Positions 1 to 64,000 of a DNA stretch of 64,000 nucleotides are shown piece after piece (position 1 is the first letter of the stretch; the number at the start of each line of letters is the position of its first letter). The notes under the pieces were generated by a model. The model did not search any database. It had not been told where the DNA came from and saw nothing but the letters and a program-made list of their open reading frames with translations. This stretch comes from Mucidula mucida (taxonomy: Eukaryota > Basidiomycota > Agaricomycetes > Agaricales > Physalacriaceae). The translations under genes and the position numbers were made by a program. The DNA lies in NCBI GenBank assembly GCA_015501055.1, contig JADNYV010000082.1, positions 1-64,000 of the forward strand. Reading direction: 5' to 3'.

Positions 1-460
1 CTGTAGACTTTGTCAAATACCACTAACATATGGAGACCGTGTTACAGTAGTCTTCCCCGCGTGTGACACGGTCTTCTTCGATGTCATACTGAGTTGGCAT
101 CCGTTCCGCAAGGATTCCGTCAACGCGATATTGGCAAAATCACACCAGAGCGCGGTTCAAGCTTCCCACAACCATTAGCATAACTCGTGTATCTATCAAG
201 ACAATCAGCACTGGGACGCATTCTACCATTCAACAGCTATAAGCGAGATGTCAATGAAGCATCCAGAGCGGACGTGTCGCCTATATGTCAGCGCAGAGCG
301 CAGTCCGTGGAGATCGTCATTTTATTCTCTCCAGAGTCCAGACAGGTAAGGAGCGTGTTACTCTTCGCATCTCTACGAGTTGAATGGCGGACATGTATCG
401 CTTACGCTAGGATGGTTGAATTCATAAGACGTACTAGGAGAAAGGTTTCCTTCCACTCCG
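1..460. repeat. 3' flank of a probable third kinase copy lying upstream of the window
   Basis: No gene is assigned here. Bases about 20-75 resemble 9180-9240, downstream of kinase copy 2 (shared: ATACCA, a GTGTT stretch, GTCTTCCCCG). Bases about 120-250 resemble 4905-5035, downstream of kinase copy 1 (shared: AACGCGATAT, GGCAAAATC, ACCATTCAACAGCTAT). Because these stretches flank the 3' ends of both kinase genes, the window edge probably cuts a third duplication unit. The alignment was made by eye. Confidence 0.55.
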
Positions 461-1219
461 TCATCGTGAGGTAAGGGCAGCATGCAGAAATGAAAGCAAT
501 CAAGGACAGTCCAGTATGCGGGGTCTTAGTTTCTTTTTCATGCATTTGCGTCTGGTTCGTGCTGTTCTGCTCTGCGATGTTATTCCCCTCTTCTGGCCAC
601 CGCCAATGCTCTTGCTCGCTCAGCTCTTACTGGCGCATAAACCTTCGGCTCTATCCATGCGTCGGATGGTCACATTTTCCCCTCGCTGATTTGCTCAGTA
701 GTCCAAGAGGAATATTCTTCCATAAGAAAGTAAACATGTCTGATTCGAAAGTCTCGGAACTCTGTCAGGTTTCTCTCCGCACATTCAAGCTTGATTGAAT
801 ATCAAACGTAAAAACAGAAGCAGGTATTTCGAATACAAGCACTCAAAGCATAAGAGAAAAAGTGGCATAGAACAAAAAAAAGGTAGGTGGGCAGCATAAG
901 ATTGGCGAGAGACATGATATAACAACGAAAAGTCAGAGATTTAGGAGGTATATTTACCATGGGAGTATCACCTTCATCTACGAGACCCAACATTGGCAGT
1001 AGTTGACCAATAGCCGGTCGAGTTGGTAGTAGTCGAGTCCTGCGACGATCTCTGCGACAGACCTGCAGGCTGGGTTTGAGAATGTTGCGCAGCGGAAGAA
1101 CTGCGATACGCTCCCGTAGGATGAGGAGGAACGAAAACAGCGGTTGCACTACTGGTCGAAGGACGTGCGCGATGACTGGCAGGTGCAGCACTGGCTGCGG
1201 GTTGTGTATGGACATTCGA
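461..1219. other. no recognisable gene
   Basis: Only short overlapping ORFs without family resemblance. I see no RNA gene, long repeat or clear promoter. Confidence 0.5.
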
Positions 1220-2053
1220 TTAAGCACGTCCTCCGGAAGTCTGAGTGTGCCGCTGATCATTGGCAGCCGGTGATTGCGCCGCCGCGTGGTACGAGCTGGG
1301 CATAGGAGCTTGTGGCGAGTGAGAGGAAAGATGAGAAGACACCATGCTGTCAGGTGAATATTCTTCAGGTGCAGACGTTGCGACTGTCGCCATGGTTAAC
1401 TGCGAAGAGACAGAATAACGGGGAGCCGTTGAAGAGGACAGATGACGGCTACGCGGGGAAGACGTCGCTACTGTTGCAGCCGTTGAGTGAGAAGACATTC
1501 CATGAGGCGCTCCCATACTGTTATTCGGAGTATCAGGCGAATATACTTGGGATGCCAACGTCGCCACTGTGGACATCGTTAATTGGGAAGAGTGAGAAGA
1601 ATGGGGAGCCGCTGAAGAAGACAGGCGACTGCGAAAGGAAGGCGTTGCGACTGTTGAAGCCGTCGAGTAAGAATGTATCGAGCGATAGGACTCAGTTCTG
1701 TCAATGATGGGTGAAGAGTCTCCGACGTGATAGTCTCGCTGGTTGTAACGTGAGACGACGGATTCATCACCCGAAGTTGTCCTCTTGCGGCGCCTCGAGG
1801 GCGACTCGTCGTAGGCGGATTGCCACCGGACTGAGACTGAAGAGGAGCGGGGCTGTTTAAAATTGAGAACTACCAGGACGTACTTCGAGAACAGGACTAA
1901 CCGCGATGGCCGAGGAGGCTTCGACGAATCATCATCATCGTCGTTGTCGTCGTCTGAGGACGTTGAACTAAACCGGCGTCGTAAGTTCATCTGGATCTGA
2001 AGGGCACGACGACCTACTTGTAACTGGATGTGCCTGGTGATCGCGGCCTCCAC
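1220..2053 (-). CDS. Ser/Thr-rich hypothetical protein with an internal 60-residue repeat
   Basis: Single open frame of 277 residues, not recognised. The N-terminus (about 1-45) is basic and then has an acidic Asp run after RRRFSSTSS. Residues about 127-186 and 187-243 are two copies of a repeat with a 60-residue period, sharing HST-TVAT, RSR-LSSS, SSQLTM-TVAT and YSPD. The repeat phase is 180 bp, so the frame is kept, which argues for real coding. No membrane segment or catalytic motif is visible. A disordered nuclear protein is possible but not shown. Introns may extend the gene beyond this frame. Confidence 0.4.
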   Translation of the reverse strand: MEAAITRHIQLQVGRRALQIQMNLRRRFSSTSSDDDNDDDDDSSKPPRPSRLVLFSKYVLVVLNFKQPRSSSVSVRWQSAYDESPSRRRKRTTSGDESVVSRYNQRDYHVGDSSPIIDRTESYRSIHSYSTASTVATPSFRSRLSSSAAPHSSHSSQLTMSTVATLASQVYSPDTPNNSMGAPHGMSSHSTAATVATSSPRSRHLSSSTAPRYSVSSQLTMATVATSAPEEYSPDSMVSSHLSSHSPQAPMPSSYHAAAQSPAANDQRHTQTSGGRA

Positions 2054-3230
2054 ATTATTGGAGCGCCGCCATAATTGCTCTCGGAAAGACTCTCGCGAGG
2101 ACTGCGAGACAATGCATTAGGGCTACTGATGAACCCACGTAGGAAATCAAGACGAACGTCAGGTCATTCGCGCCAAAAACTGTGCTTGGCGGGGTACTCG
2201 GCGGATGTCGATGTGCATCGATATTTCCAGGTGGCATTCCAGTGCGCGTCGATGGGGGGGTTGCCTGGCGGAGGTGGCGGAGGACGTGGAGGGCGTGGAG
2301 AGACCCTAAAAGCGTCACTATCCGCAAGGTGAGAAGATGAAACTCAGATCAATGGAAATGCAGCCACGTACGGGCAACTTAAAACTTGCTCCATTTTGGG
2401 TTTCTGTCGGTCTATAGAGGAGAACGACATCGAGACTGAACCAATCACTTACGATGTAAGCATGCCGTTCCCTAAGTGAAGGATGAGCATTGCGCATAAT
2501 GGTCGAAATAAGTATTCTTACTTTGAAGCCTTGGAACTCAAGTTGCTATACATGCAATGGTTAGTACTAGTCAAGCACTTCCTGGCAGAACGGCAAACTA
2601 ACTCAGGCGACCACGGCGCTGTTAAACGGGGGAACGTACAATGAGACAGGGCGGAATACAAGAACGCGCAACACTCACCTCTAGCATCGATTTTTTCGTT
2701 CTCCCCCAAATTCGTTTTCTGGCTAGATACCTGTCCGCGGGAAGAGCCACTATCACGCTACTACGGGAAGCAAAAGTAATCAACGAACCGAGGATTCCAA
2801 GGAGTAATCGCTAGCCGCCTCGTCGTATCTATTGATTGTCCTGCGTCCTGATGGGGAATGCCTCTTCAGCCAACCCGGCCGTCATAGACACCGTGACTTT
2901 GGTTCATCAGCGTGTTCACGTTGCTGCCAAAAAAATAATTTATAGCAGTCAAACATACGATAAACGGCAGTACTCCGCTTGTTCCAGCAGCTCTGACCTG
3001 TCTTCGGGTAGTAGCTGTTGTCGGGGATCGTCCTTCTCAGCGTGAGCAAGAAATATAGCCACGCCGGCATGGGAGTTGCGATCAGTGCGTTCCATTACAC
3101 GGCCGGGCTTCTCTGTTTGACGAGACGACATGCTTTGTGAGAAGGTGAGGGGGGGAAGCACTATGGTATTCGAAGGATGAATGGTATGTCAACGCGGAGG
3201 TTATTGATGATATACCATTGAGAAGGGGGA
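2054..3230. other. intergenic, no recognisable gene
   Basis: A 90-codon minus-strand ORF (2055-2327) lies directly upstream of the Ser-rich frame and could be an upstream exon, but it has no recognisable motif. The rest holds only short unrelated ORFs. Confidence 0.4.
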
Positions 3231-4727
3231 ATGAACACACGGAGGGCACGGGCTGGGGTTGAGAAGAAGCGCCACGAGGCTGAACTAGCGACCACATACG
3301 TGAGAGTAGTGCCCTCAATGTCCACACTTCAAAAGCTAGATTTGGTGAAAGTTTGCAACGCACTAGATGCCGAGTTCGGATCATGTTACTTTGTAAGCCG
3401 TCGTGCTAGGCGGCCCGGGGTAGCTGCTGTACAACACGTCTTTGAGCTAACGACGATGGTCCGCATCACTTTTTGGCACCGGCACCAGCTTATTTTAGAG
3501 AAGAGTGGATATCTTCTGCGTGCAAAGTATCGGAAAGGCTATGACCCTGCCGATGGTGACCTCGATGAGAATACAGCGACACATCCGGTTGCGTCTGTAT
3601 TTCTTTTGAATCGAATCGTGCATTTACATCTTTGTTTCTGTAGAGAGCTGCAATAATGGATGCTGTACGCATCTCTGATGGCTCGCATGTCATTCTCAAG
3701 ACCGTCTCATTTCGTGACCACCCAGACGAGGTCAATCTTTGCATACTATTCTCTGAGAAACTTGCGCGCGACCCTCGGAATCACTGTGTACAAATTCTTG
3801 AGGTACTTCGCTCTCCGCTTGATCCTGATATACACATTATTGTGATGCCACAACTACGGCGCTTTGATGATCTGCCGTTCGACACCGTGGGGGAATTCGT
3901 GGATGCTTTCCGGCAAATATTCGAGGTAAGATGCTTTAGTGCCGTTGGTGAAGCTGCTGATGCCTGTAGTCAGGGTGTAGAAATCATGCACAAGCATCGC
4001 GTAGCTCACGGGTTAGAATGTCCAGCTGCAAAAGGAATTACTGACAGCGTCACAGGGATCTTACCTTGCAGAATTTAATGCTGGACGCTAGTGACCTTTT
4101 CCCGTTTGGCTTCCATCCAGTCAATACGAGGAGAGACCTTACCTTTCACCACTACGCCAAATATATAACGCGAACTGAATGCTGGCCGCGTTATTATGTT
4201 ATAGACTTGGGCATGTCACGGCGGTACTCGAAGCATAAGGCCCCTTGCGAGATATCAACGCCCGTTTCTTTTCCTTTCGTTCACTTACTTCCCGAACGAA
4301 AGGGAACTGTGTCCCGGCTTTTCAACCCTTTCCCTGTTGATGTATTCCATCTTGGACACATCCTTCGCAAAGAATTCCACGTCGTACGCTACATTTCCAC
4401 ACGCACTAGACTAGACTCACGTCTGGGCAGTACGAACATCGCCCGCTTGCCTTCCTTCGCCCACTAGTGGACTCTATGCTCAGCGAGGACGCCGCACTTC
4501 GTCCTACAATGAGCGAAGTTGTCCAAACGTTTGGAGAGCTGTGCAGAGGGCTCAGTCCGTCGCATCTGCGGCTACCTGGATCTCCCGGGATAGACACGCT
4601 CTGTCATCGAGTTCGACAAAAGTTACGTGCTTTCAAGCACATTCCTCCCATTCCGTACTCTGAATTCGCTCCGAAGCCTCCTCTGATAGATGCGCAGCTA
4701 CGCCCATATTACACTTCTCTGTATTAG
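3231..4727 (+). CDS. fungal protein kinase-like protein, copy 1
   Basis: Member of the kinase-like family expanded in agaricomycetes; substrate unknown. Proposed exons 3231-3587, 3644-3925, 3974-4011, 4056-4383 and 4431-4727 (introns 44-56 nt, all GT-AG) give 433 residues in phase. Visible parts: FWHRHQLILEKSGYLLR lead-in, VILK with the usual ATP-binding lysine, DPRNHCVQILEVL, VMPQLRRFDD hinge region, HGDLTLQN catalytic loop (Asp and Asn kept, Gly for the usual Arg, Thr for Lys) and DLG for DFG. The C-terminal lobe runs to LRPTMSEVVQTFGEL. No glycine-rich loop is visible, which fits this family as I know it. The start is uncertain; residues before FWHRHQ may be misassigned. Tandem paralogue of the gene at 7789. 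Confidence 0.75.
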
Positions 4728-5854
4728 GCACTGTACCAAGTATAGCTTGACCCCTCGTTGCTTCCCAAGTTTCATGAAGTGTGGTGATCGACGGCTTTTG
4801 GCACGATGATGATATTCTTGGCCCACACAGTTTGACACGTTGATGAGAAATTGCACTGGTGGATGTTCTTTGATGCGGCACTTAATTGACATTTATTCCG
4901 CGACGATTTCATGAACGCGATATGGGCAAAATCTCACCGCCACGCGCAACGCATACCATGTGCATGGAACAAGAGAGTCAACAGGGATAAGCACTAGAAG
5001 GTGTTCCACCATTCAACAGCTATCAATACATGTCAGCATAGCCTCGTAGCTTGGAAGCGATGACAATTTTCCTTTCGCCTCGACAATACTTGGCGCTTCA
5101 TCGAACACGAGTCCTTGGGAAGCGTTGATTCAAACGCGCCACTGGGTGGGATTCTGTCACCACAGCAAGGAATGTGGTATCCATCGCATCTCCCTGAGTA
5201 CCAACGGCGAACATGTGCCGAAACTAAATAGTATCATTGAATCTGTGAGACGTAGGAGGACACGGGAATTGAACCTCTAACTCAGCAGGTCGAAATCAAT
5301 GGCACCATCTGATTTACACCTTCCAACATTTCGATCTCTCATTCGCGCGCTGGAAAGGCTAACACGAAATGGTTCCTCCCGAAGTGGGAGTTAATGGGTC
5401 GTAGCTTTACAGTCCACGTGTGGCGATGCGCCACCGTTAATCGTCAGGCATTCCCCGGAGCTTCCCTCCCAATGAAGACAATAAATTGACAAGTAGCTTT
5501 CTCTTTCTTCGGAGACGGGCTGCACGTCTGAGGTGATCACATGATCATTGGCGGGTTTTATACATAGAGTGTTAGGCTCGGGTCCATCCGCTTCGCAACC
5601 ACGTGGCTGCGCTGATCACTTTTTGCGAAGCGGCTGGTCCCACTTGTTACAATGTTACAAGTTTGATTCCGCCTACGCTAATTAAATAGCTAAGGTACTA
5701 GTACCCCGACGGACCGTATATAGTGAATAATGACAAGTGAATGGCGACGCAGACCACGGGTGCCTCAAAACCCTGCGGGGAAAACCTCTGTGAGGACAAA
5801 ACCCACGTCAGGGAAAGCTACCGGGTTATCGGTGAGAACGGTAAACATGAAAAG
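4728..5854. other. intergenic 3' flank shared with the other kinase copies
   Basis: 4728-4830 matches 9049-9140 (GCACTGTACCAAGTAT and GACGGCTTTT in both), so the duplication extends past the stop codon. 4905-5260 resembles the left window edge. I see no gene between 5261 and 5854. Confidence 0.5.
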
Positions 5855-6598
5855 TCAGTTGCTTGCACGGAAACGACGTGCGGATATGCCCTTGGATGTG
5901 GCAACCCGACGCGTGTAATCGCCCCAGATGCGTCCGGCAAGTCGAACAAAGGTAATGTGCCAAGAAGAGGAAATATTTCGAAGGACCCTGTCCCGTAGAA
6001 TGCCACTGGAAAAAGCATCACGAGGTATGAGCCCATCAAGAGGAGGAACATGGCCTAAATAAAACTGGGTCAATGCAAGAGGCCAGATGACAGGATTGTC
6101 AAGGAAGAGGGACTCAGCCGCATGTTTAAGCAAGGGAAAGTTGGACACTTTGGAGTCCTTGTCGCCGGTCTTGATTGCATTCTCGGTTACCCGCTCAACA
6201 TCCTTCAGCGCATCCGCGCGGTATGTCGAGAATTGAGGGCAACACACAAATGTGTGATGCATGTCCTCGATTGCGATGCAACCAAAGCGACACAGATTTG
6301 ACGCTAGATAGCTACGAGAATGCATTGTTTTGGCATTCGGCAGTTGACCCGATCTTGCGTACAGCTGTACCGCCGCCGAGTATGCTGAAACTGCGTGAGT
6401 GTATGGAAAGGAAGGAGGAGGACGCTTATCGTATAGCCAAGTGGCCATCCGATGCTTGTGTCCATATCCGAACTCGCGGGACGTTCGACGAGCGAAGACG
6501 GAGGTGAGATAAGTTTTGATGTCCGGATGCTGCCAATCCAGCCACCGCACTTTTCCTCGACGAACCATTTTTCTCCCACAAAAAAGTAAAAAGTTCAA
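5855..6598 (-). pseudogene. LINE (non-LTR retrotransposon) C-terminal remnant
   Basis: An open frame of 247 residues resembling the end of a fungal LINE reverse transcriptase polyprotein. The best clue is the zinc-binding stretch LCRFGCIAIEDMHHTFVCC (Cys-x3-Cys, His, Cys) after RSYLAS, as in RT-associated zinc-binding domains. No polymerase YADD box is present, so only the 3' end survives. LINE similarity begins near 6540; codons upstream lie in the inverted-repeat arm at 6523-6656, so the apparent start is chimeric. A LINE 5' truncation is usual and fits. The clade is not determined. Confidence 0.55.
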
Positions 6599-7412
6599 GA
6601 AATGGAAAGTCGTTTTTTCGTCGTTCTGAGTCGAACGCCAATAGCCAGAAAATACTTTTTATATAAAAAATTTCTGACTACTTAGTACTCGTCATAACTT
6701 TCATCGAACCGATCGATGTCAGCTCCGTCAAAGCCACCTTCCTCTAAGTCGTCTTGTTTCTGGTCCTGCACTCATTTTCAGCTCATCCCAACCTCTGGTG
6801 TCCGCGTCAACGTCTTGTCTAACACCCGGTCCCGTACCTGGCTCGGCGTCTGGTTCTTCACGGCCAAAATTGAACCCGAACGATATAGCGGTGCGGACAA
6901 CGGCTCCGCGAAAGAAGAAGCAGAAGGAGAAGATGACCCCAGAAGAGATCCGCCAGCGAGACGTGTCTCTGTTTGAGGCAGAGGCAGCGGCACGACAAAA
7001 GGAGATTGAAGATCGGCTTCGCACTGCACGGGCACAAAACCATTAGAAGTAACACGATAAAATTGTAAAATTCATACCTAGTGTTGCAGTAGTTGACGGC
7101 CGCGAAACGAGCAAACTGTTTCGCTCGCGCTTATGCGCCTTCGAACTCGCCGGCACGTAGCCAGACGAGTTCACCGTCTCCGGAAAGTGTTAGTGCTAAG
7201 ACAAGTCTGCCTTGATTGCCCAATCCCCTTAAGTCCTGTCTGCTCAAAATCGACCACATTCGAAAATTCAGAAAGGAAATCTATTTTCCGGTTATTGGCG
7301 TTCGACTCAGAACGACGAAAAAACGACTTTTCATTTCTTGAACTTTTTACTTTTTTGGGGGAGAAAAGTGGTTTGTCGAGGAAAAGTGCGGTGGCTGATT
7401 TGGCAGCATCCG
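6523..7412. repeat. inverted repeat, arms of about 135 bp, enclosing a small gene
   Basis: The left arm (about 6523-6656) and right arm (about 7278-7412) are reverse complements at roughly 85-90 percent by eye. Shared core words include TTGGCGTTCGACTCAGAACG and GAGGAAAAGTGCGGTGGCTG. Both arms can be read as the same peptide (AFDSERRKNDF, FLELFTFL). The spacer of about 620 bp holds the small gene at 6716. I found no clean target-site duplication, so this may be two copies of a dispersed repeat rather than one transposon. Confidence 0.7.
6716..7046 (+). CDS. small basic protein between the inverted-repeat arms
   Basis: Not recognised. Two exons, 6716-6747 and 6782-7046, would give 98 residues; the proposed intron is only 34 nt, short even for fungi. 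Alternatively translation starts at 6798 (82 residues). The middle is Ser/Pro/Gly-rich. The C-terminal half is a lysine cluster (APRKKKQKEK) followed by a charged, probably helical stretch (MTPEEIRQRDVSLFEAEAAA) and ends RTARAQNH. Pro-rich basic then alpha-helical composition looks protein-like rather than random. It may be captured cargo of the flanking repeat; that is inference. Confidence 0.4.
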
Positions 7413-7788
7413 CCAAATCGGGCTCATTTGTTTCCAGCCGCTTCGCAAGAGTGATCAGCGCAGCCACGTGCGAAGTGAGCTGGTCACGAGCCTAATAGAG
7501 TGTACTATATACTACACTGTTATGCCTGGTATCAATATTAATTTTGCGAAGCTTGTCTGAATGACATACAGATGAGAACGCGGGGCTCATGCGTTCACGC
7601 GGGGCTTATACGTTTGGAGGCGAAAAGGCGTAGATAGTGAAGAGTACGGGCCTTCATACATGAGAAGATCACAACCCCTTCGAAAGCTAGAAATTGAAAG
7701 ATGATGGATGCCGAATGCGGATCAGGCGGAGTCCACAATTCACTAACTCCAGTGGCCCAGGGTAAGTGCTGTAGAACACGCTTGACCC

Positions 7789-9048
7789 ATGACGGCGATG
7801 CTGCGCGGCGCTTTCTGGCGCCATCACCAACATATCCTAGAGCAAAATGGGTACCTTCTCCGCGAAATGTTTCGCGAAGGATATGATCCTGCCACTGGAA
7901 ATCCTGAAGAAGACAAATTGTCCCATTTCGTTGCGTCTACACCTCTTTCCGGCATACTATACTAACATTTTTTTCGTTCCAGAAATCAGTAATCATGGAC
8001 GCAGTACGAGTATCTGACGGTACTCAGGTTATTCTCAAGGCTGTCTCATTCCGTGACCACCCGGACGAGGTCAACCTTTGCATAATGTTCTCTGACAAAC
8101 TTGCGCGCGACCCTCGGAATCACTGTGTACAGATCCTTGAGGTACTGCAATCTCCGCTTGATCCTGATATACACATTATCGTGATGCCGCAACTACGGCG
8201 GTTTGATGATCTGCCGTTCGAAACTGTTGGAGAACTATTGGACGCTTTCCGTCAGATATTTGAGGTATTGTTTTCCGCGTAGTTCTTGTGGTTGCTCATG
8301 CCAGGCTTCAGGGAGTAGAGTTTATGCACAAGCATCGCGTAGTTCATGGGTGAGCATGTTGTCTGTTGACAAACAATCGTGCTCACGGCGATGCAGAGAT
8401 CTGAAGATGAATAACTTGATGCTGGACGCTCGTGAACTTTTTCCATTTGGCTTCCACCCAGTTCGTACTTGGATGGATCGTTCATTCCAACACTACGCCA
8501 AGTACATAACTCGAACGGAATGCTGGCCGCGTTACTATATCATAGATTTGGGCATGTCGCAGCGGTACTCGAAGCGTAAGGCCCCTTGCCTCAAATCAAC
8601 TCCTGTCTCTCTTCCTTCCGGGGGAACAGTCTCCCGACTATTCAACCCCTTCCCTGTCGATATCTACCACCTTGGATTCATTCTTCGCACAAGATATGAT
8701 GTTGTACGTCAGAGTTCCGCATCGTATCAGAGTTGACTTACATGCGTGCAGTATGAACATCAACCGCTTGCCTTCCTCCGTCCGCTAGTGGACACCATGC
8801 TCAGCGACGACGCCGCGCTTCGTCCTACAATCAGCGAAGTTGTCCAAACGTTCGGAGAGCTGTGCAGAGGGCTGAGTCCGTCGCATCTGCGGCTACCTGG
8901 ATCACCGCGGATGGACACGTTCTGTCATCGAATTCGACAAAAGCTACGTGCTTTCAAGCACATTCCTCCCATTCCCTATTCTGAATTCGCTCCGAAGCCT
9001 CCTCTGATAGATGCGCAGCTACGCTCATTCTACACTTCTGTGTATTAG
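7789..9048 (+). CDS. fungal protein kinase-like protein, copy 2
   Basis: Tandem paralogue of 3231-4727. Exons 7789-7929, 7983-8264, 8312-8349, 8397-8703 and 8752-9048 give 354 residues in phase; intron positions match copy 1 and the first donor (GTTGCGT) is identical. Visible parts: FWRHHQ lead-in, VILK lysine, DPRNHCVQILEVL, hinge VMPQLRRFDD, catalytic loop HGDLKMNN (Lys and Asn canonical, Gly for Arg), DLG for DFG, and the same C-terminal tail ending TSVY. The ATG at 7789 is preceded by an in-frame stop (TGA 7783-7785), so the protein is shorter at the N-terminus than copy 1. Its catalytic loop is closer to an active Ser/Thr kinase than that of copy 1. Activity is not shown. Confidence 0.78.
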
Positions 9049-9872
9049 GCACTGTACCAAGTATGGCTTGACCCCTTGTTGCTTCATTAGTGTGGCGACC
9101 GACGGCTTTTTGGCGTGATGATGCGAGTCCTGACCCACATTGCTCGAATTTAAGCCGCGATGACTCAATTGTAAGACCGAAATACCATTTAACATTTTGA
9201 GAACGTGTTCAGTGGTCTTCCCCGTGTATCACACGCTTCAACAGCAGTGGCGCTTGATTGAAGGCGATTCTGTGGTCCATTCAAACTTGTGGATTGACGA
9301 CATTCTGTCCCCTCTGGTCAACGTACCGATTGAGTACTAAATACTTTTCTGCCAGGGATGATATACGCGTACAGTTGGCATTAGCGGCCCGGGCAGGACG
9401 CCAAGCAATATCGGAGTTCAAGTGGGTCATGCTTTCTTATTCCTGCATTTGCATGACGATGTGGTTCGTGCCACCGACGTTCTCCTGCCGCGCTAATCTC
9501 TCCGCTGTCGATACCATGCGCCTGCTCAATAACTTGCCATTACTGAGATTGTGCTTTGACGCTGCACTCTGTTTGAATGCGGCTGGCCACCGTTCTGCTC
9601 GTCCGAACGTATAAGTACTACTGAACTCTGTGTTTGTAACGATGACAGAGGATGAGTCGATATTCTAGGGCGCGTCGTTTCTCGTACGTTACCTCATCTT
9701 CATTTTCATAGCGTGGCAAATGTGGATCGGACTCTGTCCGGATTTAGTATCTGTGCGGTCCACATTGGCCTTCATTGTTCGCCCTATTCGGGAAAATAGG
9801 CGTCCCTGTTTTCCTGCTCAGCTTGAGATCAGTGCACTCACTTCACCTTTGTTCGACACCCCCACCGTCTCC
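9049..9872. other. intergenic, kinase 3' flank then F-box upstream region
   Basis: The first 190 bp match the 3' flank of kinase copy 1 and, in part, the window start. The remainder is the upstream region of the F-box gene at 9873. No TATA box is clear. Confidence 0.4.
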
Positions 9873-11171
9873 ATGTCTTCCCGCCGCCGCTCGAATCCCG
9901 CAGCTTCTACATCTAAAAAGCGCTCCAGATCAGAGATCGACGACGACTGTACTCCAAGGAAACGCGTCAAAACGACCAAGAAGACCGGTAAATTGGGGTT
10001 CCTCAAGGAGGCTCCGCTTGATGTGGTATTGGCGGTGCGTTCGCAAAGTTCATTCCTCATTCACGAATCTGAATTGTCCGCTAGATCTTCTCATACGTGG
10101 AACCGCTGGATCTCCTCCGCTTGAGTCGGACAACGAAAGACTTGCGCGCGCTGTTGATGAGCAGGGAGTCGTCGAGTGGGGTGTGGAAGAGCGCCCGACT
10201 GGGGATGGAGCCGGGGCTTCCCCCGATTATTGAGGGTTTGAGTGAGCCGCGATATGCGAGTTTGTTGTTTGATGCGCATTGTCATGTACGTTCTCGCTCG
10301 CTCGCGACTCTGAAGGTGCAGGTTCTTACTGTGATTGTTTCTAGAGTTGCCTACAAATACCGACGAAGTCTATCATGTGGGAATTGCGCATGAGGCTCTG
10401 CAAGACGTGTTTTGAGAAGGGAATATGTATGTGCTGTTTTTTTTTCCCTTCTTCTTCTTCAGTGACTCGTTGCATATTCACAGCATGGCGCATGAGAATG
10501 AGCTTTATCTAAGGGTTGAAGATAGGCTCGATGCAGTCATCTTGAACGATTTCCTTCCACGGGTTAAACTTTATGGCTGTATGTATAGTACTGTGTCGTC
10601 TTTTGTTGCACTGATTGACTTGCACGGATGGGCAGCTACGCGCATTCATCAGGCATCATATGAGAGGTTTGTGGGGGAAACCCGCGGCGCTGGGATACAA
10701 TATGGATCGTATAGCGGTAAGAGGTTGGTGGAGAGAAAGATGGAGAGGAGGAGAGTTTTGTTGGCTGTGAGTGCTTCCGTCGTGCCTGTGCTAGATGGAT
10801 GCTCACCCGCGTTTGATTGAAGTCGTGCTGGTTTCTCTTCGCCGTCGACGATTTGAGAGGTACTGTTTACGTCTCTCCGTTCCGATCTGAATTGACATTG
10901 ATCTCATAGCGTTGTTGCGCGCTTGATGGAGGACGGATGGGAAGACGAGTTGGAGGCGAGTGGGGCTCGTGAAACACTTAGAGCTCATAAGTTGGTAAAT
11001 CAACCGAAAGAGCTGACAGATCGAGGTACGTGTCGGGCTACTACTGTTATCTTCGTTTCGTTGACGTTTCGGAAAATAGGCTGGGAGACGATTAAATCGA
11101 GACTTGCGGAGTTTTTGAGCGAGGTTGGGAAGGTAGATGTAGATGCTGTTGTTTCGGTGTCGTGCGTTTGA
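9873..11171 (+). CDS. F-box protein, truncated paralogue
   Basis: Shorter relative of the F-box gene at 18629. The first exon (9873-10034) encodes a basic nuclear-type N-terminus (KKRSRSEIDDD, PRKRVKTTKK) ending in APLDVVLA. Exon 2 (10085-10285) continues the F-box: IFSYVEPLDLLRLSRTTKDL. Exon 3 starts at 10345 and has a Cys-rich stretch in which one Cys of the paralogue's ECGKC is lost (SCLQI). Later exons align up to LRAHKLVNQPKELTDRG, then read WETIKSRLAEFL and stop at 11171, where the paralogue continues for about 400 more residues. F-box proteins recruit substrates to SCF ubiquitin ligases through Skp1; the target here is unknown. It may be a pseudogene or a real short form. Confidence 0.6.
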
Positions 11172-12377
11172 TAAGAGTCTTTATTGGTTCTCTGCGGCGC
11201 GCCGTCTTTTGTCGTTGTATGTATGGATTGATAGGGTTTTATATGATAAAGGTGTTCCAAATAATGGACTGCTCAGATCGAAGCGACGAGACTCGTGCAG
11301 GGGGACTTCTGGTAAATGACGCCTTGACCTCGAACTATCACCATCTCATTTTGCTTTCAAGCTTCAAACCTCAAGTAGTTCCGCTCGGCAGACAATCGTC
11401 GTCGTCTGCCACGCCTCGCCTCAGTCGTGCAGCGCGCATTGCGTCGACTATGCTATGATCATGCAATGAGATCGCTGGCATTACGTCCGAAAACGATCTC
11501 GCTGACGACTTGTACGCCAATCTCAGTGGGTATGACCATCACGCCGTGGATCCACCACTTTTCAAACAACCTGCACCGGTGACGAGGGCAGTACAATGGC
11601 ACGATTTGGCTGTGGTGGTACGTCACTGGCACTGGCCCGCTCCTTTACAAGTCGATATGCTGACAAGCGATGCCGCTTGCGAACTTACTCCGGCAATGCA
11701 CGCCATGCGTGGGAATTACTATGGCTTTCTGTTCTCATAATGACGCATACATGCGGCTTTCTTCTCGCTACTGTCTTACCGTGAGCGACACTGCCTGGAA
11801 TGCCGATGAAGTACTATGTGGTCCTGGTTAAACTGGGTAGGTCAATATTTCTGAGCGTGGTCTCACAACATTGTAAGATTAGTGTCTCAACGGAGAAGAA
11901 GGATGTCGACTGGATTCTCTAGCTCTGGGGGCCACGCACGGCAAACAGATTGTGATTTTCCTTGCTATCACTGATGATGGGATTTTTTCCGGATTCCGCT
12001 CACACCGAGACCCTCATCAAGCTCGTTCTAGGAACCTGATGTATTTGGATGGATGCTTTAGTTGGGTTTTGTGATGTAGGTTCTGTTGATGCTGAGTGGT
12101 GTGCCGTGTATTGTCCTTCTACATAGAAGTGACTGAAAGAGTTCGTCTTGAAGCTCCAAGACATGTACATGCGGAAGTCTTCTGGTTAAATACGCCACCC
12201 ACGACATTGTCAAGTCACCTACTAAAGACTCTTTTTTCTTCAAGAAGGAGTCTGGTTTTTGAAAACGGACAACAAAGAGGTATATACTGTATCTTTCTGG
12301 TTCTTGACTGGAGTCGTCTGATTTTCTCCGGGAAGGAAGCTGCCTATAGTATATTGTAGCGTGACCTTAACGTTGAA
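11172..12377. other. intergenic, no recognisable gene
   Basis: About 1.2 kb between the truncated F-box gene and the tRNA. Short ORFs only, none with recognisable motifs. It may hold degraded 3' sequence of the F-box paralogue, but I could not align any. Confidence 0.4.
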
Positions 12378-12458
12378 GTCGGTATCGATTAGGGGTTAAA
12401 TCACCTCGTTGTGGTCTGTACATCCGAGGAGCCACTGGTTCGATTCCAGTTACCGACA
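12378..12458 (+). tRNA. tRNA-His(GTG) with a 9-nt intron
   Basis: An 81-nt cloverleaf, 72 nt after splicing. The acceptor stem GTCGGTA pairs perfectly with TACCGAC; D stem GATT/AATC; anticodon stem CCTCG/CGAGG; T stem ACTGG/CCAGT with loop TTCGATT. The loop reads TTGTGG, then a 9-nt intron TCTGTACAT at the canonical position after base 37, then C. U33, anticodon GTG, A14, G18-G19, A21 and a G15-C48 pair are all present. The discriminator is A73, as in yeast tRNA-His. Position -1 is A in the gene, so the required G-1 would be added after transcription (Thg1 pathway, established in eukaryotes). The B box GGTTCGATTCC is perfect; the A box is weaker. Confidence 0.93.
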
Positions 12459-12475
12459 TGGGTCAATTGTCAATG

Positions 12476-12480
12476 TTTTT
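12476..12480 (+). terminator. RNA polymerase III terminator of tRNA-His
   Basis: A run of five T begins 18 nt after the tRNA 3' end, as expected for Pol III termination. Confidence 0.65.
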
Positions 12481-12671
12481 GTGCGGAGGTCTGAGGCCCA
12501 ACGTTAAACTGGGTAGAATGTAAGCTTAAAGCTACGGAGCGCTCTCAGTGCTTTTACGATAAGCAGCGTGCCGCCGGGACTACTGTAACAATGAGCTGTC
12601 ACGCGCCGTGAGAAATCGGGCCTCGTGTCGTCATCCATCTATCCTTACGACTACGACTACCAGCGACGACG

Positions 12672-15600
12672 ATGTCTGATCCCCCGCCGAAAAAGATTGG
12701 CTCACTGCGCGACCGGATCGCCGCATTCGAAAAGCCCAACGCCGCGTCGGCGACACCTGGACCAGCGCCGGCGCCTCGCCCCAAGCCAGGCAATCTGCAA
12801 TGGAAGCCGCGCCCGCCGTCGCCCACTCAGCAAGCAGCCGCACCTACGGCCGAGGAGAAAAAGGCGGCCGGATTGTCGGCATCGGATGCGAAGGAGAGCA
12901 TCGGCAAGGCGGGCAGTCTCAAGGAGCGTATGGCCGCGCTGCAAGGGCGTGGCGGATTTGGTGCACCTGCGCCGCCGCCGATATCGCCCAAGCCGGCTGT
13001 AGAGAGGCCCAAGTGGAAGCCGCCTCCTCCTGTCGCGTCGCCGCCTGTAGAAGAAGATGAGCCTGCACCCGCACCCAAGAAATCGGTGGAGATCCCCTTG
13101 GAGGAGCCCAGTGTTACTGATGCTGCACCTAGTGCTGAGGTTGAGGTCGAGGAACAGGCTGAGCAAGAAGCAGGAGAAGCCGATCCTGAGGAGGAGGAAC
13201 GTCAGCGACGCGCGGCTTTGGCTGCTCGCATGGCTCGACTTGGTGGTGCTCGTGTCGGTATGGGTCCGCCTGTATTTGGTCGGAAGCCTACACCAAAGCC
13301 TACGCCTGCTGCTGAGGCTGCACCCAAGGATGCTGATGGTATGTCCTTCGAATACTCGCTATATCCTTGCTCACAGCCTCAGCAGAGTCTCCTGAACCTG
13401 CCGAGGCCGCCAAAAGCCCCGACTCGCAAGCTGAATCCAAGTCTGGTTAGTCCATTTATCGCGTATACATCGGCTATTCTGACGTATTATCAGACTACTT
13501 CCCAGTGGCTGCTCCTGTCCCCGTTCCCAGCGCCAACAAGAGTACCGATTCCCTTGGTACTGATACCTCTCAATCGATCCCTTCTCGTTCTCCGAATAGT
13601 ATGCCTGTCCCTGCTGCGCCCCGTCGCGCTGCCCCGCCTCGTCGTAAAGCAGCCAAGTCTCCTGCTCCCCCTACAGTCGAAGAAAGAGCAGCTGTCAACG
13701 ACGAAATCGCTCCTCCTGTTCCCGAACTCAAATCCGACGAGCTGGAACCCACCATCGATGAGGCTCAAAAGCGCATGAGCATGGATATCGTGACGGCTGA
13801 AGTTGGCGAATCTCGTGCGCAGCCTGCGATCGAAGCCCTACCGACGTCTCCCCAGGCAGAGGAGGCGGATGTGACAGAGGTTCCGTATAATAGAGATGAT
13901 TCGCCAACCCTCCTTCACCTATACACGACGATTCGCCGCCTCTCCCTCACCACTACCTCCAGTCCATGACTCTACTCCCGCTGCAATTCCAGAAGCAGCC
14001 GAGGTATTGAAGAAAGACGTACCCGTTACCGAGGAACCTGAGAGCGAGGAGACGCAAGAAATTAATGAGCCGCCTACCGGTAACAAGGAATCGGGATCCA
14101 GCGACGTTGTCGTGGACGACGAAGAGGTCAAGAAGAAGCATATCGCCGAACGGATGGCCAGGATGGGTGGTGTCAATCCGTTTGCGCCACCTTCCCTGCA
14201 GCGACAGACCAGTGCCGAATCAGAGACGTCTCCTCCCATCCAGCGACAGTCCAGTTCCGTGTCAGTCGAGCCTCCATCCGTGCAAAGACAGATGAGCACC
14301 TCGTCAAACGTGTCAATTTCGGAGGAGCCCAGGATTGCATCCCCCACGACATCGCCCACGATCCCACAGAAACGCTCGAGCATCTCGTCGGTACAATCCT
14401 TCGAGAAAAGGAAGGCGTCTATGGATGCATCGCTAGAGGAGTCGCGACCTATTCCCCCGCCGCGCCAGATGAGCAAAGATGGTGAATATTAGTTTCATTT
14501 TCCCCCATTCTTTCAAAGCTTCGTGTCTTTCTTTTGTTTCGGTTTCCGTATTGTCGCTGTGTAAAACAAATATTGATTCTCTCTTTGCTGTCTTTTTAGA
14601 CCATAAACCAAGTGGGATCTCAGAGGACGCGGAAGATTCGGGAGCTTTAGTCGGCGAAGATTTGGATCTCGTACGTGAGAGCGATGATGGACGTCATACT
14701 ATTGAGGACGAAGAGATACCGAGCCCGCCGCCGGTCCTGCAGCATCGAGGCCGCCACAGACGACACGTTCTCCGCCGGCACCTCAGGCGTCACGTTCTCC
14801 ACCCGCTGAATCAGATATCGATGAGGACATATCGGTTCCTCCACCTCCCCCTAGGCGGCCATCGCTCCAGAGACTCGTTGAACCAGAATTAGAGCACGAG
14901 CAAGCCCCGGCTCTTTCACCGATGAATGAAGTCGCTGACAGTCCAGTCACTCAAGATCAGAGAAGTCCTGCTCCTGCGGTACCGCATCATCTCATGGATG
15001 ATTCACCTCCAGCATCGCCTGTAGCCTTACAAGTCCCCCCACCTAGACGGTCCACGAGTGATTACGAAGAGCGCGCGTTGCCCCATCCAATGCGGTTTAG
15101 TGACACTGTGGATGATGATGAAGAGCGAATGGTTAACCGTACCCCACCACGCCGAGGTGTGCCTCCGCCCCCGCCTGTTTCGGCAGTGGAGCCTGACGAA
15201 GATGATTTGTTACCTGCGCCACCACCGCCACCACGACGTACTCCAACATCGCCTCCGACCCGACACATACCGCCACCGCCACCACCTGTATCTGCTGTAG
15301 AACCAGATGACGATGATATGCTACCCGCGCCACCTCCGCCGAGACGTAATCTCCCTTGGAGCCAGTGATTCTACCTCCCAGAAGGACTGGATCAGACGAC
15401 GTGCATGAGCCGGACATCAAGACCCCAGTGTTGACTGTCGGACCAGCGCGAGAGATCTTGGATGAGGACGAAGGTGGTAAGTGTGAGTTGTTCTTACAGA
15501 TAATGTGCTGATGGGCGTTGCAGATCCTATCGATCCGGCATTCCATAGTCCTAGTCGGCGCGAATCTCTTGCTAATGCTCCTGTTGTCCCAAGTCCTCCA

Positions 15601-17258
15601 AGAGCGGCACCTCCGACCCATTCATTGTCGCCCGAGTCTGCGCATATGTCGCTTCCGCCGATTTCGCCAACTACAGAACACACTCGGACGTCGTTACGGA
15701 TGAGCCGGAGCCGGCCGTCGACCCAGAGCAGGAAAGACGTCGTACGATTGCTGAACGAATGGCTAAGCTCGGCGGGATCAAGTTTGGCGCTCCACCTGTT
15801 CCTATGGGTCGTCCTCCTGTGCGGCGACAGACGCAGGAGAGTAAAGATGAAGAAGAGCAGCATTCTGCGCTCAAATGGAGGAAGGCGAGCCAGCGGCGGA
15901 GGAAGAAAAAGTGGAGCTTACGGAGGAGAGGAGGAGAGGGCTAGGAAGCAGCGGATCGCAGCCAAGATGGCTACAATGGGTGGACAGCGCATTGGGATGA
16001 TGCCGCCGTATGGGTTCACGGCCTCCTCCACAACGGCATGTTGAAGAAGATGAGGTGCCGCCGCCACCTCCACCGCACAGGGCGGTTCCTCCTCGTGTGC
16101 CTCCACGCCAGCTGAAGACGATGAAACCCCACCGCCGCCACCGGCATAGAGCGCCGCCTCATACACCCTCAGAGACAGATTCCGATGATGGTGTCAAAGT
16201 TGAAGCGGAAGAAAGCGAAATCGAGAGGTTAGTCATGAAGATGCTGTCGAAGCAGAGGAGGAAGCCCGCCGCCTGTGCCGACGCGAGCTGGACGAAGGAC
16301 ATCCTCTGTTCACCGTCAAGCATCGTCTGACACTGCGAGTAGTCATCGACCGCCAGTTCCGACCAGTCCTCCGCCCAGGCGAGCCAGTGTGCAAAAAAGC
16401 CCTCGACGGGAGACACGTCGTTTACATATCCTCCACCGCCGCAACAGCAAGCAGATTTCGTCATGGTGGAGGAACCAGAGCCTGCTCCGAAGAATCATGG
16501 GATCTACCATCTATTCCTGCTGCGTCGATGGACTTTGGTGCTGGTCCGGATCTGTCGATGTCGTGGTCGGAGGTTGATAACGCGGGGCGCCACCACCGCC
16601 ACCAGCTCCACGAAGAATTTCGACGAGTGGTGTTGTCCCCAGAGGATCTGACCGCCGTATGGGGCCGCATTGGCGTGCAAGTATGCGAGGCTGCCACATC
16701 GCTGCACGAAAAGTCGAAAAAGGCGCTGATTGGGGACGGGACGTATCACGGATTCATCGAGGCTGTGCTTGCGGAGGTGCCGGGCGCGGCCGGCCTGTGG
16801 CGCCTGCGTATGGGTACGCGGTGTTTGTGCAGAGCGGTGCGAGTGTGCAGAAGAGGGTTGGGGAGATTATGCCTGGGGATGTGGTGTGGATTAGCGAGGC
16901 GCGGTTTAAGGGGCATAAGGGGCTGCAGGGGTATAGCCAGCATGTTGGGGGGGAGGCGGGCGGCGGGGAGGCTGTTGTTGGGGTGGTGAGTGAGTTTGAG
17001 GGGAAGAAGAGCAAGGTGAGGGTGTTTCAGGCGAATCAGCATGTTGGGCAGCAGGTGAGTTTTTTTTGTGGAGTTTGGGTTTGGGTTTTGGGGTGGGGTG
17101 TTGATGAGACTTTTTTTTGTAGACGGTTGAGGCTGTGAGTTATCGATTGGAGGATTTGAAGAGTGGGACTGTGAAGGTTTGTGGGTGTTTGTGTGTTTTT
17201 TGTGGTGTGCTGATGAGGTTATTGGTTTTTTTAGGTTTTTAGGGTTTTAGAAGCGTGA
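12672..17258 (+). CDS. bbc1: Bbc1-like actin-patch protein, frame broken repeatedly
   Basis: Resembles fungal Bbc1, which in yeast binds the WASP homologue Las17 and type I myosins at endocytic actin patches. Starts MSDPPPKKIGSLRDRIAAFE and is proline-rich, with repeated blocks of the form ARMARLGGARVGMGPPV, AERMARMGGVNPFAPP, AERMAKLGGIKFGAPP and AAKMATMGGQRIGMMPP. The C-terminal domain (about 16650-17258) includes VWGRIGVQVCEAATSLHEKS, GDGTYHGFIEAVL, YGYAVFVQSGASVQ, VGEIMPGDVVWI and SKVRVFQANQHVGQQ, and ends VFRVLEA. No SH3 domain is seen at the N-terminus, unlike the yeast protein. GT-AG introns lie near 13339-13380, 13446-13488, 14482-14599, 15477-15523, 17055-17122 and 17178-17234. Between them the frame shifts near 13905, 13948, 14730, 15355, 15682, 15890-15950, 16008, 16100 and 16790 with no stops in the restored frames. 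That pattern suggests consensus errors more than decay. Confidence 0.72.
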
Positions 17259-18021
17259 TTGGATGGGGGGGGGTCGTTGTTTTTTTGTTTGTATTGGTAA
17301 TAGGAAGGGTCTGAATGGATGGATGTATTCGTTTTGAGGAATGGCGGGGACATGTAGTCTAGGTACTATAGCACTTAGCGTTGATGAACTTTACATGACC
17401 ATTCGTTGCGCAGATAGGCAGCGCGCGTGCGCTTTGACTTGAACGGCAGCTGTATAAACTAAAGGCGGACCCATTTCTGGCAGTCTGACGATTATTAAAT
17501 AAATGAGTGGGTTGGCTCGCTTGACAATCCTTCGGCTGAAGGTATGTCGATGACGCATATGAGCCTGCACTCGCATCAAGGTGGTGACGAATTGAGGTGG
17601 GACAGGTCATGCACTGGGCAGGATGGGTGTAGATACTGTAGGAGGCATGGTAATATGGAATGTTAACAAGAGATGAGGGGATGGCATATCTGGTCCACCG
17701 GTATCACGTTCACAAAACCTGAACAGAGAACTGAAAATAGGGCTCTCCACTGTAAATGTATATGGCAGTATACTTTACGGTAGCATACGGCAGACCGGAT
17801 CCATAACCGTAAACTTTATGAACAGAGGGAGCTTTGATTTACGCCACAGTTGATTTCGTTTGGTCTTGTTTGGTTCACACCAAGGCTTGTTCCGGTACTT
17901 AATTCTGTCTGATTGCCATGGAATACAAGACCCAGGCTACATTGCGGAGATCTTGGTTGTACTCGACATTGAAAGCGTGTGGATGTAGGAATGAAAAAGG
18001 CACCATTGAGGCTGCCCAATT
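17259..18021. other. intergenic, no recognisable gene
   Basis: The 3' flank of the Bbc1-like gene. It contains short ACGGTA/ACGGCA words near 17770-17810 but no ORF or RNA gene I can support. Confidence 0.4.
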
Positions 18022-18320
18022 CTAAAAGTTCGTGAGTTCGTGAGTTCATCAGTTCGTCAGGGTTAGCCAAGAGGCCAATGACAAATTCCAAGTGAAGGCT
18101 TCCACCTAACTCGTCTGTGCTGTATGCCGTACATCGTACCGTCCGTTGCTTCAACAGCCTTCTTGTTCACAGCAAACTAAGCATTCAGAAGAATTCCGGA
18201 GAGGATATGTTGTGTATTGGAGGCTCTACGAGCGTCGTCGAAAGGTGGGATCGGGCAATTCCACAACCCTTTTCCCTTGCCCTGACGGTCTGATGAACTC
18301 ACGAATCCACGAACTTTTAG
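18022..18320. mobile_element. short TIR element (MITE-like), 299 bp, possible TSD AATT
   Basis: The ends are inverted: the left arm begins CTAAAAGTTCGTG and the right arm ends CACGAACTTTTAG. Complementarity continues for about 40 bp through GTGAGTTCATCAG. Both sides are flanked by AATT (18018-18021 and 18321-18324). No coding capacity is visible. The superfamily is not clear; the 4-bp duplication is short and could be part of a longer TIR. Confidence 0.55.
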
Positions 18321-18628
18321 AATTCCTCATTTCTTGCCGTTATACAGCTCGCTTGGAAGGACTTGGCGACCATGCAGGCTAGTACGATTTCCATCACCGC
18401 CGTGATCTAGACCAGCCATCTCTCAGGGTCCGACAGCGCGAATGACATTGAAGATAGGGTGAGCGGCCCCGACGTGATCGCGGGCAAGCGTCGGGAGTCC
18501 AAAAAAGGCAGATGACTCCCAAATAAAGCGATCACCTGACAGCGGCTTTTGTATTGTATTATCACGCACGTCGCACGTCCCTCTTTTCGTACCCTCTTGT
18601 TTCCCACCCACCATCACCGCTTGCTAGT

Positions 18629-21279
18629 ATGCCTCCTCGTCGGTCCCAGCGCCTTGCTGGCCCCAGCACGTCCAAGGTCCCTCGTAAACGTCAGGTAGCA
18701 GCTCCTATTGTGAAGCGCGCGAGATTGGCGACGCCGGAGGAAGAAGACGACGATGCTGATGAAGATATTGAGGAGGAATATGACCAGGATGAAGATGACA
18801 GCTATGGGGATAAAGCTGGTCGCGAGAGCAAGCCGAGACACAAGCGCGCCAAAGGCGAGACACCTACCGGGGCAGGCCCGAAGCGTCACAGGGGAATGCG
18901 CGGGATACTGCAAAAGATGACCGACACACCGCTGGACGTCTTGTTCGAAGTATGTGTGATTTCTTTCTGGTCTCAGATTGCTCTAATTTGCTAGATATTC
19001 TCGTATTTGGAGCCACTGGATCTGCTGAGGATGAGTCGGACGACCAAGGATCTGCGGCAGCTTCTTATGAGCCGATCGACGGCGTTTGTATGGGAGCGCG
19101 CGCGGCTGGGTATGAGTGGCTTGCCGCCTATGCTTGAAGACCTGAGTGAGCCTGAGTATGCGAATCTGCTGTTTGATAACCATTGTCATGTATGGCTTTC
19201 TCTCTCTCTGCCAGCGAGCGTGTTGATTTCTTTTGTGTACTAGGAATGCGGCAAATGTCCGACAAAGTACGTTCAGTGGGAGGCGCGGATCCGGTTGTGT
19301 AAAAGCTGCTTGGACGATGGTGTCATGTGAGTTTTGCTTCGTTTATGTACCGCGAGTGTGGTGCTCATTTGTTCAGCATGAGTATGGATTATCAGACTTT
19401 GAGTGATATGTCGCCGAGGGCTTTTGAGCTTATGAATGTTACGCCCAAGTATAGGGTAAATGTGAAGACTGGACGTCGTGCGCGAAGTACTTTTGTTCCT
19501 CCTTCTTGCTGCTAGTGTGGCTGACTCGTTGTCATCGCTCAGTGCAACGTTACATCTACTATCATGTGCCTTCGTATCGTGAGTTGATAGACGTGTCTTC
19601 TGACGAAGCGTCGTTCTCTACGTGGTATGCCGAAGAGAGGCAGAATTATTTGGCAATGTCAGCTGTGCGTTAATCGTTCCATCCATGCTTTGCTGTAACT
19701 TCTGACTTTGGGAATTAAAGGCGGCTGAGGAGTATGAACGATGGTCGCATGTAAGGATGAATGACCGGAGTGAAGAACTCACTGCGCTTCGAAAAGAGAG
19801 ATTAGTGGGGTATATGCGCTTCGTTCTTTATAGGTGTTTCCGCTCAATTTAAATTCTAGGGTCATGCAACGTTTGGAAGCGGATGGGTGGGCTGCGGAGC
19901 TCGAGGACAGTGTATCGTTGAAAACCCTTCGCCAGCACAAGCTTGTTAATCAGCCAAAGGCGTTGACAGATCGCAGTACGTGTCTTCGTCGCCTTTCCCT
20001 TTCCCTGTACGATTCTCAACGGCGGGTTTCAAGTCTGGCATAACATCCGAGCCCCTCTTACTGAACTAATGACGACACTTCGGGCGGACCTCCAAGCAGA
20101 GAAAATGCGCACTGCGATTCCTCGGCGCACTCGACTCGTTGCAACACTTTGCAACCCCATCTTGCGCAAGATGCCGGAGGTTCCGGCGTGGCCTGAAGCC
20201 TCGATGATGTCTCAAATGGAACCGTTCTCGGGAATCATCAACAACACGCCTCTTGGCGAAGACGTTACTGCTGATGACTTTAACGAAGGTCTCGAGATGC
20301 TGCCCGACCTTTGTGTGTCATGGCGCAAGGAGCTGGAAGGACACCTCAAGAAGAAACTTTTCGACGCGGGCTGCAGCGAGGATCTATGTCTGGTGGCGAA
20401 CGCCTTCGCGTGTAAGCAGTGTCATTATGCGTATGCGGTCCACTACCCGTATTTCGCGTCGCATTCGTGTTTCTTTCCGAAAACGTGGATGCTGAACAAT
20501 ATTGAAGTTACGCGCTGTGCGTACGACAAGATCAAGGTCGCTCATCCGAACTTCCGCGCGCACTCTGAAGCGATTATCAGGATGTGCGGATTGGAGCCGG
20601 CGACGGCGACTGCGGAGGATATGGACTCTGCGGACGCGTTCTTCAGGTGTGAGGAATGCTTTCAGCAGCAGTATCAGTATTCTGGGTATACGGTTTCGAT
20701 TTTGATGCGATGGCGCGTGGCTATGGTTAGGTTCTTGGTGATTTCTCTATTTACGTTGACTCATACTTTCGTTCATTCAGGGCCATTATGAGGAACACCT
20801 GCCAAAGATCCAGCGCGTGACGGACGCGACTCTGATTGCTGGCGCGCAGACTGATGAGGAGCGCACGTTCCGCTCCGAGATCAAGTCGACGTGGTCGTCC
20901 AAGTCTTTTGTGTGCATGCATTGTAATGTGTCGGACTCGACTGAGGAAGCGCGTGCGGAGCATTTGCTTATCGCGTGCGTCTACTCCAAGTCGATGTGAT
21001 TTTTTTTTTTGCTGACTTGGATACAGGCATAATCTTACGGGCGATAGCACGCACCATTATAAGCGGAGTTTGAGAGAGAATAGTATCATCTCGCAGACGT
21101 GTCGCGTGGAGATTGCGAAGGAGCCTACACCGCCGCCTGAGGTTACGTCGGAAGACACGCCTGTCAAGTCGGAACCTGCCGACGGTTCGGAAGGGATTAC
21201 TTCGTATGATGATAATGAGGATATGTATGTGGCGTTGTCTGCTGCTGCGGCCGCTTCTACGAGCGAGAGCGCATCATAA
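18629..21279 (+). CDS. long F-box protein with Cys-rich segments
   Basis: Full-length member of the family of the gene at 9873. Residues 1-99 are basic/acidic (RKRQVAAPIVKRAR, then an acidic run); the F-box starts at about residue 100 (TPLDVLFE, splice, IFSYLEPLDLLRMSRTTKDL). Exon 1 is 18629-18949 and exon 2 is 18995-19189; further exons start at 19244, 19377, about 19542, about 19730, about 19860, about 20031, about 20781 and about 21028, all joined by short GT-AG introns. Downstream are candidate metal-binding patches: ECGKC, FACKQCHYAYAVH, FRCEECF, and a zinc-finger-like FVCMHC followed by EHLLIAH. The tail is acidic and Ala/Ser-rich. Expected role: substrate adaptor of an SCF ubiquitin ligase; the target is unknown. 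Confidence 0.7.
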
Positions 21280-21379
21280 GGTAGATGCGATATTGATGTA
21301 ATTTTACTGGTCACGGTTAAGGAATACGGAATTGTATATAATTATAATCAATCGCTCTGTACTTTGTTCAATGTCGTTC

Positions 21380-21835
21380 GGCAGGTAGAATTTACCGTGC
21401 ACGTTCAACGGTAGACACGGTAGCCGTGCACTGTCACACGTCCAACACGGCATCCTCACGGCCGGACACCTAAATTCACTCAATCTGCCGTTTCTCGTAG
21501 ATATTACACATTGTAAGAGATACATCGAGTAATAAAAAGCAAGTTCTGGTACTTACAATCGCTGTAAATGAGCCGTACAACTCAAGAAATGCCAAACGGG
21601 ATACACGGTAGTCGGACCTGAAGGGCCGTGTACACGGCCAACACGGTACTGAACACGGTCACACTGCCACACTGCCACACGTCCACGGCAGCCTACACGG
21701 TGGACACGGCCACTGTCACACTGCGACACGCCCAAGCTACACGGTCACGTCCAGGGACGGTACACGGTCGACACGCTAGCGTTACTTGGGCGTTACAAAG
21801 ACGTGACGGGGAGGTGAAAAGTTGTCGGGCATGAT
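21380..21835. repeat. ACACGG-rich degenerate repeat region
   Basis: Dense ACACGG, CACGGC and CACGTCC words in irregular spacing. The left edge (GGCAGGTA near 21381 then AATTTACCGTG) is the approximate reverse complement of the right edge of the similar stretch at 27480-27665 (CACGGTAAATTACCTG). It may be a relic of one repeat family. No coding frame is supported. Confidence 0.5.
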
Positions 21836-22414
21836 ATTCATATTACACCAGTATTAAGTATGGCGCGGCGAAGCATGTGGAAGAGGTAAACACCCTATAT
21901 GCACCACCTATCAGTACAGGTCCACGAGAGCAGGATTTAGAGTCGTCAGTCAAAAGCAGCTTGTCCTGCCTGATGTTCCGGTCGATATTGGATTGAAGAC
22001 ATCAAACACAGCTTCATCGCCTGAGTGCCATCCCGTCTTCTGAGCGGCCTGCAGCTTTGTTATTTCCTGTTCTAAGGATACCAGGTGTCAGCTCTGCGCT
22101 ACAAATCATACCTTCAACGCCGTAGTATGAGGACAGTGTGCACCAACACATGCTACTATTCCACAGAATGCATGCGTTGCAGACTCCCATCTTGCACCTC
22201 GTTCATCGCAGCTCAGTTGCTGAGCTTGCTTACTCTCATTTATTGGTTTCCCTTTGCTCCAGATACTCCCCAGACTCGGTACTAGGCAGGATGATCTCTT
22301 ATTTCCGCAAGATTGCAGTCAATTTGAAGAGGGATGTCCTGGTTGGGGAGAAGATGGTATATTTTTTCTGTAGTAGTTCATGTATATTGTGGGCGTGCGC
22401 TCAAGCAGAACAAA
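21836..22414. other. intergenic, no recognisable gene
   Basis: Short ORFs only (22085-22425 +), without recognisable motifs, just before the gypsy insertion. Confidence 0.4.
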
Positions 22415-22419
22415 GGTTC

Positions 22420-22944
22420 TGTTAGCGACTGACTATAGCCACATGACTAAACCAGGTACCACAGAGAGACTTAGGGAAAGGAAAGTGTTTGTGTTTGTAG
22501 AACTAGGCTAGGCCAGGTGTATAAACAAGATCGGAACTAAAGTACAATGATGCTACGCTACTGCTTATATACTGGTAAGTCTGTGTTTGGGACTCCTTGT
22601 CCATACATGTTTCCACTAGGGATGCTTCGCACCCTTGACCTAATGTTGTATGCTACTAGTCCGTGAAACTATTAAATACAAGTGTTGACTGCATGTAAGT
22701 AATAATACTGAAACAACCATATGTGCTACAAGTGTTGACAGTGTGCATACAAGTCCATGAGGTATCAGCATGTATGATGTTATCCATGTGTTTGGCGTGT
22801 GTCCGACATGAGTACGGCTTGGGTAATGAAAAGGAGTGTGATTGGTGACAAAACAGATGATGAAACAGTCCGTTGGTTGATAAGACAAGCCCCCAATAAG
22901 ATATAATGAGATGTGAAAATGTGAAAATATGGCAATTCATAACA
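22420..22944 (-). repeat. 3' LTR of gypsy element C
   Basis: 525 bp, beginning TGTTAGCGACTG and ending CATAACA on the plus strand. It is followed by the polypurine tract complement TCACCCCCTTCTT (22945-22957). It belongs to the older-looking subfamily with GACTATAGCC, unlike the GACTAAGCC copies at 23956, 43958 and 51616. Confidence 0.9.
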
Positions 22945-25900
22945 TCACCCCCTTCTTAGGGCGCAAGTTCCATTCTGCGCCAGAGTCGTTCCATAAGGGC
23001 TGCAGAGGGTAGTGTGATGTTGAGGGGTTTGGTATCGGGCGGTGGCATAGGTCGGAATAAATGAGATGGAAACTGCAACATAGGAACTTCAATTCGAGCA
23101 AGCGCAGGTGGCTTCGGCTTGTTTGGGTACTGTCAGTGGAAATCGCTGATGGCTTTGTCGGCATTTTTGAGATTACATGCCGGTTCCCATGTCTGCTTGT
23201 ATGTTCTATAACCCTTCCAGTGAACCTTGTATTGAAAACCCCTGTGGTACTTTTGGGAATTGACCACTCTCATTCCGGCTCGGCACCTTCCAGCATAGAT
23301 GGTGGACGCGTGTCTCGGGGTTGCGTCGGAAATTGGGGCTCGTGGTAAGACGTCAACAGGGCCTCATTGAACACGGGATGGATGCTCTTCCACGTGTGAG
23401 GGATCTGCAGCTTATAAGAGCTCGCCCCAACTTTCTTGATGACCTTGAACGGTCCGAAGTGTTTGTCATCTAACTTCTTCATTGGCCTGTCCGTGCTGAG
23501 ATTTGTCCCTTCCAACCATACTTTGTCTTCTTCCTTGTAGTCCACTGCCTCTGTTCTATTCCTGTCATAAAACTGTTTCATATCTTCTTTCACCATCTTC
23601 AATGCCAATCCGACTTCATCTCATGTCTTCCTCATTCCGTCGGCAAACTCCTGTGCAGTCTCATTTCTCAAAGCCATTTTTGGAGCGGTGCCTTTGTAGG
23701 GATGCCTGCCCATGTCTGCAAAGAACGGAGTTACTTTGGTTGCCGAGTGTACCCAATCGTTGTAAATAAACTCAGCAGAGGGTAACCATTTGTGCTAGTC
23801 GTTCTAATGGTAGTTGACAAATAACCATAAGAAATGTTCTATCTCCTGGTTCAACCGTTCCGTCTGCCCATTCGCTTGTAGATGATATGCCGTTGTAAAA
23901 TTTCCTTCTATGCCCAGTAACCGATACAACTCCTTCATGAAACACGACTGATATTTGTTAGCGACTGACTAAGCCACGAGACTCAACCAGGTACCACAGC
24001 AAGAACTGAAAGAGAAAGTGTTTGTGTTCGTAAGACTAGGCTAGGCCAGGTGTATAAACGAGATCGCAACTAAAGTACAATGATACTACACTACTGCTTA
24101 TATACTAGTAAGTCTGTGTTTGAGACTCCTTGTCCATACGCGTTTCCACTAGGGATGCTCCACGCCCTTGACCCAGTGTTGTATGCTACTAGTCCGTGAA
24201 ACCATTAAATACGAGTGGTAACTGCATGTAAGTAATAATACTGAAACGACCATGTGTACTACGAGTGTCGGCGGTGTGTATACAATAGGGAGTCCATGAG
24301 GTATCAGCATGTATGATGTCATCCATGTGTTGGACGTGTGTCCGACATGAGTACGGCTTTGGTAATGAAAAGGGGTATGATCAGTGACAAAACAGATGAT
24401 GAAACAGTCTGTTGGTTGATAAGACAAGGCCCCCAATAAGATATGATAAGATGTGAAAGTGTGAAAGTGTGAAAATATGGCGATTCATAACAATATTGCG
24501 GCCCTCGATTGTGTATCATCTGTCGTGGCATCCCATGTATGGGGAAAATGTGATCTCCGTAGATGCGGGCCATGCCTTCTGACGTCAGAGTAGTGTGTGT
24601 TGGTATGATGTGTAACCACTTTGTGAGGTGATCCACAAACGTGCTAATCACATTGTATCCTCCTGACTCTGGCAACTCACCAATCATGTCCGTCCCTACT
24701 ACCTTCCATGGTTCGCTTGGTACATTGATAGGGTGTAAAGGTGCAGCCGGCTTTATGCAATATGATTTTGTGGCCTGGCATTTTTGACACCCTTCCCCGT
24801 ATTTGCGGACATCTTGGCTGATTCCTGGCCACCAATAGGTGCATGTGATCAACTCGAGAGTCTTGTACCGTCCCGGATGCCCTGCAAGCTGTGCATCATG
24901 GTGCATTCCAATAACTCTTCCCCGCAATTCCTTGTCCTTTGGTATGTAAATATGATCTTTCCACATAATAAGTCCATTTTCCTTCTCTTCCCATCCTTTT
25001 TCTTTGTTTTCTAATGCTTTTTGTACATATCTGTCCTTGTTTCCTTTTCTTTGTTTGATTTTGTTAAGTAATTTGTCCTCCGGTGTATCTACTGTATGTA
25101 AAGAAAATTGAATTTGGGAAATAAAAAACTTCGGTTTGAGCAAAACAACATTTTTGTTATCTTTTTCCCCCTTCTCAAGGCCTGTCATCCTTGACAAGGT
25201 ATCAGCTTTTCCCATTGTCCTGCCTGGCTTATGAATCATCTGTATGTCATATTCCGCCAACTTCGTAACCCATTGTGCCTGCCTCCGGTTCAACTTCTGC
25301 GGCTTTCTGAAGTACTGAAGGTTTTGATGATCGGTGAAAACCTCCACCGTTTCCTTTGCTCCAAGGAGATATTGTCTCCAGTCGTCAATCGAGTCCATAA
25401 TAGCCATCATCTCTTTGTTGTAGATCTCATAATTGCATTCTACTTTGTTCACCGCGCGAGACCAAAAGGCTACTGGTCTCCATTTTCCGTCAACCAACTG
25501 GGAAAGAACCGCCCTGTTTGCATAGTTCGAGGAGTCTGCCTCAACTCAAAACTTGCCATCGTTGCGTGGTACAATCAGAACGAGTTCTTCCGTCATCCTC
25601 CGTTTCAACTCCTCAAACGCCTCATGCTGTTCCTCTCCCCAAACCCATTCACCCTTCCCGGTTAGCGATGTCAACGGTTTTGCTACTCCCGCAAATCCCC
25701 GAATGAAACATCAGTAGAAATTGCAGAAGCCCAGGAACAACTGTACTTCCTTCTTCTTTGTCGGCTCCCTCCATTCCTTCACTACGGCCACTTTTGCCGG
25801 ATCCATCTTCACTTCTCCTCCGCCAACAATCACTCCCAAGTAATCTACTTTGTGTGCTTCGAAACTACATTTCTCGGGCTTTAAATACAACTTATTTACT

Positions 25901-26243
25901 CATAGTATCTCTAGTACTCATCGTACAATGTGCCTATGTTTGTAAATATAAGTATATCGTCCAGATAAACTATAACATGTCCTTCGTCAATTAGCTCCTT
26001 CAGAATGTGATTCATGAACGATTGAAATGTCGCCGGTGAGTTTGTAAGTCCGAAGAACATTGCCAATGGCTCGAACAGCCCCCGGTTTTCTAAACACTGC
26101 TTTTCACTCATCACTGTCTTTGATCCAAATGTTATTGTAACCCCATTAAACATCCAGCTTTGTAAACCATGTTGCTCCCTTCAACTTGTTGATAAGCTCC
26201 TGGATCAACGGCAAGGGATATTGGTTCTTGATTGTCATGTTGT
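22945..26243 (-). pseudogene. pol remnant of gypsy element C (RT, RNase H, integrase, chromodomain)
   Basis: Read on the minus strand from 26243. RT pieces have [16 protein letters not shown] and YLDD. RNase H and integrase lie in 25497-24493 (FTDHQNLQYFRK, HDAQLAGHPGRY, ISTFVDHLTKWLHI), and the integrase is interrupted by the solo LTR. The remainder lies in 23608-22945 with KVWLEGTNLSTDRPMKKLDD and a broken chromodomain. Compared with element A many changes are C-to-T or G-to-A type (Arg to Trp, Arg to Gln, Glu to Lys, Ala to Thr). Several stops and shifts; non-functional. Confidence 0.85.
23956..24492 (-). mobile_element. solo gypsy LTR nested in element C, TSD ATATT
   Basis: 537-bp LTR of the younger GACTAAGCC subfamily, flanked by ATATT on both sides (23951-23955 and 24493-24497). 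It interrupts the integrase frame of element C, so it inserted later. A solo LTR with intact duplication is the usual product of LTR-LTR recombination. Confidence 0.88.
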
Positions 26244-26764
26244 TGTTAGCGACTGACTATAGCCATGAGACTAAACCAGGTACCACAGCAAGAACTAAAA
26301 GAGAAAGTGTTCATGTTCGTAAGACTAGGCTAGGCCAGGTGTATAAACGAGATCGGAACTAAAGTACAATAATGCTACGCTACTGCTTATATACTGGTAA
26401 GGCTGTGTTTGGGACTCCTTGCATACATGTTTCCACTAGGGATGCTCCGCGCCCTTGACCTAATGTTGTATGCTACTAGTCCGTGAAACCATTAAATACA
26501 AGTGTTGACTGCATGTAAGTAATAATACTGAAACAACCATGTGTGCTACAAGTGTTGACAGTGTGTATACAAGTCCATGAGGTATCAGCATGTATGATGT
26601 CATCCATGTGTTTGGCGTGTGTCCGACATGAGTACGGCTTTGGTAATGAAAAGGAGTGTGATTGGTGACAAAACAGATAATGAAACAGTCCGTTGGTTGA
26701 TAAGACAAGCCCCCAATAAGATATGATGAGATGTGAAAATGTGAAAATATGGCAATTCATCACA
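26244..26764 (-). repeat. 5' LTR of gypsy element C
   Basis: 521 bp. It ends CATCACA where other copies end CATAACA, a point change at the terminus. Flanked outside by GGTTC. Confidence 0.88.
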
Positions 26765-26769
26765 GGTTC

Positions 26770-27479
26770 CATAAACTAACAACAATGTTAAGCAAGGGAT
26801 CCAGGTGGCCACCGTCGATGTTTCTGTCCGAGGTCACAACTTGTGTATGTTCAGGCTCATTATCAGAGATAGTGCTTCAGCACACTGGCTGAACCTGATG
26901 AACAGGCGCGGTGCTCCGCTTCTGTGGTCCAGACCTGTCATCCGAAAGCACAATAATACAAATCTACCAGGATGCAGTCATATTAAAAACGGGAAGAAGA
27001 GAAAGACCTCAAAGTAAAGGCCGATTGGCGTGGATTGTCAACTAAAGCTCCTTCTCTGCGGATAGTAGCGAGGGTACTGGCAACTAGAATGAGCTTCAAG
27101 ACTCTAAGAGCGGTACTACAAAAGTAGTGTAGTGATGCCATGTAGAGACATTTTGCAGATTCAAGCAAGTTGCAAAGACCAATCCTTCAAGCAGTGACGC
27201 CGTAGATGACAGCCGGATTTTCTATCTGCTCGTAAGACAAGCTGAAAAGGCAAAGATCAAGAAGATATGAGTACAAACCCGCGAAGCTATTAGATGGTCT
27301 TATGGTTAAGAGACTATGATGGCGGTGATGGCTGACTTCAAGACTTGTCGAACACCTACACCTGACAGCCGCACTTACGGCAGTGGCTCTTGCCGCAACC
27401 TTAGTTTGTCTCCCTCCGATAAGACTGCACTGCACCTTCAAATTACTCTCCTACGTCTGCGAACACACCCAGAGACGAA
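26770..27479. other. intergenic, no recognisable gene
   Basis: No ORF with a recognisable motif and no repeat that I could delimit. Confidence 0.4.
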
Positions 27480-27665
27480 GGGCGACACCCGGTCACACCG
27501 TTATTTGTCAATGTCACACTGTGGTCACGGTGTTATGGGTGATCCCACGTCCACACAGCCACTGGACGTCCTTTCTACACGGCCAACACGGCCCTGCACA
27601 CGTCCTACACGTCCACGGCCACACGGCCACACGTCCGACTACACGGTAAATTACCTGTGCCCCTT
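27480..27665. repeat. ACACGG-rich degenerate repeat, second copy
   Basis: Same composition as 21380-21835: repeated ACACGGCC, CACGTCC and CACACGG words, ending CACGGTAAATTACCTG, which is close to the reverse complement of the start of the first copy. Confidence 0.5.
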
Positions 27666-27825
27666 AACCAGGCGATGCCATACTCAAACCTCGCCGAGGA
27701 CTCGGTGGCAAGTTGAGAGTCTCGGAAACACGTTTCTGGAGTCATTCGGTTCGTCATGAATGTCAGATAGTACTAGTAGATTAATGGCGCCTTGGGTATA
27801 TACTTAATAATGCCCTATGTACAGT

Positions 27826-29466
27826 TCAAGCCGTATATTCTGGAGGCACCTCAACCACACGCCGCGCTTCTCGTGTACTACTTGCGCCCAAGCGAAGACC
27901 GCTGTCCTGATGCATCAGGAAATCCGTTGTCTCCGCGTCAAGATGGGTCTCCGTCTCACCAACACGCACCGCCTGAGATTGCTTCTCCTTGAGAAGCGCT
28001 ACAGATGTTCGTGTAGACATTCCTGATACCGACAGTGTGACAGCTCTGGACGTCCTTGATGGGTCGGTCCATACACTGTCAGCCGGCGGATGGAAAGGCT
28101 CAACGCCGTATTCGAGCAGTGGGTCGTTCTGCACTGGCCGGGGATCAGGCATCTGTGAAGTTGATTGGGGGTTCTCGTGGCTAGTAATACGTCGCCTGCG
28201 TCGCACAAACCACAGGAACATGAATGCAGCCGTAACGGCGACGAGTCCGCCCACTACTCCGCCCACGATGACGGCGACGGGAACCGCAGGCGTTCGGTTC
28301 GCGGAGACTTGGGGAACGGGAGCTGAGTACGTGGGAGATGCTGTAACAGAGACAGATGGGCTAATAGTGGCCGCCGTTGTCGCTCCAGGCAACGAGGGAT
28401 TGTCATCGGCTTCAACATAAAAGTTGGTCAATCCAAACCGCTGCTGGCCCACGTCGCCATTCCAGTGAATGAGTATATCGTGATATTCAAGAGGAACACG
28501 GTAAGAGGTGAATATTGTTTGTTGGAAGAGAGTGTCCCGGGAGTTGATAGTGTTGGAAAGGGAGAACGGAGTAGAGCCGGCGTAGCCTTTGATTGAGAAT
28601 TGGCCAGTGGCTGGTGGGCCCTGCGTATTGTCTAGGATACCAATCATGGTGATTTGAGAACCTAGATGTATAATTTTCAGTGATATGAAGAACTATCGAA
28701 AAGTCAGTACGAAGTTCGCCGTACCATAGAAATGCAATGATATGGAGGCGTTATGACCCGCAATAATCGAATTTCGATAGAGCGAGTTAGGTTCCTCCTC
28801 AACGGTGCTTCCCGTCGAAGGCTGCCATTCGCCCAGAACCGTAACGTTGTTCGCCTCGAGAAGATAGGTGCCAGGGTATGCAGATTGGTAGTAACCTTCG
28901 TAACCTTCCGTCGCGAAAACCAGATAGTCGAACACTAGGCGAGTGTTGATATCGGAGGGAGCCTTCACAACAAGTTCGTGTTGGGAATCTTCTTCCAGTC
29001 CATCAGCGCTGCAGAGTAGCATCTGATTGGTGGCGAGAAGCAGTTTATGTGAGAAATCGTCGGACTGATCATGCATCTGGCGAGTACGATCATTGACCTG
29101 ATCCGAGGGAGGGCCAGCAATGGCTGAATCGTCGACTTCGCACATGGGAAGTGGGTTGTCTGTATAGTCCCATGATCCATAAACGGAGACGGCAGAGCCT
29201 AGTAATCGTATAGAGATTAGTACCGTCGCTTTCAGGAAAATATGTCAAAAGAGCGCACCATTGAACTTGTAGGTAAACTCGTGGCCCGCACCCTGCGCCA
29301 TGGATTGCGAGCCGTTGTATACCGGAACACCGTAACCGTCCGCGAAAGGGCCCACAATGGTCCAATTGGATCCTTTGTACTGAATGTCCCCGTTTGTGTT
29401 GTCGATGACGGTTTTGTAAGTGACGACGGGAGGACCGCCCATGGTAGATCCTGGGCCGACGCTCAT
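27826..29466 (-). CDS. single-pass membrane protein, duplicated pair member 1
   Basis: Exons 29466-29259, 29198-28725 and 28661-27826 (introns 60 and 63 nt) give 505 residues. The N-terminus starts MSVGPGSTMGGPPVV and enters TVIDNTNGDIQYKG and VYNGSQSMAQGAGHEF, the pattern of an agaricomycete membrane-protein family with two beta-rich extracellular modules; the second contains LDNTQGPPATGQ and WNGDVGQQRFGLTNFYVE. Then a Ser/Thr/Pro-rich stalk, a membrane segment (VAVIVGGVVGGLVAVTAAFM) followed by the stop-transfer RRRRR, and a cytoplasmic tail ending VVEVPPEYTA. No classical N-terminal signal peptide is visible, as is common in this family as I know it. Ligand unknown. Tandem duplicate of 30314-31949. 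Confidence 0.75.
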
Positions 29467-30313
29467 GGCTAAATGAGACCTATGGTCACGGTCCACGGGT
29501 TAGGAGAAAAGACGAGGGGAGAGGGAAGGGGAAGGGGAGGAGGAAGAAAGGTAGAGCGATTTATTGCTGTCAGAGACTCGACGAAGAAGAGAAACCAATT
29601 AAAAGGAACGACACCCCAGCTCTACCATCGACAGATGAAGGAGAGAATGGTGTCGGACACCAGAGAGTTGGACGACCAGGAGTATAAACCTCGTTCAAAA
29701 CTCGTCCAGGCCACACGATAAGGCTTCTCCATCAATCCATCAACGGAGGAGTCAAATGCGGAGTCATGCAATCGATAGAGAGCTACAAACCTGCTCTATA
29801 ACGGTCGCAATGCAATTCGTGCTCTCGAAAGATCTACAGGGGAAACTTAGTCTCTGCTATTCTTTTTTTTGGAAGCGAAAGAAAGCGCAGTGTCATGTCT
29901 CCTGATTGACCTCGCGTCACTTTGGTACATACATCCAGGGCCTTGGTGTGGCATACTGGACCCACAGAACTGAAAATCTGCCTTAAATGCATTCCTGAAA
30001 CTGACGTGCTGCGAATACGGAATCTTTTCAACCGCCGCTACATCAGAAACAAGTCGGAAATGAAAGAGTCGTGATGAATCGCTCAGAAATCTGTACTTTG
30101 TTCAATACGTCGTTGATGATTAGGCTAAGGCAAGTTGATCGAGGAAACAAACCCCTTTTCGAAGTTTCTTAAAGATCCCAAGGATATCATTAAAAGCGTA
30201 GGCTACAGGTAGTACTTAGTAGTGTATAGAATAGAGGCATTGAGAGGTAGCAAACAGGGTTTGCTGCTACACTAAGAAGGTATAAGTATACTTAACAACA
30301 TACTATGCCCAGT
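29467..30313. other. upstream region of the membrane-protein gene, part of the tandem duplication
   Basis: Includes a purine-rich stretch (29515-29550). A block at about 29925-30070 is repeated at 32375-32525 (shared: CATCCAGGGCCTTGGTGTGG, GGACCCACAGAACTGAAAA, GGAATCTTTTCAACCGCCGC). The block lies 430-600 bp upstream of both starts, so the duplication carried promoter-proximal DNA. Confidence 0.65.
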
Positions 30314-31949
30314 TCAAGCAGTATATTCTGGAGGTACCTCAACCACACGTCGCCCTTCTTGGGTACTTGCTCCCAAGCGAACACCACTGTCCTGGTGCAT
30401 CAGGAAATCAGTCGTCTCCGCGTCAGGATCGGCCCCCGTCTCTCCAACGCGCACCGCTTGAGATTGCTTCTCCTTGAGAAGCGCTACAGATGCTCGTGTA
30501 GTGGACATTCCTGAGACGGATAGAGTGACCGATCGCGACGGTCTGTACTCGGAGCTACTACTAGACGCAGGCATATCCGTCGAGAGACGAAGAGGCTCGA
30601 CAACATATCCCAGCAGGGGCTCGGTTTGCATTCGCTGGGGCGCGGTGTGGTGAATACCGGGATCGTAGACGTTTTCGCGTCTCCGGCGACGCAGAAACCA
30701 GAGGAACATCATCATAGTGGCGACGGCGACAACCCCGCCAATGATGCCTCCGACAATCGTGGCAACAGGGGCAGCGGTTTCGCTCGCTGAAGCTTGGGAA
30801 GAAGAGGATGCGGAAGACTGGGTCAAAGAGGACGTCTGAGACTGTGTCGAGATTGGACTCGGACTAATGGTGGTCGCCGTGGGCTCCTGAAGCCATACGG
30901 GGCTACTAACCCTCTGGACATAGAAGTTGGTAAAGCCAAACCGTTGCTGTCCATGCTGGCCGTTCCACCGCACAACGATGTCGTGAATGTTTCCAATCAA
31001 CGGATCCGACGTGAATATAGTCTGCTGGAAAAGAGTGCCCCGCGAATTCACAGTGTTGTCAATCGAAAATAAAGTCGGAGATTTATTGTCGATTGCATAT
31101 TCTCCGGTCGCGGATGGACCTTGTGTATTATCCAGTATTCCAACCATCGCGATTTGCGTACCTAGACGTGAAGGGCATGTTTGTTAGAATGGGAGAAATG
31201 TGCATGAGGTAACCACGTACCATAGAAACGCCACGACATAGAAGCGTTACGAACAGGGAGTATTGAAGCACGATAGTCATAGGACAAGTCGGGTATTTCT
31301 TCTGTAGTTCTCCCCAACGCGCTCTCCCATATCCCGAAAACGTCGATGTCCGAATCAGTTGCATTATACGCCCATGTAGTACGAGGATCTTTCGCCGTTT
31401 GAGATGTGAAAATCAAGTAGTCGAACACAAGGCGAGTGTTGGCATCCGCGCTTGTCTTCACGACTAGACGATGTAGGATAGTCTCGTCCAAATCGTCTGT
31501 ACCACACAATGGCATCTGGTTCGTGGCTAAGAGAAGTTTCGAGGAGAAATCGTCCGCTTCATCTCGCATTTGGCGAGTTCGAGCGTTGATGTGCTCCGAG
31601 GTAGGTCCAAGGATGACCAGCCCATCGACTTCGCATATCGGGAGCGGGTTGTCTGTGTAGTCCCATGAACCAAACACAGCGATGGAAGAGCCTGTTGAGG
31701 ATGATTAGTACATATAGAAGTTCTAATGGCAGCGAAGAGCCCACCACCGAAGTTATAGGCGAATTCGTGTCCTGTACCCTGCGCCATCGATTGCGAACCA
31801 TTGTAGACTGGAACACCATAGCCGTCCGCGAAAGGGCCGACGGTAGTCCAGTTGGATCCTTTGTACTTGATGCCCTCGTCTGTGTTGTCAATGACGGTTT
31901 TGATTTTCAGATGAGGTACGTCGACTGTCTCGTTCACCGCCACCGACAT
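30314..31949 (-). CDS. single-pass membrane protein, duplicated pair member 2
   Basis: Exons 31949-31745, 31691-31221 and 31161-30314 give 507 residues; intron positions and phases equal those of the paralogue at 27826-29466. Starts MSVAVNETVDVPHLKIK, then TVIDNTDEGIKYKGSNW and VYNGSQSMAQGTGHEF, a second module with LDNTQGPSATGE and WNGQHGQQRFGFTNFYVQ, a Ser/Thr-rich stalk (SQTSSLTQSSASSSSQAS), a membrane segment near AAPVATIVGGIIGGVVAVAT, RRRRR, and a tail with SVALLKEKQSQAVRVGET and VVEVPPEYTA. Tails and the membrane-proximal region are the most alike; the stalks have diverged most. Role not known; a cell-surface sensor or adhesion role is only inference. Confidence 0.75.
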
Positions 31950-33374
31950 GGCGCAAGAATAGTGAGGATACCGAAATGAGAGGTACGAGTGCTGGAAAGA
32001 AGAGGTCTCTGGGACGTTGGAAGTGAGTCCACGACGCAGACTAAGGAATGTGAAGGGAAAAATGTGAGAGAGGCAGCCAGAGTCGATGATGGACATGTGT
32101 TGGACGACCAGGAGTATAATCTTCGGCCAGACCACACGATACCCGGGCTTCTCCATCAACGAATCAAGGGAGAAGTAAAGCCCGGTGTCAGACAGATGTT
32201 ACAAGCTTCCTGGGTGAAGACTGCCTTTAGCAGTACGTCGGGTCGTAAGTTGGAAAGGTCTACAAGCAAGTTGACTGGTCTACGCTGGTCGTCGGTCTAC
32301 GCTGGTCGTCGGTCGGTGACAACTTTCACACCATTCTCATAGAAGCGAAAGTGTTCGGCAGGCAGCGCACCGTCACACACATCCAGGGCCTTGGTGTGGC
32401 ACAGTGGACCCACAGAACTGAAAAGTTGCCTGAAGTAAATGCATTCCTGAAACTGACGTGATGTGAATACGGAATCTTTTCAACCGCCGCCACATCAGAA
32501 ACAAATCGGAAATGAAAGAGTGGTGTTATTTCCTTCGGAATCAACTTTCAACGCAACACACATTTGAACCGTGATGATGAGCTTACCTACAGCGGATCTT
32601 TGGATTCATCCTTCTCAAATCTTGGACGCCTGGCCTCACGATTCGCCTGGCCTCACGATTCGTCTGCCCTAAGACGTGTGCACATCAAAGTAGAGCTGTA
32701 GAGCATAGGAGCCTATTCAACAGAAGATATCGCCGTCACTGTTAATGTTCGAGGATACATGCGAAGGAAATTTCTCGTCACGTGGATATTGCGTGATTTG
32801 GCGGCTTGGTGTCGGGCCGGCGGCAACCACATGTCTTCTTTCGAACCAGCATGTTACTAACTGAGGTCTATTTACTAGACGGTCAATTTCAAGTATGCCG
32901 CCACGAATATGGCAATGCTAAAATGATGATCTTACAACGCGGTCAGCGCGCCGAGAACTAGGCAGGAAGGAATATATCGTTTCCATCAATACATTGGAAC
33001 AAACGTTCCGTTATTTCTTCCACAAGGTGCATTCCACCGTCCTAAACCGACTTCTACGGCCTCAACTCACGACTGAGGATTCAGCAGTGTTGCTCCCGCC
33101 GTTCGTTGTTCAGCTGTAGTCGACGTCACGAGTACAGTTTGTTCTAGGATCCCCTGTGGAACGTATTACATGAAGTGCTCCTATGGTCCGGTGCCATGAT
33201 ATGCCCTGTTCGGCTTGCCTGAGGCCTTGTCAGTTGATCTCAATGGAGGTCTTCCGAACGTTATCGGAGCACTCGTTGAGAGGCAGTGATACCCGAGAGA
33301 CTATTTTAAAGCGCGCTGTTTGGGAGTATTTAAGAGTCCATGCTTCTGGCACTAGAGTTCTTCGCTATCGCACG
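31950..33374. other. intergenic between membrane-protein gene and ALDH
   Basis: Holds the second copy of the duplicated upstream block (32375-32525) and two short tandem duplications: TCTACGCTGGTCGTCGG twice near 32278-32312 and CGCCTGGCCTCACGATT twice near 32625-32660. No gene is supported; an ORF at 33183 is the 5' extension of the ALDH frame. Confidence 0.5.
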
Positions 33375-35618
33375 ATGCCCCCACTTTTCACCCACACACT
33401 CGATACGCCTTCCTTCAAAGGCAGCCTTTCGTTGAACACTGGACTCTTCATCAATGGGCGTTTTGTTGATCCTATTCGAGGAGGCTCCATCGAGTGAGTA
33501 AACGTCGCCTTCAATTGTTTTCGTTCATATAACAATCAACATGTTCAACAGTGTGATCAATCCAGGCGAGCATCAACCTTTTTCATGAAAACTTACGACG
33601 CTCACGTTGTACAGCGACCGGTCAAGTTATCACATCGGTTCGGGCTGGTACGAAGGAGGATGTCGACCTTGCGGTGAAAGCAGCTAAAGAGGTGATAACT
33701 ACCGATTGTAGTACACCCTTCTCTCACACTCTATTCTAGGCGTACAAGACGTCTTGGGGCCTCAAGGTTCCAGGAGTCGAACGTGGGAGGCTGCTATTGA
33801 AACTCGCAGACCTCGTCGAAGCCAACGTCGATGAGTTGGCCGCGTTGGAGTCCTTGAACATTGGTAGGGAGCTCCACGCACATATCCACTGTCGACCTAC
33901 TGAGCTTTCTCACAGGAAGGCCATTTACTGCTTCAAAATCGCGTGATATTGGTGGTTCGATCGATATTCTACGCTACTTCGGTGGATGGGCAGACAAGAT
34001 TCATGGGAAGACGATCGAAGTAGGTACTACGTCCCTGCCCTCCATCGATCTCATCAGACCTCCCAGACAAACGAAAACAAATTTGCTTACACTCGTCATG
34101 AGCCATACGGTGCTGTGGTAAGGTTGCATCTCGTTTCTCAACCTCTATAGCTACCTATTTGATTGAAACACAGGGCCAGATTATTCCGTGGAATGTACCT
34201 CTTGTATGCCTTCTCATTGACGCTTCATCAATGGTCTCCGTCAATTCCGTTATGTGTGTAGTTTTCTCTGGTAATCAAACTTGGCCCCGCGCTCGCGACT
34301 GGTAACACGATTGTTCTCAAGGTCACTGGGCTTCTTTCTCTATTCTACTCCTGCCTCACAACGAGGGTGTCTCCTAGCCCTCTGAGTTAACCCCGCTGAC
34401 AGCGCAAAAACTCGCTGAACTGATCATTGAGGCCGGCTTTCCACCCGGTACAGAGTTCCTTTCATCTGCTTTTGGTTGCTGAGACTTTCAAAGGTGTCAT
34501 CAATATTGTTAATGGGTACGGTACGTCTTAACATCGTTGTCAAAGTGTTGAACTCCATTGACATCCCGTAGGTCATACTGTTGGCCAGGCGATCAGCGAA
34601 CATCCGCAAATCATGAAGATCGCTTTTACCGGCAGCACTGCTACAGGACGTCGCGTTCAAGAGGCATCTGCAAAGTCTAACTTGAAAGCTGTGTCGTTGG
34701 AACTTGGCGGCAAGAGCCCAAACATCATCTTCGATGATGCAGACATCAATCAAGCAATTCAATGGGCATCGTCTGCTGTGTTCCACAGCGCCGGTAGAGC
34801 CTCTTCTTACATCGTTGTTTGATGTAATCTAATGGAGGATCTCCTCGCAGGTCAGATGTGCTCCGCAGGCTCGCGTATACTAGTCCAGGAAGGAATATAC
34901 GATGAATTTGTGGACAAACTTGCCAAATCCGCCAAATACTTTGCCACTACGAAAGGCGATCCATTCGATATCGCGACGCAGCACATGCCACAAGTATCCG
35001 AGGTACAATTGAAGGTGAATATCCTCGTTATGGGTATCCTCTTCTTGTTTGACAATATCGACATACCTACCAGCGTGTCCTTGGTTACATCGATATTGCC
35101 GAAAAGGAAGGAGCTCGAGTTCTCGTTGGTGGAACCCAGATGGGTTCGACAGGTTACTACTTTGAGCCAGCCTTAATCGCGGCGGACAATAATATGCGTA
35201 TCGCGAGGGAAGAAATCTTCGGTCCCGTGGCCTGTATCATCAAGTTTAAAACAGAGGAAGGCGAGTGGCGTGTAGTAGTCATCCTACATCAACTTCCTCT
35301 GACTTCCCGCTCAGAGGCTATCGGGATTGCAAACGACACTGAGTACGGACTTGCCGCTGGCATCTTTACGCAGAACAACGCGCGAGCCATTCGCATGGCT
35401 CATGCCCTGGAAGCGGGAATGGCATTCGTGAACGAGTACAATAATATTGACTGTAACATTCCTTTCGGTGGATACAAGCAGTCAGGTATAGGACGCGAGA
35501 ATTCGGAGTACGCTTTAGCGATGTGAGTGATCCCTTCTGTCGCGACATGGTTTAACACCTGAGCCATAGGTACACACAAGTAAAGGCGGTTCATATCAAT
35601 ATCGGATTGAAATTGTAA
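33375..35618 (+). CDS. aldehyde dehydrogenase (NAD(P)+), ALDH superfamily
   Basis: Oxidises aldehydes to carboxylic acids, probably cytosolic as no targeting signal is seen. Many short introns. Ordered motifs: MPPLFTHTLDTP start, FINGRFVDP, IIPWN coenzyme loop, LVIKLGPALATGNTIVLK, AFTGSTATGR, LELGGKSPNIIF (general-base Glu), GQMCSAGSR (catalytic Cys), EEIFGPVACIIKFK, YGLAAGIFTQNN and the C-terminal FGGYKQSGIGRE. The expected length is about 500 residues, normal for the family. One intron after VINPA appears to use a GC donor (GCGAGC, about 33565) with a normal AG. Start ATG 33375 gives a normal N-terminus. The end converges on the epoxide hydrolase gene 70 bp away. Substrate specificity cannot be read from sequence. 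Confidence 0.88.
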
Positions 35619-35688
35619 CAGTATCTATGTAAATTAGGAAATGTAGTACAAAGTGATTTGGGATTTGAGCATTACGGGACGATGCGAG

Positions 35689-37030
35689 TCACACGGAGTC
35701 CGTCCTGGAGACTATACGCCCAGCGTTGGTCAACACAGTTCGCTGAGCGGCCGAAATCGAACCAACAAATTCCTGGATATCCTGGGCGAAGAGCGCAGGA
35801 CATTCAAGCGTTGGATAGTGTCCTCCATCATGATGCTCCTTCCACATTGTTATGTTCTTAGCGACCGACGCCTGAGCCCACCATTTCGGGATGAACGCTG
35901 TGTCGTAAGCGAAGGCACTGACGCCGAACGCAACCGCCTTTCCCACCACCGGTGTCTGCCCTGCGACCTGCATGTTCTCCTTGTACAACCGCGCGTGGCC
36001 TGCATTCTCAGATATGAGATAGATCATAGCCCAGGTGATTACGACCTCCTTCTCCCAGACAAACTCCGGCCCCACAAGAATGTGCAACTTGTCGTATATC
36101 CAGGCGAGCATTCCAATGGGCGAGTCCAGTAGGGCATACGAAATTGTCTGGGGCTTTGTGCCTTGTATGAAGGCATAGCCTAGTTCTTCGTTGAACCAGT
36201 TCTGCATCCGCGCCATTCGCCGCTTTTCGTCGGGAGTGAACCAACCAAGGACTACGTACAAGAAGACAAGTGGGTCCTGAGTCGGGGAAGGCGGACCGAA
36301 GGCTTGGACGAAGTTGATATGAGCACCAAGACAGATATTGGGATATTCAGCATCAAGACAGTGCACGATGCCTGCACCCCAGTCTCCACCTTGGGCAATG
36401 AAACTCGCGTATTCAAGAATGTCCGTCATGAGCTTTTTGAAGACCGACGCGATGGATTTTATTGTAAATCCCGCACGCTAGACGATGTTAGCATCAGTCA
36501 CTGTTTGCTCGAGCAGCTCAAGGCACACCGAAGCAGGCGAAGAAAAGGCAAAGCCTGGTATACTTGGAGCTACGAGTTGGAATGCCTGAGCTTTAGGATC
36601 TTCTGGGTCGACGAGACGCGACAGTAGACCTTCAACCTACGTCGGCAAGTTAATGTAAATTCTGTGAAAGCGGAGAAGTACTAACCTCCAGGAAACTACC
36701 CGGCCATCCGTGCACGAAGAGAAGTGGAATAGCATCGGATCGCTTGCTGCGGTGATGGACAAAATGGACGTCCAGCCTTTCGTCTCCTTCCTCGATCTTC
36801 ACCGTGAACATGTGAAAAGTCTCATTCAATCTCTTCTCTACTTTGCGCCAGTCGTAGGAAGTGCGCCAATAGTCGACGAGGTCCTTTAACTGTCCAGCTG
36901 GCACTCCGTGGTCCCATTCTTTGCCTTCTGGATGGCTGACATCGGGAATAATGAGACTACTTTTGACGCGTTCCGAGATCCAGGATAGTTTGTCATCCGA
37001 CACAGAGATCTGAAAGCGTTTGACAGCCAT
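35689..37030 (-). CDS. epoxide hydrolase, alpha/beta-hydrolase fold with N-terminal EHN domain
   Basis: Hydrates epoxides to diols. Exons 37030-36686, 36636-36529 and 36477-35689 (introns 49 and 51 nt) give 413 residues. The N-terminal EHN-type region starts MAVKRFQISVSDDKLSWI and has DVSHPEGKEWDHGVP. The core has HGWPGSFLE (oxyanion-hole HGWP), APSIPGFAFSS, nucleophile motif QGGDWGAG with its Asp, and a late DGGHYPTLE with the catalytic His. Length is close to that of related microsomal-type enzymes, but no N-terminal membrane anchor is seen. Convergent with an aldehyde dehydrogenase; both act on reactive oxygenated compounds, so a shared detoxification role is possible but is inference. Confidence 0.88.
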
Positions 37031-37300
37031 GATGGCTCAGATGGGCAAGTCGTGCGTCTAAAAGTTTTGTTAGAGACGCACTTTTTGCAAGACCGGTGGT
37101 GGTGTCAAAATGCGAAACAGTCTTTCGCAGGACCGGAGGCCGGGTTAACGGCACCTGCCATCATACGCTCCTCTATACGTAGAGGCTTCAGCTATCAACA
37201 GCGAATCGTATCTAACGAGGAAGTATACATATTCAACTTCATATGTAGTGAACACACGTCAATCAAGGTACATCCTATAGACTGCGTATATATTGTATCG
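37031..37300. other. short intergenic spacer
   Basis: Spacer between the epoxide hydrolase start and the end of the next F-box gene; nothing recognisable. Confidence 0.4.
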
Positions 37301-38857
37301 TCACCGAATGTCCTCCCCTTTGTCGTCCTCGTACAAAGTACGACGAATCCTGCCGGCAAATGGCTCCAGCCTTGGTCCATACTGAGCAACCAGTCCATTC
37401 TGCGCTAATCTCTCCCATCGCTGTTCTTCATCGCTGCCGGGAGGAAATGACAGCCTCTGGTTCAGCCACAAAGTCTTCAGCACTCCCGTCCGAGCCTCGC
37501 ATATTCCTAGCACGCTGTGCACTGGGTCCCGAGTCATGGTCCCTCGAAAGTCTAAACTCCCAAGAGCCGGAACAAGCGCCCTCTCCATTAAAACATTGCC
37601 TATGAGGGCAGGAGGGAGTCCATTGACACGTATTTTCAGGCGATGCAACGTGGAAGATACGGATTCGAGGAACGTGCGGAACATCAGCTCCGGCAACACC
37701 TCCAGCTTCTTAACGCAGCAGACCAACTCGATATTAGAAAGCTTGGGATACTTGGCGTCGATCAAGGGTAAAAGGATAGGCACCTTTGTGGATTTGGTCT
37801 CGTATATGAGCTTGAGCGATGAGAGCTCCGGGACGTTCAGGCACTCGAACCACGTCCTCAGAGCACCGACAACGCTGTGGTACTCAACGAGCGTCAAATG
37901 TATGACGTTAGGCATGTCAACCAACGGTAGAAGGTTCGTTGTGTCACAACATAAGTGTAAATGAGTGAGGTTGGTAAAATGACGCCACATAAAGACCAAG
38001 CCTCCTTCATCAACGCCGGAAGGTAGACTCAAATCAGTGATCTGCTCCCAAGGTACCGTGAATACATCCGGACGATAATGGCCAGTGCAGTGTGCGGTGA
38101 AGCGGACGAGGTGCCGCGTCATGGAGAAAACTTCAGGTGGAAGAATTGGGGATCCTCCGCTGAGTACTTCCACAGCGACAGTCGTCAAAGATGTGAAAAG
38201 TCCCTGTGCATTCTCCAAGCAGATAAAGTCCGCGAGGATGAAGGAGACTTTCAGACTCCTCCAATACGACGCGGTGGGAATAATCATGTACATGAGAGCT
38301 TCTTGAGGCGTACCCTGCAACAACTGCGGACTGAATAGTGCGATGTCCAGTTCTTGACCACGCACGCGATTCAAGCAGACGCCCAGCCTGAACATGGTCC
38401 GCGAGAGTTGAAAATTGCTCAGTGGTCGAAAATGTATATGTAATCGGGACCAGAGGCGAGGCGTATTGATGATGATACTACGCCATTGGCGGCATGTCTG
38501 TGAGGCAGGCCAAAGGCCTTGCGAAGAATCCAAGGTGTCCGACGATGAATCACCGTCATACATGTAGTGGAAGACGTTGTAAAGGACGTCGTCTGGAACT
38601 AGGCGAATGGGGTGAAGTATTGTTCCAGCGTTATGCAGATACGAGGATATCTGACTTCGCTGACTGCTCAGATAGGCTATCTGCCGATCCAGATCTGCGA
38701 GGATATCAGGCGCAGTGTGGATGATGTTCGAGAGGTCATGGCGCTCGGTTGAAGATGGCGGATCGTTGCATAAGAGAAGGGCCTCAAGCCGCGGAGTGAG
38801 AGGTCCCGACGAAGGAAAATCTTTGTACGTTGGATAGGAGGGTATGGTGGAATCCAT
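37301..38857 (-). CDS. F-box domain protein, 518 residues, single exon
   Basis: Typical intronless agaricomycete F-box protein. An N-terminal coiled-coil-like stretch DILADLDRQIAYLSSQRSQI leads to the F-box (HPIRLVPDDVLYNVFHYM, then WPASQTCRQWRSIIINTPRLWS). The remainder is leucine-rich and probably forms irregular LRR-like repeats (for example LTHLHLCCDTTNLLPLV and VIHLTLVEYHSVV). It would recruit unknown substrates to an SCF ubiquitin ligase. Intact, no frame breaks. Upstream neighbour on the same strand is a second F-box gene at about 39115-40505, which suggests a local cluster. Confidence 0.82.
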   Translation of the reverse strand: MDSTIPSYPTYKDFPSSGPLTPRLEALLLCNDPPSSTERHDLSNIIHTAPDILADLDRQIAYLSSQRSQISSYLHNAGTILHPIRLVPDDVLYNVFHYMYDGDSSSDTLDSSQGLWPASQTCRQWRSIIINTPRLWSRLHIHFRPLSNFQLSRTMFRLGVCLNRVRGQELDIALFSPQLLQGTPQEALMYMIIPTASYWRSLKVSFILADFICLENAQGLFTSLTTVAVEVLSGGSPILPPEVFSMTRHLVRFTAHCTGHYRPDVFTVPWEQITDLSLPSGVDEGGLVFMWRHFTNLTHLHLCCDTTNLLPLVDMPNVIHLTLVEYHSVVGALRTWFECLNVPELSSLKLIYETKSTKVPILLPLIDAKYPKLSNIELVCCVKKLEVLPELMFRTFLESVSSTLHRLKIRVNGLPPALIGNVLMERALVPALGSLDFRGTMTRDPVHSVLGICEARTGVLKTLWLNQRLSFPPGSDEEQRWERLAQNGLVAQYGPRLEPFAGRIRRTLYEDDKGEDIR

Positions 38858-39114
38858 AGTTTCCGATCAACTTCAAGAATTTAGTTTCAGTTGTGGAAGA
38901 TAAAAGAAAGTGACACTTACTTCTAATGTTGGACGAGCTTCTCCCAAAGCAAAACCCCTGGAAACGACCGGTTAAGAAAACGTTGAACGTGGTGAAGATG
39001 AAACCTGTCTATGACATCATCTCTGCCGATCGACCAGACCTGGGCAATGTCTTAAACAGCGTATACAATGAATTGGACTATATTTTCAAGTCTCGAGTCC
39101 CTATGGAAGGCGTA

Positions 39115-40505
39115 TTATAGTCCAACGAAACCTACAGGTAATGTATCATGGCCATCAACTACGACGTGGATTTTCGAGGCACACATCGCCCTCCAACTCG
39201 CAGCCATGTCCCCTTCCAACTTTAACGGCGCAGCAAGACGTAGTGACCTGAAGGAACCATGTGGCTCTAGGACGCGGGACAGAACCATATTTACTAGAGC
39301 TTCGTGGTCGTCGGGAGACACACGACAATCAAGATGGCGCAAGCGAGGTCGAAACGGAGATGCGCCAGAACTGACGGTGATAGTAAGCTTCGAAATGAGC
39401 AGAGAAGGAATGGAACTATTCCCCAGACAGAGATCCTCAACGAACGCAGCGTCTGAGAGGAATTTGTCAAGAGCTTTCGCTTCTTTTGACCGCCCGTAGT
39501 CAACTGCATAACCACCAATGGTCAAGTGTCGGCAGCACCCGCCATCTTCCCTCCACCGCGTCCAGGGTAAGTGGAAGGATGCATCAAAGTACAGCGTCAG
39601 ATGCTGCAATTCAGGAAACATCATATGCGGGTATATATCCGCGATACACTCCTCGAATGCCCCAGTATGCTGATGTACCTTCAGCGTTGTTGTCAATGGA
39701 AAACAAACACGGATCGGCGGAAGAGTCTTCCATATCGACTCATGGCCATAGTGAAAGCACAACAGCAACTCTTCAAGATTTTCGGCCCTGCTCGCTTCCG
39801 CCAGGAAAGTCGGTATGATAAGATCGCCATATGCTGAGAGCGTTTTCAACTGAAAACCAGCAAGAAGACTGCCGGACCTCCACAGACTCGCATCGACATG
39901 TGCAGTGTGCAATTTTGCCGTTCGAAACAGTCCGTCCACGATAGTACGATGCCGCTTCTGTAGAGCAGGCGGTAGGCAATTCTCAAGCCAGACCTCCTCC
40001 AAAATATCGAAAGAATATGCTGGATCGGACGCGAGTCTGATGTGGGACATCAGCGGAATGTCCAAGACTAGCCTCTTCCATCGACGCACGGTGGCGAATA
40101 GTTTTGAAAACGTTGCGTTCTTGTGAAGTTGTTAAATCGCTGGTGATTTGTGGAACGAATATACTTACCTCGTTCAGAGGGCACCTTAAAAATACAGAGA
40201 GATGTCGTGTCCTGCAACGGTAGAGCTGCAGAGACAGGGCGTTGCCAAAGACGGCCCGAAGCTTCGACGCGAGAATGTAACCTGAGCCTCTGAGATCGAT
40301 AATGATCGTCGACCACATATCCGGGGTGGTAAGCGCGAGCGCTCTCCAAGACCTGGAGATTGGGAGATCCACCAAGGTGTCTGGCGTAGGCTATATAACG
40401 TGGAACGTTTTGCGGTGCGAATTTCGGTCCAGTCGTGACACGCGTAAACAAAAATTTCGCGTAGAATGTCATCTGGCGTGTGGTGGATAGGATGCTATCG
40501 CATAT
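39115..40505 (-). CDS. F-box domain protein with a probable frameshift
   Basis: Second F-box gene of the cluster. On the minus strand near 40490-40370 one frame reads DDILREIFVYACHDWTEI then SLRQTPWWISQ; the F-box continues in another frame as SRSWRALALTTPDMW, so one base seems missing near 40356. An intron at 40120-40168 (GTAAGTAT donor) follows RCPLNE; the last exon (40119-39115) encodes a leucine-rich C-terminal part starting NATFSKLF and ending LPVGFVGL. The 5' end upstream of HPIHHTPDD is unclear and probably holds another intron. Either a recent pseudogene or a sequence error; the rest of the gene is open. Confidence 0.65.
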
Positions 40506-40610
40506 ATAATCAGGCCTGGTACGACTTAATAAAACGATGTCCTGACTAGAGGCATTGTGGACAGCGAGTGCCAGCGTACCATGGCGGCAAGAGGCAAGTA
40601 TTTTCGGCAA

Positions 40611-41465
40611 TCAAAATCTGCTGACAATGAATCATTTGGTCATGGTGTCAATGCCATTCGTGTTTTTTTACTCGTACGCTCGTGTAATCACGCGTGAGTA
40701 CGGCCCACAGACCAACCCGGAGGGCTTTGCGCTCCCGTAAAGTACAAGATTGGAGTCGACGCCTCCTGAAAGTGAATGCAAAGATTTTCTCTGGATTCTC
40801 TCACCGTAGCCAGAGATCTGAGAACTATCGGAGAGAGTGCGTGTCAGCCCGATATGCGATCGTTCACAAATTGCGCTCAGGACCTGTACAGGAGGAGGAA
40901 GAATGTAGTTATTACAAGGTAGTTCTACGTATCCTGTACGTATCACAGCAAAACAAACAATCAAGACAGGAGGCAAGTCGTAAAACGACGAAAGAGATCA
41001 CAGAATGGAAAAGAGAACATAAACCACAACTACGCCCGCTACACACCTAATCACCAGAAGGACCCAGTTACACGCGGTGAAAGGGTTGTAACCCATGCCT
41101 ATTGATTGCAGACATGAAAATACAGAATACTGTAGTGTTTCAACCGCAAATTCACATAACGGGTCACGGGGGTCTTTGAAGTGAAGCTATATATACATCA
41201 TAACGGGTCACGGACCACTTTGGTCAGGCACGAGCCTCCAAATAAGGAAATTTCAGGTCCCGCTATAAGCGGAACTGTCCAAAAAAGGCAATTTAAGGGT
41301 CTGTGAAGCTGTTCGCTGTAACTTCAGACCATAATGGGTCACAGGCTGTGAAGTTACGGTCGAAACGCTACAGTAGGCTGGGGTGTGCCCTCTGTAGTAG
41401 ACACTTTGACTGCGGCGGGAGACCCTGCGCAATAAATGAGTGTCAGTACAAGAATGACGCTCATA
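40611..41465. other. intergenic with a thrice-repeated ATAAYGGGTCAC motif
   Basis: The 12-bp word ATAACGGGTCAC or ATAATGGGTCAC occurs near 41156, 41201 and 41331 in a 180-bp stretch. No gene is supported. Its role is unknown. Confidence 0.4.
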
Positions 41466-41693
41466 TTACAAAGAAGAGTAACCTCCAACGATACCCGCCA
41501 CACCAAAACCAAGGATAATGAGCACAATGAAGAAAAGTCCAAGAAGCAAAACAAGCGGCACTATGAGTATCCAGGGGCCTATGAAGACCAGTGTTGATAT
41601 AGCAAGCGTGACATATGGATTGGCAAGCACTATAGAAGAGCGATTAGCATTGAAACATGGGGCTTCTAAGGAATGGCCAACATAAGGCGTTAA
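41354..41693 (-). pseudogene. small hydrophobic protein gene broken by the copia insertion
   Basis: Minus-strand frame reading LTPYVGHSLEAPCF then two hydrophobic segments (WILIVPLVLLLGLFFIVLII, then GFGVAGIVGG), ending at a possible GT donor near 41470 with a following exon toward 41354. The glycine-rich LGFGVAGIVGG pattern resembles small two-helix proteins of the interferon-induced 6-16 type found in many basidiomycetes; that match is from memory and weak. The frame is cut at 41693 by the copia; on the far side (58318-58340) the same frame stays open (CFRLL) and is preceded by a good acceptor TTTTTGCAG on the minus strand. So the copia probably split a gene. Confidence 0.4.
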
Positions 41694-41992
41694 TGTCGAA
41701 GGAGCAGTCGTGGCTGTGCACAACGTGTCCCAATCCGGCATCTTCCGGAAGCTTCGCGTGCATACTCGTTCACGCGGATTTGGGATGTTTGCTCGTCTGC
41801 TCACTCAGCAAATGAGTCAAGTATTTATTCCAGTAGATAGTAGAACATTCTAGTACTCTACAATTTGTAGTATATATACGCGGCCTGCAAGGCCCTCAGA
41901 ATATCTAATTACTCTTACTTCTCCCTCATCCTCACATAGCTCGAGTCTCGCAGTTAGCCACTGCAACATCATATTCCCCATATTTTACAACA
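41694..41992 (+). repeat. 5' LTR of the copia element
   Basis: 299 bp. Matches the 3' LTR apart from a few substitutions and about 9 extra bases near 41805 (TCGTCTGCTCACTCAGC against TCGTCAGC). Contains a TATA-like TATATATACG near 41872. Confidence 0.92.
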
Positions 41993-42004
41993 GGTTATGG
42001 GCCC
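41993..42004 (+). promoter_or_regulatory. copia primer-binding site, probable half-tRNA-iMet type
   Basis: The 12 bases GGTTATGGGCCC directly after the LTR are complementary to GGGCCCATAACC, the form of an initiator tRNA-Met anticodon arm with CAT. Priming by the anticodon arm of a cleaved tRNA-iMet is established for Drosophila copia and yeast Ty5. The host tRNA-iMet is not in this window, so the match is inferred. Confidence 0.6.
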
Positions 42005-42067
42005 CGGCCTTAACTAAACTATACCAAGACTCACTATACAACTTACCTCACCAAATCACACATCATA

Positions 42068-43957
42068 ATGTCTGACTCTCTCCCCTCATCGCTCTTCCGT
42101 ATTGAGCTCCTCCAAGAGCACAACTGGGTTCCGTACAAGCGTCGCGTCACCGCAATATTACGAGAACGAGGTCTCTTGAAGTACGCCGAAGGCACAACCA
42201 AAATCCCTGTGCCGGCAGATGCTAATAACATCACTACGGAGGAAGCAACCAAGATCAGGAAATGGAAGAGGAAGACGGACAAGCGCAGACACAAATCAAG
42301 CTCACCTTGAGTGACTCGCAGATGATACATATCGCGGGAGCCAAGATAGCAGCCAAAATGTGGTCGCAGCTGAAGTTAGTAAAGGAAGCTAGAGGAAAAT
42401 TAGGGATACTATCGATCCGCCGCCGTCTCTACCGCACTGTTGCCAACAAATCCACAGATATCACCGAACACACCACATAAATGTGCCGCGTCCAGGAAGA
42501 ACTTGGTATCTTGGGAAGTGTCGTCACTGACAAAGATTTCCTAATGCTGCTCATCAGTTCATTGCCCAAGTCTTGGGACCAATTCACATCAGTGTACCTT
42601 GGTGCTACCGGAAATAACCCCACTGTTATCTCCCACAAGTTCATCTCCATCATCCAGGAAGAGAACCGACACCGAAAGGAGAAGTCTGGTGGGGGCGAAT
42701 CAGCCATGTACGGTCATAGCGGAAGCCAGGCAGGCAGGAACTGGAATGACAGAGACTCCACATCAGGAAGGGTATCCGACAATGTTGAGTGCTTTAACTG
42801 CCACAAACGAGGCCACACCAAGAACCAATGTTGGTCAAAGGGTGGCGGCCAGGAAGGAAAGGGCCCGAGCAGGAACAAAAGGAAGAAGGAAAGATCTAAC
42901 CAGGCCCAGTCAGGGAATGCTTATGATGACGTAGTTGAGACATCCTACCAGGTAGCGGAGACAAAACCCCAATTTGATAATCACTTCGCCCGTTATACCT
43001 GGCTCTCAGACTCAGGCACCATGTCATACATATCCAACAACCGTGTGACCTTCGTCAACTTTCGGCCACTCAAGGCAACCTCCATCAATGACATCAGAAA
43101 CATTGCAATCAAAGCTGTGGGCAGAGGAACAGTCCTGTTAGACTGCAAAGTCAATGGGCAAACTATCACTCACAAGCTCAAAGACACATTATTTGCCCCG
43201 AATGCCGCCAACAACCTCATCTCCATCAGCAGACTTGATGACGCCGGGATGAAAGCCTCATTGTCAGGAGGTCAGGTGTGATTCCTCCGCAGAGACGGGA
43301 AAGTCCTAGCGGAAGGACAGAAGACGCGCCAACTATACCTTATGAAGGCATGTGCACGCATTGTAGCGCCCAAGCAGTTAAATGTCGCCAAAACAAGCAA
43401 CAGAGACACATGGGATGCATGACATCTGAAGCTGGGACACCTAGGAAAGGCAGGGTTAGAAAGATAGAAAAAAGAGAAGGGCTCGTTGAAGGACTTACCA
43501 TATCGGACGACTTGCCGCCACTCAGCCAATGCAAAGCCTGTATTCAGGCAAAGATGACACTTCGCCCGTTCCCGCAGAAAGCGAAAAACCGACACAAACA
43601 GCCAGGAGAATTGACCCATGGCGATATTTGGGATCCGGCCCGCGTTGAGTCCCTGCAGAAGTCAAAATACTCTATCATGTTCACCAACGATGCGACATGC
43701 CGCTGCAGACCTGAATTTCTAAAACAGAAGTCAGAGTCATTTTGAAAGATGAAGGAATACATCACCTTTATTAAGCAGCAGGATGGAGTCAAACCCAAAG
43801 TTATTTGGGTGGACAATGCCAAGGAACTGACAGGCGGAGAGGTCAAAGAATGGTTGAAGAAAGAAGGAATTCACTTACAGACACCAGCACCATATGCACA
43901 CTCGTCAAACGGGGTAGCTGAACAATTTAATTGCACCCTAGTCAAACTTGCGCGCAC
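42068..43957 (+). pseudogene. copia gag-protease-integrase 5' part
   Basis: Starts MSDSLPSSLFRIELLQEHNW; a frameshift near 42265 and in-frame stops (near 42478, 43279 and 43743) break it. Visible: zinc knuckle CFNCHKRGHTKNQC, protease LSDSGTMSYISNN, GAG-pre-integrase LGHLGKAGLE region, and the integrase core with VIWVDNAKELTGGEV and PYAHSSNGVAEQF. It stops inside the integrase at LVKLAR-Thr, where gypsy element A begins; the next codons lie inverted at 51615. Confidence 0.88.
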
Positions 43958-44487
43958 TGTTAGCAACTGACTAAGCCACAAGACTCAACCAGGTACCATA
44001 GCAAGAACTTAAAAGAGAAAGTGTTCGCGTTCGTAAGACTAGGCTAGGCCAGGTGTATAAACGAGATCGGAACTAAAGTACAATGATACTACACTACTGC
44101 TTATATACTAGTAAGTCTGTGTTTGAGACTCCTTGTCCATACGCGTTTCCACTAGGGATGCTCCACGCCCTTGACCCAGTGTTGTATGCTACTAGTCCGT
44201 GAAACCATTAAATACGAGTGGTAACTGCATGTAAGTAATAATACTGAAACGACCATGTGTGCTACGAGTGTCGGCGGTGTGTATACAATAGGGAGTCCAT
44301 GAGGTATCGGCATGTATGATGTCATCCATGTGTTGGGTGTGTGTCCGACATGAGTACGGCTTCGGTAATGAAAAGGAGTATGATCGGTGACGAAACAGAT
44401 GATGAAACAGTTCGTTGGTTGATAAGACAAGGCCCCCGATAAGATATGATAAGATGTGAAAGTGTGAAAATATGGTCATTCATAACA
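43958..44487 (-). repeat. 3' LTR of gypsy element A
   Basis: 530 bp, TGTTAGCAACTG to CATAACA on the plus strand; followed by the polypurine tract complement TCACCCCCTCCTT at 44488-44500. Confidence 0.9.
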
Positions 44488-44498
44488 TCACCCCCTCC

Positions 44499-47400
44499 TT
44501 AAGGCGCAAGTTCCATTCTGCGCCAGATTTGCTCCATGAGGGCCGCAGAGGGTAGCGTGACATCAATAGGTTCAGTGTCAGGCGATGGCATGGGTCGGAA
44601 TAGATGTGATGGAAATTGCGACATGGGGACTTCGATGCGAGCAAGCGCAGGTGGCTTCGGCTTGTTCGGATATTGTTGGTGGAAATCGCTGATAGCTTCG
44701 TCGGCATTTTTGAGATTGCATGCCGGTTCCCATGTCTGCTCGTGTGTGCCATAACCCTTCCAGTGAACCTTGTATTGAAAACCCCCGCGGTACTTCCGGG
44801 AATTCACCACTTTCTCAACCTCCCATTCCGGTTCGGCTCCTTCCAGCACAGGTGGTGGACGCGTGTCTCGGGGTTGCGTCGGAAATTGGGGCTCGTGGTA
44901 AGACGTCAACAGGGCCTCATTGAACACGGGATGGATGCTTTTCCACGTGTGAGGAATCTGGAGCTTGTAAGAGCTCGTCCCGACTTTCTTGATCACTTTG
45001 AACGGCCCGAAGCGTTTTTCATCGAGCTTCTTCATTGGTCGGTCCGTGCTGAGATTCGTCCCTTCCAACCATACTTTGTCGCCCACCTTGTATTCTACTG
45101 CGTCTGTCCGCTTCCTGTCATAAAACCGTTCATATCTTCCTTTGCCATCTTCAATGCTGATCCCACTTCGTCCCATGTTTTCCTCATGCCGTCGGCAAAC
45201 TCCTGCGCAGTCTCGTTTCTCGATGCCGTTTGCGGAGCGGTGCCTTTGTAGGGATGTCTGCCCATATCTGCAACGAACGGAGTGACTTTGGTCGCCGAGT
45301 GAACTCGATCGTTGTAAACGAATTCAGCAGAGGGTAGCCATTCGTGCCAGTCGTTTTGATGGTAGTTGACAAATAACCGTAAGAAATGTTCTATCTCTTG
45401 GTTCAGCCGTTCCGTCTGCCCATTTGCCTGTGGATGATATGCCGTTGTAAAGTTTCCTTGTATGCCCAACAACCGGTACAACTCCTTCATGAAACGCGAG
45501 TGGTATTGTGGACCGCGATCATGTATCATCTGTTGTGGCATCCCATGTATGGGGAAAATGCGATCACGGTAAATGCGGGCCATGCCTTCCGACGTCAGAG
45601 TGGTGTGTGTGGGTATGATGTGTAATCGCTTTGTGAAATGGTCCACAAACGTGCTGATTGCATTGTATCCTCCCAATTCTGGCAGCTCTCCAATCATGTC
45701 CGTCCCTACTACCTCTTATGGCTCGCTTGGCACATCAATAGGGTGAAGAGGTGCAGCCGGCTTTGTGCAATGTGACTTTGTGGCCTGGCATTTCTGACAC
45801 CCTTCCATGTATTCATGGATGTCTCGGCTAATTCCAGGCCACCCATAGGTGCGTGTAATCAGCTCGAGGGTCTTGTATCGTCCGGGATGCCCTGCAAGCT
45901 GTGCGTCATGATGCATTCCGATAACTTTTCCCCGCAATTCCTTGTCCTTCGGTATGTAAATATGATCCTTCCATATAATAAGTCCATTTTCCTTCTCTTC
46001 CCATCCTTTTTCTTTGTTTTCTAATGCTTTTTGTACGTATCTGTCTTTGTTTCCTTTTCTTTGTTTGATTTTGTTAAGTAATTCGTCCTCCGGTGTATCT
46101 ACTGTATGTAAAGAGAATTGAATTTGTGAAATAAAAAACTCCGGCTTGAGCAAAACAATGTTTTCGTTATCTTTTTCCCCCTTCTCAAGGCCTGTCATCC
46201 TTGACAAGGCATCAGCTTTCCCCATTGTCTTGCCCGGCTTGTGAATCATCTGTATGTCATACTCCGCTAACTCCGTAACCCATCTCGCCTGCCTCCGATT
46301 TAACTTCTGTGGCTTCCGGAAGTACTGGAGGTTTTGATGATCGGTAAACACCTCCACCGTTTCCTTTGCTCCAAGGAGATATTGTCTCCAGTCGTCAATC
46401 GAGTCCATAATAGCCATCATTTCTTTGTCGTAGATCTCGTAGTTGCGTTCAACTTCATTTAACGCGCGAGATCGGAAAGCCACTGGTCTCCATTTGCCTT
46501 CGACGAACTGGGATAGAACAGCCCCGTTGGCATAGTTCGAAGAATCTGCCTCGACTCGAAACTTGCCGTTATCGCGTGGTACGATCAGAACGGGTTCTTC
46601 CGTCATCCTCCGTTTCAACTCCTCAAACGCCTCGTGCTGCTCCATGCCCCAAACCCACTCGCCCTTCCCGGTTAGCGATGTCAATGGCTTCGCTACTCCC
46701 GCAAATCCCCGGATGAAACGTCGGTAGAAGTTGCAGAAGCCCAGGAATGACTGTACTTCCTTCTTCTTCGTCGGCTCCTTCCATTCCTTCACTACGGCCA
46801 CTTTTGCCGGATCCATCTTCACTTCTCCTCCTCCAACAATAACTCCTAAGTAGTCTACAGTGTGTGCCTCAAAACTACATTTCTCGGGTTTTAAATACAA
46901 CTTATTTACTCGTAATATTTCTAATACCCTTCGTACAATCTGTCTATGCTCCTCGAGAGTGTTCGTAAAGATAAGTATATCGTCCAAGTAAACGATAACA
47001 TGTCCGTCGTCAATCAATTCCTTCAGAATGTAATTCATGAACGATTGGAACGTTGCCGGCGAGTTTGTAAGTCCGAAGAACATGACTGAGGGCTCGAACA
47101 GGCCTCGGTTTGTTCTAAACGCCGCTTTCCACTCATCACCTTCTTTGATCCGGATGTTATTGTAACCCCATCGGACATCCATCTTCGTGAAAACCTTTGC
47201 TCCCTTCAACTTGTCGATAAGCTCCTGAATCAACGGCAAGGGGTATCGGTTCTTGATTGTCATGTCGTTCAACTTCCGATAATCCTGCACTGGCCGAAGG
47301 CTTCCGTCCTTCTTCTTGACAAAGAAGAAGGGTGACCCATAGGTGAAATTGACGGCCGTATACGTCCCGTCCGTATGTTTTCTTCCAGGAATTCATCTAA

Positions 47401-48249
47401 TGCCTTCTGCTCGGATGGACTAAGGGGATAAACCTTGCAGTCAACCGGTTTGGAACCAGGCGTAAGTTCTATCGCGTGATCCCAGGGTCTTCGCTCCGGT
47501 AACTTGTCAAAGTCCGCCTTGCTGAATACATCGGAAAATTCCTCGATGTAAGGTGCAGCAGCGGATGAAGGCTGTTGTGATCTCAGCTTTTCACCGCTTT
47601 TGCGATAGTTGTCCCAGTCCATCCAGAACAAACGCTCTCCCTCCTCCAACTTCTCTTCTATGTCTTCTCCTTCATCTTCCGGTGAGTCGTACTCGGGTAG
47701 GTATCCGCAGCGGTCTGGGCATCGATCAAAAGTCAACGTGGATTCCGTCCAGTTGATCGTGGGGTTGTGATATCGTAACCAATCTAGCCCCAAAAAGATG
47801 CTTGTTTTGCCAAGATTGGTGACGGCCAACTCGATCTTTTCTGCGTGATCGCCGATCTTCATCCGGACCTCCACAAAACCTTCGATTGCTCCTCCCTCGT
47901 TTAGGGTTCCATCCGCATTGTAGACAGGGAGCTTGACCGGTAACTCCTTGATCGGGAGTCCGTTCTTCTCGACGAATTCTTTATTGACACAAGAACCCGT
48001 TGCTCCACTATCAAGAAGGGCACTCGTTTCCCATTCAGAGCCTGTGTGTACGCTCTCTATGGTTACTCGGAGTTTCATGTCCTGCCCCTTTGTTCCCCGG
48101 ATGTACTTCCTCGACTTTTTCAACTCCGTCACAACTTCCACCGCAGCTTCCTTTGTCAACGCTCTGATCGCCATCACCTTCTCCTCCGTCGCTTCTCTCT
48201 CTCTCCGCTCCGGCATCCATGCTCTCAAAATTCCCACTGCTCTCGGCAC
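44499..48249 (-). pseudogene. gypsy element A pol: protease, RT, RNase H, integrase, chromodomain
   Basis: Minus-strand reading. 48249-47269: protease with LLDSGATGSCVNKEF and FLGLDWLRYHNP. 47290-45716: RT with KMDVRWGYNNIRI and [11 protein letters not shown], then RNase H (VEADSSNYANGAVL, FTDHQNLQYFRK) and the integrase zinc finger (HDAQLAGHPGRYKTL, EGCQKCQ). A stop after PSEP (near 45718) splits the integrase; 45697-45095 has the catalytic parts GTDMIGELPE, STFVDHFTKRLHI and YHPQANGQTERLNQEIE. 45176-44499: C-terminal domain KVWLEGTNLS and a chromodomain YKVHWKGYGTHEQTWEPACNL. Chromodomains of this group can direct integration to marked chromatin (established for chromoviruses). The full RT makes A the best reference copy in the window. 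Confidence 0.88.
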
Positions 48250-48424
48250 ATCATCCTCTCTTAGCCGTTGTGCGATCCACTCGGGCGTATTTGGCTCAAA
48301 TCTTTCTTTCGCAGGTTTTGTTGGTGAAGTCGTCGATGATTTTTAGATGTTTCAGTACCCGTACTGTAAATAAATTCTGCATCTGACAACCCTTCCCTTG
48401 ATGACTGCTCCGGCAGGACTGCGT

Positions 48425-49350
48425 CTACTGCGGGAGCTTCGCAAAACCCAACTCTTCGGCCAACTTCTTCTTCTCCTCGTTGTTCATTTCGGTCCATAGA
48501 CCCCGAATCGTCTGGGGTCGACCCTTCTTAGGACAAAACCTGCTGACATGGCCGTGTTCGCCACAGCTGAAGCAAAGTCCTCTTCGACGTGCGTTGTCGA
48601 TGTCCATCAGTCTGCCGGCTCCTCCATAGGTAACGCCGGTGGCATCTCGTCGTGTGATTGGCGTCGGGGGTGGATTCGTAGGGTTGACTCTTGATGTAGC
48701 CGCCTGCGGAGCTTGGGGCCGAACCTGCATGCCGGACCTCTTGCTCGCCGCCCGCCTTCTCCATAGCTGATCAATCTGAATGATCTGTGCCTTCCAATCC
48801 TTGTACTTCTTGGCAACCCATCTCGGCTGCCATAGATCTGGTCGATAATCTTCTCGTTGACATTGGTCTCGAGAAGTCGCACGACAAATGCGTCATCCTT
48901 CGAGTATTCCGCCTGAGTAAGCAGGACTCAACTTCTGAAAGAAATCTTGAGCGGTGTCTTGCCCCTGGCGCAACCGTTCGATCTGATCTTGCGCATCTCG
49001 CGCGAGGTTGGAGTCCACAAATCGCTCCTTCAAATTCTCCTTGAACTCAGTCCAAGAGACTGTCCATTCCTCTTCTTCCTCGTCGAAGTTCTGGTCCGAG
49101 TAGTTCTGGACCCATGCATCAACATGATCTCCTCGGATGTAGGAGAGAACAACATCAATCCTTTCGGAGTCGATGTGAGGTTGTTCTTCTTGTCACGGAT
49201 GTATGTGAACATCGATCGCCACCAGCTCTTGTACTTGGACTTGTCCCCGTCATAGTCATAAGGCTTGTTGACAAGGGATCGGCCTTTGGTTTCGTCATTG
49301 GCGTGATGAGCAGGTGTGTGATGAGCGGCTTTGGGTGCTTCGTTGGACAT
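48425..49350 (-). pseudogene. gypsy element A gag
   Basis: Starts MSNEAPKAAHHTPAHHANDE at 49350; WWRSMFTYIRDKKNN region, then a one-base loss after NNLTS compared with element B shifts the frame. Later gag pieces lie in other frames. A zinc knuckle LCFSCGEHGHVSRFCPKKG is near 48510-48580. Gag coats element RNA in virus-like particles. At least two frame breaks. Confidence 0.85.
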
Positions 49351-49932
49351 GATGGATCGGGGTGATGGGATCAGAGAGTGAAAGGGTGAAGTGGGGATAT
49401 GGGTGATGCGGATTTGGATGAAACGGGTGAGGGAATAGAGGTTTGGATGAATAGGGAGGGATCGCCTAGATCTGAAATAGAATCCAGGACTTGGTAGGGT
49501 GGGGAATGATGATGTGTATCGTAAGGTAAGTAAAGTAGGTAGGTATCGTAACTGTCTACTCTATTTTACCGGCTACTGACTACGTATCTACGGAGCCCAA
49601 GAGCTCGTCACAAGTTCGCAATTGCCCAGCCGACGTCCCTCTGGTGTGAGGTAAGCCGAAGTTTTCCTGGGAACGGGGGTTGACCCGTAAACAGCGCCCA
49701 CTGAAGTGCAACTGCCAAAAGTTCGTTCTCGTGAGAGCGGCTACTTCCAGCACCCGAGGCAGTTATCTCTAACTGTTAGCCGGCGCTACTGGGACCAATA
49801 CACACGTATGCGGACGTGCGCTGGGATTAGGAATCCGTCGATCTGTAAACAGGAAAGGGGATGGGGAATGTGCGATGATCAAACAGCGAAGTGCTGATCG
49901 ACGATCAGGGATGTGTGGTAGGTGGTAGAAAG

Positions 49933-49944
49933 TAGTTCCGATCT
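49933..49944 (-). promoter_or_regulatory. self-complementary primer-binding site, element A
   Basis: On the minus strand, two bases after the LTR, AGATCGGAACTA. It is the reverse complement of TAGTTCCGATCT inside the LTR. See the copy at 52148-52159. Confidence 0.75.
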
Positions 49945-49946
49945 TC

Positions 49947-50475
49947 TGTTAGCGACTGACTAAGCCACGAGACTCAACCAGGTACCGCAGCAAGAACTTA
50001 AAAGAGAAAGTGTTCGCGTTCGTAAGACTAGGCTAGGCCAGGTGTATAAACGAGATCGGAACTAAAGTACAATGATACTACACTACTGCTTATATACTAG
50101 TAAGTCTGTGTTTGAGACTCCTTGTCCATACGCGTTTCCACTAGGGATGCTCCATGCCCTTAACCCAGTGTTGTATGCTACTAGTCCGTGAAACCATTAA
50201 ATACGAGTGGTAACTGCATGTAAGTAATAATACTGAAACGACCATGTGTGCTACGAGTGTCGGCGGTGTGTATACAATAGGGAGTCCATGAGGTATCGGC
50301 ATGTATGATGTCATCCATGTGTTGGGTGTGTGTCCGACATGAGTACGGCTTCGGTAATGAAAAGGAGTATGATCGGTGACGAAACAGATGATGAAACAGT
50401 TCGTTGGTTGATAAGACAAGGCCCCGATAAGATATGATAAGATGTGAAAGTGTGAAAATATGGTCATTCATAACA
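49947..50475 (-). repeat. 5' LTR of gypsy element A
   Basis: 529 bp; nearly identical to the LTRs of element B. Its outer edge touches the inverted copia segment with GTCAT. Confidence 0.9.
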
Positions 50476-51615
50476 GTCATACCCTGGCGGCTGCTTCATG
50501 AAGATTTCTTCTTCGAGTTCTCCATCTAGGTAAGCGCCTTTGATATCCATCTGACCTATTTTAAGGTCCTCAATGGCTGCGATTCTCAGGGCTGCTTGTA
50601 CGGATTCAAGGCAAACGACTGGCGCAAATGTCTTGGTGTAGTCTACACCAGGGATTTGTGAAAATCCCTGTGCAACAAGTCTGGCTTTGTACTGTGACAC
50701 CTGTCCATGTTCATTGTACTTCTTGATGAATGTCCATCTGCACCCCATAATGTCTCGTCCATCTGGTAAGTCGTTTAATTCCCATGTTCCCATCTGATGA
50801 AGCATGCTGATTTCCTCATCCATAGCCTCCTTCCACTTGGGCCATTTGGGCGAGGCTTGTGCCTCTGCTAGGCTTTGCGGGAAGTCATCGCGGTCCATGT
50901 GCTTGCCATTGCCGGCAAGATAGCTCTGGATGACGGCAAGATTTGCGGACTCGGGTGGACTGTGCTCGGATGGCGACGGACGAGGGATTCATGATGTTTG
51001 GGATGAACAAGCATTTGGGTTGTTGAGTTTGGCATATTTGTGTTCTGTCGCGGTGCAACTAGACCGCCGGATTGGTCCTGATGGTGGTTTCGGGATTTGT
51101 GATGGCTTGGGGATTGTCGGTGGCGTAATTGGTGGGTTGACTGCTGTTGGTGCCTCTTTCTTCTGCTGATCCATATCCTGCTCAGACTTTTCTGGCAATT
51201 GCGGGTCGCTAGCACCTCCTGTCTCCCCCTTGAGCTGCATATTGTCAATGTTTTTGACGTCAACTGCTGGTGCCGGCTGCACAAACTCATAGTTCCGTGA
51301 TTTCCGGATGGATCGCAGGCCCGTGTTGTAGTATTTTACGACTACGGGGTCGTCTGAAAACCCAACAAAGGTATGTTTTGTTGCTTTGCTCAAGTTTCCG
51401 CCAAGTTTTGACAAGTTTTTCCCTTCTCTTTTCACCCAGACTGGACACCCAAACTCCCGGAGATGCAAGATGTCGGGCTTCTTGCCTGTCCAAGCTTCTT
51501 CCGGTGTCTTTCCTTCGAGCGCAAGTGTTGGTGCGTGATTGCGGATATATGCCGCATACTTGACCGCACATTCCCACAGGAACGATGGAAGGCCTCGCGC
51601 AATAAGCATTGTGCG
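50476..51615 (-). pseudogene. inverted middle of the copia pol (integrase end to reverse transcriptase)
   Basis: On the minus strand from 51615: MLIARGLPSFLWECAVKYAA (integrase end), then PDILHLREFGCPVWV, a Pro-rich linker, and RT start WKEAMDEEISMLHQMGTWEL with QYKARLVAQGFSQIPGVDY and GQMDIKGAYLDGELEEEIF, ending MKQPPGYD. Both ends fit exactly to the plus-strand copia pieces at 43957 and 56882 when the segment is flipped. A frame change occurs near 50890. The segment is flanked by inward GTCAT and GTGCG, each the partner of a duplication on the other gypsy. Confidence 0.9.
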
Positions 51616-52145
51616 TGTTATGAATGACCATATTTTCACACTTTCACATCTTATCATATCTTATCGGGGGCCTTGTCTTATCAACCAACGAACTGTTTCA
51701 TCATCTGTTTCGTCACCGATCATACTCCTTTTCATTACCGAAGCCGTACTCATGTCGGACACACACCCAACACATGGATGACATCATACATGCCGATACC
51801 TCATGGACTCCCTATTGTATACACACCGCCGACACTCGTAGCACACATGGTCGTTTCAGTATTATTACTTACATGCAGTTACCACTCGTATTTAATGGTT
51901 TCACGGACTAGTAGCATACAACACTGGGTTAAGGGCATGGAGCATCCCTAGTGGAAACGCGTATGGACAAGGAGTCTCAAACACAGACTTACTAGTATAT
52001 AAGCAGTAGTGTAGTATCATTGTACTTTAGTTCCGATCTCGTTTATACACCTGGCCTAGCCTAGTCTTACGAACGCGAACACTTTCTCTTTTAAGTTCTT
52101 GCTGTGGTACCTGGTTGAGTCTCGTGGCTTAGTCAGTCGCTAACA
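51616..52145 (+). repeat. 5' LTR of gypsy element B
   Basis: 530 bp, TGTTATGAATGACC to GTCGCTAACA. Contains a TATA box TATATAAG at 51996-52003 and the predicted transcript start TAGTTCCGATCT at 52028-52039. Confidence 0.92.
51996..52039 (+). promoter_or_regulatory. gypsy LTR promoter: TATA box and predicted transcript 5' end
   Basis: TATATAAG starts 32 nt before TAGTTCCGATCT, whose reverse complement is the primer-binding site. The spacing is what a Pol II TATA promoter needs if the transcript starts at that word. The same arrangement is in the other LTR copies. The start is inferred, not measured. Confidence 0.65.
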
Positions 52146-52147
52146 GA

Positions 52148-52159
52148 AGATCGGAACTA
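52148..52159 (+). promoter_or_regulatory. self-complementary primer-binding site, element B
   Basis: AGATCGGAACTA, two bases after the LTR, is perfectly complementary over 12 nt to LTR bases 52028-52039. No tRNA-like primer site (TGG start) is present. In Tf1 and its relatives the transcript's own 5' end folds onto such a site and is cleaved to give the primer (established for Tf1). Confidence 0.75.
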
Positions 52160-52740
52160 CTTTCTACCACCTACCACACATCCCTGATCGTCGATCAGCA
52201 CTTCGCTGTTTGATCATCGCACATTCCCCATCCCCTTTCCTGTTTACAGATCGACGGATTCCTAATCCCAGCGCACGTCCGCATACGTGTGTATTGGTCC
52301 CAGTAGCGCCGGCTAACAGTTAGAGATAACTGCCTCGGGTGCTGGAAGTAGCCGCTCTCACGAGAACGAACTTTTGGCAGTTGCACTTCAGTGGGCGCTG
52401 TTTACGGGTCAACCCCCGTTCCCAGGAAAACTTCGGCTTACCTCACACCAGAGGGACGTCGGCTGGGCATTGCGAACTTGTGACGAGCTCTTGGGCTCCG
52501 TAGATACGTAGTCAGTAGCCGGTAAAATAGAGTAGACAGTTACGATACCTACCTACTTTACTTACCTTACGATACACATCATCATTCCCCACCCTACCAA
52601 GTCCTGGATTCTATTTCAGATCTAGGCGATCCCTCCCTATTCATCCAAACCTCTATTCCCTCACCCGTTTCATCCAAATCCGCATCACCCATATCCCCAC
52701 TTCACCCTTTCACTCTCTGATCCCATCACCCCGATCCATC

Positions 52741-53668
52741 ATGTCCAACGAAGCACCCAAAGCCGCTCATCACACACCCGCTCATCACGCCAATGACGAA
52801 ACCAAAGGCCGATCCCTTGTCAACAAGCCTTATGACTATGACGGGGACAAGTCCAAGTACAAGAGCTGGTGGCGATCGATGTTCACATACATCCGTGACA
52901 AGAAGAACAACCTCACATCGGACTCCGAAAGGATTGATGTTGTTCTCTCCTACATCCGAGGAGATCATGTTGATGCATGGGTCCAGAACTACTCGGACCA
53001 GAACTTCGACGAGGAGAAGAGGAATGGACAGTCTCTTGGACTGAGTTCAAGGAGAATTTGAAGGAGCGATTTGTGGACTCCAACCTCGCGCGAGATGCGC
53101 AAGATCAGATCGAACGGTTGCGCCAGGGGCAAGACACCGCTCAAGATTTCTTTCAGAAGTTCGAGGTCCTGCTTACTCAGGCGGAATACTCGAAGGATGA
53201 CGCATTTGTCGTGCGACTTCTCGAGACCAATGTCAACGAGAAGATCATCGACCAGATCTATGGCAGCCGAGATGGGTTGCCAAAGAAGTACAAGGATTGG
53301 AAGGCACAGATCATTCAGATCGATCAGCTATGGAGAAGGCGGGCGGCGAGCAAGAGGTCCGGCATGCAGGCCCGGCCCCAAGCTCCGCAGGCGGCTACAT
53401 CGAGAGCCAATCCTACGAACCCACCCCCGACGCCATCACACGACGAGATGCCACCGGCGTTACCTATGGAGGAGCCGGCAGGCCGATGGACATCGACAAC
53501 GCACGTCGAAGAGGACTTTGCTTCAGCTGTGGCGAACACGGCCACGTCAGCAGGTTCTGTCCGAAGAAGGGTCGACCCCAGACGATTCGGGGTTTATGGA
53601 CCGAAATGAATGACGAGGAGAAGAAGAAGCTGGCCGAAGAGTTGGGTTTTGCGAAGCTCCCGCAGTAG
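52741..53668 (+). pseudogene. gypsy element B gag
   Basis: Starts MSNEAPKAAHHTPAHHANDE at 52741; open through RIDVVLSYIRGDHVDAWVQN, where element A has lost a base. Then B itself has lost one base near 53010 (DEEKRN against DEEEEEW in A). Continues as FKENLKERFVDSNLARDAQD and TQAEYSKDDAFVVRLLETN, with the zinc knuckle CFSCGEHGHVSRFCPKKG near 53520-53575. A and B are broken at different points. Confidence 0.85.
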
Positions 53669-56360
53669 ACGCAGTCCTGCCGGAGCAGTCATCAAGGAAA
53701 AGTCGTCAGATGCAGAATCTATTTATAGTACTGGTACTGATACACCTAAAATATCATCGACGACTTCACCAACAAAACCTGCGAAAGAAAGATTTGAGCC
53801 AAACACGCCCGAGTGGATTGCACAACGGCTAAGAGAAGATGAAGTGCCGAGAGCAGTGGGAATTTTGAGAGCATGGATGCCGGAGCGGAGAGAAGAGAAG
53901 CGACAGAGGAAAAGTGATGGCGATCAGAGCGTTGACGAAGGAAGCTGCGGTGGAAGTCGTGACGGAGTTAAAAAGTCGAGGAAGTACATCCGGGGAACAA
54001 AGGGGCAAGACATGAAACTCCGAGTAACCATAGAGAGCGTGCACACAGGCTCTGAATGGGAAACAAGTGCCCTTCTTGACAGCGGAGCAACGGGTTCTTG
54101 CGTCAATAAAGAATTCGTCGAGAAGAACGGACTCCCAATCAAGGAGTTACCGGTCAAGCTCCCTGTCTACAATGCGGATGGAACCCTAAACGAGGGAGGA
54201 GCAATTGAAGGGTTTGTGGAGTTGAAACGGAGGATGACGGAAGAACCCGTTCTGATCGTACCACGCGACAACGGCAAGTTTCGAGTCGAGGCAGATTCCT
54301 CGAACTATGCCAACGGGGCTGTTCTATCCCAGTTCGTCGAAGGCAAATGGAGACCAGTGGCTTTCCGATCTCGCGCGCTGAACGAAGTGGAGCGCAATTA
54401 TGAGATCTACGACAAAGAGATGATGGCTATTATGGACTCGATCGACGACTGGAGGCAATATCTCCTAGGCGCTAAGGAGACAGTGGAGGTTTTCACCGAT
54501 CACCAAAACCTTCAGTACTTCAGGAAACCGCAGAAGTTGAACCGGAGGCAGGCGCGATGGGTTACGGAGTTGGCAGAGTATGACATACAGATGATTCACA
54601 AGCCGGGCAAGACGATGGGGAAAGCTGATGCCTTGTCAAGGATGACAGGCCTTGAGAAGGGGGAAAAAGATAACGAAAACGTTGTTTTGCTAACACCGGA
54701 GTTTTTTATATCACAAATTCAATTTTCTTTACATACAGTAGCTACACCGGAGGACGAATTACTTAACAAAATCAAACAAAGAAAAGGAAACAAGGACAGA
54801 TACGTACAAAAAGCATTAGAAAACAAAGAAAAAGGATGGGAAGAGAAGGAAAATGGACTTATTATATGGAAAGATCGTATTTACATACCGAAGGACAAGG
54901 AATTGCGGGGAAAAGTTATTGGAATGCATCATGATGCACAGCTTGCAGGGCATCCGGGACGGTACAAGACTCTCGAGTTGATCACACGCACCTATTGGTG
55001 GCCAGGAATTAGCCGAGACGTCCGCGAATACGTGGAAGGGTGTCAAAAATGCCAAGTTACAAAGTCACATCGCACAAAACCGGCTGCACCCCTCCATCCT
55101 ATAGACGTACCAAGCGAACCATGGGAGAAAGTTGGGACGGACATGATTGGCGAGTTGCCGGAGTCGGGAGGATACAATGCGATCAGCACGTTCGTGGACC
55201 ATTTCACAAAGCGGCTACGCATTATACCAACACACACCACCCTGACGTCAGAAGGCATGGCTCGTATTTACCGCGATCGAATCTTCCCCATACATGGATT
55301 GCCGCGACAAATGATACACGATTGAGGTCCGCAATACCACTCGCGTTTCATGAAGGAGTTATACCGGCTGTTGGGCATTGAAGGGAATTTCACGACGGCG
55401 TACCATCCACAGGCAAATGGGCAAACAGAACGGTTGAACCAAGAGATAGAACATTTCTTACGGTTATTCGTCAATTACCATCAGAACGACTGGCATGAAT
55501 GGTTACCCTCTGCCGAATTCGTTTACAACGATCGGGTACACTCAGCAACCAAGGTTACTCCGTTCTTCGCAGACATGGGCAGACACCCCTACAAAGGCAC
55601 CGCTCCGAAAACGGCATCGAGAAACGAGACTGCGCAGGAGTTTGCCAACGGCATGAGGAAAACATGGGACGAAGTAGGGTCGGCATTGAAGATGGCAAAA
55701 GAAGACATGAAACGGTTTTATGACAGGAAGCGGACAGACGCAGTAGAGTACAAGGAGGGCGACAAAGTATGGCTGGAAGGGACGAATCTCAGCACAGACC
55801 GACCAATGAAGAAGCTCGATGACAAACGCTTCGGGCCGTTCAAAGTGATCAAGAAAGTCGGGACGAGCTCTTACAAGCTCCAGATTCCTCACACGTGGAA
55901 AAGCATCCATCCCGTGTTCAATGAGGCCCTGCTGACGCCTTACCACGAGCCGCAATTTCCGACGCAACCCCGAGACACGCGTCCACCACCTGTGCTGGAA
56001 GGAGCCGAACCGGAATGGGAGGTTGAGAAAGTGGTTAATTCCCGGAAGTACCGCGGGGGTTTTCAATACAAGGTTCACTGGAAGGGTTATGGCACACACA
56101 AACAGACATGGGAACCGGCATGCAATCTCAAGAATGCCGACGAAGCTATTCGCGATTTCCACCAGCAGTACCCAAACAAGCCAAAGCCACCTGCGCTTGC
56201 TCGCATTGAAGTTCCCATGTCGCAATTTCCATCACATCTATTCCGACCCATGCCACCGCCTGACACCGAACCTCTTGAGTCACGCTACCCTCTGCGGCCC
56301 TCATGGAGCAAATCTGGCGCAGAATGGAACTTGCGCCTTAAGGAGGGGGTGATGTTATGA
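53610..56360 (+). pseudogene. gypsy element B pol with in-frame protease to RNase H deletion
   Basis: 53610-55325 is one open frame: linker, protease start LLDSGATGSCVNKEF up to EGGAIEGFVE, then directly [20 protein letters not shown] of the RT-RNase H junction; the rest of protease and all RT palm motifs are absent. RNase H and integrase follow (FTDHQNLQYFRK, HDAQLAGHPGRYKTL). A TGA stop at 55323 replaces an Arg codon before GPQYHSRF. 55350-56360 continues with YHPQANGQTERLNQ, KVWLEGTNLS and a chromodomain YKVHWKGYGTHKQTWEP. The join has GGAG on both parental sides, so microhomology-mediated loss is likely. Confidence 0.87.
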
Positions 56361-56881
56361 ATGACCATATTTTCACACTTTCACATCTTATCATATCTTA
56401 TCGGGGCCTTGTCTTATCAACCAACGGACTGTTTCATCATCTGTTTCGTCACCGATCATACTCCTGTTCATTACTGAAGCCGTACTCATGTCGGACACAC
56501 GCCTAACACATGGATGACATCATACATGCCGATACCTCATGGATTCCCCATTGTATACACACCACCGACACTCGTAGCACACATGGTCGTTTCAGTATTA
56601 TTACTTACATGCAGCTACCACTCGTATTTAATGGTTTCACGGACTAGTAGCATACAACACTGGGTCAAGGGCGTGGAGTTATCCCTAGCGGAAACACGTA
56701 TGGACAAGGAGTCCCAAACACAGGCTTACTAGTATATAAGCAGTAGTGTAGTATCATTGTACTTTAGTTCCGATCTCGTTTATACACCTGGCCTAGCCTA
56801 GTCTTACGAACGTGAACGCTTTCTTCCTTAGTTCTTGCTGTGGTACCTGGTTGAGTCTCGTGGCTTAGTCAGTCGCTAACA
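56353..56881 (+). repeat. 3' LTR of gypsy element B
   Basis: 529 bp, preceded by the polypurine tract AAGGAGGGGGTGA (56340-56352). Ends GTCGCTAACA and touches ATGAC of the copia. Confidence 0.9.
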
Positions 56882-58020
56882 ATGACGACCAGTCCGGATG
56901 TGTGAAAACTCTATATGGGTTGAAGCAGTCAGGCCAAGAATGGAACAAAGAATTTGATAGGAAACTCACCTCCATCGGATTCTCGAAGCTCGACACAGAC
57001 TATTGCGTATACAAACGCATCCAGAACGGCCAAAAAGTGTTGATCACAGTATGGGTCAATGACTTGCTCATCTTTGCGGAAACGAATGACGACCTAGAGG
57101 CAACAAAAAGTCAGCTGAAGGAACTCTTCAAGATAACAGACATGGGAGAGCCAAAAAAGATAATCGGAATAGAGATAGAGAGGAACCGCAGCAATGAATC
57201 CATCTCTCTATCCCAGGAACAATACATTGATGGGATACTCACCCGCTTTGGTCTCCACAACGTGTCGCCTGTCTCCACTCCACTGGACCCAAACATTATT
57301 CTACGAAAGCGCCAAGAAGACGGCGAAGTCAAATCCACTATCCGAAGCGGCTACCAGTCCGCGATAGGCTCGCTTATGTACGCGGCAATTGGAACACGTC
57401 CTGACATTGCATACACCGTCCAGACGCTAAGCCAGTTTTCATCGAATCCAGGTCCCGAACACTGGACAGCTGTGAAGTGAGTGTTCAGGTACCTATCTGG
57501 AACAAGAAACTATAAACTCACCTTCCGAGCTAATAAAGAACAAGACGTCATTTGTGCTGGATACAGCGACGCGGACTACATGTCGAACCCAGACAATTGG
57601 AAATCCATCTCTGGCTACACATTCCTCATAGGAGGAGCAGCATTTGTGTGGAGCTCGAAAAAACAATCCACCACCGCGCTATCATCCACAGAGGCAGAGT
57701 ACACAGCTTTAGCCCATTCCACATGCCAGGCCATCTGGAACAGAAACCTCTTAGAAGGCCTAGGCTATCCACAAGAAGAACCCACCTTGGTCTTTGAGGA
57801 CAACTAATCCACCATCGCCATTGTGCACGACCCGCAATATCATGCCCGGTCAAAACACTTTGACGTCCAGAACCATTTTTTCCGTGAAAAAGTGGAGCAC
57901 GAGATTATCAAGTTGGCATATTGTCCTACAGATGAGATGGTGGCCAACATATTTACGAAGGCACTGCCACGGCCCAAGCATGAGAAGTTTGTCCGAGAAC
58001 TTGGACTGATGCCGGCTTGA
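56882..58020 (+). pseudogene. copia reverse transcriptase end and RNase H
   Basis: Continues the inverted segment: DQSGCVKTLYGLKQSGQEWN, then WVNDLLIF where copia RTs normally have YVDD or WVDD (an Asp changed to Asn). RNase H: AGYSDADYMSNPDNW, WSSKKQSTTALSSTEAEY, HARSKHFDVQNHFFREKV, FTKALPRPKHEKF. Stops at 57478 (TGA) and 57806 (TAA) break the frame. The natural stop is at 58018-58020. Confidence 0.88.
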
Positions 58021-58027
58021 GGGGGAG

Positions 58028-58317
58028 TGTCGAAGGAGCAGTTGTGGCTGTGCACAATGCGTCCCAATCTGGCATCTTCCGGAACCTTTGCGTGCATACT
58101 CGTTCACGCGGATTTGGGATGTTCGCTCGTCAGCAAATGAGTCAAGTATTTATTCTAGTAGATAGTAGAACATTCTAGTCCTCTACAATTTGTAGTATAT
58201 ATACGCGGCCTGCAAGGCCCTCAGAATATCTAATTACTCTTACTTCTCCCTCATCCTCACATAGCTTGAGTCTCGCAGTTAGCCACTGCAACATCATATT
58301 CCCCATATCTTACAACA
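58028..58317 (+). repeat. 3' LTR of the copia element
   Basis: 290 bp, directly after GAGGGGGAG. Followed by the duplication GTTAA. Confidence 0.92.
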
Positions 58318-58322
58318 GTTAA

Positions 58323-58874
58323 CAGGCGGAAGCACTGCAAAAAGGTGTTGAGTTGGAAAGTGCATGCCTATAAGGCTTTGACATACCATCTGTCATGAAT
58401 TGCCTCTATTCTGTTGCCCCCACCTCGGTCCACCTTGTTATTGTGTCAACACCACACTCTTCCATCATCACATATCATACGCTCCGGGTCCGGTCTGCAC
58501 TGCCTTGGCCCAGGCCTGATCCAGGTATAGCCCATCAGCATAGCCTGTCACCTGTCCATCACCCCATGACACAATCCACACTGCCTCTTGTTTAACTTTG
58601 AGCCATTCTATTGTTTACACAGTCACGGACTCTTTATATATAAATACACGGCCTTTCTAGGTAGATTCCTCAGTTCGTCAACTTTGTCTCTACACTGTTT
58701 GGTAGCCCCCTGCACTGTATTGAGCCTGACCTGCTCCTACCTCACCTTATTATCATCTCTGCCTATTGTCTCCATTGTTCTCCCGTCTTCATGCGACTTG
58801 GGTGGTTGTTTGGTTTACACCGGACTCCGTTCTTAACACCATCAGCAATAAACCAGTCCTCTACAAAAACAGCT
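58323..58874. other. intergenic, no complete gene
   Basis: The first 20-60 bp may hold the 5' exon end of the gene split by the copia (minus strand). The rest has only short ORFs. Confidence 0.4.
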
Positions 58875-58879
58875 ATCAG

Positions 58880-59384
58880 TGTTATGAATTGCCATATTTT
58901 CACATTTTCACATCTCATCATATCTTATCTGGGCTTGTCTTATCCACCAACAAACTGTTTTATCAGTTGTTCCGTCTCTGATCATACTCCTTTTTATTAT
59001 CAAAGCCTTACTCATGTTAGACACTACATGCCGACACCTCATGGACTTCCTATTGTACACACACTGTCAACACTTGTAGCATACATGGTCCTTTCAGTAT
59101 TATTACTTGCATGTAGTTACCACCCGTATTTAATGGTTTCATGGACTAGTAGCATACAACACTGGGTCAAGGGCATGAAGCATCCCTAGTGGAAACACGT
59201 ATGGACAAGGAGTTCCAAACACAGACTTACTAGTATTCAAGCAGTAGCGTAGCATCATTGTACTTTAGTTCCGATCTCGTTTATACACCTGGCCTAGCCT
59301 AGTTCTACAAACGCGAACACTTTCTTTCCCTAAGTCTCTTTGTGGTACCTGGTTTAGTCTTGTGACTATAGTCAGTCGCTAACA
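58880..59384 (+). mobile_element. solo gypsy LTR, TSD ATCAG
   Basis: 505 bp, TGTTATGAATTGCC to GTCGCTAACA, flanked by ATCAG (58875-58879 and 59385-59389). It shares the GACTATAGTC variant with element C, so it belongs to that older subfamily, and has several short deletions. Confidence 0.9.
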
Positions 59385-59430
59385 ATCAGTGTTGTCATTC
59401 CCGAAGTGTCATAAAAACTCACTGCAGACA

Positions 59431-60028
59431 ATGGCCTGATTCTGAATCCATTCCCAACAGATGTTGGCCGCATTCACAATCCATTCCCAACAGACACTTT
59501 GCAGGGTGTAAATAAAGGCATTTGCTAAATTGAGGGCTAAACTCATAGCTAAAATACAGATATGTCATAGACAAAACTTGAAATTTAGCACCTGATTTGG
59601 ACTGTGAGAAACTCAGAGAGAAAGCAGGTCTTTGTCACCAGATAAAGGCAAAATTTGGCAGCTGGAAAAATAAATGCCCTCTGAGCGCCTACTCATTTTA
59701 CCCTGAAAGGAACCTAAAATGGCCTAAAATGGCCTAAAATGGCCTAAAATGAGGCAAAATGAGCGGGCACTCAGAGGGCATTTATCTTTTCAGCTGCCAA
59801 ATTTTGCCTTTATCTGGTGACAAGGACTTTCTTTCTCTCTGAGTTTCTCACAGTCCAAATCAGGTGCTAAATTTCAAGTTTTGTCTATGACATATCTGTA
59901 TTTTAGCTATGATTTTAGCCCTCAATTTAGCAAATGCCTTTATTTACACCCTGCAAAGTGAGACGTTGGCCGCATTCACAATCCATTCCCAGAAGGCATT
60001 CGCCACATTCGGCATCCATTCCCAACAG
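59431..60028. repeat. 33-bp minisatellite split by a fold-back element
   Basis: Units ending CCATTCCCAACAG or CCATTCCCAGAAG: 59431-59460 (degenerate), 59461-59493, 59963-59995 and 59996-60028. The core TTGGCCGCATTCACAATCC is shared by the two central units. The period of 33 bp is a multiple of three, so a coding origin is possible, but no gene is supported. Confidence 0.7.
59495..59960. mobile_element. fold-back MITE, 466 bp, 204-bp inverted arms, TSD AGA
   Basis: Ends CACTTTGCAGGGTG and CACCCTGCAAAGTG. The arms (about 59495-59698 and 59757-59960) are nearly perfect reverse complements over their whole length. The loop of about 58 bp has four 10-bp units of the type GGCCTAAAAT (59711-59750). 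Flanked by AGA on both sides, a 3-bp duplication as made by CACTA or PIF/Harbinger transposases. No coding capacity. Confidence 0.85.
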
Positions 60029-60276
60029 TCTTTGATTATTTCCCAGACTGGACCCGCCGGCTTCAATGAAAGATGCATGATGTCTGGGGTTTGGAATGTC
60101 GTGGCGCCTTGGAGGTGGGCAATGTACATTGTGGTTCGGTGCAAGAGTAGCGAGTGTCCATGCGGATGAGGCGTGGACAGGTTAAGTAGCGCCTGCGGAG
60201 CCGATTTACAGAAATGATGTCGGCAGAGATGCTGGGTCCTGAGCGGAGTCTTGGAAGTTCATTGACATATTGTCTA

Positions 60277-60938
60277 TAGGGATGTGCGCCGTACCGTTAC
60301 GGGTACAGCCGTAAGTTGCCCACCCGTATTCGGTTTACGGCCGTAAGATATGGTCCGTAACGGCCGGAACACGGCCGTAGTGTGGCGTTCAGTTATAAAT
60401 ATTGAGAGTTATTGACCTGTCAGTATGTAGTTAGTTTTTCTCAATGTGTGGATAAGTTGACAAGTCACCTTTGGGCCCGAAAGGAGCCTACTTCAGCCAT
60501 TACCACTGAAAGACAGTCATTCAGGCAGCTTCAATGCTCAAACACTGCACCAGAAAAGTTGATTCATGTCCTTTGATGTTTTCCGGACAGTAAATGGGTG
60601 GTCTGGGAGGCCAAATGCGCCGAGAACGTCGTTGTTCATCAACAAGATGGTCCACGTGGTAGGTGTCCCGATTGGGACAAGCCATCGCTGGCAAGGTCTT
60701 CAAGCGACATCCACAACACATTTCAGCCAGCATCAGATTGTGTTTGTCCTTGGTACTCTACATGAGGGGTCTGCTACTGGATGAATAGCGATTTGAAGAC
60801 GATCTGACCCCACCAGGTGAGTGACCGTATCACGGCCGTATGACCGATCCGTTGACTCCAAGATTGCTCACGGTACGGGTACCGTAACCCGTATGCCGTA
60901 CCGTATGCACCGTACATACGGTACGGCGCACATCCCTA
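60277..60938. mobile_element. non-autonomous hAT-type element, 662 bp, TSD ATTGTCTA
   Basis: Terminal inverted repeats TAGGGATGTGCGCCGTACCG, perfect over at least 20 bp at both ends. The 8-bp duplication ATTGTCTA is perfect (60269-60276 and 60939-60946). The TAGGG start and 8-bp duplication are hAT hallmarks. Subterminal zones are dense in CCGTA/TACGG and ACGGCCGTA motifs in both orientations, typical of transposase-binding subterminal repeats. No transposase frame inside. Confidence 0.92.
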
Positions 60939-60946
60939 ATTGTCTA

Positions 60947-63853
60947 CAGACAGGACCACATGCCTCCAATCGTTGTTCTTCGCCTTGCGTGTAGGAAAAT
61001 ATCGAGTACATAGAGTACCGACTTCCGAAATACCGAGTGTGTGATGAGTTTAGAGGGAGATCATATTTGCGTCGACGGATGGTTACTTTGCTAACCATCA
61101 TTGCGCGACTGATAATAATCTGCATGGTGAATCGTGCTGACAACCTGACGTTCCTTGAGAATTGCTCGAGTCAACCTGTCTCCTCTACTAGGTTGGCACC
61201 GGCAATTTCCTGGACTGGTTATCTCTTGGACCCCGTCGCTATGAAGTCGGTCAATGGTCATGGCCGGAAGGTAACTCAGTTGTCTTAATGTTCTGTAGAC
61301 TGTGCACTGCATTCCCGGCGAGGGCGTGCTTCCCGAATGTGCCGATATCATCGTCGATAAGACGTTCAATGTGCAAGTAAGGCTACCAGTGATCTTCTCT
61401 GGGTACGAAACGCTGGATAGTCTATCGGCGCCGCCTGCTCAACTTCCCATGATAAGTACATGTTTCTGGAATCGAGATTCTCTTCAGAGATAGTACAATC
61501 TATTCTTAACGCACCCTTGTCTGTCATTTAGGCGCTATCCCGCAGACACTCTACCTACATGCACTCCACCGGTCTATATTCGTGCCACTTAGCTCTCCTA
61601 CGGTTAGAATGCCCGACATTAGTTCAATTCACCGGCATCGCACCCGCTTGCCGATGAAGAGCCATTGATTCCGCCGACAGCCAATCATCCATGGCGTATG
61701 ATTGTAGGCGACGTCGAGTCGGTGATAGTTGATGGCCTACGGTCTGTGATGTGCTCTATTCTTGGCGCGTCGTATTTACAGGAACCTATGGATCACGAAC
61801 TCTATTGAATCTTCTTAGCCCTACCGCGCTCTTGCTTTGTCCGAATCCCTGGCCAATGGCGGACAACGCGAATGACTCGAGCCTCGCGCTGTTCGCAGGA
61901 TCACCACGTTGTGGTGGCACTAATGGGAGTTTATTCTGTTCTTTCTGATGAATGAGAACAGAAAGGATACATACGCGACGTGAGGAAAGCTTGGTGTTGC
62001 CGTACTATCTGCTCCCATCTTTTGATGGTGTTCACACGCTCCGACATCTGATTTTCGTCTGCGTTGTCCCTTTCGTCTGTGCGCGTCGACGGACTTACCT
62101 TTACGCATTTACTTTCTTCTGCTCCAAGTTGGGGAAATTGCATATACTCACGCGAATTTGGTGAGGTCGCACCATCAGAAAAGACATCCTTTGTCGGAAA
62201 TTAAACCTACCAATCCGGAGGGAACGTCGATGAAAAGACAGATTGAAAGCTTTCGATAACCCGAACGCTGGGAACCGGTGCATCAGTGCCGTGATTTGAA
62301 AGTAAAGGACAGCACACGTACTTCCAATGATCAAAAGATTGCAATGCGAGGCGGTGGTACAAAGCTATGCGATCAAGCGTAGAGTAATGCCGCTTTGACG
62401 CGTATGTTGGCGTTCAAGGGTGAGCAACTTGCATGGGGAAATACCCCACATCCATCCTTTGTTCTCCAACCCGTGAACATAAGCAATTCCCCGCTGCTCC
62501 CCAGCTTGGAGCAAGAAGCTGCATGAAGGAATAGCCGCCAACACACAAGCAGGGAAAGCGAGCGCAAACGGGAGGGAAGAGAAACGCATTTGGAAAGAGA
62601 AAGAAAGATTGACACGGAACCATCACATCTCCGCGAAGCGCGAGTGACATACCAGTACTGATGACAGCACTGTTTTGTTTGTTCCTCTTGAAAGTCTGGA
62701 CCGAATACCGAAACATGTGAATTTGTCTCTTCACCGTGAATCGTTACGAGAGGCAGAACGAGGTGGCAATGTACGTGAGTTTGCACGTACAAAGAAAAGA
62801 GAATATAGGCGGAGATGAAGCAATTAACCAAGAATAACTAGACCATGCACGTTTGAGAAACGAGAGAAGGATACCACTCCGCAATCGAATTCGCAAAGCG
62901 TCTGTGGAAACCAATCGCAATAGCAAATTCTGCCGAGGACTGGCAGGTAGTTGTTTCCAAAAATACAAATGAATGCCAAGCATCTCGAGCGCAGAATACC
63001 CAGAATAAGGAAAGAGCGCAGAATAAGGCGCTTGACGCACAAAGAATCGAAGAGCACCGAATCATACACAAAGCTCCACGTTCTGCCCTGGTTCATTGTC
63101 CCATACGTGCGAGGATCAGGAAACACTGCACATCAACGCCGAATTGGGAAAGTCATCGATAGTATACCGTCGTCCCATACGTAAATAGGCGCCACTGTCA
63201 GGAAAGCTTTTGAGAAGATGGAGATATGCATACGAAGGGCGCAGAATAATTACACGTCATAGCACTCCACCTTGGCTCGAAAGTGCTGCGCCCATATGAA
63301 AGAAGAAAGTCTAGACAAGCAAGATAAGGGAAGGATAGGAGGCAGAGGCGGCGACGGGAGCGGGAGGCGCGCGGAAGATGATCGTTTGCCTCAGGAACCA
63401 AGCGTTGGCAGAGGAGCGCCACGTGCAAAGTGGATGTAAGGCCCGAGCGACCGAACGATACCGAAAAGGCAGTGTGATCGGTTGCTGTAAACAAGTTCAA
63501 ACCAGGTTCAAACGTTCAAGTTTCGTCTTGCCAACACACACGAAAATCCTCGATGTGCGGTTGGCTGCTGTTCTGGTATGGCCGGTCCTCCTACGAGTAC
63601 GGATTGTCTGTCTATCATCATCATCATCTCCCGTTTGGCCTTCGAATTGTGCGATATGGAGCAAGATTGATCGTTCTTCCGAAAGGCTTTTTTTCTGATC
63701 GGTGTACGTGGAGTGGCAGAGTGGAAATTCTCCACTGAGCGATACCAATCGGGTGGCTATGTCTCTGGTAATTCGTTGCCTCTGCTGGAATAGGCAGGAC
63801 ATTGCATATCTCCCCCTTGACGTCACTTTCCCCTATTCGCCAACCTTTCATTC
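60947..63853. other. 2.9 kb with no gene I can support firmly
   Basis: Short ORFs on both strands, none with a recognised domain. A plus-strand stretch at 61037-61495 could be exons around an intron ending TTCTGTAG (near 61299), but no family is recognised. A possible secreted peptide on the minus strand is listed separately. Confidence 0.4.
62365..62589 (-). CDS. possible small secreted peptide
   Basis: 74-codon frame with a signal-peptide-like start (MRFSSLPFALAFPACVLAAI). It is preceded on the minus strand by a pyrimidine-rich leader, as in many fungal genes. The remainder (QAGEQRGIAYVHGLEN and on) has no recognised motif and too few Cys for a hydrophobin. It might be the first exon of a longer gene or a chance ORF. 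Confidence 0.25.
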   Translation of the reverse strand: MRFSSLPFALAFPACVLAAIPSCSFLLQAGEQRGIAYVHGLENKGWMWGISPCKLLTLERQHTRQSGITLRLIA

Positions 63854-63961
63854 GTATAAAGAGGTTGGCGTTGAAGAGGTATAGACCACAAACCCACCAG
63901 CCTTTCTCATTGACGACAACTATCCAACTATACTCACATTTGACGCGCTTTACTCGCAATC
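63854..63961 (+). promoter_or_regulatory. promoter and 5' leader of the gene at 63962
   Basis: TATAAAGAGG lies about 105 bp before the ATG, followed by a C/T/A-rich leader (ACTATCCAACTATACTCAC) ending CAATC before ATG. This is the usual layout of a well-expressed basidiomycete gene. Confidence 0.6.
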
Positions 63962-64000
63962 ATGTCGTCTTCCCAAACTTTCTACGCCGATGCCGTTCTC
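63962..64000 (+). CDS. 5' end of a gene cut by the window edge
   Basis: ATG in a good context with 13 codons, MSSSQTFYADAVL. Some fungal HAD-family phosphatases start in this way (ADAVLFDMDGT), but too little is present to assign a function. The upstream TATA box and leader support the start. Confidence 0.5.
   Translation, partial: MSSSQTFYADAVL

Follow-up and report, generated by a model that had tools for sequence, protein, structure and literature searches.

How could two Ty3/gypsy elements, lying in opposite orientations inside a single Ty1/copia element, each come to be flanked by target-site duplications (TSDs) that do not match? This question is raised by the window analysed here, a stretch of 64,000 nucleotides at the start of contig JADNYV010000082.1 of Mucidula mucida (C849 in our numbering), in which the opposed gypsy elements A and B interrupt a copia element at 41694-58317 (Table 1). 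The history that we consider likely begins with the copia insertion, continues with the two opposed gypsy insertions, and ends with a recombination that inverted the spacer between them, about 1.5 kb of B being overwritten by A.

Table 1. Features of the nested retrotransposon locus (window coordinates)
Feature	Coordinates	Strand	Remarks
Copia TSD GTTAA, left copy	41689-41693		read from sequence
Copia left LTR	41694-41992	+	93.3% match to 58028-58318; BLAST match runs to 41993
Copia piece P1 (gag onward)	41993-43957	+	original orientation
CGCAC, left flank of A	43953-43957
Gypsy A, 6518 bp	43958-50475	-	LTRs 43958-44487 and 49947-50475
Inner arm of A	48930-50475	-	near-identical to inner arm of B; tract holding the exchange point
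Copia piece P2 (SH3-like domain to first RT part)	50476-51615	-	inverted; reversed in 10/10 other copies
GTCAT, right flank of A	50476-50480		reverse complement of ATGAC at the right of B
GTGCG, left flank of B	51611-51615		reverse complement of CGCAC at the left of A
Gypsy B, 5266 bp	51616-56881	+	LTRs 51616-52145 and 56353-56881
Inner arm of B	51616-53161	+	apparently converted to A type
Pol gap in B	54195-54221	+	about 1.25 kb missing, corresponding to roughly A 46644-47868 (RT region); short shared CTCC at junction
Copia piece P3 (second RT part onward)	56882-58027	+	original orientation
ATGAC, right flank of B	56882-56886
Copia right LTR	58028-58317	+	match to left LTR
Copia TSD GTTAA, right copy	58318-58322		read from sequence

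The host is recognizable as a Ty1/copia element by the presence of RVT_2 together with gag, the gag match (Retrotran_gag_2) lying below the curated cut-off of the Pfam scan, and its LTRs are about 93% identical to each other. Pol_BBD was found in P1 at 42481-43278, where the gag match also lies, and SH3_retrovirus stands ahead of RVT_2; Pfam returned no integrase core for the copia pieces, and 43242-43742 of P1 matched no Pfam family. Both A and B have direct LTRs at their two ends, 5-bp duplications that are crossed instead of matching, and the pol order and chromodomain of Ty3/gypsy LTR retrotransposons. Element A, scanned in three pieces, carries on its minus strand, in this order, protease, RVT_1, RNase H, integrase zinc-binding, SH3, and chromo domains, and B, scanned in two pieces, agrees with it except that RVT_1 is missing and the protease match falls below the cut-off. 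No integrase core was matched in either element, its expected place in A (45095-45715) being outside the scanned pieces. Neither the pol loss in B nor the homogenization of the inner arms, which is described below, was part of the original prediction for this locus.

That prediction rested on the four flanks CGCAC, GTCAT, GTGCG, and ATGAC, which do stand crossed around A and B. The pairs mismatch within each element, and reversing 50476-51615 makes both pairs match, just as had been claimed; the chance of two prescribed 5-mers both matching is 4^-10, about one in a million. We queried the genome (59.9 Mb in 1047 contigs) with the three copia pieces and read both junctions in the other copia copies from 1500-base flanks around each match. 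Ten other places carry all three pieces, with a P2 identity of 94-95% in five and 83-84% in the other five, and in every one of them P1, P2, and P3 are collinear on one strand, P2 being reversed relative to the window and 43000-43957 of P1 following the same line. Each target is present once in these copies, with one base changed: CGCGC stands for CGCAC in all ten, and in place of ATGAC five copies have ATAAC and the other five ACGAC. Separate translation of the pieces puts ...KLAR at the end of P1, RTMLIARG and PPGYD at the start and end of the reversed P2, and DDQSG at the start of P3, so that the frames fit across both sites and the anticipated reading from LART to MLIARG and from GYD to DQSG is confirmed. 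A single RVT_2 domain is split, its profile positions 3-105 lying with SH3_retrovirus on the minus strand of P2 and its positions 118-242 on the plus strand of P3. Because P2 is reversed in 10/10 copia copies and the RT domain is divided between P2 and P3, the 1140-bp segment 50476-51615 is, by this comparison, inverted in this assembly relative to the other copia copies. P3 also lacks 12 bp near 56900, just to the right of the second junction, which are present in the five closer copia copies. The locus combines opposed homologous copies flanking the inverted segment, exchanged TSDs, and a chimeric element; the chimerism is seen for B only, and A lacks a close relative that could serve for comparison from end to end.

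The outer part of B has its closest relative at C104:22200-28719, an element with identical LTRs (529/529) and the TSD GTTGG on both sides, and the place of the exchange was sought in an alignment of A, B, and this element. Substitutions between A and B amount to 225/3714 up to A 48930 (equal to B 53161) and then to 2/1544 as far as the LTR tips, the arms of about 1.54 kb differing in addition by a few single-base indels. A two-rate model of these differences gains 71 units of log-likelihood and puts the start of the tract at A 48724-48962 (fits within 2 log units), and in 10,000 shuffles, for which the fitted breakpoint was kept without a new fit, the right side was never as low. B and C104 stay close from B's outer LTR to about 53160, with differences at only 29/3717 compared sites: 8/529 for the outer LTR, 7/2131 for the outer internal sequence, and 14/1057 for the inner sequence that precedes the tract. 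Within the tract the differences are 16/912 in internal sequence and 17/528 in the LTR. B's outer 3.7 kb contains no switch to A type. In the tract search, with 40 of 1305 candidates scored, B's arm was the best match to that of A (2563 bits; next match 2465, self-match 2601). On the alignment, the exchange is located in the inner 1.5 kb or so, with an apparent A-to-B gene conversion, and the tract extends to the very end of the homology on both arms. The swap of element halves that had been proposed is not supported by these numbers, since B stays near C104 to about 53160 and resembles A solely in the inner 1.5 kb or so, which it received by a one-way transfer. For the outer part of A no match exceeds 96%, too distant for judging the uniformity of A over its whole length. 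A candidate relative of A, on C217, is a tandem array that is near A mainly in the inner half.

The direction of transfer can be read from the LTRs. A-left, A-right, and B-left are of one type, and B-right is of another. An extra T is common to the first three and absent from B-right, from C104, and from 27/27 other LTRs, and ten columns are common to B-right and C104 and occur in 0/27 of those others, a set that consists of the best matches to A-right, includes pairs from one element, and is neither random nor independent. The LTR types and the columns shared with C104 indicate that the tract is A's sequence and B's inner LTR the overwritten one. The two inner LTRs, A-right and B-left, also share one state that is absent from both outer LTRs and occurs in 0/27 of the others, as well as another that occurs in 1/27; most simply, these shared states arose in A's inner LTR after the insertion of A and before the conversion. 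A-left differs from B-left at 5/530 and from A-right at 6/529, against 2/1544 between the arms, which makes the conversion seem more recent than the insertion of A, with numbers too small for a date. Identical arms could also result from a mixed consensus of collapsed reads, but this origin is disfavoured, the tract being A-type at all ten of the columns shared by B-right and C104.

The following course of events would account for the locus. A copia element would have inserted at GTTAA, and members of one Ty3/gypsy family would then have struck it twice, at sites about 1.13 kb apart: A would have entered at CGCAC and B, facing the other way, at ATGAC. The two would have formed an inverted repeat, and homologous recombination may have taken place between their inner arms; the simplest route would be a break in the inner arm of B that was repaired from A as the template and resolved as a crossover. 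Such a crossover would invert the copia segment between A and B and leave the TSDs crossed, and the repair would overwrite about 1.5 kb of B, namely the inner LTR and the adjacent 5' region (presumably the leader and the start of gag). The order of events given in the original prediction, with the copia insertion at GTTAA followed by the two opposed gypsy insertions and then by the inversion, finds support in the crossed TSDs and the ten collinear copies. Its further statement that the record is complete at base level went too far: the sequence does not reveal whether conversion or inversion came first, where precisely the crossover lay, or how old B is, and an assembly flip keeps a smaller but real probability. 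We infer that conversion and crossover belonged to one event and that the arrangement exists in the cell and not just in the assembly.

Several other readings of the locus have to be weighed against this history. The crossed TSDs alone would be compatible with a crossover at any point, including one deep in the internal region by which the two elements reciprocally exchanged halves; nevertheless, this is very improbable, given that B tracks C104 from the outer LTR to about 53160 and that the A-left LTR groups with both inner LTRs. It is scarcely credible that no inversion took place at all, that the gypsy insertions happened to bring along or pick up a piece of copia, and that the TSDs agree by coincidence, as this would have to reconcile two exact 5-mer matches, the collinearity of 10/10 copia copies, and one domain split across a junction. 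More weight attaches to a history in two events, in which a conversion first homogenized the arms and a later crossover, or possibly repeated ones, inverted the spacer. On both arms the tract runs up to the point where homology ends, and a crossover within the tract would leave no trace; this course overlaps with our preferred explanation, needs one extra event, and meets nothing else that we found against it, and we regard it as possible though on the unlikely side. A more far-reaching reading, that the spacer is a live flip-flop whose arms are kept alike by conversion and whose two orientations coexist among nuclei or strains, is in our opinion improbable.

The remaining alternative is that A, B, and the homogenized arms are real, and that the 1.14-kb spacer keeps its ancestral orientation in the cell and was assembled backwards. 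Near-identical arms of about 1.54 kb around a 1.14-kb spacer could mislead an assembler, and four contigs (C633, C820, C67, and C721) were seen to end inside the gypsy family of A and B. Each internal probe drew 642-662 candidates at a first look. When 13 full-length gypsy candidates were read by eye, the TSDs matched in 7 of the 11 scorable copies (C110, C337, C283, C135, C104, C264, and C152) and mismatched in 4 (C106, C127, C778, and C171), C107 being unscorable because of internal sequence after the right LTR and C308 because it runs off the contig. A mismatch in 4/11 is a high rate, which means that ectopic recombination, chimeric joins, or both are frequent in this assembly. However, the complete 6.5-kb element on C104, with its 100% identical LTRs and matching TSDs, is suggestive, though no proof, of reads exceeding the 4.2 kb that this locus would require. 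A further argument against a backward assembly comes from C405:3985-8135, where a gypsy element nested in another gypsy element at host position 2906-2910 (numbered as in A) has the same signature. The nested LTRs (3985-4513 and 7607-8135) are identical at 529/529 sites and stand in opposite orientation, the outside flanks TGTGC and GCACA are reverse complements of each other, and the reversed arm between the LTRs runs from the LTR back to host-element position 2906; the right LTR of the host element is followed by more internal sequence, so the host TSD is unreadable. The C405 arms are only 97-98% identical overall, although one 1.35-kb part reaches 99.2% (11/1346 sites, summed over windows with one 150-base end window of 24 differences left out). 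A misassembly is therefore less likely at C405 than in the window, yet C405 is not immune to it, and its putative inversion supports a real process behind the signature in the window. Other opposed LTR pairs among the matches listed lie on C114, C51, and C471. On balance we hold a backward assembly of the spacer to be unlikely, but to be taken seriously.

A second version of the neighbouring sequence was found on C633, whose positions 6459-13111 match window 57353-64000 at 99.5% and whose far end matches C849 69700-70554, and which is probably a second haplotype or else a recent duplication. The start of this contig lies within another gypsy element, inserted at 57353 and thus to the right of A and B. 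A second near-identical copy of P1 or P2 was not found among the candidates (11/11 scored), nor was a second full copy of the copia left flank among the 40 of 259 candidates scored.

The inversion between opposed elements that the preferred history assumes has a counterpart in Drosophila. The Galileo copies at inversion 2z3, as that report describes them, lie in opposite orientation with exchanged TSDs and are chimeric, a signature ascribed to ectopic recombination (PMC2775673). The Mucidula case resembles 2z3 in its opposed copies, its exchanged TSDs, the single target at empty sites, and the chimeric exchange region. It differs in that Galileo is a DNA transposon with 7-bp TSDs, which there produced a chromosomal inversion and two chimeric copies (PMC2775673), whereas our case concerns LTR retrotransposons of a fungus, a 1.14-kb inversion within a copia element, and a one-way conversion, with only B seen to be chimeric. 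For yeast, a figure legend in PMC9879454 shows how inverted Ty elements on the same arm can give rise to an inversion through a crossover; the Ty1 elements of that study were deliberately cut, whereas the window holds a natural case read from its TSDs, and where the same source gives four isolates of one strain in detail, it reports no same-arm inverted-repeat event. For the crapaud element of Podospora, disparate LTR pairs are given for 7/150 full copies and explained by gene conversion or ectopic recombination (PMC10787394). Like those copies, B has LTRs of two sublineages; unlike them, as far as that account goes, it has a likely donor that can be named, the neighbouring opposed element A. 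No such case appears in the 12 passages, of 14 matched, that were considered from a paper on Anopheles Ty3/gypsy elements (PMC3026039). A literature search with crossed-TSD wording returned two papers on Drosophila, and no fungal arrangement of this kind appeared among the titles and starts of abstracts listed, which is weak evidence of absence because most subscription journals are outside the coverage.

The arrangement in the window is thus a well-preserved example of a known process and not a new kind of event. Its value lies in the nesting, because insertions with readable empty sites expose a crossover and a conversion base by base, including the direction of transfer. It also illustrates how conversion can spoil dates that are based on LTR divergence: the two LTRs of B are about 4.5% apart, while its outer internal part differs from C104 at only 7/2131 sites. 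Finally, two cases in one genome suggest that scanning for crossed TSDs would be a way to gauge how frequently opposed retrotransposons cause inversions.

The copia element that hosts the two opposed Ty3/gypsy elements, A (minus strand) and B (plus strand), recurs in part on a second-haplotype-like contig of the same assembly (C633:1-19660), which matches the window at 99.5% from 57353 onward. In that contig, the copy of the same copia holds an additional gypsy element immediately before CCAGT, and the corresponding site at 57353 in the window is empty. Within B, a stretch of pol from the RT region, about 1.25 kb long, is missing at 54195-54221, and four bases, CTCC, are shared at the junction; the absent stretch is present both in A and in the complete gypsy copy on contig C104, the closest relative of the outer part of B.

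Further repeats in the window are listed in the table. The near-palindrome is perhaps a hairpin-type non-autonomous element, and the 250-bp repeat just left of the copia was found with 98-100% identity at at least about 40 places in the genome, about 40 of 259 candidates having been scored.

Other repeats in the window
Feature	Position	Target-site duplication or flanks	Remarks
Further gypsy copy	22420-26764	GGTTC at both flanks	internally shortened
Solo LTR	23956-24492	ATATT	nested inside the preceding copy
250-bp repeat	41126-41375		just left of copia
Solo LTR, A/B gypsy family	58880-59384	ATCAG, perfect, 5 bp	about 560 bp right of copia
466-bp near-palindrome	59495-59960		89% self-complementary

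A second inversion with crossed target-site duplications was observed at C405:1075-14112, where one gypsy element is nested within another; both LTRs of the nested element are identical (529/529), yet they now point in opposite directions, with TGTGC and GCACA as their outer flanks. The match lists also contain more opposed pairs, which are pieces of the A/B gypsy family (C114:53538-61266, C51:3325-4179 and C471:216178-216908). Among the full-length gypsy copies that could be scored, 4 of 11 (on contigs C106, C127, C778 and C171) have mismatching target-site duplications, which hints at frequent ectopic recombination or chimeric assembly.
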